From: Frigoriflavimonas asaccharolytica
GTDB lineage: Bacteria; Bacteroidota; Bacteroidia; Flavobacteriales; Weeksellaceae
DNA: 33,181 bases
Direction: 5' to 3'
NCBI RefSeq assembly: GCF_013294015.1
Contig: NZ_JABSNO010000018.1
Span: 35,613 to 68,793 of the forward strand
This document shows positions 1-33,181 of this stretch, one piece after another (the stretch's first letter is position 1; the number at the start of each line of letters is the position of its first letter). The translations under genes and the position numbers were made by a program. Under the pieces are notes generated by a model that did not search any database, was not told the origin of the DNA, and worked only from the letters and a program-made list of their open reading frames with translations.

Positions 1-211
1 TTGCGTTTTCATATTAATTTATTTATTAAGTGTAACAAATGGAAATTTACATTCTCCTTTTGTTAAACTGAAACCCAAATCTACGAAATGTTCAAGATGT
101 AAGCAAAATTTGTACTCATAAAGTGACTTGTTTCATTTAAATTAATTAATGATGCAATTACTGCGATTTATTTAATCTATTGCTATGCAAAAATTTCAAG
201 CAATAATTGAC

Positions 212-219
212 TAATTTTG
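212..219 (+). promoter_or_regulatory. candidate -7 box for cysE
   Basis: The octamer TAATTTTG fits the Bacteroidetes -7 consensus TAnnTTTG and lies 17 bases before the chosen cysE ATG at 237. No TTG is found at the usual spacing for a -33 element, so this is a weak call. Apart from this site I see nothing in bases 1-236; they are AT-rich non-coding sequence. Confidence 0.25.
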
Positions 220-236
220 TTCTTTACAAATTGAAA

Positions 237-1052
237 ATGGGCTTTGCAAAAAGAATTCACGAAGGGTACTCTACTCGAAAATATGATATAGATAAAAAGA
301 AAATAGAAGAATTTATAGATCGATTTTTCCATTTTGCATTTTTTCTAGAATACCAAAGATGCTCAGAACTAAGCAATATAGAATTGCGTTTAGAACAATT
401 TAAAAAAGAGCTTAAAGAAATTATACACTCAGTTTCTGGCGAAGATGCTCATGCAAAAGTTGAAATCCTCTTTGCTGTTTTTCCAAAAATTTATGAAATG
501 TTGGAAAACGATGCTCAAACAATTCTAGAAAATGATCCCGCCGCAAATAGTATAGATGAAGTTATGATCTCATATCCTGGCTTTTTCGCAATTGCGGTGT
601 ACAGATTTGCGCACGAACTCTATAAGATCAACATTCCACTGATCCCAAGAATTTGGACGGAATTTGCACACAGCAGAACGGGCATAGACATCAATTCTGG
701 CGCAGAAATTGGATCTCATTTTTTTATAGATCATGGTACAGGTATTGTAATAGGTGAAACTACTGTAATTGGGGATTACGTAAAAATTTACCAAGGGGTA
801 ACTTTAGGTGCGCTTTCCGTAGCCAAAAATTTACAAAACATAAAAAGACATCCCACCATAGAAAACGGCGTGGTAATATATGCAAATGCTACCATTTTGG
901 GTGGAGAAACCATTATAGGAGAACATTCTTTAATCGGTGGTAACGTTTGGATAACCGAAAGTGTAGCAGCAAATTCGGTGGTATTTCACAAAGGACAAGT
1001 AACGGTGAAAAATAAATATCCAAATGAAGAACCTATCTTCTTTAGCATATAA
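237..1052 (+). CDS. cysE: serine O-acetyltransferase (CysE/EpsC family)
   Basis: This cytoplasmic enzyme transfers acetyl from acetyl-CoA to L-serine, giving O-acetylserine, the first step of cysteine synthesis. The C-terminal half (about residues 150-240) has the left-handed parallel beta-helix hexapeptide pattern, with [21 protein letters not shown] and [12 protein letters not shown]. The His in FIDHG (about residue 166) is the expected catalytic base. The N-terminal helical part is the serine acetyltransferase lead-in. The reading frame is open upstream to a TTG at 207, but the ATG at 237 ([10 protein letters not shown]) gives 271 residues and a better start. cysK follows 49 bases downstream on the same strand, so the two probably form one operon that makes the substrate and then uses it. 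I saw no CysE-style feedback element in the sequence; regulation is unknown. Confidence 0.9.
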
Positions 1053-1101
1053 AAATTTAAATATTAAAAAGAAAAATAATTCATCAATTAAAATTTACAA
1101 A

Positions 1102-2031
1102 ATGAAATTAAACAATATATTAGAAGCAATAGGAAATACGCCAACTATTAAATTGGGCAAAATTTTCCCAAATCATGATGTTTGGATGAAATTGGAAAAA
1201 CAAAATCCTGGTGGCAGCATAAAAGACAGGATTGCTTTAGCAATGATAGAAAAGGCAGAAAAGGAAGGGAAAATAAACAAAGAAACACTTATAATAGAGC
1301 CAACTTCCGGAAATACTGGAGTCGGTCTTGCGATGGTTTGTGCCGTAAAAGGATACAAATTAGTTTTGGTGATGCCAGAAAGCATGAGTGTAGAAAGACG
1401 AAAATTGATGAGCTCTTATGGAGCAGCTTTCGTATTGACGCCAAAAGAAAATGGAACAGCTGGTGCAATTGCAAAAGCTAAAGAAATGGCAGAAAATATA
1501 GAAAATTCATGGGTTCCGCAGCAATTTGAAAACGAAGCAAATCCGGAAATACATGTGAAAACTACCGCAGTAGAAATTCTAGAAGATTTTCCAGAAGGAT
1601 TTGATTACATCATCACTGGAGTTGGTACAGGTGGACATATAACTGGTGTAACAGAAGTTTTGAAAAAGGAATTTCCCAAAACTAAAAGTTTTGCAGTAGA
1701 ACCTACAGATTCGCCAGTAATTTCTGGAGGAAAACCAGGACCGCATCCTTTGCAAGGAATTGGAGCAGGTTTTGTGCCAAAAAATCTACATACCGAACTT
1801 TTAGACGGTAGTATTTCTGTAGAAAAAGCAGAAGCATTTGAATTCACGAAAAGGCTTGCACGCGAAGAAGGTATTTTAGGCGGAATTTCTACAGGTGCAT
1901 CTTTAGCCGCAATTTCTAAAAAATTAGGAGAAATTCCGGAAGGAGCTACAATCCTTACATTTAATTATGATACAGGAGAAAGATATTGGTCTGTTGATGG
2001 GCTTTTTGAAGAAAACCAATACAGTGAATAA
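1102..2031 (+). CDS. cysK: cysteine synthase (O-acetylserine sulfhydrylase), CysK type
   Basis: This PLP enzyme replaces the acetate of O-acetylserine with sulfide to make L-cysteine in the cytoplasm. The PLP-binding lysine is in NPGGSIKDR (K41 counted from the ATG at 1102). TSGNTG is the substrate-binding loop, [10 protein letters not shown] the phosphate cradle, and [14 protein letters not shown] the CysK-type active-site segment. From ATG 1102 ([14 protein letters not shown]) the protein has 309 residues, normal for the family. An in-frame ATG at 1024 would overlap the end of cysE and add 26 low-complexity residues, so I reject it. The gene follows cysE directly, which supplies its substrate, and is followed by a strong hairpin terminator. 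CysK and CysE commonly form a complex in bacteria; the C-terminal end of CysE here (EEPIFFSI) ends in Ile, as needed for that interaction. Confidence 0.93.
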
Positions 2032-2070
2032 TGAATTTGTAAAAATTTTTAGATAATAAATTCAAATAAA

Positions 2071-2094
2071 ATCCTGCAGCATTGCAGGATTTTT
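2071..2094. terminator. bidirectional terminator between cysK and the Fpg/Nei gene
   Basis: Perfect 8-bp stem ATCCTGCA / TGCAGGAT around a GCAT loop, followed by TTTT on the + strand and preceded by an A-rich stretch that serves as the T-run on the minus strand. It sits exactly between the convergent cysK and glycosylase genes. Confidence 0.85.
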
Positions 2095-2829
2095 CTATTT
2101 AAATAATTTCTGACATTTCAAGCAAACGTAGGTTTTACGTTTTACTTTGCCCATTTCTTCTATCAGAAGTTCCGTTTTATCTTTTGGGCAGATTTTTTTT
2201 CCATAAACTAAGGCAGATTCTTTCACGTTTCCCGTTTTCATTAAGGATAAAAATTCTTCGGAATAATCTACTACCATCTTCAAGAGAAAAATCAATTTCT
2301 TCTCAGGAATATTTTTAATTAAACTATCTGGATGAATTTTAGCATGATACAAAACCTCTACTCTAATGATATTTCCAACACCAGTGAAGATATTCTGATC
2401 CATCAAAACATCGCCGATCATCAACTCTGAATATTTTTCTTGTAATTCTTTTAAAATAAAATCTGCATCAAATTCTGGTTTTAAAATATCCGTTTTAAAA
2501 TTGAAAACATCTGTAGGTTTTCCTTCGTAAAATTTGGTTTTGGTTACATAAAAATTTATTTCAGAATCTGCAAAATGAAGCGCAAAACTGGCGTTCACCT
2601 TTTTTCTATCATTGATGACCATGCTTCCAAACAGTCCGAAATGTGCAGTAACAAAGAAATCTTTAAAAACGAAAATTAAATTTTTGCCGTAGGTTTCTAT
2701 ATCGTCTAATCTGATATTTACTATGCGAGATTTGTCCATATCGCCGTATCCAGATGCTTCTGTCACGGTTTTCCCGACAAATCTTTTTAATCTTCGGCTG
2801 AAATGTTTTATGGTTGGTCCTTCTGGCAT
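2095..2829 (-). CDS. Fpg/Nei-family DNA glycosylase/AP lyase
   Basis: This is a bifunctional base-excision repair enzyme that removes oxidised bases and cleaves at the abasic site. The N-terminus MPEGPTI carries the catalytic Pro2 and Glu3 of the family. The helix-two-turn-helix is visible around DVLMDQNIFTGVGNIIRVE (near residues 140-165). The C-terminal zinc finger has Cys214, Cys236 and Cys239, with Arg231 in the finger loop. The residue at the usual second Cys position is Asp217 (CPKD), an oddity. The length, 244 residues, is a little short for Fpg (about 270) and closer to the Nei-like group of Bacteroidetes. It is transcribed convergently to cysK. Whether the substrate is 8-oxoG-like or Nei-like cannot be told from the sequence. 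Confidence 0.88.
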   Translation of the reverse strand: MPEGPTIKHFSRRLKRFVGKTVTEASGYGDMDKSRIVNIRLDDIETYGKNLIFVFKDFFVTAHFGLFGSMVINDRKKVNASFALHFADSEINFYVTKTKFYEGKPTDVFNFKTDILKPEFDADFILKELQEKYSELMIGDVLMDQNIFTGVGNIIRVEVLYHAKIHPDSLIKNIPEKKLIFLLKMVVDYSEEFLSLMKTGNVKESALVYGKKICPKDKTELLIEEMGKVKRKTYVCLKCQKLFK

Positions 2830-2876
2830 TTTTTTTTGTAAAATTTAATTTGTTTAAGTTTTAGGTAAAAACTTTT

Positions 2877-3887
2877 TTATATATAATCTAAAATTTCGCT
2901 AAGTGGAAGGTATATAATTACCAAAAAGCTAACAATGAGTAGTAAAATAATATACATTGTATAGCTATTTTCATTATTTTCCTTTACCACATATGTTTCT
3001 GATATGGAATCATGCCATCCTCTTTTTGCTAAAAATGAAAATGAATCAAATGGAATCTGACGACAAAAAGTTCTTATAATTATTACTTTCATATTCGGAA
3101 GTTCCGCTTTTGAATTAAGGACTCTAGAACTTGTTAAAAATTTACCTGGCGTTGCACCAAATATCGTTTCAAAAAATATGTAATAAATAATAGTAATAAA
3201 AATCCCAAACCCAATAGCACTCGGAATGCTTCTTTCTACTTCCGAAAATGGATTATTTTCATTGATGTTTGAATAAAGCTGGAAAAAATCCGCAATGATA
3301 AAGAATAGAAATAACAAAATAATGGTATCCATTATCAAATGAAATAAGCGTTGGATTTTTTTTGTAATCGTAAAGTTTATCGTATTTGAATTTTCGTGGA
3401 CCACTTTATTTAAAATAGAATTTTGAGATAGTAATTTTAAAAACCAATAGCCAATGAAAATATACCCACAATTTAGAATGAAACTAAGAATTACATTAAA
3501 ATAATATACAGAAATACTGCCTTCAAGCGTATCTAAAGCCAATGGAAAGAATATCTTTTGTAAAATAGTTCTAATAATCCAGAAGATGCTGGAACAAAGT
3601 AAAACAGAATAGAAAAACTTTAAAAGTCTTGTTTCTTTTCCTTCGGAATAATAAAAAAACATACTACCAAAGAATAGCAATATATAAAATATAATATTGT
3701 ACACATTGACGAAAGAATATTCAAAACCGATATTTAAATAGATAGATTTAAATCTTAAAATTATTGAATACACCAATGCACTAGAATCTTGATAATCAAA
3801 TACTAAATGATAGCATTCAGCAATGATTCCCAATAGACTTAAAGCTAAAGAAACGTAAAAGATGAGAGAGAAATATTTCGTTTTCAT
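2877..3887 (-). CDS. RDD-family integral membrane protein
   Basis: This is a 336-residue multi-pass inner-membrane protein with about seven or eight hydrophobic segments. The C-terminal half is an RDD domain: a TM helix beginning FHLIMDTIILLFLF carries the conserved Asp, a second TM is followed by FGATPGKFLTSSRVL (the typical GxTPGK loop), then RTFCRQIPFDSFSFL and GWHDSISETYVV, which match the domain's end. RDD proteins are mostly of unknown function; some are Na+/H+ antiporters. The N-terminal half has four TM segments that I do not recognise. The 3' end is 47 bases from the glycosylase start and its ATG is 15 bases downstream of the NdpA-like gene, so these three minus-strand genes could be co-transcribed. 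No link in function is evident. Confidence 0.8.
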   Translation of the reverse strand: MKTKYFSLIFYVSLALSLLGIIAECYHLVFDYQDSSALVYSIILRFKSIYLNIGFEYSFVNVYNIIFYILLFFGSMFFYYSEGKETRLLKFFYSVLLCSSIFWIIRTILQKIFFPLALDTLEGSISVYYFNVILSFILNCGYIFIGYWFLKLLSQNSILNKVVHENSNTINFTITKKIQRLFHLIMDTIILLFLFFIIADFFQLYSNINENNPFSEVERSIPSAIGFGIFITIIYYIFFETIFGATPGKFLTSSRVLNSKAELPNMKVIIIRTFCRQIPFDSFSFLAKRGWHDSISETYVVKENNENSYTMYIILLLIVSFLVIIYLPLSEILDYI

Positions 3888-3902
3888 ATCAATTAGTTCC
3901 TA

Positions 3903-4937
3903 TTAATCCTCTTTTTCGTAATACAATTGGTAAAATTTCCCATTTTCGTCTGATCCTTGCTGGATGAGATTTTTGTTGCCATGAACATAAATATGGAAAT
4001 TTTTGTCTAATTTGATGATGCTTTTATAACTGCTCGTTTGCTTTTTCACTGCAGCATTATTAATTACAAAATCTTCCGAAACGGAAACTTGCATATCTTG
4101 CTCATAATCAGATTTAAAACTCCCGAAACTTTCTATCACACTTGGATCTTTTAAAACATTGGTAGTAAATTCTTCGTAATCAAATTGCTTTTTTTCTTTA
4201 AAAAACTCCATTGTATTATTCAGAAAATCAGCCTGATCTACCTTCGAAATTTCAAATTCTTCGGGCAATTTTTTTGTGATAAAATCTTTGTAGATATTTA
4301 AAGTTTCTTGGGTATCAAAATAGTCGTCTTTTTTTTGCTGTATTTGTAGAAAATCATCCATCCAATAGCTGCTTTCTGCTTTGCTTGTACCATCTACAAT
4401 AGATAAAGTGTAGCCATTTTCTTCATCAGAATTGAAAATTACGCAACCTTTATCTAATTTATTTAAATTAATTCCTTTGGCAGTTTCTAAATCAAAATTT
4501 TCATTATTTGGCGAAATTTGCAGAAAAGTATCTTTGTTTTCAGATTTAAAAAAACCGATGGCATTCATGCTTTCTCCTTTTAAAATAACTCCTTCAAAAT
4601 AGCAAATATAAAATTCGCCACCTTTTGTTCTTGGGTTTGTAGAAGCTTCAAAAAGAAGAGATGCCAATTTCGCAGATTGGGTTTCTAAAATATCTGGATT
4701 GGTGAAAATTTCTTGTACTGCAGCGTAAACTTGATTGTTTGCTAACTTTAAATCATCATAAAATTCAAACAAAAGATCTGTTTTGAAAGATTTTAGAAAG
4801 TAATTTTTTAGCAATTCTTTCATGTCTTCATCTACTTCTGCTTGCTTTTCAGAGGTTACCAAAGCTTCGTGATGCGTTTGGTTTCCCACAAAGTTGATGC
4901 ATATATTTTTCAGTAATGTTTCGTCATGGTGTATCAT
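3903..4937 (-). CDS. nucleoid-associated protein (NdpA/YejK-like)
   Basis: This 344-residue hydrophilic protein resembles the 37-kDa nucleoid-associated (NdpA) family as found in Bacteroidetes. The N-terminal region MIHHDETLLKNICINFVG...HHEALVTSEK followed by LLKNYFLKSF is the usual opening of these proteins. The stretch GGEFYICYFEGVILKGES and GKFYQLYYE near the C-terminus also fits. It is presumed cytoplasmic and bound to the nucleoid; the exact role is not known. The frame opens six codons earlier at a TTG (4955), but the ATG at 4937 is preferred. No signal peptide or membrane segment is seen. It is close upstream of the RDD gene on the same strand. Confidence 0.7.
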   Translation of the reverse strand: MIHHDETLLKNICINFVGNQTHHEALVTSEKQAEVDEDMKELLKNYFLKSFKTDLLFEFYDDLKLANNQVYAAVQEIFTNPDILETQSAKLASLLFEASTNPRTKGGEFYICYFEGVILKGESMNAIGFFKSENKDTFLQISPNNENFDLETAKGINLNKLDKGCVIFNSDEENGYTLSIVDGTSKAESSYWMDDFLQIQQKKDDYFDTQETLNIYKDFITKKLPEEFEISKVDQADFLNNTMEFFKEKKQFDYEEFTTNVLKDPSVIESFGSFKSDYEQDMQVSVSEDFVINNAAVKKQTSSYKSIIKLDKNFHIYVHGNKNLIQQGSDENGKFYQLYYEKED

Positions 4938-5047
4938 CTTGCGAAAATAAGACAATAATGTAAAATGTGAGTTAATATTTGCAAAATTTCTCTTTTCAAT
5001 AATATATGATGAGCATTTTAATTTAAGATGGGTAAATAAAATTATAT

Positions 5048-5055
5048 TATCTTTG
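5048..5055 (+). promoter_or_regulatory. -7 promoter box for the small lipoprotein gene
   Basis: TATCTTTG matches the flavobacterial TAnnTTTG -7 consensus exactly and lies 20 bases upstream of the ATG at 5076, a normal distance for a short leader. A clear TTG -33 element is not seen at the right spacing. Confidence 0.45.
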
Positions 5056-5075
5056 TTTTAATTAAAAATATTATT

Positions 5076-5492
5076 ATGAAAAAAATTATTTTACCAGCAT
5101 TAGTTGCAGGATTGTTCACATTCACAAGCTGCAAAAAAGATGAAACAAAAGTAACTGTAGAACCTGCAACAGTAGAAGTACCAGCTTCCGCAGATGCTAA
5201 TACTATGACCACAGATGCAACTACGCCAGTTGCAGTAGACGGAATGCCAACTTTCAGCAATCCTGAGGTTACTGCTTTCGCTACAGAATATACAAACTTC
5301 ATGAATGAAATGAAGGATGCTTATGTAAGTCAGGATGCAACAAAAATTAAAGAATTGGCGATGAAACAACAAGAGTGGACGGCTAAAAGTACAGAAATGG
5401 CTTCTAAATTTTCGCAAGAAGATGCACAAAAATGGAGCGCATACGCACAAAAATTAAGTATGGATATGCAATCTGCAATGAAGGCAAAATAA
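5076..5492 (+). CDS. small lipoprotein, unknown function
   Basis: The 138-residue product starts with a lipoprotein signal peptide, MKKIILPALVAGLFTFTSC, with the lipidated cysteine at residue 19. The following KKDE resembles the lysine/acidic lipoprotein export signal of Bacteroidetes, so the protein may be displayed on the cell surface; this is an inference. Residues 25-60 are rich in Thr, Val and Ala (a flexible tether). The remainder is a predicted helical region rich in Met, Gln, Lys and Ala (for example AMKQQEWTAKSTEMASKF), perhaps a helical hairpin. No enzyme motif is seen. It is a single-gene unit with its own promoter and terminator. Confidence 0.8.
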   Translation: MKKIILPALVAGLFTFTSCKKDETKVTVEPATVEVPASADANTMTTDATTPVAVDGMPTFSNPEVTAFATEYTNFMNEMKDAYVSQDATKIKELAMKQQEWTAKSTEMASKFSQEDAQKWSAYAQKLSMDMQSAMKAK

Positions 5493-5514
5493 TTTCATTT
5501 TTATATAAAAATAT

Positions 5515-5549
5515 AAAGGCTGTATTACTTTTTGTAATGCAGCCTTTTT
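5515..5549. terminator. bidirectional terminator after the lipoprotein gene
   Basis: The stem AAAGGCTG-ATTAC / GTAAT-CAGCCTTT with a short T-rich loop is followed by a T-run on + and has an A-run on the other side. It lies between the convergent lipoprotein and LCIB-like genes. Confidence 0.8.
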
Positions 5550-5571
5550 CTATAAAGTTTAAAGTGTAGAT

Positions 5572-6309
5572 TTATTTAATCAACTGATCTGTTCTTTTAT
5601 TTGTTTTCAGATCTATCACATCAAACCTTCTCATTTCCGTGAAAGAACCCATATCAGAATCGCTATTTATTAAAATTACTCCTACTAAAATTACATATTT
5701 GCAATGGTAAGTAGTTGCCTCTACTAATTCATTAATACGTTTATCAATAGCTTCATAGATGATTTCTGTAGTTTCAAAAATTGGTGTTTTTGCAGTCAGT
5801 ATTCTATCTTTCTGAGCCAACATCATTTGCTCTATGGTATTCATTTGATAATCTATCTCCGTAATATTACCTAGCAAAATTTGATTGTTTTGCAATTTAG
5901 CTAGTGCTCCATTTGCAGCTCCACAACAACTGGTATTTTTACTTTGTCCCACACGATTTATTTCGCCAAGCACGCCATCTTTTGTGATGCCAATATGTGG
6001 ACCGTAGTAGATAAATACTGCACCATCATCTGGAACATGGCTTGCAAAAGCGCCCATTCCAGTTAATCCTGTAAAGGGAAAACCATTGAGACCGCCCATT
6101 TTAAAAGGCCCTAGAAATTCTTGCGTTCTGACAGGATATTGGATACTGTTCACATCATCACTGCAAACACTGTCTGCAAGCATCACCTGTTTTGGCTCTA
6201 AATCTAGTTGATCTTCTACAAAATCAATAATAAAATTTATTGTATCTATGGTAGTTACAGCTTTTGGATACCATTTCTGAATGATAGCTAATTTTTCTCT
6301 TTTTTTCAT
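5572..6309 (-). CDS. LCIB-like (limiting-CO2-inducible B/C) putative carbonic anhydrase
   Basis: The 245-residue protein resembles the LCIB/LCIC family first known from green algae, some members of which are beta-type zinc carbonic anhydrases. The pattern seen is VCSDDVN (Cys49, Asp51), then a Gly-rich stretch GLNGFPFTGLTGMGAFASH, then YYGPHIGI (His105), GEINRVGQS (Arg119) and SCCGAANGAL (Cys128/129). A Cys-His-Cys zinc site with an Asp-Arg pair is what the family uses, so reversible CO2 hydration is plausible. There is no signal peptide or TM segment, so it is cytoplasmic. It is a single gene, convergent with the lipoprotein gene and divergent from the cupin gene. The family match is from memory of motifs; a related non-catalytic role is possible. 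Confidence 0.6.
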   Translation of the reverse strand: MKKREKLAIIQKWYPKAVTTIDTINFIIDFVEDQLDLEPKQVMLADSVCSDDVNSIQYPVRTQEFLGPFKMGGLNGFPFTGLTGMGAFASHVPDDGAVFIYYGPHIGITKDGVLGEINRVGQSKNTSCCGAANGALAKLQNNQILLGNITEIDYQMNTIEQMMLAQKDRILTAKTPIFETTEIIYEAIDKRINELVEATTYHCKYVILVGVILINSDSDMGSFTEMRRFDVIDLKTNKRTDQLIK

Positions 6310-6529
6310 TTTTTGGTTTAATTCTCTTTTAAATTAACCTTTAACAATCTTTGCTAAATCTTTTATCACTTGTTTAAATTTTTAAAATTGTCCGGTAAAT
6401 TAAATCATAAAAAAGTATTTCTTATTTTCTTGGGAGATGCTCTCAATAATCCACTTGCACAAAAAATAACTTTCACTTTTTAAATATATCTTTTACTATT
6501 TTGAATATCGTAAACTTACAATTTATTAT

Positions 6530-6537
6530 TAAATTTG
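6530..6537 (+). promoter_or_regulatory. candidate -7 box for the cupin gene
   Basis: TAAATTTG matches TAnnTTTG and lies 62 bases before the cupin ATG. A second match, TAGTTTTG, is at 6573-6580. Neither has a well-spaced TTG. The 289-base divergent gap 6310-6598 otherwise shows only AT-rich sequence. Confidence 0.25.
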
Positions 6538-6598
6538 TTGAAATATATTCTTTAAAAATATCTTACACAATTTAGTTTTGATTAAAAAATAAATACAT

Positions 6599-6964
6599 AT
6601 GGCAAACTACAAAATACAAAAGAACCCATTCATAGTACCAACAACAGACGGAAAATTGATAGAAGAAATCTGGGGAGCAACTACAAATAATCCAGAAATT
6701 TCTATCGCACACATGGTTGCTCCACCTGGTTGGAAAGAACCTTTTCAAACACCAGAATTTGAAGAATTCACCTACATAATTTCCGGTAAAAAACAATTTG
6801 AAATTGAGGGAGAGATTATCATTCTAGAAAAAGGCGAGAGCATCAAAATTGAAAAAGGAACTAGAGTTCGGTACAGCAATCCTTTTGATTCAGAGTGCGA
6901 ATATATGGCCATTTGTCTACCCGCTTTCTCTATGGATTTGGTGAATAGAGAAGAAATGGAATAA
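6599..6964 (+). CDS. cupin-domain protein
   Basis: This is a small single-domain cupin of 121 residues. The two cupin motifs are seen as PGWKEPFQTPEFEEFTYIISG (motif 1, residues about 42-62) and GESIKIEKGTRVRYSNPF (motif 2, about residues 80-97). The histidines that bind metal in motif 1 of most cupins are replaced: Trp, Phe and Thr occupy the region and only the Glu residues remain. The protein may therefore bind metal weakly or not at all, and act as a ligand-binding domain. No signal peptide. It stands alone between a divergent LCIB-like gene and a terminator, so no pathway can be assigned. Confidence 0.75.
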   Translation: MANYKIQKNPFIVPTTDGKLIEEIWGATTNNPEISIAHMVAPPGWKEPFQTPEFEEFTYIISGKKQFEIEGEIIILEKGESIKIEKGTRVRYSNPFDSECEYMAICLPAFSMDLVNREEME

Positions 6965-6980
6965 CCATCATCCAAAAAAA

Positions 6981-7008
6981 ATGCTCTCCAAAATAGGAGA
7001 GCATTTTA
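6981..7008. terminator. bidirectional terminator between cupin and thioredoxin-like genes
   Basis: Perfect 9-bp stem ATGCTCTCC / GGAGAGCAT around AAAATA, with an A8 run on the left and TTTT on the right. It serves both converging genes. Confidence 0.85.
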
Positions 7009-7028
7009 AATTTAAATATATTTTGCTA

Positions 7029-7544
7029 TTATTTTTCTAAGAATACAGTGGAAATCATCTGTAATTGTTCTGGATTAAGTTTAGAAGATTTTTGCAGTTT
7101 TTCTGAGAATATTTTTATTTCTTCTTCCGTAGATGGGCAACCTAGATTTTCTTTCTTTTCATTTAATGAGGTTTCAATGATTTTCCCATTAGGATCTAAA
7201 AATACAAAATATGGCAAACCAGCGTCTTTACCACCTAATTTTTCCATGTAATTTTGCCCACCAGGATTTTCTAGCTTCTTTTTATCTCCTTTTTCTAAAA
7301 CATCCAGAGAAGCAACTACATAATTTTCATCAAAAAAATTCTTGATAGATTCTGTATCCATTTTTTTCTCCATTCTTTTGCACCATCCACACCAAGAAGC
7401 GTGAAAGAATACCATCACATTTTTGTTTTCTGCTTTTGCCTGTTTCTGCGCTTTTTCTAAAACTGCTTCTGCATTCTCTTGAGCAAATCCGCTTTGTGCG
7501 AAAAATAATAGAAAAGCAACGAAAAGGATTTTTGAATATTTCAT
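7029..7544 (-). CDS. secreted thioredoxin-fold protein (CGWC motif)
   Basis: This 171-residue protein has a cleavable signal peptide ending near SGFA-QE (about residue 21) and a thioredoxin domain. The redox motif is WCGWCKRM (Cys52, Cys55) and the cis-proline loop is in GLPYFVFLD. It is therefore a periplasmic thiol-disulfide oxidoreductase, probably a reductase or isomerase of the DsbD-gamma/thioredoxin_7 type often seen in Bacteroidetes. The CGWC sequence and FFHASWC opening resemble that group. The C-terminal part (about residues 125-171) is helical and lysine-rich. It is divergent from the Gln-rich coiled-coil gene, with a palindrome in the shared upstream region. Its partner is not evident from the neighbours. 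Confidence 0.85.
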   Translation of the reverse strand: MKYSKILFVAFLLFFAQSGFAQENAEAVLEKAQKQAKAENKNVMVFFHASWCGWCKRMEKKMDTESIKNFFDENYVVASLDVLEKGDKKKLENPGGQNYMEKLGGKDAGLPYFVFLDPNGKIIETSLNEKKENLGCPSTEEEIKIFSEKLQKSSKLNPEQLQMISTVFLEK

Positions 7545-7600
7545 TTCTTATTTTTTTATTAATTTTTTATTAATTTTTTTTGGCAATATTTAGATCAATA

Positions 7601-7618
7601 TAAAGTAAATTTACTTTA
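7601..7618. promoter_or_regulatory. 18-bp perfect palindrome in a divergent promoter region
   Basis: TAAAGTAAA joined directly to its reverse complement TTTACTTTA, without a loop. It lies 57 bases from the thioredoxin-like start and 100 bases before the coiled-coil protein start, so it could be an operator for a dimeric regulator. AT-rich DNA produces such sequences by chance more often than usual. Confidence 0.3.
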
Positions 7619-7718
7619 ATATTTTCAATTATTGAATTGAAATGTAAAATATTTGAACTTTTTATTATTAAGTAATAAAAATCAATTTATATCTGGATAT
7701 AATTTTAAAGCTCCATCT

Positions 7719-8204
7719 ATGAAAAAATTTTCCCTTTTATTTGCAATCTGTTCGTTTTCATTCATGCTTTCACAATTTAATAACAACCAACAATTGCATT
7801 TTCAACAGATGCAACAGCAGATTCAACATCAAAATATGATCAGGCAAAGTCAGCAAACGCAACAACAATTGCAACTGCAACAAAGGCAAAGGTTTGAAGA
7901 CAATATGATGAGAGGCCAAAATAATATTTCCCTTATAGAAATGCAGATAAAAGCGGTTGATAAAAGAAAATCAAAATTAGAAAAACAAAAAAAAGAACTT
8001 GAAGATTCAATGCTTGAAGAGAGAAATAGCGAAAATAGTGCAAAAGTTTCAAAAAAAATTTCCAAATTAAATTCTAAAATTGCTGCACTCAATGATTACA
8101 AAATAAAGTTTGAAAAAAATAAAGCAAAAGCACTGGAGAAAATAGAAACTCAAAAAATTATCCTAGAAAAAAAAGAGAAGGAAAAAGCAGAAGCTAAAAA
8201 ATAA
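7719..8204 (+). CDS. secreted Gln-rich coiled-coil protein, unknown function
   Basis: From the ATG at 7719 the protein has 161 residues and begins with a signal peptide (MKKFSLLFAICSFSFMLSQ). Residues about 20-60 are dominated by Gln with Met, His, Asn and Arg (NNQQLHFQQMQQQ and similar). The remainder, about residues 65-160, is a highly charged Lys/Glu heptad-like coiled coil with LEKQKKELEDSM and LNSKIAALNDYKIK. An upstream TTG at 7653 would remove the signal-peptide look, so I reject it. No catalytic motif is seen; the composition suggests a periplasmic structural or chaperone-like protein. It is divergent from the thioredoxin gene, and ends at a strong terminator. Confidence 0.75.
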   Translation: MKKFSLLFAICSFSFMLSQFNNNQQLHFQQMQQQIQHQNMIRQSQQTQQQLQLQQRQRFEDNMMRGQNNISLIEMQIKAVDKRKSKLEKQKKELEDSMLEERNSENSAKVSKKISKLNSKIAALNDYKIKFEKNKAKALEKIETQKIILEKKEKEKAEAKK

Positions 8205-8206
8205 TA

Positions 8207-8252
8207 GAACAAAAAAATTCCCCAAGGAAAATCGAGGGGAATTTTTTTGTTC
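8207..8252. terminator. bidirectional terminator, 17-bp perfect stem
   Basis: GAACAAAAAAATTCCCC (8207-8223) pairs perfectly with GGGGAATTTTTTTGTTC (8236-8252) around a 12-base loop. The A7/T7 tracts supply the T-run in both directions, serving the coiled-coil gene (+) and terC (-), which converge here. Confidence 0.9.
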
Positions 8253-8266
8253 TAAAAATTTATGAA

Positions 8267-9325
8267 TTAATTTGCAGGATCATCTCCTGTGAAATCGTCA
8301 TTTATTTCTGCGGTAATATCATCTTTGCTCTCTGGAAAGGCAATTGATACAAGCACGGAAATGATCAAAACTCCACCCACAATTCCTAAAGATATAGGAG
8401 TTGGAATGTGAAACCAAGGAGATATTAACATTTTTACACCTATAAAACTTAATACCACTGCCAAACCATAAGGTAGTTTGCTGAACATGTGGATAAAATT
8501 TGCTAATAAAAAATACAAAGCTCTTAATCCTAAAATCGCGAAAATATTTGATGTATACAAAATGAAAGGATCTTTGGATATTGCAAATATTGCGGGGATA
8601 GAATCTACCGCAAACAAAACGTCTGTGAATTCTATAACTGCCACTACAACAAGCAACGGCGTTGCCATTCTTATTCCATTCTGGATGGTAAAAAACTTGT
8701 CTCCGTCGTAATTATCAGAAACTTTGTAGAATTTTTTCACCAATTTTGCTCCCGCTGTTTGGCTAAAATCTTCATCTTCGTCTTCATCTCCTCCACCCCA
8801 AGAATTTATCCCAGCGTAGACCAAAAACAATCCAAATAAAGTCATTACTATATTAATTTTTACTGGTGTACCAAATACCACCATCTCTGGCAAATAAGTA
8901 AGATTGATGATTCCTACTCCTGCAAAAATAAATATAGCTCTAAATATTAAAGCTCCAATAATTCCCCAAAAAAGAACTTTATGATGCAGATGTTTTGGCA
9001 CTTTGAAGAAACTAAACACCAATATAAACACAAATAAATTGTCTACAGATAGGGCTTTTTCTATCCAATAAGCTGCCTGAAATTGTGTGAATTTTTCTAT
9101 CGCTACATCATGACCACCCATATCTTGATTGAAAATCCAATAGACCACTCCAGAAAACGCCATGGAAAGTGAAATCCAGATGATGCTCCAAATGGTAGCC
9201 TCTTTGGAAGATACTACATGTGCTTTTTTATTAAAAATTCCAAGATCCAAAAGGAGCATGACGAGTATTACTACAGCAAATCCTATGATTAGACCTGGGT
9301 GTAATTCCAAAATGTTTTGATCCAT
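8267..9325 (-). CDS. terC: TerC-family integral membrane protein (Alx-like)
   Basis: This is a 352-residue inner-membrane protein with about eight or nine TM helices. TerC hallmarks are visible: LLLDLGIFNKKAHVVSSKEA near the N-terminus, AAYWIEKALSVDNLFVFILV, and VIEFTDVLFAVDSIPAIFAI, each carrying conserved Asp/Glu within TM helices. A cytoplasmic acidic run GGGDEDEDEDF (about residues 177-187) is followed by a basic segment. TerC/Alx proteins are linked to metal (especially Mn2+) export and to metalation of secreted proteins, and TerC partners the other Ter proteins. It is 23 bases downstream of the kinase gene on the same strand, so it is likely the last gene of the ter cluster. The protein could also serve as a general Mn2+ exporter unrelated to the rest. 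Confidence 0.9.
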   Translation of the reverse strand: MDQNILELHPGLIIGFAVVILVMLLLDLGIFNKKAHVVSSKEATIWSIIWISLSMAFSGVVYWIFNQDMGGHDVAIEKFTQFQAAYWIEKALSVDNLFVFILVFSFFKVPKHLHHKVLFWGIIGALIFRAIFIFAGVGIINLTYLPEMVVFGTPVKINIVMTLFGLFLVYAGINSWGGGDEDEDEDFSQTAGAKLVKKFYKVSDNYDGDKFFTIQNGIRMATPLLVVVAVIEFTDVLFAVDSIPAIFAISKDPFILYTSNIFAILGLRALYFLLANFIHMFSKLPYGLAVVLSFIGVKMLISPWFHIPTPISLGIVGGVLIISVLVSIAFPESKDDITAEINDDFTGDDPAN

Positions 9326-9348
9326 ATTATTTATTTTGTTTTAGTTTT

Positions 9349-10857
9349 TTATTTGTTTGCCAAAGTTATATAAATTATTCGGCCTCCGTCTTCATCAGAG
9401 AGCATTATTTTTTTTCCATCTGTTAATTCTACCATCGTATTGATGGGCACCATTTTATCTTCCGTAATGTCTTTCATATTGGGCAAAGATTGATTGACTA
9501 AGACCCATTTATTTTGATAAAATGTGAAATAACCAACAGGTTTTTTGTCCAGTGCAGTTAAACTTTCATTTCTAATAACTTTTTTAGAAACGTGCCATTT
9601 AAAAAGATACTGGTTGTGATATACCATCAAACGATGATTTTCTGGTTTCCACACTCCCTCACTTTGCTTGTAATATAAATCTATCACAGGTAGTGTTCCT
9701 CTGTGCGGAGTACCACAAAAAGGGCATTTTGGTTTGGAACTATTATCAAAAACATACCATTTTTCGTCGCAATTTACATTGCTGCAAGGTTGTATGAGAT
9801 CTACTGTTTTCAACAAAGCAGTTTCCCACTCATTGGCAATTGGTCGCAACATTGGGTTGTGCAGACCATCTACGAATGCTCTTTTGAATAATTCTTGCAA
9901 ATATGGACCTGTAACAGAATACGGAATTTTGGTAGGATCTCCCCAAGTTAAATTCCATTTTTTGAGATGATCAATTTTCACTCTATTGGTAGAATCTGTC
10001 GGGTGCTCTACAAAAATTGCTTTTTCACCCATAGAAAGGACTTCATCTTTTTCAGATTCCAAATCCCACACTTTTCCACCACGCAAAGGATGCCTCCTCA
10101 ATAAATACATATAAATAAGCACTGCCAAAGCGTGCAAATCTGTTTTTTGATTGGGCAAAACTCGGTTGGGATCTGTGATAGCAAGATGTTTGGTTTTTAA
10201 AACTTCTGGCGCGATGAAATCTGCAGTACCTATTACTTCTGGTGCAAATTTCCCCGGCACAACCAAACCATCTAAATCTATAAGATTGGCAGATTTGGTC
10301 ACAGGATCTATCAATACATTATTATAAGATAAATCTGAATGCGCCAATCCCATTTGGTGCATTTTTTTTATGCCTCTAGAAACGTTGATGGAAATTTGAA
10401 AATAACTTAACCAATCTCCTAATTCGGATTTATCAATTGCCAAAGGATATTCCTTATTTCTAAAAGAAGGTGTGGTAAACCATTTGCCTTTTTTCTCGGC
10501 ACCTTTTATGGTTTCATTGGCGATATATCCTTTTTTAAAGAAAAATTTAGAATCATAAATTGGAACAACTACACCTGTTTTTCCATTTTTTTCTACTGCA
10601 TCATAAGGCCATCTAAAAATATCATCTAAATAATAATCAGCATTATTACCTTTTTTAATATTATCTAGATATAGCGTTACAATAATTTTTATTCTTTCCT
10701 TTTGATTAAAATCCAAAGTATCACGGAAAAAAGCGACTACATATTTCCTATTTGGCGCAAAATAAACGTCTTTCATTCCGCCCTTTATAGGATTTCCATC
10801 GTCTACATATTCGTATGATTTGGTAGAATCTATTATTGAATTCACTTTATTAATCAT
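9349..10857 (-). CDS. divergent Ser/Thr protein kinase of the TerY-P triad
   Basis: The 502-residue protein has a eukaryotic-like kinase domain at about residues 20-330. The Gly-rich loop is GGMKDVYFAPN, the catalytic loop is HSDLSYNN (His173, Asp175, Asn180) and the metal-binding motif is IDLDG (residues 193-197), followed by GTADFIAPEVL. The beta-3 segment reads YVVAFFR, so the usual VAIK lysine is not obvious. A CxxxxC...CxxC zinc ribbon (CSNVNC, CPFCG) follows, and the C-terminal ~100 residues look FHA-like (WVLVNQ, VELTDGKKIML, GGRIIYITL). It sits 4 bases from the PP2C gene, itself 1 base from a TerY gene. This triad is a known Ter-linked signalling module; the kinase probably phosphorylates TerY, TerD or itself. 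Substrates are not known. Confidence 0.85.
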   Translation of the reverse strand: MINKVNSIIDSTKSYEYVDDGNPIKGGMKDVYFAPNRKYVVAFFRDTLDFNQKERIKIIVTLYLDNIKKGNNADYYLDDIFRWPYDAVEKNGKTGVVVPIYDSKFFFKKGYIANETIKGAEKKGKWFTTPSFRNKEYPLAIDKSELGDWLSYFQISINVSRGIKKMHQMGLAHSDLSYNNVLIDPVTKSANLIDLDGLVVPGKFAPEVIGTADFIAPEVLKTKHLAITDPNRVLPNQKTDLHALAVLIYMYLLRRHPLRGGKVWDLESEKDEVLSMGEKAIFVEHPTDSTNRVKIDHLKKWNLTWGDPTKIPYSVTGPYLQELFKRAFVDGLHNPMLRPIANEWETALLKTVDLIQPCSNVNCDEKWYVFDNSSKPKCPFCGTPHRGTLPVIDLYYKQSEGVWKPENHRLMVYHNQYLFKWHVSKKVIRNESLTALDKKPVGYFTFYQNKWVLVNQSLPNMKDITEDKMVPINTMVELTDGKKIMLSDEDGGRIIYITLANK

Positions 10858-10861
10858 ACTT

Positions 10862-12316
10862 TTAATAGATTATAGCTAAAGTTCTATCGTCGTGGTTTCC
10901 TTTGCTCCAAAAATCCATCCAATCAGAAAGTTGATTTTCGATATTGCTATCTTCTACAAAATCTACTTTTTTGAAATCCTCGTTTTCGCCACTTAAATCT
11001 CGCAGAAAGTCATTCCAACTTTCTATATTTTCTAGTTTACTTTCCACTACAAATTTTGGATCATAAATACCATCTGTCATCAAAATTAATTTTGAAAAAT
11101 CTGGAAAACAATTTAAGCCAAAACGATTCACCATATCTGGACGACCGAAAATTTCTGGCATCGTCATAAATCTAGTTGCGCCACTACTTTCTCCAACATC
11201 TAAGAAGTTGAGCAAATGTACATCAGTTTGGTCTTTGTTAATAACATTTATGGGACAATCTCCTACTCCAAAAGATAGAACAACATAGCCAAATTGGAAT
11301 TTTTTTATTAAAGTAAAAATCAATGTTGTATGAATATCTTTCAGCGTAATTTCTTCACTTTCGGCAAATTTGAGGAGTTCATTTTGCAGATTTTTTATAT
11401 TTTTATAAAGAACATTTACGATTAAATTCTTACTTTTTAGTTTTAAATCTTCCGTTTGTTCTATAGAGATTTTCGAATCTGATTTGTTTTCCTCGTCGAT
11501 TGAAAGTATTTCAATTTCTGGTAATACTTCCGCATTTGTAGCAAAATATTGAGTAACTTCTTGAGATAAAGTATTTAAAATTTCTTCATTATTAAAACTT
11601 TCTGCTATCCAATCGCAAGCGAATTTAGAACCTGCTCTCGCAAATTCTGCAGATCCTGCTCCATCTGCAACAGCAACTATCGCCCAATCATTTGGTAGGT
11701 TTTTTACCAAAAAATCATCATCTCGGAAAGTAGCGTTGTGCGCATGAGAACGACCTCTTTTGGAAGAAACAACAATTTTTTTATCTAAAAAAGTAGATTT
11801 ATAATTGATATTTTCTACTTTAAAAAATCTACTATCTGCAGGACTGGGCTTATTTAACCATAGATCTTTTGGATCTGCATTCACGATGAATGAAGCCACT
11901 TTAATATCTGTTTCTAAATTTTCGTCATTTTTATTAAAAAATACGATTTGAATATCAATGGTTTCTGCAACAGTTGGAACACCATAAATACGGGCCTTTT
12001 CGGCATCAAATTGCAAACCGACAGATTCTAAATTATTTATTTCTTGAATTCTGATATTGGGAAATAAGGATAAATCAAATGTAAATTGATATTCTTTTTT
12101 TGCGTTTGCATTAGGAATAATAATGTGAGCTTCTTTGAATTCTTCTTTTTCTTTATGCATAGTAAATAATTCTATCATGGAAATATTCAGTTCTTTGATG
12201 GTTTTAGAAATATCGATTAATTTTTGATTATCTGCTAATTTTGACAGCGTACTTTCTACCGCTTTGCTGTTTTTTATTTCAAATTCTGTAAGTAATTTCC
12301 TTAAATAATCTTCCAT
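10862..12316 (-). CDS. PP2C-family protein phosphatase of the TerY-P triad
   Basis: The 484-residue protein has a PP2C phosphatase domain from about residue 175 to the end. Metal-binding and catalytic motifs are AVADGAGSAEFA (Asp about 218), VLSFGVGDCPI (about 351), MTDGIYDPKF (about 414) and NHDDRTLAIIY at the C-terminus. The N-terminal ~60 residues are helical; residues about 70-165 look like a beta-sandwich of the cadherin/Ig type (FDAEKARIYGVPTVAETIDI). This extra domain may bind a partner. The enzyme would dephosphorylate what the adjacent kinase phosphorylates. It is encoded 1 base after the TerY gene and 4 bases before the kinase gene, so the three are translationally linked. Confidence 0.88.
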   Translation of the reverse strand: MEDYLRKLLTEFEIKNSKAVESTLSKLADNQKLIDISKTIKELNISMIELFTMHKEKEEFKEAHIIIPNANAKKEYQFTFDLSLFPNIRIQEINNLESVGLQFDAEKARIYGVPTVAETIDIQIVFFNKNDENLETDIKVASFIVNADPKDLWLNKPSPADSRFFKVENINYKSTFLDKKIVVSSKRGRSHAHNATFRDDDFLVKNLPNDWAIVAVADGAGSAEFARAGSKFACDWIAESFNNEEILNTLSQEVTQYFATNAEVLPEIEILSIDEENKSDSKISIEQTEDLKLKSKNLIVNVLYKNIKNLQNELLKFAESEEITLKDIHTTLIFTLIKKFQFGYVVLSFGVGDCPINVINKDQTDVHLLNFLDVGESSGATRFMTMPEIFGRPDMVNRFGLNCFPDFSKLILMTDGIYDPKFVVESKLENIESWNDFLRDLSGENEDFKKVDFVEDSNIENQLSDWMDFWSKGNHDDRTLAIIY

Positions 12317-12317
12317 A

Positions 12318-13361
12318 TTAGCCTAAAGTTCTATTAATATCAAAACCACCTTCTGCCATTCCGTAATGTCCTTCATTTCCACACCATGGGCATTTTGCTG
12401 CGCCTTCGCCAGAAATGCAGTGAATTCCTCCACATTGGCAAGTTGCTAATGCGACACCATTGCCGCAAGATGGGCAACTTGGGTTTCCTTGAATTTCTTC
12501 ACTAGAAATTTTTGATCCACTTATACCGCCATCAGAATATTCTTGGTAGGCATTTTCATCAATTTTGTATGCACCTTCTATTTTATAGTAACGCGTATCA
12601 AAACCTGGAACACGGGATTCTTGCAGCGTTTTTTTAAACTTCATCAGATATAATTTGTCATTGGTAGTGCATTTTCCGTTCAGCACTACAAAATTATTAT
12701 CTGGCAGAGAATGTTTTTTGGTTACATCTATTTCTTCTACTACTTTAGAGTCCATTTTGCTTAAATTGATGCCGTCGGAATTGCCCGTATCAATTTTTTC
12801 GCTCGTTAATTTTATAGAAGCTGTTACCCATTTAAAGAATTCTTTGTAGGAATTGGCATCTGTATTATTGAATAATAAAACCTGATCTGTAAGACGACCT
12901 AGAAGATTAATATTGGTATTATCTCCTACAGAAATTACGATGAGATTGCATTTTTTGCGGTAATTTTCATTCCAGCGTTGGATTGCATTTTCTGTATCGT
13001 CTGTGGGAATTCCATCTGTGAAAAGGAAAACGATGGGTTTCCAATCTCCTTTCCTTTCGTAGGTGGTTTTCACGATGTCTTTGTCTAAGGAATTCATCAA
13101 TTGCTCCAAACCTTTTGAGAGCGAAGTTCCGCTTCCGATGGGAATTTTTGGAGGATAAAATGAGATTACATCTTGCAACGGCATGATGACTTTACTTTTG
13201 CCTGCAAACCCAATGATGGAAATCCAAACAGTTTCCAAAGCGTAAGGATCTGTTTTTAATTCTTTGATAATCGTTGCAATACCATCTTGCACTTGCTCGA
13301 TTGGTTCTCCCACCATTGATTCTGAAACATCTAGTAGGAAATATATGGGTAGTCTTCTCAT
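12318..13361 (-). CDS. terY: TerY-type VWA protein with C-terminal zinc fingers
   Basis: The N-terminal ~200 residues form a von Willebrand A domain. The MIDAS metal site has DVSES (DxSxS), a Thr in GSGTSLSKGL and an Asp in FTDGIPTDD. The C-terminal part (about residues 280-340) holds a cysteine-rich zinc-ribbon set: CPSCG, CQC, HC and CPWCG. This matches the TerY-C domain of longer TerY proteins (347 residues here). VWA proteins of Ter systems are thought to be adaptors that bring kinase and phosphatase to targets. It is the first gene of the tight TerY-phosphatase-kinase triad, 56 bases downstream of another VWA gene. Cytoplasmic; no signal peptide. Confidence 0.88.
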   Translation of the reverse strand: MRRLPIYFLLDVSESMVGEPIEQVQDGIATIIKELKTDPYALETVWISIIGFAGKSKVIMPLQDVISFYPPKIPIGSGTSLSKGLEQLMNSLDKDIVKTTYERKGDWKPIVFLFTDGIPTDDTENAIQRWNENYRKKCNLIVISVGDNTNINLLGRLTDQVLLFNNTDANSYKEFFKWVTASIKLTSEKIDTGNSDGINLSKMDSKVVEEIDVTKKHSLPDNNFVVLNGKCTTNDKLYLMKFKKTLQESRVPGFDTRYYKIEGAYKIDENAYQEYSDGGISGSKISSEEIQGNPSCPSCGNGVALATCQCGGIHCISGEGAAKCPWCGNEGHYGMAEGGFDINRTLG

Positions 13362-13417
13362 TTGGATTTTTAGCTTAAATTAATTAAAAAATGAAGAATC
13401 GAAATATTTATAAATTT

Positions 13418-14056
13418 TTACACGACTATATTTAATTCCGTTGGTGGTGGAGGTAAAGTCATGGATTCGCCGGTTCCTTGGGATTTGCTGCCCATTTCTA
13501 TGGAAGAACTTACCCATTGGAAAAATGTGGCTAAAGTAGAAGGATCTGTTGCATCAAGCTTTACCACATGATCTGTGAGTTCCAGCAAAAAGCTTTCTTC
13601 CGCTTTTGGTCCAGCTGCACAAGCGACGATGGCTCCAAAATCTAAAGCTTTTATTTTCGGGAGCATTTGTCTGTATTTTTGAATATCCGAAGGTTTGCCG
13701 TCTGTGAAAATAAATAAAAGTGGTTTCCAATCTCCTTTTCTATCCATAGATCCTTTTATTAATTCTCTATTCACAACATCATGCAACATTTCTAAAGCTT
13801 GGCCAGTATGCGTTGGTCCGCTTTCTGGGCAAGTTATTTCTATAGGATGATAACTTGCTAAATCTACCAAAGGAATTATATTTTTCACATCTCTATCAAA
13901 TGTAATTGCAGAAATATGCAAAGAATCCATTGCTTGCGGATCTTGGCGAAGCATAGAAATTAAGCCATTAAAGCCATTGTTGAGTGCCGCAATTCCTTCT
14001 CCTCGCATTGAGCCAGAAGTATCTAGTAAAAAATATGCGAGTAGTCTTCTATTCAT
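13418..14056 (-). CDS. terY: TerY-like VWA-domain protein
   Basis: This 212-residue single-domain VWA protein has the same length as plasmid TerY. MIDAS residues are seen in LLDTSGSMRGEG, GPTHTGQALEM and FTDGKPSD. The tail ends in a short Pro-rich stretch, TLPPPPTELNIVV. The next VWA protein has a matching tail (LPPPPSELVIVS), so the two are recent paralogues, though their middle parts differ. The proline-rich tail may be a docking peptide. It lies 4 bases after the sister gene and 56 bases before the longer TerY. The function is inferred as a metal-dependent adaptor for the Ter complex. Confidence 0.85.
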   Translation of the reverse strand: MNRRLLAYFLLDTSGSMRGEGIAALNNGFNGLISMLRQDPQAMDSLHISAITFDRDVKNIIPLVDLASYHPIEITCPESGPTHTGQALEMLHDVVNRELIKGSMDRKGDWKPLLFIFTDGKPSDIQKYRQMLPKIKALDFGAIVACAAGPKAEESFLLELTDHVVKLDATDPSTLATFFQWVSSSIEMGSKSQGTGESMTLPPPPTELNIVV

Positions 14057-14060
14057 AATC

Positions 14061-14699
14061 TTACGAAACTATTACCAATTCTGAAGGTGGTGGTGGAAGT
14101 TGATCCAATCCGGCTAATTCTATCCCCGTTTCTTCCACTTTTGTAGATGTGGTAGAAATGGAATCTGTAACCCATTGGAAAAATTTAGAAATACTTTCTG
14201 AGTCTGCATTGTCCAATCTCACCGTTGCACCGCAAATTTGTTTTAAAATAGCATCATCTGCTCCTTGTCCTGCTGCGCAACCTACAATTAGTCCTTTATT
14301 TACATTTTTTAGTTTGTTAAAACCAATTTGCCAATCGTCTGTAGGAACGCCATCTGTCATGATGAAGGTTAGTGGTTTCCAATCTCCTTTTGTATCTGCA
14401 GTAGTTTTGGTAATTTCGGTTGCCATTTTATCTGCCAAAAGAGAAAGTGCTGCACCTAAAGCTGTTGTACTAGCTGCTTTAATATCTACCATTTGAAACG
14501 ACGCAAGGTCTGTGAGCGGTACTATTTGTTTTGCTTCACTATCAAAAGTAATGATGCTTACATAAGCTGTTTCTAGAGCTTGCGGATTTTGACGCAAAGA
14601 GTGCATCATCATTTGTACTCCGTTTTTCACGGCTTCTATTGGTTCGCCAGTCATAGAACCAGATGTGTCTAATAATAAATATACGGGTAATCTTCTCAT
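14061..14699 (-). CDS. terY: TerY-like VWA-domain protein
   Basis: This 212-residue VWA protein has intact MIDAS motifs: LLDTSGSMTGEP, ASTTALGAAL and IMTDGVPTDDW. The C-terminus carries the LPPPPSELVIVS tail shared with the next gene product. The opening MRRLPVYLLLDTSGSM is nearly identical to that of the zinc-finger TerY (MRRLPIYFLLDVSESM), which supports tandem duplication. It begins 6 bases after a TerD gene on the same strand. It likely acts in the cytoplasm as an adaptor with TerD and the phosphorylation triad. Confidence 0.87.
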   Translation of the reverse strand: MRRLPVYLLLDTSGSMTGEPIEAVKNGVQMMMHSLRQNPQALETAYVSIITFDSEAKQIVPLTDLASFQMVDIKAASTTALGAALSLLADKMATEITKTTADTKGDWKPLTFIMTDGVPTDDWQIGFNKLKNVNKGLIVGCAAGQGADDAILKQICGATVRLDNADSESISKFFQWVTDSISTTSTKVEETGIELAGLDQLPPPPSELVIVS

Positions 14700-14705
14700 T
14701 TTTTG

Positions 14706-15386
14706 CTATTTATAATTTTGCGTAATCTTTTGAATGGTTTGGATAAACATATTGTCTTCTGTTGCATCTCCGATAGCATCAAATTTCCATTCTCCGTTTT
14801 TGCGGTACAATTTCCCTAAAATTAAAGCTCTTTTTCCGCGATAAGATGCATCTGTAACGATATCGTAGTTTGAAAAAACACTATTCACTTTGGTAGGCGT
14901 TCCTTCATACATTCTTATTTTGGCAAAAGGAATTTGGGCAAAATCAAAATTTTGGCCTTGATTAAGATAGATATTCAAGAAGAAATAAATTTTATCTACA
15001 TCTGGTTTTACTTGATTGAGATTTACGGTGATAATTTCATTATCCAAACCATCGTCTCCGCCTACATCTCCTTGTCTATCGTCTCCACTATGACGCAAAC
15101 CTCCATCGTTTGAAGATAATTTGCCAAGCGGATAATTATTTTGAGCTAACCAAGCGTTGTATTCTGGGGAATATATCCAATCGATCATTTCGCCGTTTTG
15201 GTTGAGCATGATGCAACTCAAATCTAAATCTACATCTTCCACCACTTTTTTTGTTCCGAAACCGAAAAGTCCTGGTTTTGTAGTTTCTATTGCTCCCCAA
15301 TTTACTCCCACACAAAAATTGGTGAGCGCTTCTCCGGTAGATTTTCTTAAATCAATTTTTTGACCTTTTTGTAAGTTTATAGACAT
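14706..15386 (-). CDS. TerD-domain protein, TerZ-like
   Basis: This 226-residue TerD-fold protein starts with MSINLQKGQKIDL, the signature opening of the family, then VNWGAIE and VDLDLSCIML. The acidic, calcium-binding loop is RHSGDDRQGD...DGLDNEI. FDAIGDATEDN near the end closes the domain. Compared with classic TerD, the RHSGDD and 'NxYxNQGQxF' features are closer to TerZ. It has an insertion of about 20 residues (DWIYSPEYNAWLAQNNYPL) that its neighbour at 15761-16372 lacks. TerD proteins bind Ca2+ and are thought to assemble at the inner membrane with TerC. A 374-base gap separates it from the upstream TerD gene, so it may have its own promoter. Confidence 0.88.
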   Translation of the reverse strand: MSINLQKGQKIDLRKSTGEALTNFCVGVNWGAIETTKPGLFGFGTKKVVEDVDLDLSCIMLNQNGEMIDWIYSPEYNAWLAQNNYPLGKLSSNDGGLRHSGDDRQGDVGGDDGLDNEIITVNLNQVKPDVDKIYFFLNIYLNQGQNFDFAQIPFAKIRMYEGTPTKVNSVFSNYDIVTDASYRGKRALILGKLYRKNGEWKFDAIGDATEDNMFIQTIQKITQNYK

Positions 15387-15760
15387 GGTTTTTTATTTTT
15401 AATTTTATTAATGAAAATTTTTTTGAAGCCAAAGTTTTAAACACAACAGGAACCAAGGCATGAGCTTAAAAAATTTGTCTTAAAGATAAAACAAGATTTA
15501 ACACGCTTATTTTCAGTTCACAACAAATTGAGACTCCTTAAAGTTTTATTCCTATTAGTTCAAATTTATAGTTTTAAATGAAACTGCTAAACTTCGGTAA
15601 ATGGTTTTTAATACTATTTAAACTTGCTTAAATATATTTTTCAGCTATGCTCTTGCAGCCCGACTTGAGTGAAGCTCTTTTTATGATTTTTGAGTAAAAA
15701 ATTATAAAAAAGCGGGAACGGAAGGCGGATTAAGCTGCCCAAATAAATTGAGAAATTGGT
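15387..15760. other. 374-base non-coding gap between two terD-type genes
   Basis: No protein-coding frame of interest. It holds a compact structured element at 15655-15740 (see separate entry). It also has a TAAATTTG sequence on the minus strand (15561-15568), which could be a -7 box for the downstream terD-type gene, although no -33 element is seen at the right distance. The rest is AT-rich sequence in which I see no further structure. Confidence 0.6.
15655..15740 (+). ncRNA. compact structured GCAGCCCG...GCTGCCC element (copy B)
   Basis: The 86-base element begins GCAGCCCGACTTGAGTGA and ends AAGGCGGATTAAGCTGCCC. GCAGC and GCTGC are complementary and can close the element. Inside is a long AT hairpin: CTTTTTATGATTTTT (15677-15691) pairs with AAAAAATTATAAAAAAG (15696-15712 region) around GAGTA. 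A longer relative lies at 21181-21406. The strand is assigned by the orientation of the conserved ends, not by transcription evidence; the flanking genes are on the minus strand. It may be a non-coding RNA motif of flavobacteria (possibly the Rfam family called Flavo-1), which a covariance search would decide. Confidence 0.4.
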
Positions 15761-16372
15761 TTATAAATAGTTATTTTTCACGGTTTCTATAGTTTGCTCT
15801 AATTTTTTGTCTTTGGTAGGTTCTCCAATCGCATTAAATTTCCACTCGCCATTTTTTTTGTAAAAAACGCCCATTACCATTGCTACGTGACCAGAAAAAT
15901 TTTCGCCTTTTGCAATATTATACGTTGCAAAAACTTCTGAAACGCGAGAAGGAGTGCCTTCGTAGATGCGGATTGAAGCGAAAGGAATGGTGCCAAAATC
16001 TTGACCTTGATAACTATTAAGTACAAATGCAACGGAAGAAACATTTGGATTAAGACGAGAAAAATCTAAAGTGATAATCTCATTATCTAGACCATCATCT
16101 CCCGACATATCTCCGGTAAGATCGTCTCCGCTGTGTTTTATAGAACCATCTTTTGATAATAATTGGCCGAAATAAACGACGTCTACAGAATTTTTGTTTT
16201 CATCAAATAATAGGCAACTTGCATCTAAATCTACGGCTTGTTTGGAAGTTCCGCCGAGCCAGCCTTTTTTCTCGATTGCGCCCCAGTTTACACCTACGCA
16301 AATATTTTGCAGCGTGCTTCCGTTATCTTTCTTCAGATTTATTCTTTGTCCTTTTTGTAAATTAATAGCCAT
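15761..16372 (-). CDS. TerD-domain protein, TerZ-like
   Basis: The 203-residue protein opens with MAINLQKGQRINLKK and VNWGAIEKKGWLGG, followed by VDLDASCLLFDENKN. The acidic loop is KHSGDDLTGDMSGDDGLDNE, and VLNSYQGQDFGTIPFASIRI follows; these features match TerZ more than TerD. KFNAIGEPTKDKKLEQTI closes it. It would bind Ca2+ through the Asp-rich loop, like other TerD proteins. It is 2 bases downstream of the unknown 322-residue gene, so those two are probably co-translated. The stop is followed by a 374-base gap containing a structured element. Confidence 0.88.
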   Translation of the reverse strand: MAINLQKGQRINLKKDNGSTLQNICVGVNWGAIEKKGWLGGTSKQAVDLDASCLLFDENKNSVDVVYFGQLLSKDGSIKHSGDDLTGDMSGDDGLDNEIITLDFSRLNPNVSSVAFVLNSYQGQDFGTIPFASIRIYEGTPSRVSEVFATYNIAKGENFSGHVAMVMGVFYKKNGEWKFNAIGEPTKDKKLEQTIETVKNNYL

Positions 16373-16374
16373 TT

Positions 16375-17343
16375 TTATTGTATTTTGTTGTTTAAATTAA
16401 GGTTGAGCATCGAGTTTAAAATATTCATTTCTTCGTCTATGCTCAAGATTTGATTAAGAACTTCTTGATTATCAAGATTTTCTTTGTATTTTTCTAATAG
16501 TGAAATAACTTCTTCTGGAAGTTCGTTTTTTAGTTGCTCTGCTTTAAGATTTAACGCTGTATTTCTGCTTGATAAATCTTGCACCAAGGTATTGTTTGAA
16601 GATGTATTTTCTGATCTATTTAGTTCTGAAATTTTGGCTTCATCTACCAAATAAAATTCATTGATTTGCAAATTCCAAATAAATTCTTCGTCTGTTTTGA
16701 TGATTCTAAATAATTCAAATATCTGATTACTAGAATTATACCCACAAACAAATCTAATTTTAAACTGGTTGGTGTTTAGTTTTCCTAGTAATTTTTTTTC
16801 TACATCAATATTTTCAAACTCGTAATATTTGGTGTTTGGTTGGCTTAATAGATTTTCTATTTTGCTTGTTTTTCTATAATAATCTATTGCATAATTATTG
16901 GCTAAATTCCTGATTTTAGCGAAATCTAATGCTACTCTAGTTCCTATTAAATTGCTGTAAATATTGCTTAAAAATTCTGAAACGAGGGCATTTTGATATT
17001 TCCTGTCTGTGTTGAAATTTCTGCCATTATTTTCTTGTCTTAAAAATTTTTCTATATACTCCTCATTTGCATCTATCTCTTTATAAACCGTAAGAATATT
17101 GGCCTCCTTTTGTTTTTTAATTTTATCCAAAAGAACTATCAAGCTATCTGTGTATTGCAGATGAAATAGTTCTAACTTATTAATATCTAATCCATTAATA
17201 GATTTATCTGTAAAATAGGATTGTATAATCTCTGTTTTAATGATGATATTGATAAGATTTGGCTGATCAAAAAACTTACTTAAAAGCTTTAGTTTTTGTA
17301 TCCTTTTCTTACTTTTTTTTAAAATATCTTGCTCTTGGTCCAA
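16375..17343 (-). CDS. unrecognised ter-cluster protein, helical
   Basis: I do not recognise this 322-residue protein. It is hydrophilic, rich in Lys, Asn, Leu, Ile and Glu, with no signal peptide or TM segment. The N-terminal ~110 residues (from MDQEQDILKKSKKRIQ) and residues about 245-320 look alpha-helical, perhaps coiled coil. The middle (about 165-240) contains beta-like segments such as KYYEFENIDV, FKIRFVCGYN and FIWNLQINEFYLVDE. No catalytic pattern stands out. It lies between telA (6 bases upstream) and a terD-type gene (2 bases downstream), so it is almost surely co-expressed with them. It may be a TelA partner or a cluster-specific adaptor; that is inference from position only. Confidence 0.65.
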   Translation of the reverse strand: MDQEQDILKKSKKRIQKLKLLSKFFDQPNLINIIIKTEIIQSYFTDKSINGLDINKLELFHLQYTDSLIVLLDKIKKQKEANILTVYKEIDANEEYIEKFLRQENNGRNFNTDRKYQNALVSEFLSNIYSNLIGTRVALDFAKIRNLANNYAIDYYRKTSKIENLLSQPNTKYYEFENIDVEKKLLGKLNTNQFKIRFVCGYNSSNQIFELFRIIKTDEEFIWNLQINEFYLVDEAKISELNRSENTSSNNTLVQDLSSRNTALNLKAEQLKNELPEEVISLLEKYKENLDNQEVLNQILSIDEEMNILNSMLNLNLNNKIQ

Positions 17344-17349
17344 TTTATA

Positions 17350-18429
17350 TTAAGAGTTTTGCATTTGATTTTTCAATGTTTGTTCTAGGTTTTTCAATTC
17401 GCCATCTAAGGCTATTCTGTTTTGTGCACCTTGCTGTTGTATTTGTTTTACTTCATTTAAAGTGTTGATCAACGAACTTGTAGTTTCTCTTAAAGTTTCT
17501 ACAGAAACGATGGTTTGCTCGTTTGCTCGTGCTACATTTACAGTATTTTGCTGCAATCTTTGCGCATTTTTTCGCAAAATTTCTTCTGTTGTAGAAGATA
17601 CTTTATTTTGGATTTCAATATTTTGCTGTTGTCTGTGCATTGCAACGGCTAATGTTAATTGATTTTTCCAAACTGGCAGCGTTGTTGTCAAAATTGTCTG
17701 CGCTTTTTCTGCGATAGAAATATTGTTGGATTGTATTAACCTGATTTGTGGCAAAGATTGCAAAATAATGAAACGAACCACCTTTAGATCTGCTAATCTT
17801 CTATCCAATCTGGCAATAAAATCTCGCTTATCAGAAATTTGATAATCTTGATAATTGGCTGCATTGGCTTCCATTTGCACCAGTTCTTCGGTAGATTGTT
17901 GATGCTTTAAACTTCCAGCGATAATGTAATCTTCAATTTTTTTCACAGAATCTATATTTCCGGTAAAAATAGTCTGAAGCACAGCATTATCTTTTGTAGA
18001 ATTGATGATTCCTGCATTTACTTTATTAGAAATATCCGATATATTGGTTACAATTTTATCATATTTCACAAATAAAGTTTCTATAGAAGTGACCATTTTC
18101 CCAAAGAAAGGTATTTTTTTCAGGAATTTTTTCATGGAACTTCCTTCCAATTCATCTACATCTACGTAATTCAATTCTACCAGAAGTTTATTGATCAATT
18201 CTCCTACTTCTCCAGAATTAGATTTCCGTACATTATTCAAAAAACTATCACTTTGGCTTGCTAAAGAATTTTGCAAATCTGAGCCAAAATTTATAATAGA
18301 ATTAGGATTTTGCTCATCTATCGTAACTGCAATAGAATCGTATTTTTGTAAATCTACGGATTCTATTTTAGCAAGATCTACGTTTCCGCTTTTATCAATA
18401 GCGGTATTGGTATTTTGTTGTAATTCCAT
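17350..18429 (-). CDS. telA: TelA-family toxic anion resistance protein
   Basis: This is a 359-residue all-helical protein of the TelA (KlaA/YceH) family. Seen are FLKKIPFFGKMVTSIETLFVKYDKIVTNISDISNK, typical of the family's second helix pair, the FIARLDRRLADLKVVRFIILQSLPQIRLIQSNN region, and TLPVWKNQLTLAVAMHRQQQNIEIQNKVSSTTEEILRKNA near the C-terminus, all in the usual order. These proteins contribute to tellurite or antimicrobial-peptide tolerance by an unknown route and are commonly linked to terD genes. There is no signal or TM segment. It begins 1 base after a terD stop, and the unknown 322-residue gene follows at 6 bases. Confidence 0.88.
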   Translation of the reverse strand: MELQQNTNTAIDKSGNVDLAKIESVDLQKYDSIAVTIDEQNPNSIINFGSDLQNSLASQSDSFLNNVRKSNSGEVGELINKLLVELNYVDVDELEGSSMKKFLKKIPFFGKMVTSIETLFVKYDKIVTNISDISNKVNAGIINSTKDNAVLQTIFTGNIDSVKKIEDYIIAGSLKHQQSTEELVQMEANAANYQDYQISDKRDFIARLDRRLADLKVVRFIILQSLPQIRLIQSNNISIAEKAQTILTTTLPVWKNQLTLAVAMHRQQQNIEIQNKVSSTTEEILRKNAQRLQQNTVNVARANEQTIVSVETLRETTSSLINTLNEVKQIQQQGAQNRIALDGELKNLEQTLKNQMQNS

Positions 18430-18430
18430 T

Positions 18431-18985
18431 TTAGTTGTATAAATCTAAGTATTTCTGCAATCCTTCTCTTTGTCCGTTTCCTACGGCTTCAAATTTCCAT
18501 TCGCCGTTTCTTTCATAAATTCTACCAAATTCTACGGCAGTTTCTATAGAAAAATCTTCGTCTAGCTCATATTTCAAAATTTCTTCTTTGGTATCTGTAT
18601 TGAAAATTCTGATGAAAGAATTTCTCACCTGTCCAAAATTTTGGCTTCGTGAATCTGCTTCGTGAATCGTCACTACTACGATAATTTCTTTCACACGACT
18701 ATCAATTCCGGTAAGGTCTATTTTTATTTGCTCATCGTCTCCATCTCCATCTCCCGTAAGATTGTCTCCTGTATGCGTGATGGATTTATCTGGCGTTTGC
18801 AAATTATTAAAAAACACAAAAAATTTATCTTCTACCAATTTTTTGTTTTCATTTAAACCAAAAATAGAAGCATCTAGATCGAATTGTCCTCCGGTAGAAG
18901 AACTATTTGCATCCCAACCTAAACCGATGGTGAATTTTGGTGCGTTGATGTTTTCTCTTTGTCCTTTTTGTAAGTTGATTGCCAT
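18431..18985 (-). CDS. terD: TerD-family protein
   Basis: The 184-residue protein is a classic TerD. It opens MAINLQKGQRENINAPKF, then TIGLGWDANSSS, FDLDASIFGLNENKK and the Ca2+-binding acidic loop THTGDNLTGDGDGDDEQI. The C-terminal half has FGQVRNSFIRIFN and KYELDEDFSIETAVEFGRIY, shared almost word for word with the TerD at 21457. The protein is cytoplasmic, and probably associates with TerC or the membrane. Its start lies inside the end of the phosphoribosyltransferase gene (67-base overlap), so the two genes use overlapping reading frames. telA follows at 1 base. Confidence 0.92.
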   Translation of the reverse strand: MAINLQKGQRENINAPKFTIGLGWDANSSSTGGQFDLDASIFGLNENKKLVEDKFFVFFNNLQTPDKSITHTGDNLTGDGDGDDEQIKIDLTGIDSRVKEIIVVVTIHEADSRSQNFGQVRNSFIRIFNTDTKEEILKYELDEDFSIETAVEFGRIYERNGEWKFEAVGNGQREGLQKYLDLYN

Positions 18986-19794
18986 TGTATTTTATTTTTT
19001 AATTGATTGATGTTTGTTTGATATTCTGGAACTTGATGATAATTATTGCTAATTGCCAATCCCAGCATTTCTTCTAGTTTATTCTTTGAAATGTGATTAT
19101 AAAGATAGTCAAAATCTTTTTCTTCCATCAGAAGAATATATTTTGTAATTCTGGTATTGAATGCAAAATGTTTTCCATTAATTACTTCTACTAAATCTTG
19201 GGTGGTTTTTACTTTGAAATAGTTGTAGTGATTTTCAATTTTTGGGTGAATATTTTTGTTCATTAATTCTGCGAAATACACGAAAAAAAATTCTCCTTTT
19301 ACGCCATATTCTTTCAAAATTCTATCTACTGTATTTTCATGGCTGCCCGTGATTTTTATATCATCCAGAAAAATGCAGAATTTACCTTCTACAAAATGCT
19401 TGTCTATATAATATGTATCATTAGAAATTAAATTAATTCTCTCTTCATAGCTCATATTGCCGTAATCTTCTACATAAGTTTGTTGGCGATAAATTTTACC
19501 TTCTATACAAGCCGATTTTCCATTCGTAAAAAGAAAATAATTGAGCTCTTCTTTAAAATAATGGCACAAAAAATTGGACGCTGTAGGAATGCTGTAATAC
19601 GGACTTGGAAAGAGCATAATCTCTTCTTGCGCCAATATTTCTTCTTTAAAATCTGCAATAAAACCCTCAAAAAGGTGTTTTGCGAATTTTCTGGCAAAAT
19701 AAGTATCTCCAAATTTAAATTGGCTGTATTCTGCTTCATCAAAAGGGCAATTTTCTTGCGTTTCTATTTGATGTAAACTGTATCTTTTTCTCAT
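18919..19794 (-). CDS. phosphoribosyltransferase-fold protein of the ter cluster
   Basis: This 291-residue protein has the PRPP-binding motif FCIFLDDIKITGSHENT (about residues 141-157): two acidic residues followed by a TGS loop, as in type I phosphoribosyltransferases. Phosphoribosyltransferases paired with HAD enzymes are known in Ter gene clusters and are proposed to make a nucleotide-like metabolite. The rest (residues 1-130, and 200-260) is less familiar. The last ~22 codons overlap the terD start and are Lys/Thr/Gln-rich, so the C-terminal tail may not be conserved. It overlaps the HAD gene by 4 bases (ATGA), so translation is coupled. Catalysis is inferred; the base or substrate is unknown. 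Confidence 0.75.
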   Translation of the reverse strand: MRKRYSLHQIETQENCPFDEAEYSQFKFGDTYFARKFAKHLFEGFIADFKEEILAQEEIMLFPSPYYSIPTASNFLCHYFKEELNYFLFTNGKSACIEGKIYRQQTYVEDYGNMSYEERINLISNDTYYIDKHFVEGKFCIFLDDIKITGSHENTVDRILKEYGVKGEFFFVYFAELMNKNIHPKIENHYNYFKVKTTQDLVEVINGKHFAFNTRITKYILLMEEKDFDYLYNHISKNKLEEMLGLAISNNYHQVPEYQTNINQLKNKIQWQSTYKKDKEKTSTHQNSPSV

Positions 19795-20465
19795 TGTTTT
19801 TCTACTAGTTGGGCATTAAAGCCAAAGTTTTTTGCTCCTTGGAAATCTGCAAAAGCATTATCTCCAATATGTAAAATTTCATTTTTTTCGACCTGTTTTA
19901 TTTTTTTAACGGATTGATGAACCAAATCAAATATATTCGGGTTGGGTTTAGAAATTTTTACCTCATCTGAAAAAATTTTAAAAGAAAAGTAGGAACTTAT
20001 TCCTAATTTCTGCAACATTTTTTCCAAAGTTTCTCCACGTATGAAAGCGGTATTGCTAAGAATACTACTGGTTTTTCCTTCATTTTTAATCCTGATCAGT
20101 TGGTCTTCGATATTATCCCAAAGAATAACAGGCAGGTTTTCTAAAAATAATTGATCCATTTCCTGAAAATATAAATTCAATTGAACATTAGTAACATCTT
20201 CGAATTTTTTTCCTAAAGCATTTAAAATCAATAAATAAGCGGTTTCCCTTTCGATATGCCGTCCTGTTTTCTCGGAAATTTTGTTGAGTAAAACGTCATA
20301 ATATCTTACAGCTTTCCGAACTTCATCAAAACTTGCATCTATAGAAAAATGATCTTTCAATAATTGATCTCTTTTTACTTTAAAATCTGGATTAGATTTA
20401 ATGATGGTCAACCATAAATCAAAAGAAAAGTGCTGGTATTTTGCGATTTCTATTTCTATATTCAC
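19791..20465 (-). CDS. HAD-superfamily protein of the ter cluster
   Basis: The 224-residue protein shows all four HAD motifs. Motif I is FSFDLWLTI (nucleophile Asp16), motif II is SSILSNTAFI, motif III is KISKPNPNIFD and motif IV is LHIGDNAFADFQGAKNFGF. The residue two after the nucleophile is Trp18 in place of the Asp that acts as acid/base in phosphatases, a difference resembling L-2-haloacid dehalogenases, which have Tyr there. A helical cap is expected between motifs I and II. The start codon is GTG at 20465; no later ATG precedes motif I. It is 7 bases after terA and overlaps the phosphoribosyltransferase gene by 4 bases. It probably acts on the product or substrate of that enzyme. Confidence 0.82.
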   Translation of the reverse strand: MNIEIEIAKYQHFSFDLWLTIIKSNPDFKVKRDQLLKDHFSIDASFDEVRKAVRYYDVLLNKISEKTGRHIERETAYLLILNALGKKFEDVTNVQLNLYFQEMDQLFLENLPVILWDNIEDQLIRIKNEGKTSSILSNTAFIRGETLEKMLQKLGISSYFSFKIFSDEVKISKPNPNIFDLVHQSVKKIKQVEKNEILHIGDNAFADFQGAKNFGFNAQLVEKQ

Positions 20466-20472
20466 AAAAAAC

Positions 20473-21132
20473 TTATTTAGAGCCAGTTGCCCATTTCATA
20501 CCCCAATTGTACATTTTATCACAATCACTGTGCGCATTGTGAAAAGAAACCAATTTTTTCACCTGCAAATTGGTCGGCGAAAATATGATTTCTGCTATCG
20601 CGCAAAATTTTCTAGCATCTGTTTGCTCACCCATTTTTACTTCTATATCTGGGTTTCCTTCTACCTTTATGGTTACAACGCCATTAGTTTCTGCCCATTT
20701 TGCAACGCCATCATAGATAAAACAATAGATTGTCATTCTTTTGATGCCAGAAACTCCATTTGGATTAACGATAATATCTTCGCCAGAACCTGCAGCTGCT
20801 CCACGATCGTCTCCTGTATGCCAAATCCACGGGGAATCTGTAAATCTGCCTTGTCTGGTTTTTTGACTTCTACTTCCGCCATTTCCTTTAGAAAATTGCA
20901 CTCCATCGATAACGTTTTTTTCACCGTTATTTAGTTCATAAAAACAGCCGAGATCTAAATCTATTTCTTGGTTTCCACCTAAAAGACTGCTAAAAAAACT
21001 CTTTTTTGCTTTCCCTTGAGACCAATTGAGATTAATAACAATTTCGCTGGAAGCTGAACGGTTCTTGGTAAGATCTATAGAAGCCGTGTCGCCAGCTTTT
21101 TCTATGGTGACTTTTTGTAAATTAATTGCCAT
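20473..21132 (-). CDS. terA: TerA-like protein (TerD superfamily)
   Basis: This 219-residue protein resembles TerA. After MAINLQKVTIEKAGDTASI it has IDLDLGCFYELNNGEKNVIDG and SPWIWHTGDDRGAAAGSGED, where TerD would have the acid-rich loop. The C-terminal half, IYCFIYDGVAKWAETNGVV...CAIAEIIF...SFHNAHSDCDKMYNWGMKW, matches the TerA ending closely. TerA proteins share the TerD fold but lack some calcium ligands. The seven-residue opening MAINLQK is the same as in the terD neighbours, suggesting shared ancestry or gene conversion. The HAD gene follows at 7 bases. A 324-base gap with a structured element lies upstream. Confidence 0.85.
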   Translation of the reverse strand: MAINLQKVTIEKAGDTASIDLTKNRSASSEIVINLNWSQGKAKKSFFSSLLGGNQEIDLDLGCFYELNNGEKNVIDGVQFSKGNGGSRSQKTRQGRFTDSPWIWHTGDDRGAAAGSGEDIIVNPNGVSGIKRMTIYCFIYDGVAKWAETNGVVTIKVEGNPDIEVKMGEQTDARKFCAIAEIIFSPTNLQVKKLVSFHNAHSDCDKMYNWGMKWATGSK

Positions 21133-21456
21133 GAATTTATTTTATTCGTTGTAGATAATTTTGATGTGATACGGAATTTTGCAGCCCGATTTGATGATTA
21201 TTTTTAAATTTGAATCATCGAACCTCTTCGTTGGGTTTGAGTGGAAATCCTTTTGTGTGGCGAAGCAAAACATAAAGCTAGGTTCAAAATATTTATTATT
21301 AATATTCAAATCATCATAACTCGTTCCTTGTTTTGAGAACGAAAGGCATAAACGAAATTAAAGGAAAGGCTTTAATTGAAGTTTACAAACGAAGTTCATG
21401 CTGCCCAAAATAGTATTCATCTATAAAATAATTTAAATAATATATTTTGTTTTTAG
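21133..21456. other. 324-base non-coding gap in the ter cluster
   Basis: Non-coding between two minus-strand ter genes. Most of it is filled by the structured element at 21181-21406 (separate entry). I see no convincing promoter box or ORF. Confidence 0.6.
21181..21406 (+). ncRNA. expanded structured GCAGCCCG...GCTGCCC element (copy A)
   Basis: The 226-base element begins GCAGCCCGATTTGATGATT and ends ATGCTGCCC, with GCAGC/GCTGC able to close it as in copy B. It contains three perfect hairpins: GATGATT/AATCATC (21193-21219), TCGTTC/GAACGA (21321-21342) and AATTAAAG/CTTTAATT (21356-21377). Shared with copy B are GCAGCCCGA at the start, TTGAGTG near 21240, GAACGAAAGGC (B: GAACGGAAGGC) and GCTGCCCAAA. 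The orientation is that of copy B, opposite to the genes. Likely a structured RNA or a mobile-type repeat; no expression evidence. Confidence 0.4.
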
Positions 21457-22038
21457 CTATTTGATAATAGTTCCGCTGTAATATTTTTCTAAAAAGAAAC
21501 CTAAATCTGCTTTATACCCAATTCCTGATGCTTCAAATTTCCAGCTGCCATTTCTTTTGTACAATCTGCCAAATTCTACACCTGTTTCTATAGAAAAATC
21601 TTCATCTAGTTCGTATTTTGCTATTTCTTCATTGTTGGCATTATCTACAATTCTGATATAGGAATTTCTTACCTGACCGAAATTTTGTTTTCTGGCTTCA
21701 AAGTCTGCAATTGTTACCACGAAAAGAATTTCTTCTACTTTGGCATCTACTCTTGCAAGATCTACAATGATGGCTTCATCATCGTCTCCATCGCTGCTAT
21801 TTCCGTCGGGATCGTCGCCTGTGTGCGTTAAAGCTCCATCTGGTGAAACTAAATTATTGTAAAAAATAAAAGAATCTTCGCCTAATAATTTTCTATTAGC
21901 GTCTATCATTATTGCAGATGCATCTAAATCGAAACCTTCAGCACCAGTATTTCCTTCACGAGGATCCCAACCAAGACCGATGGTCAATTTGGAAAGTCCG
22001 ATGTCTATTTTTTGTCCTTTTTGTAAATTAATTGCCAT
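21457..22038 (-). CDS. terD: TerD-family protein
   Basis: This 193-residue classic TerD protein starts MAINLQKGQKIDIGLSKL, continues TIGLGWDPREGNTG and GFDLDASAIMIDANRK, and has the Asp-rich calcium loop GDDPDGNSSDGDDDEA. The end, FGQVRNSYIRIVDN and KYELDEDFSIETGVEFGRLY, is a near copy of the TerD at 18431-18985. The length equals that of TerD/TerE/TerZ in plasmid systems. It is the first ter gene in transcription order and has 399 bases of non-coding sequence upstream, so the cluster's main promoter may lie there. A 324-base gap follows. Confidence 0.92.
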   Translation of the reverse strand: MAINLQKGQKIDIGLSKLTIGLGWDPREGNTGAEGFDLDASAIMIDANRKLLGEDSFIFYNNLVSPDGALTHTGDDPDGNSSDGDDDEAIIVDLARVDAKVEEILFVVTIADFEARKQNFGQVRNSYIRIVDNANNEEIAKYELDEDFSIETGVEFGRLYKRNGSWKFEASGIGYKADLGFFLEKYYSGTIIK

Positions 22039-22437
22039 GATAAATATGTTTTGTTATAATTTTTAAGTCTAAATTCTATGTTTTATTAGATATGGTCTGA
22101 ATTGTAAATATATAAAAAGGATTTGTAACTAGAATTCATTTTAACAAAATTTGTGGATTTTTAAGAAAGAAAATTATTAACCTAAAGTATCTTTTTCGCA
22201 ATGGATCAATAGTCATTTGTTGACTATTTATGCTATGGGAAATTTACATGATAATTTTAGGAAATAATTTTGTTGATTTCGAAAAATTGACAATTTATTA
22301 TTGATTACTCAAATTGCGATGCAAACAAGATTATTAAAATTTAGTACAATTGGAAATTCTAACAGGCGATAATTAATATAATTTATAAAAATCTAAGACA
22401 AATTTAATTTAAACAAAAAGTAACTTAAAAATTCAAT
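22039..22437. other. 399-base non-coding gap upstream of the first terD
   Basis: No coding frame. A minus-strand TAAATTTG (22399-22406) could be a -7 box, but would give a leader of about 350 bases and has no well-placed TTG. An inverted repeat at 22208-22228 is listed separately. I see nothing else; the main ter promoter is probably here but cannot be placed. Confidence 0.5.
22208..22228. repeat. inverted repeat upstream of the ter cluster
   Basis: AATAGTCA and TGACTATT form a perfect 8-bp dyad around TTTGT. There is no T-run on either side, so it is not a terminator. Its place upstream of the first terD makes an operator or a cis element possible. Confidence 0.3.
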
Positions 22438-22791
22438 CTAAATTTTTGCTTTGTCTTGTATTTTATCAAATTGTTTGCGCAGTGCTTTTCTATTTGAAAT
22501 AGTGAAAGCAGCAATTACAAAATACATTACAACAAAAATAATTAACATTTTCAGACCTGGAACTTCCATGAAAAAAAGCAAAATTTGTGTAACAAAACCA
22601 AGTAACCAACCAATCATTATAATGACTGTATTTACGAAACTAAAAGGTGAAATTTTCGTGGCGACTACACCAAAAATTTTGAAGAATAAAGAACTTATTA
22701 ATAATAAAATTAACCATCCAAATCCTTGAAAGCCCGCAAACATAACGAGATACTCAGGATTGCTATCTATGGTTTTTAAAAATTCATACAT
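22438..22791 (-). CDS. small three-TM membrane protein, unknown
   Basis: This 117-residue protein has three hydrophobic segments (about residues 20-43, 52-74 and 78-96), followed by a basic tail SNRKALRKQFDKIQDKAKI that probably lies in the cytoplasm. No family is recognised. It is 2 bases after lemA and is thus likely translated with it. It may be an accessory membrane factor for the LemA/GIDE pair. Confidence 0.7.
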   Translation of the reverse strand: MYEFLKTIDSNPEYLVMFAGFQGFGWLILLLISSLFFKIFGVVATKISPFSFVNTVIIMIGWLLGFVTQILLFFMEVPGLKMLIIFVVMYFVIAAFTISNRKALRKQFDKIQDKAKI

Positions 22792-22793
22792 AA

Positions 22794-23366
22794 TTAAAAC
22801 ACAATTCCATTATAGTTTTTCTCTTCTGTAGAAACTTGCAACAAAGATTTTGCTTGATAATTTATCACTTTTGCTACTATTAAATCTGGAAATTCAGCAA
22901 TTCCAATATTGTACATATTCACACTTTCATTGTAAAATTCTCGACGATCTGCAATAGCATCTTCTATCTGAGAAACTCTGGATTGAAGCAATTGTAAACT
23001 TTGATTTGATTTGAGATCAGGATAATTTTCTGCAACTGCAAAGATGCTTTTTATTTGATTCTGCAAATCGTTGGATAGAGCAACCTTTTCTTCTGGTGAA
23101 TTACTTTTCAAAAATTGTGTACGAAGTTCTGTAAGTTTCGTAAGCATAGATTCTTCAAAATGCATCGATTCTTTTACTACTTTTATAAGATCTGGAATTT
23201 CATCTGCACGCTGTTTTAATATAATATCTATGTTGCCAAAAGATTTTGCGACGTTATTTTTTAACATTACCAATCTATTGTAAGCAGAGATTCCTGTATT
23301 TGCGAGACCAATTACAATTAAAACGACTATTACAATAGCTACCAAAAAATACATATTTAATTCCAT
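22794..23366 (-). CDS. lemA: LemA-family protein
   Basis: The 190-residue protein has an N-terminal TM anchor (residues about 6-22) followed by the LemA helical domain: AYNRLVMLKNNVAKSFGNIDIILKQRADEIPDLI, the signature, then AVAENYPDLKSNQSLQLLQ and DAIADRREFYNESVNMYNIGI, then a tail ending YNGIVF. LemA proteins have a long extracytoplasmic or cytoplasmic helical domain of unknown function, and are often found next to GIDE-domain membrane proteins in bacteria. Here it lies 23 bases downstream of such a gene. Confidence 0.92.
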   Translation of the reverse strand: MELNMYFLVAIVIVVLIVIGLANTGISAYNRLVMLKNNVAKSFGNIDIILKQRADEIPDLIKVVKESMHFEESMLTKLTELRTQFLKSNSPEEKVALSNDLQNQIKSIFAVAENYPDLKSNQSLQLLQSRVSQIEDAIADRREFYNESVNMYNIGIAEFPDLIVAKVINYQAKSLLQVSTEEKNYNGIVF

Positions 23367-23389
23367 TATTTTCTTCTTCTTTTATTAAA

Positions 23390-24574
23390 TTATTTTGCAG
23401 ATTCCACCGGAACAGAATACTCTGCTGCATCTGGATCGAAAGCTTCTTGCTCTAGATCATTATTGTCGGATTGTGAATTTTGTAAATTTAATTGAAATTT
23501 TCCGATTCTAAAATTTGAAGAACTCAAATTAACATCCGAAATTAAAACTAAGGCGATCATCAACCCAAAAAAATATGCGTAATATGAAGCTGACTTTAGC
23601 AATGGCCGCAAATTATTCCAATTTTCTACACTTGCAACAGGTGCAATTGCAAATACTTTTTTTACTTCTTCATATTCAAAAATTGGCTGATAATTTTCTT
23701 TATTAGAAGCTTTTCCAATCATCAAGACTTCAGCGTTTTCTAGAAGCAGATATTCCCTATATCTTTTTCCAGAAGATCTGTATTGTTCTCCAACTTTAAA
23801 ATCTAAAAATTCTATTTCATCTGTTTTTACCTCTATTTTTCCGGTTGCATCTTCCACATAAAAAGATTCGCAAATTGTCTCGGAAAATACGATCCTGAAA
23901 GATTCTTTGCCGTCTTTATCTCTAGAAATATCTTCAATGGTGTATAAATATCCAATACAGGGTACATTTTTAATAGGTGAATTCTTACTTTTAATCATCC
24001 GAACTTTTCCAGAAATTTCTGCTAAACCCATTGCAACAGATCGAATTTTTGAAGTTGGTAAAGTTCTTTGCAAATTGTAAAAACTTTTTTTATTACTGCT
24101 TTTCAAACTGGAAATAAATGGAAGCACAATAAAAAAGAATACCACAATGTAGGCAGGTTTCACTGTGAAAAATAAAAATATGAAAATTATAACGACAAAA
24201 CCAGACAACAATTTTTTCCAAAAAGGAATAGGCGGCTTTCCATCTTTTATTAGAGCTGCGTCTTTTGCTCTATTATCGAAAATTGTAGATCGTACCGCAG
24301 CATAAAACATCCCGAAAATACCCAAAACAAATACAGATAGAAATAAAAATGCGAAAACTACTGCTCCAAATCTAGTATCAAACAAGCCTGCAAAACCAAT
24401 AAGAGCTGGGTTTAAAACAAAAAATAGCCAATTGGGTTTAAATTTTATCCTATAAATACCATCTAAAATTAAAGTATGGAAAATGGCAACTCCCATAGAA
24501 AAGAACATTAAGAAGAACAGCATGAACCAATCTGCTTCAAAATTGTTGAAAAAATTAACTAAATCTTGCGGCAT
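23390..24574 (-). CDS. GIDE-domain membrane protein
   Basis: This 394-residue protein has about five N-terminal TM segments (within residues 15-157), a soluble region at about 170-325 and a TM segment near residues 330-350. The soluble part resembles the GIDE/MULAN domain: MAEISGKVRMIKSKNSPIKN, CIGYLYTIEDIS, SFRIVFSETICESFYVEDATGKIEV and SSGKRYREYLLLENAEVLMIGKASN. In eukaryotes GIDE precedes a RING finger in a mitochondrial ubiquitin ligase. No RING is present here, so the annotation 'E3 ubiquitin ligase' would mislead. Often adjacent to lemA, as here. Function unknown; perhaps membrane stress. It is the first gene of the three-gene unit. Confidence 0.82.
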   Translation of the reverse strand: MPQDLVNFFNNFEADWFMLFFLMFFSMGVAIFHTLILDGIYRIKFKPNWLFFVLNPALIGFAGLFDTRFGAVVFAFLFLSVFVLGIFGMFYAAVRSTIFDNRAKDAALIKDGKPPIPFWKKLLSGFVVIIFIFLFFTVKPAYIVVFFFIVLPFISSLKSSNKKSFYNLQRTLPTSKIRSVAMGLAEISGKVRMIKSKNSPIKNVPCIGYLYTIEDISRDKDGKESFRIVFSETICESFYVEDATGKIEVKTDEIEFLDFKVGEQYRSSGKRYREYLLLENAEVLMIGKASNKENYQPIFEYEEVKKVFAIAPVASVENWNNLRPLLKSASYYAYFFGLMIALVLISDVNLSSSNFRIGKFQLNLQNSQSDNNDLEQEAFDPDAAEYSVPVESAK

Positions 24575-24804
24575 TTATTATTTTGGAATTGTTTGATTTG
24601 ATTTTACAAATGATAAAATATAATTTCTAAAATTAACTAAAATTTCTAGAAAGCAAAGCAAATATTCTTTATTTATTTTTCTTAGAACTGACTCGTAAAA
24701 ATCTTATGTAAAGCCAAATGAAATATGCCTTTACCTACAATAGAATGCTTTACAAATAAATTGAAAAAGGATTAAGTCAACTACTATTGAAAAATTTCCA
24801 AAGC

Positions 24805-24839
24805 AAAAAAATCGCTGTAAACATTACGTTTACAGCGAT
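24805..24839 (-). terminator. strong minus-strand terminator hairpin
   Basis: Stem ATCGCTGTAAAC (24811-24822) and GTTTACAGCGAT (24828-24839) with a 5-base loop; 12 perfect base pairs. On the minus strand it is followed by T6, so it should stop transcripts coming from the right. The nearest intact minus gene ends more than 600 bases away at 25447, so it belongs either to that operon or to the degraded gene in between. Confidence 0.75.
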
Positions 24840-25118
24840 TTACTAATTTATTTCAATCGATATTAATCGATGATAATTGCTAATTATTTGACTTCTTCAA
24901 AAATAACGAGTGCTGAAAATCAATAAGTTATATTTTTATGGTACAAATAAGGTATTGATTTATAAGTATATTTCTATTTAAAAATATCTAATTTACTGCT
25001 TATCGCCATATAATTTTCTTTGTTTTTTGTTCAATAGAAATTCAACATACACTTTTCTATGTACTGTGATACGTTTTAAAATATTCTTGTTTCTCGATTT
25101 CTTTTAAAGATACTGAAA

Positions 25119-25289
25119 TTAATTTACGGGCAAATTTAAAAGAACTTGGTTTACTTTTGCTAAAGTTAAATTCTCCTTTCCTTCTGCTACCTTTCTTACC
25201 ACTATGAAAGCCACTCCTACTCTTTTAGCAAATTCTTGCTTTGTAAAGTTTGCTTCTTTGCATTTATCTTTGGTATATTTTACTGAATT
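25119..25289 (-). pseudogene. remnant of an XRE/HipB-like regulator
   Basis: The minus-strand frame translates to a 56-residue fragment containing NFTKQEFAKRVGVAFIVVRK, then AEGKENLTLAKVNQVL, then NLPVN and a stop. This is a helix-turn-helix of the HipB type, where VRxxEQGKxNLxLxKVNQVL is typical. An in-frame stop lies directly upstream and no ATG, GTG or TTG precedes the HTH, so a few N-terminal residues and the start codon are missing. HipB-type regulators normally precede a hipA toxin gene; no intact hipA is downstream. Confidence 0.65.
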
Positions 25290-25446
25290 TTACACATTTT
25301 TTATGTGCGTTTGAAAGTAGTTAAAACAAATATGTAAAATGATATGCAATTAAGTGTAATAATCAAAATTTATTATTTTTAAATGTCTCTGTTTTTGGGG
25401 AAGATTACAGGAAGATTACAACCGTAATCTATTACTCTGGTTTTTT

Positions 25447-26745
25447 CTATTTTAAATTTTCAATGAAATCATAGGAGACGTTTTCAAGTTCAATATGTCC
25501 AAAGAATTTATTTGTCCATTTTTTTGTCGGTAATTTAATATCAGACTTCACATCATAAATATCTTGGCTAAACTTATGTAAAATAAAAACATTGTCTTCT
25601 AATTTAAAAGTTAAGAAATTATCCTGATTGTACTTGTCCTCAATATCTCTGTTATATTCTAATGTGAAATACACCCCTTTTGTTACGGTTTTTTTGTACT
25701 CTTTTTGTCCCATTATAGGAGTAGAATCATTTCGCGCCCATAATGAAAAAGAGTTATTATTATTCTTTAAAATAATAATTTGAGCATTTACTATTTCAGT
25801 TTCTGATGATGTGATGTATATTTTATCATCGTCTAAATCTCCATCTAGGTCTACACTTATTTCGTCTATAATTTGAAATCCATTCTTTACGTAAAATGAG
25901 ATATTATCATTTTGTGAATGTTTCTTGTTTCCTTCATAAATCTCTGCAATTTCTCGAAGAAATGTCTTTTGTTCTTCGTCATTAAATTTTGATATAAGAG
26001 CATTTTTGAAAGAATTATATAATTTTCTATCCGAATCTATATTTGCAACTTTGGATATAAAATTTTTATCAATTATTTTTTTATTTCTTTGGAAAAGCAG
26101 TTGTAAATATTGGTCGTCATAATTCTCTGTATTAGATTTCAATTTTATAATTACGTGCTGAAGTATTTTTTCGTTTTTATCAAAGTGAAAACTGCAAACA
26201 AGATATATGAATAAATCATCTAGTTGCTTATCAGTAAGCCATTCATATATTTCTTCTTCATTAGGATTAAATAATAATTTATTAATAACTATATTATATT
26301 CTTTGCTATGGTCTAAATTTTTGAAATCATTAGAATTGTAGTAATTTAAACTACTTTTATTTAACAGAGGAAGTTCAAATGAAAAGGAAATTAATCTTTT
26401 AGAAGGAAAAATAATCAATTGCGGAGTGTATCCCTCAACACTATCACTCTCAAAACTATGATATCTTATTTTTTGGTAACCCTTTTCTGGATTAACAATT
26501 ATGCCTAACTTATCCTTTACTACTTTGTTAAAAGTTAGTTCAGTAGGGGAGGTATAATTTTCTCTCAATAAAAATTCAGTAACAATATTTCCTACTTTAT
26601 TATAATAGTCTTCTTTTTGTGCATCATCCCAGTTGTCCATAATATAGGATTCATTAGAATCTGCTAACTCATAATTATACTTTTGAGCATTTTGTTTGCA
26701 TCCTATAAAAAGACACAATAAAAGGAAAAGGATTTTATTTTTCAT
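25447..26745 (-). CDS. lipoprotein, candidate immunity protein for the 1150-residue lysin
   Basis: This 432-residue protein starts with a lipoprotein signal, MKNKILFLLLCLFIGC, with the lipidated Cys at residue 16, so it is anchored in a membrane facing the periplasm or cell surface. I do not recognise the remaining domain. It has a calcium-like acidic loop DLDGDLDDDKIYI (about residues 300-312) as in FG-GAP or EF-hand type sequences, and beta-rich ends. It lies 4 bases after the large cell-wall hydrolase gene and ends the operon. A periplasmic lipoprotein placed right after a peptidoglycan-cutting effector is typical of an immunity protein; this is inference. Confidence 0.6.
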   Translation of the reverse strand: MKNKILFLLLCLFIGCKQNAQKYNYELADSNESYIMDNWDDAQKEDYYNKVGNIVTEFLLRENYTSPTELTFNKVVKDKLGIIVNPEKGYQKIRYHSFESDSVEGYTPQLIIFPSKRLISFSFELPLLNKSSLNYYNSNDFKNLDHSKEYNIVINKLLFNPNEEEIYEWLTDKQLDDLFIYLVCSFHFDKNEKILQHVIIKLKSNTENYDDQYLQLLFQRNKKIIDKNFISKVANIDSDRKLYNSFKNALISKFNDEEQKTFLREIAEIYEGNKKHSQNDNISFYVKNGFQIIDEISVDLDGDLDDDKIYITSSETEIVNAQIIILKNNNNSFSLWARNDSTPIMGQKEYKKTVTKGVYFTLEYNRDIEDKYNQDNFLTFKLEDNVFILHKFSQDIYDVKSDIKLPTKKWTNKFFGHIELENVSYDFIENLK

Positions 26746-26749
26746 AATA

Positions 26750-29700
26750 TTATTTTAGTCCGATATGAAAATGATTTGCATGTTTACCTGCGTAAGAAGC
26801 ATTGGTGACAGTTTTATACTGATAATTTTTCACGAAATTCCACTCAACTGCAATTTTATAAATCTTTTGCATTATTTCATCTAATTTTTTTTCACTGCCC
26901 CAATATTGTTTTGCGACTGTCCACAGTTGTTCTCCATCGCTGTTAGTACATCCAGGATATCTGATATCAATATCCTTACCTGTTTTATGAGTTTCGTGCC
27001 CTAAATTCGTTACGCCATCATGGGAAGAAATGTCATTATAAAATAATTTTTCATTTATCGCACTTTCTTTTACAGAATAAAAGAAACCTAATAATGCGGC
27101 AACACACTCTTCTTTAGCCCAGTTATCTCCTCCAATAGATTTGCCACTATCTCTTGTTCCATATCTTCCCCAATTAACACCTGATTCTGGAAAATTAAAA
27201 AAACCATGTTCACTTTTTTCTAATGTGTAAGATTTTTCTAAAACACCATTTTTATAAACTTCAAATTTATATGTTTTACTTTCAGAGGTCATTACTTTCG
27301 AATATGTTTTTTTTATGTAATCTGTTTTGTATAGATTGTAGTCGCCTGTCGTTGCAGAATTCTCACTAAATACCTGCTGACATTCTGAAACTCTAAATGC
27401 ATCATAGGTTTTTTGAAAATAATCTTTTGCAACTTTCCATTTAAAACCACTTTCTCCAACTACTTTTTTTCTAATCGATTTAAAATCATCATCACTATTC
27501 GATTTAGATGTAATTTTATCTGCAAGTTTCCAAATTTCGTGTTTTTCCCAATATGCGATAGCAGTAATTACAGCATAATCTATCTCTTCCACCTTTTCAG
27601 GATGAGATTCTAATCTTTCTTCTCCTCTATTTGATTGTGGTAATTTATTATATTCGGCTGGGAAAATATCTTTTAGGACTCCAGAAATCATGTTATAATT
27701 ACCCCTCCCAGTTATTTGCTTTAAGCCCCTTCCCCTAAACTTCCAACCATCACCACTTGATTCAATTCCATTTCCATTATCATAACCATTTCCTCTTGCA
27801 TACATATAATTTAGTAGTCTTTCTTGCGGTCTATCGTTGCAATAAGAAGACAACAAACCTTTACTTTCTAGGGCTTTAGCTCTATCTCCAAAGGCAGACT
27901 TCGCCGAGGTAACAGAATGATTCATTTTGCCTTCTACAGTCCAGTCTCCATGGATTCCTAGTGTTTCTACTGCAACTTGAGCGAAAAAATGCGCTTTTCT
28001 CAAGCATGTATTTAGATGCAAATCTTTTCCTTGATCCTTTCTCTGTTTTATAAATTTATTTAAGCTTGAAACAATCTTTTCTCTAAAATCTTTTTGATTT
28101 GAATAAACTTGAAAAGCGTCTTCAATAATTTTTAATGTAATCTCATCCTCACATCTTGGACATTTGTCTTCCGATTTATTTTCACCTCCACTTATCTGTT
28201 CCCTTCCCACCATCACTGCACCTTTATTTTCTGCCAAATTGGGCAATGTTGCTGGCGGATAAAGCAAGGTAAGATCTTTATGAATCATATAAAAACCCTG
28301 CGCTTCTCCTTTATTTGTCTCGTCAATGATTTTTACCATCGCATTTAGGCGGATAAAGTTTTTTGGTTTGCCTATTTTAGATAAATCAACGGGAACTATT
28401 ATTTCTCCTTTTTTATTAAATGTTGCTGTTTTGGTATCTGTAATTCTTTCGTCGGAAAATTTACTTTTAATATCTTCAAAATCATCAAGTTCCAACTCAT
28501 CTTTCCAGCTCCAGTAAGCATCTGATTCTGTAAGGAAATTAATTTCTACTTTTTTATCTACCATATTGATGGCATATATTTTAAAATATAATGCACCGTT
28601 TAATGCACTTATTAAAATTTGCTTGGTATCATTGGCATCGCAGAAATACGCATTAATTATTTCTGGATCTAATGTTACTTTCAGAAATTCTCCTAATTTT
28701 TTGTCGCCATTTTTTATTTGAAGATCAACGTTGTTGCGCACAATATTAAAGAATAAATCTCCATAATCTGCAGTTCCGTTTTCCTTGATTTTAGTTATTA
28801 TATCTTCTGTGATTGTAAAAGGATGATAAAAGCCTGACTTGTGCTTGTCATTAGAATCAAATGTGAAAGTGTAAACAAGTGTTTTACCTAAAGTATCATC
28901 ATCATAAATATTTAAAGTGAGGTTTTCATTATCCAGACCATCTCCAGATAAAAATAAGCAAACTTCTTGATTTTGTCCTGCTTTTGTAATGATGTTTCCA
29001 CTTCCATTATCTTTGTCTATCCATTTGCATTTATCTACATTTATTATTGGTGCTACTATGGATATTTCCAAAGGCTCTTTGCAAGCCCTTCCACCCATAG
29101 TACAGGATAGGGTATATTCTCCTGCAATTTTAAATAATTTTGAAAACGTTTTTTCAGATCCTCCTCCTGTCTCGGGTCCAGTTAATCTCCAGGAAATCGC
29201 GCCATCTTTTGCAACATTGTAATCTTTAAAGGTCATTTCCTCTATTTCAAAATCTCCAATCAGTCCGGCTTTTGGTTTCTTTATAGTTTTGATTTTTTCT
29301 ACGATGTTTTCTTTTACTTCAAAATGCCAATCGTTGTTCGCACTATCATTGTTATCTCCTCCTATTTTTTTTAAGGCAGAGGTAACATATGCTTCTATGT
29401 GATACTTTTTTTTCTGCAGCAATAAATTTCCAGGTATCGAAATTGTTTTGCCTGTACCTATCAACGTTTTATCAAGGTTCCATTTAATTTCTCCGCTTTC
29501 TGGTAAATCAGAACCACTGCCAACAGGAAATTGAAATTGGGTTTTTGTTATACTAAAACTCATGGCTGTTCCTGGTCGAACCAATTGTGCGCCATGCGTA
29601 ATGTCTTTTATAGATAATGCTTTACTAGTACCTGAAAATGTTTGTTTGGAAACAACACCTGCTTCATTGGTATATTCTGCGATTAGACGGTACTTTGCAT

Positions 29701-30202
29701 TAGAATTTCCGGGGGTGAAAGTAAATACATTTGCTGCAGCCGAACCTTCATTTAATTTATTTCCTGCAGCATCTTCCAATCGAAACTGCAATCTGGATAG
29801 TTCATCTGCTGTTGGTGGTTTTATAAGAAATTTAGCTTCAAAAACGGCAGGGAAATTTTTTCTTAAGGAATCTCCAGTTAAAAAATTTTCAGGATTTTTG
29901 GGCTGTAGTTTATTGCCATCTAATATATTGTAATTTACCGTTATATCGACATGTTTAAGCTCGGTAGAAGATTGATAATCTTCTTTTGTTTGAATTTCTT
30001 TTTGATATGCCGCTATTCTATATTTGCCTTCTTGGGAAAAACTGTGATCTAATTCTAAACCTATTTTTGGCTGAATTTGCAAAATGTTTGCAGAGTCAGA
30101 ATTATGTCCACTAAATATAATCCAGGAGACCATTTGTATGTCTCCTCTACTTACCGTAGCTTTAGTTGTAAATTCTTGATTGGGACGAATTATTGTTGCC
30201 AT
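26750..30202 (-). CDS. large cell-wall hydrolase effector: beta-sandwich repeats, GH19, MepA/M15 peptidase
   Basis: The 1150-residue protein lacks a signal peptide. Residues about 1-375 look like three PKD-like/Ig-like domains (the W...G...EGKYRIAAY pattern, for example). Residues about 388-645 hold two more beta-sandwiches, with ENLTLNIYDDD and YFKIYAINMVDKKVEINF. Near 690-920 is a GH19-type muramidase/chitinase-like domain: AQVAVETLG (likely catalytic Glu746) and GRGLKQITGRGNYN. The C-terminus is an LAS zinc peptidase (MepA/M15-like): HKTGKDID (His1072, Asp1079) and HANHFHIGL (His1144, His1146). It would cut both the glycan and the peptide of peptidoglycan in the target cell. It follows a PAAR-like gene at 4 bases and precedes a lipoprotein, so I read it as a secreted T6SS-type effector. 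Confidence 0.8.
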   Translation of the reverse strand: MATIIRPNQEFTTKATVSRGDIQMVSWIIFSGHNSDSANILQIQPKIGLELDHSFSQEGKYRIAAYQKEIQTKEDYQSSTELKHVDITVNYNILDGNKLQPKNPENFLTGDSLRKNFPAVFEAKFLIKPPTADELSRLQFRLEDAAGNKLNEGSAAANVFTFTPGNSNAKYRLIAEYTNEAGVVSKQTFSGTSKALSIKDITHGAQLVRPGTAMSFSITKTQFQFPVGSGSDLPESGEIKWNLDKTLIGTGKTISIPGNLLLQKKKYHIEAYVTSALKKIGGDNNDSANNDWHFEVKENIVEKIKTIKKPKAGLIGDFEIEEMTFKDYNVAKDGAISWRLTGPETGGGSEKTFSKLFKIAGEYTLSCTMGGRACKEPLEISIVAPIINVDKCKWIDKDNGSGNIITKAGQNQEVCLFLSGDGLDNENLTLNIYDDDTLGKTLVYTFTFDSNDKHKSGFYHPFTITEDIITKIKENGTADYGDLFFNIVRNNVDLQIKNGDKKLGEFLKVTLDPEIINAYFCDANDTKQILISALNGALYFKIYAINMVDKKVEINFLTESDAYWSWKDELELDDFEDIKSKFSDERITDTKTATFNKKGEIIVPVDLSKIGKPKNFIRLNAMVKIIDETNKGEAQGFYMIHKDLTLLYPPATLPNLAENKGAVMVGREQISGGENKSEDKCPRCEDEITLKIIEDAFQVYSNQKDFREKIVSSLNKFIKQRKDQGKDLHLNTCLRKAHFFAQVAVETLGIHGDWTVEGKMNHSVTSAKSAFGDRAKALESKGLLSSYCNDRPQERLLNYMYARGNGYDNGNGIESSGDGWKFRGRGLKQITGRGNYNMISGVLKDIFPAEYNKLPQSNRGEERLESHPEKVEEIDYAVITAIAYWEKHEIWKLADKITSKSNSDDDFKSIRKKVVGESGFKWKVAKDYFQKTYDAFRVSECQQVFSENSATTGDYNLYKTDYIKKTYSKVMTSESKTYKFEVYKNGVLEKSYTLEKSEHGFFNFPESGVNWGRYGTRDSGKSIGGDNWAKEECVAALLGFFYSVKESAINEKLFYNDISSHDGVTNLGHETHKTGKDIDIRYPGCTNSDGEQLWTVAKQYWGSEKKLDEIMQKIYKIAVEWNFVKNYQYKTVTNASYAGKHANHFHIGLK

Positions 30203-30206
30203 AATT

Positions 30207-31016
30207 TTATATTTTCGGTTTCAAAATTATTTCTACACTATCAATAACTGGAATTGTATCTGCTTTCTTTGGCATTTTTATCGCAGGATTTACTGCAGCC
30301 AATTCCAGCGGATCTGTATTGTCTGCATGTGCATTGCTCACACTATCTGTTTGCCCATGTTTGTTGATGGTTATTTTTCCACCAATCATGCATTGGAGTT
30401 CTGAAATTTCTGTAAGGGTTTTTTTACCTAAAACTTGTGTGCTTTCATATGTTTTTGTCCATTTTGGTGCGGGTGAAAGTGTGCATGGTAAATATCCTCC
30501 AGTTGTTGGTTGCAATTTGCATTGCCCAAATGTTGCAGAAGGTGGAATAAAAGTCTTATCATCTTCTGTTGCTAAATATTTTTTGGATTGATCATTTAAT
30601 ACAATCGATTTATGAGAAGTAACTTGTAGATCTGCTGTCTGCATTGGGTTTACCGCTTTATCGCATACACATTTTGCACCATGAACTACAAAATATTTTC
30701 CGTCGTGTTCCCCTTTGGAAACTTCTTCTTGTTTTTTATCCTCTTCTTCTTTCTTTTTTTCTTCTTCTTGTTTTTGTTCGGCTTCTTTTTCTTCTTCTAC
30801 GGGATCCAACGGTGGTTCTTCACCATTCATCTCATATATTTCTTCCTGCGATGGCGTCATCAAAGTAGAGCCTGCAAAAGGTGTTTCCGATGTTTTCTCT
30901 TCAGAAACAGAATCATGATATTCTTTTAATTGATGCCAATCTTTTAGCCCCAATTTTTTGGCGATATCCATCAAATTCTCGCCACTCTGTATTATATGTG
31001 GAATTGGTTCTCCCAT
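30207..31016 (-). CDS. LysM-DUF4280 (PAAR-like) spike-tip protein
   Basis: This 269-residue protein has a LysM-like module at residues about 5-58 (HIIQSGENLMDIAKKLGL, then STLMTPSQ). A highly charged linker (about 66-106), rich in EEEKKKEEED, follows. The C-terminal DUF4280/PAAR-like domain begins at YFVVHGAKCVCD (about residue 108), with ATFGQCKL, LPCTLSPAPKW, KTLTEISELQCMIGGKITINKHGQ as the landmarks. Such domains cap the spike of T6SS and related contractile systems and carry effectors. The effector gene follows at 4 bases. No signal peptide; the protein would be secreted by the contractile machine. A 264-base gap lies upstream. Confidence 0.8.
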   Translation of the reverse strand: MGEPIPHIIQSGENLMDIAKKLGLKDWHQLKEYHDSVSEEKTSETPFAGSTLMTPSQEEIYEMNGEEPPLDPVEEEKEAEQKQEEEKKKEEEDKKQEEVSKGEHDGKYFVVHGAKCVCDKAVNPMQTADLQVTSHKSIVLNDQSKKYLATEDDKTFIPPSATFGQCKLQPTTGGYLPCTLSPAPKWTKTYESTQVLGKKTLTEISELQCMIGGKITINKHGQTDSVSNAHADNTDPLELAAVNPAIKMPKKADTIPVIDSVEIILKPKI

Positions 31017-31280
31017 AATTTAATTTATTTGAAAAATATTTTTTTATTAAAAAAATTTAATTTTAATCGAATGCAATATTTATGATAAATGATGAAATAT
31101 TCTGTTTTAAATGATCTTTGCCTAAAAATGTACTATCAAATATATGAAAAAATACAATTTTGTAATATTTTCAATTTATTCTGAATTCTTAAATAAAAAT
31201 TTTATTATCATCCTATAATTTTAGAATGTCCCAAAAATTTTCGTTCAAATTCTTGTATTTAACTTTTTTAGTTGTACCAT

Positions 31281-31724
31281 TTATTTCTTTAAAACCAACG
31301 AATCTAATTTTGCATCGTACAAATATCGATAAATGTCATAATTTTTATAAATAATAATTTCAGTAAGATCAACATCGTTATTTAGGATTTCATTTTTTAT
31401 GTGTAAACAAATATCTTTTATATCGCTGTCGGAAATATCTTTTACTTTTGGCAAATCAATTGAAAGAGAATAGATAAAGGGAATTTTATCGTATTGATCT
31501 TCAAAAAGTGTATCTTCATTATCTTTATTTTTGTTTATGTAAAGCCTTTTCAACCCACAGTCATATTTCTTTGTAAGTTGTTGAAAATAATCTTTTTCTT
31601 GTTTAGAAAGTTCTGGTTGATTTCCTTTTTTCATTGGTTGCATCAGCCAATAAAAGGGATTGAAGATAAATCCTAAAATAATTAAACCTATAATAGGTAT
31701 TGCTATTTTGTATGTTTTTTTCAT
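31281..31724 (-). CDS. small membrane-anchored protein, candidate immunity to the lipase-like effector
   Basis: This 147-residue protein begins with an N-terminal hydrophobic anchor (residues about 8-25, then a short FYWLMQP), followed by a soluble domain with mixed alpha/beta character (SLSIDLPKV, DIKDICLHIKNEIL, EIIIYKNYDIYRY). There is no known family. It starts 13 bases after the lipase-like gene and is the natural candidate for that effector's immunity protein, with the domain in the periplasm. This is from position and topology, not from homology. Confidence 0.6.
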   Translation of the reverse strand: MKKTYKIAIPIIGLIILGFIFNPFYWLMQPMKKGNQPELSKQEKDYFQQLTKKYDCGLKRLYINKNKDNEDTLFEDQYDKIPFIYSLSIDLPKVKDISDSDIKDICLHIKNEILNNDVDLTEIIIYKNYDIYRYLYDAKLDSLVLKK

Positions 31725-31737
31725 AATAATTTAAATT

Positions 31738-33000
31738 TTAATCCTGTCTTTCACGGTACATTTCTATTATATTAGAGTTGTTGGTAGGGTAGATATCAAT
31801 TTTCTTGTTATATATTCTATATTCATCGATTCTGTACCATTTTTCATCCATTGGTGAAGTCTGATGAACAGATTGACCCTGGCTGTTCAATGCTAACTGA
31901 ACATTTAATGTTTTCAATGTGGTTACTAAATTAAAAACAGATGTATTTATAGTAGCACCGTGCACGGTTGTCAAACCACCGTTCGAAATATATACTCCAT
32001 ATCTATTTACTCCAGAGATCCTATTATCCATCACGACAGGATCAATTTCGAATCTTGATCTTTTTGTAATATAGTCATGCGTTAAATACCCTGCTGTAAT
32101 CTGGTAACATGGATAGTTTCCTTCTACAGTAAATTCATCACCTTCATCTGCAGAAAGCATTAATGACTCCCCAACATCAATATTATTTTCTTTTAAATAT
32201 TGGCAAACTCCTGCCGCGCAGGCTCCACCTTCGCTGTGTGATATAACGTAAGCTTTTTCATTTCCCAAGCCTCTTTTTAATTCATCAAAATTTTCTCTGG
32301 CATATTCATATCCTCGCTTTTTTCTTTGTCCGCCACTTTCACTTCCTCCCCACAAAGAAGAGCCATCTACAAAATGTGGCTCCTTACTTTTAATTCCAAA
32401 ATAATTATCTGCAGCCGTTTTATAACCTTTTACATTCCCAGTAAAAAAATTCCAGTATCCTTCTCCACCAGAACCAGGTGACATTCCCATAAAATTGGCA
32501 ATCCTGTTCCAATGTCCATTTACTAAAATAATTTTTGGCACACCCTTTACTTGCAGGTAGTTTTGTGGTAAATCTGGCATTTTTACGTCCACGTCGGAAT
32601 CGTATGTGCATTTAAAGTATAATTCCAGAATACCGTCTGCTTCTGAACGCAACATCTTTTCAAAATTATCCAAAATAATAGTTTTGACCACTTTTTTATT
32701 TCCATCAACCTGATCCGTAATTGCTGCCTGTCCGTTTGTGCTGTAAACCAACCCTATCTCATCATCTTCATGATCTTCGATCGTATTTAAAATGTTATCA
32801 TCATCAAAAAGTTTGAGCGTAACATTTTCCCCAATGGGGATTTCTTGTGTTTGCAAATGAAATTTTACCGTATCTCCAAAAAGAGCTTCGCTTATTGGCA
32901 TATCGTTACTATCCGTCCACCAACCACGTACAAAATACTTGGTAATTAATTTTCTTTTAATAGGTGTTTTGCCAACAAATTCTACTCCTGGGTTTGCCAT
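31738..33000 (-). CDS. lipase-like alpha/beta hydrolase, candidate T6SS effector
   Basis: The 420-residue protein has an N-terminal beta-sandwich (residues about 20-150) with FVRGWWTDSND, GDTVKFHLQTQEI and GENVTLKLFDDDN, which resembles one domain in the 1150-residue protein. Residues about 165-420 form an alpha/beta hydrolase: KIILVNGHWNR, the oxyanion-type strand, then AYVISHSEGGACAAGV with the nucleophile Ser256 in SHSEGG (the usual GHSxGG with Ser in place of the first Gly). A likely acid is in ADEGDEF, and His in TTVHGAT. No signal peptide. T6SS lipases share this plan. It lies 4 bases after a partial gene and 13 before a membrane-anchored small protein. Confidence 0.72.
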   Translation of the reverse strand: MANPGVEFVGKTPIKRKLITKYFVRGWWTDSNDMPISEALFGDTVKFHLQTQEIPIGENVTLKLFDDDNILNTIEDHEDDEIGLVYSTNGQAAITDQVDGNKKVVKTIILDNFEKMLRSEADGILELYFKCTYDSDVDVKMPDLPQNYLQVKGVPKIILVNGHWNRIANFMGMSPGSGGEGYWNFFTGNVKGYKTAADNYFGIKSKEPHFVDGSSLWGGSESGGQRKKRGYEYARENFDELKRGLGNEKAYVISHSEGGACAAGVCQYLKENNIDVGESLMLSADEGDEFTVEGNYPCYQITAGYLTHDYITKRSRFEIDPVVMDNRISGVNRYGVYISNGGLTTVHGATINTSVFNLVTTLKTLNVQLALNSQGQSVHQTSPMDEKWYRIDEYRIYNKKIDIYPTNNSNIIEMYRERQD

Positions 33001-33004
33001 AATT

Positions 33005-33181
33005 TTATTTATTGATAAGTGTTATTTTTTGTTCGTAGAAAAATTTGTTTTCTACTTCTATGCATATTTCTGCATCAGCTTTTTTCATTCTACATGTTTT
33101 TCCAGTGTAATCGATATTCAATTTAAAATCTGCAAATAATCCTAAATTTTCTTCTTCAAAATCTACATTGTATTCATTTTT
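33005..33181 (-). CDS. partial gene at the window edge
   Basis: The minus-strand frame is open from the window end to a TAA at 33005-33007 and gives the last 58 residues of a protein: a beta-like, charged sequence with FADFKLNIDYTGKTC, KKADAEICIEVEN and FYEQKITLINK at the C-terminus. I do not recognise it. It ends 4 bases before the start of the lipase-like gene and is probably in the same operon; the start lies outside the window. Confidence 0.6.
   Translation of the reverse strand, partial: KNEYNVDFEEENLGLFADFKLNIDYTGKTCRMKKADAEICIEVENKFFYEQKITLINK

Follow-up and report, generated by a model that had tools for sequence, protein, structure and literature searches.

A composite Ter gene cluster in Frigoriflavimonas asaccharolytica combines two known module kinds with an undescribed protein adjoining TelA

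The natural function of Ter systems, which are widespread, is still under debate. The available sections of two papers report a role of ter genes under many stresses and in gut fitness (PMC8115787) and connect the genes with better survival and less oxidative damage (PMC11003894); in the latter, terY3Y2XY1W and terZABCDEF are the gene names for a cluster related to that of plasmid R478. For the individual parts, excerpts from a review of jumbo phages propose that a phosphoribosyltransferase (PRTase) and a HAD protein make a nucleotide-like signal, that TerD proteins sense this signal, that TelA forms sub-membrane structures, and that TerC resides in the membrane (PMC7824862), and roles of Ter parts are likewise proposed in passages of PMC11090510. 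The same passages describe the TerY-P triad, consisting of a VWA protein, a PP2C phosphatase, and a kinase with a zinc ribbon, which is hypothesised to act as a metal-sensing phosphorylation switch (PMC11090510). The Bacillus TerC relatives MeeF and MeeY export Mn2+, according to the accessible text of PMC12096827.

Here we analysed a stretch of 33,181 nucleotides (hereafter the window) from the 3.43 Mb genome of Frigoriflavimonas asaccharolytica. An original prediction, made from the sequence, had placed a Ter cluster on the minus strand at 9349-22038, and Pfam searches found all of its parts at their predicted positions. The prediction had counted twelve minus-strand genes plus terC; terC was confirmed just outside this region (8267-9325), but the number of minus-strand genes within it was 14. 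Transcription runs from 22038 to 8267 in the order TerD4, TerA, HAD, PRTase_3, TerD3, TelA, the undescribed protein (hereafter the partner), TerD2, TerD1, VWA3, VWA2, VWA1 with TerY_C, PP2C, kinase, and TerC. We assigned HAD, PRTase, TerD3, TelA, the partner, TerD2, and terC to module 1, and TerD4, TerA, TerD1, the three VWA proteins, PP2C, and the kinase, that is, the TerY-P triad with its own TerD genes, to module 2. The features are as follows.

8267..9325, minus strand: TerC membrane protein (module 1); Pfam TerC, 160.9 bits; 38% identity to R478 TerC
9349..10857, minus strand: Ser/Thr protein kinase with a four-Cys (zinc-ribbon-like) stretch and a C-terminal beta domain (module 2); Pfam Pkinase, 42 bits
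10862..12316, minus strand: PP2C phosphatase with an N-terminal extension (module 2); Pfam PP2C_2, 94.4 bits
12318..13361, minus strand: VWA1 with a TerY_C metal-binding domain (module 2); Pfam TerY_C, 136 bits, and VWA, 47 bits; MIDAS motif DVSES
13418..14056, minus strand: VWA2 (module 2); Pfam VWA, 38.9 bits; DTSGS
14061..14699, minus strand: VWA3 (module 2); Pfam VWA, 49.7 bits; DTSGS
14706..15386, minus strand: TerD1 (module 2); Pfam TerD, 115.8 bits
15387..15760, no strand: 374-bp spacer, partly of dispersed repeats (own-genome matches), at the join of modules 1 and 2
15761..16372, minus strand: TerD2 (module 1); Pfam TerD, 141.1 bits
16375..17343, minus strand: 322-residue undescribed protein, the TelA partner (module 1), with a TTG start; constant neighbour of TelA, with no match in the family libraries
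17350..18429, minus strand: TelA (module 1); Pfam TelA, 290.6 bits
18431..18985, minus strand: TerD3 (module 1); Pfam TerD, 236.7 bits
18919..19794, minus strand: PRTase_3 phosphoribosyltransferase (module 1); Pfam PRTase_3, 276.2 bits; motif FLDDIKITG
19791..20465, minus strand: HAD-fold protein (module 1); Pfam HAD_2, 50.7 bits; motif I D-x-W
20473..21132, minus strand: TerA-like TerD-fold protein; Pfam TerD, 20.0 bits, under the cut-off; 36% identity to R478 TerA, E 5e-41
21133..21456, no strand: 324-bp spacer, partly of dispersed repeats (own-genome matches)
21457..22038, minus strand: TerD4 (accompanies module 2 in many relatives); Pfam TerD, 220.2 bits

The region 8267-22038 is a genuine Ter stress-response ('tellurite resistance') gene cluster by the general definition of a Ter system, namely TerD-fold proteins and TerC in one gene cluster. 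Five TerD-fold proteins had been predicted, four TerD/TerZ and one TerA, and this number held. Four of them exceeded the Pfam TerD cut-off of 25.3 bits (115.8, 141.1, 236.7, and 220.2 bits) and are the only Pfam TerD matches in the genome, while the fifth aligned with R478 TerA at 36% identity over 217 residues (E 5e-41) despite its sub-cut-off score of 20.0 bits. A D-L-D motif is present in all five. The PRPP-type motif of PRTase_3 is intact, as is MIDAS, the motif of VWA domains, in VWA1, VWA2, and VWA3; the kinase and PP2C motifs are intact too. The parts are known ones from Ter systems, as had been predicted. Apart from the 374-bp and 324-bp spacers, intergenic gaps across the cluster ranged from -67 to 56 bp.

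We compared the cluster with the ter region of the IncHI2 plasmid R478 (NC_005211, 61238-81187). The block runs VWA, TerD, VWA, TerY_C, PP2C, kinase both in R478 and in a Klebsiella plasmid, and the window shares with R478 the relative order from VWA to kinase, five TerD-family genes, and terC. Identities were 50% for the kinase, 61% for VWA3, 47% for VWA2, 42% for VWA1, and 30% for PP2C, and 36%, 38%, and 51% for TerA, TerC, and TerD3, respectively. In contrast, TelA, the partner, PRTase, and HAD had no match in the R478 ter region at E 1e-3, and at this threshold PRTase and HAD were unmatched even by R478's own PRTase and HAD-type neighbour. R478 differs further in having TerB, TerW, a fourth VWA gene after terE, and StiP/HpcH-type neighbours. 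Since terB was absent among the Pfam matches of the cluster proteins, we did not file the locus as a terZABCDEF operon of the R478 type, and the predicted "full" Ter cluster was too strong a description, given that both R478 and the Klebsiella plasmid have terB. Relatives of the window kinase were found in 2330 plasmid records, mostly enterobacterial, of which 2327 were under 60% identity.

The prediction had also described the TerD and VWA paralogues as amplified. This wording was not borne out, because the R478 ter region is annotated with a comparable three-VWA triad block (four VWA genes counting the one after terE) and five TerD-fold genes. A tree of the VWA genes (56 rows) placed VWA1 (76/96), VWA2 (100/100), and VWA3 (97/88) in one group each; VWA1 joined the R478 TerY_C protein (100/100) and VWA2 joined its own R478 counterpart (100/99), while the link of VWA3 to its counterpart fell in an open fork and the program warned of long branches. 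Based on the R478 gene set and on this tree, which covers the VWA genes, we rejected lineage-specific amplification of VWA and TerD genes. Nor is three a fixed number of VWA genes, as no VWA3 was detected in 12 of the 20 TerY-P loci that lie apart from TelA.

We next compared module 1 among relatives. In 20 relatives chosen as holders of the partner gene, HAD, PRTase, TerD3, TelA, the partner, TerD2, and terC kept the same relative order in every case (20/20), a grouping beyond chance. Among the named loci, which are the best 80 of 123 confirmed and partly come from the same genomes as the family sample described below, 62 had exactly these seven genes, and HAD, PRTase, TelA, the partner, and terC were all present in 77, including one (L156) whose terC match was as low as 24%. 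The window has all seven in the same relative order as the seven-gene locus of Chryseobacterium relatives; it differs in the TerY-P block lying between TerD2 and terC and in TerD4 and TerA standing in front. HAD motif I, which as a rule reads DxD, was D-x-W in all 98 HAD genes from 100 loci, and the inference of a phosphatase for HAD is weakened by the absence of the second Asp.

The sole undescribed part of the locus is the partner, whose gene immediately follows TelA in every one of the 80 named loci (best 80 of 123). This 322-residue protein had no match in Pfam, NCBIfam, PADLOC, or PHROGs, and no convincing match in the PDB (best profile E 0.065; best Foldseek E 0.52). The best VIA match had Z 7.8, rmsd 10.9, and 126 aligned residues; a known fold may still exist outside the lists obtained. 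AlphaFold2 (mean pLDDT 79.2, pTM 0.55) predicted a small beta domain (approximately residues 173-232) surrounded by long helices, as well as a low-confidence C-terminal tail that is nevertheless conserved. In the family of the window, the partner gene was present in 146 of 296 sampled genomes and PRTase_3 above cut-off in 144, and the two sets differed by two genomes (G149 and G174). The partner-like match in G149 was weak and partial (28%), among no Ter genes. We found no relatives of the partner in plasmids or among 600 pattern matches from viral contigs. The matches listed in our literature search included nothing on the TelA partner or on such a locus in Chryseobacterium or Flavobacterium, and the accessible part of PMC11962581 has nothing on this locus.

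In module 2, VWA, PP2C, and Ser/Thr kinase genes lie side by side with gaps of 1 and 4 bp, which makes up a TerY-P triad. Kinase residues H173, D175, N180, and D194 as well as C358, C363, C378, and C381 were invariant in the 13 rows of an alignment from which two of 14 relatives (L151 and L154) were left out. The four cysteines, a zinc-ribbon-like stretch to which no zinc-ribbon model matched in Pfam, are followed by a C-terminal beta domain predicted at pLDDT of about 72-95 in a model that was poor overall (mean pLDDT 61.3). VIA supported the kinase fold (best Z 13.0, rmsd 5.3, 264 aligned residues), and structure searches named no fold for the beta domain, their lists being filled by the kinase domain. 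In PP2C, the metal-site residues D200, D218, G219, G352, D353, D415, D476, and D477 were invariant in 10 aligned rows covering nine of 14 relatives. Compared with the triad described in the available passages of PMC11090510, the window has all three parts with intact motifs and a four-Cys stretch in its kinase, and differs in having three VWA genes and a junction to the TelA/PRTase module.

We then analysed whether the two modules occur together. TerY-P genes were found at the TelA locus, between TerD2 and terC, in five of the 20 partner-selected relatives, with TerD1 diverged in one (L036) and TerA missing in another (L040). Among the 80 named loci (best 80 of 123), TerY_C was present within the flanks examined in 15 from several genera, and combined loci of similar order occurred in some Flavobacterium, Pedobacter, Capnocytophaga, Myroides, and Empedobacter and in one Chryseobacterium. 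A further 20 loci, chosen within the family of the window for having TerY_C away from the partner gene, all began with TerD4 as the first Ter gene, followed by a second TerD, VWA genes, PP2C, and kinase, and all were without TelA, the partner, HAD, and PRTase (20/20). One common chromosomal gene lay upstream in 16 of these 20, and some TerY-P loci had their own terC (L071 and L075).

Across the 296 family genomes, TerY_C was present in 94 and both markers in 91. The markers lay within 20 kb in six of these 91 and apart in 85, comprising 23 at about 150 kb or more on one contig and 62 on other contigs, a class that may include neighbours across contig ends. The partner occurred without TerY_C in 55 of 146 genomes, and the triad is therefore not needed for the core; conversely, four TerY_C genomes without the partner (G056, G114, G279, and G600) had no TelA match either, and the triad is therefore able to stand alone. 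In a phylum-wide sample of 395 genomes, the partner was found in 15 and TerY_C in 10 (both in 9, partner only in 6, TerY_C only in 1, neither in 379), and the Fisher test on this co-occurrence is of descriptive value because the genomes are related. The four both-marker genomes of one genus from another family (g34) had the markers 3.6 to 5.4 kb apart. One simple history would be that an old combined locus was split by most genomes of a large genus (g21, which we judged to be Chryseobacterium), with the core kept more often than the triad; this direction is one that we infer. The original prediction had read the cluster as a single system and had proposed gene order in related genomes as the test. 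That idea is partly supported: combined loci in several genera speak for it, and the separate markers in 85 of 91 family genomes speak against it.

These findings indicate that the locus is a composite of two module kinds already known elsewhere and one undescribed protein adjoining TelA. Starting from what was observed directly, namely gene content, motifs, order, separability, co-occurrence, and the pairing of the partner with TelA, we lean slightly towards a composite stress-response locus of two separable modules in which module 2 is a phospho-regulator of the response of module 1, each biochemical step being one that we infer. The PRTase/HAD pair would produce a nucleotide-like signal upon envelope or oxidative stress, or phage, as the presumed trigger; TerD proteins would bind this signal, Ca2+, or both, and would rearrange an assembly on the membrane side that consists of TelA, the partner, and TerC, which may also transport a metal such as Mn2+. 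The VWA domains would recruit both the Ser/Thr kinase and the phosphatase that counteracts it to TerD-type targets, so that the TerY-P triad might set the strength of the response as a detachable phospho-switch acting on module 1. A Capnocytophaga locus (L080) has TelA, the partner, and the triad with no HAD or PRTase in the stretch examined, and the signal step is therefore not universal; judging from its sequence, the D-x-W HAD would also count against a universal signal step. More tentatively, the 322-residue protein possibly founds an undescribed family, a Bacteroidota TelA partner that would build or gate a sub-membrane coiled-coil scaffold, with the TerY-P triad as a plug-in phospho-regulator of this scaffold, in the same locus in some lineages and distant in most triad-bearing Chryseobacterium-type genomes. 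Within a single family, the core occurs alone, next to the triad, or far from it; this natural variation offers a clean genetic setting for the contribution of the triad to the TerD/TelA/TerC core. The partner, present in half of the sampled family genomes (146/296), is uncharacterised and amenable to study.

That tellurite resistance is not necessarily the natural role had been noted in the original prediction, and the same view is taken in the available text of PMC8115787. The locus might instead be a dedicated anti-phage system, with the triad as the sensor of infection and the TerD/TelA/TerC assembly either preventing entry or arresting the cell. Excerpts report phage protection by TerY-P-like modules (PMC7699616, PMC10889362), propose an entry block by Ter systems (the jumbo-phage review, PMC7824862), and cite a link of the R478 cluster to phage inhibition (PMC8115787, PMC11003894), and a version on a Hymenobacter plasmid has SIR2 and Piwi genes at a distance of about 8 kb. 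The window resembles the jumbo-phage Ter systems, as excerpted from PMC7824862, in its PRTase, HAD, TerD, TerC, and TelA parts and in the close PHROGs families of TelA, PRTase, and TerD3, but differs in its partner, which has no PHROGs match or viral-contig relative. We nevertheless regard an anti-phage role as rather unlikely. As to defence-island neighbours, which the prediction had proposed to look for, PADLOC matches in the window were weak and generic (kinase, 10 families; PRTase, 1; DUF4280 protein, 2), and the window adds nothing for phage defence. Moreover, the available passages of PMC11090510 assign an OB-fold to antiphage TerY-P kinases, whereas the window kinase has the four-Cys stretch and a predicted C-terminal beta domain for which no fold was named, and the common chromosomal neighbour of 16 of the 20 distant TerY-P loci suggests a stable resident more than a shuttling defence gene. 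A phage-borne element, considered separately, was not supported, as the partner had no relatives in viral contigs or plasmids; for the TerY_C protein, the phage matches were three and partial (E 5e-13 to 1e-9). On the other side, PHROGs families matched strongly, at E 1e-54 for TelA, E 1e-42 for PRTase, and E 1e-45 for TerD3, so that phages do carry such genes.

Two further explanations appear improbable. If the locus served mainly metal homeostasis, TerC would supply envelope enzymes with their metal by exporting Mn2+ or a comparable ion, with the remaining genes tuning this process. TerY_C is named as a metal-binding domain family, and a paper on Klebsiella terC reportedly deals, by its title, with tellurite and zinc resistance. 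The Mn2+ export by MeeF and MeeY (excerpts of PMC12096827) fits as well, but such a function leaves PRTase, HAD, TelA, and the kinase/phosphatase pair unexplained. We are equally doubtful that two functionally unrelated systems adjoin by chance in this genome. The separation in 85 of 91 both-marker genomes, the TerD genes that each module has of its own, the terC of some TerY-P loci, and the repeat-filled spacer at the module join would agree with chance adjacency; the similar join in the five other genera with combined loci and the presence of the partner in nine of the ten phylum-sample genomes with TerY_C argue against it.

Further observations concern the two spacers. The 374-bp spacer (15387..15760) had 39 further matches in the same genome (40 scored of 189 candidates), and the 324-bp spacer (21133..21456) had 22 (40 scored of 119 candidates). 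A regular-expression search for a Bacteroidota-type promoter gave no coding-strand match within either long spacer or ahead of TerD4. Relatives with TerD1 directly after TerD2 have a gap of 34-47 bp or an overlap, compared with 374 bp in the window, and those with TerD4 preceding TerA have a gap of 4-9 bp, compared with 324 bp; the transcript may be split at these two repeat-filled spacers in this genome.

Within the Ter cluster, the HAD protein encoded at 19791-20465 carries a motif I of the form F-D-[LV]-W-[LM]-T, that is, D-x-W. Motif I of HAD proteins is usually D-x-D. The D-x-W form was found in all 98 HAD genes identified in the window and its relatives.

The gene adjoining TelA at 16375-17343 (minus strand) encodes an uncharacterised 322-residue protein. 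Its start codon is TTG (17341-17343), and the next Met codon occurs only at about residue 306. Among the named loci, the best 80 of 123 confirmed, GTG or TTG was the first possible start in 69, and a Met codon was present at residues 2-20 in 36, where it could represent an alternative true start.

The spacers at 15387-15760, between TerD2 and TerD1, and at 21133-21456, between TerD4 and the TerA-like gene, each exceeded their counterparts in close relatives by about 320 bp. Both consist in part of dispersed intergenic repeats with the motifs GCAGCCCGA and CTGCCCAAA; counting scored candidates only, the repeats of the former were detected at a minimum of 39 further genome sites and those of the latter at no fewer than 22.

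Immediately upstream of the cluster and on the same strand, positions 22438-24574 encode a LemA protein (141.8 bits) and two neighbours of unknown family. The LemA gene was seen next to the Ter cluster in none of 20 relatives chosen for having the gene adjoining TelA. At 25447-33000, a run of minus-strand genes includes one for a DUF4280 protein (67.7 bits) and another whose 1150-residue product matches no Pfam family; judged by eye, this gene row resembles a secreted-effector cassette.

On a Hymenobacter monticola plasmid (locus L175), the stretches 11187-20269 and 28464-35229 hold a Bacteroidota version of the Ter system and, about 8 kb away from it, genes for SIR2, Piwi and DNA methyltransferase proteins. 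This version comprises genes for a PRTase, a HAD protein, three TerD, two VWA, a PP2C and a kinase, together with a DUF475 gene weakly resembling TerC (23%, E = 5e-11).

Elsewhere in the window, positions 5572-6309 of this bacterial sequence encode a protein with an LCIB-type beta carbonic anhydrase domain (252.6 bits), a family named after algal limiting-CO2-inducible proteins.
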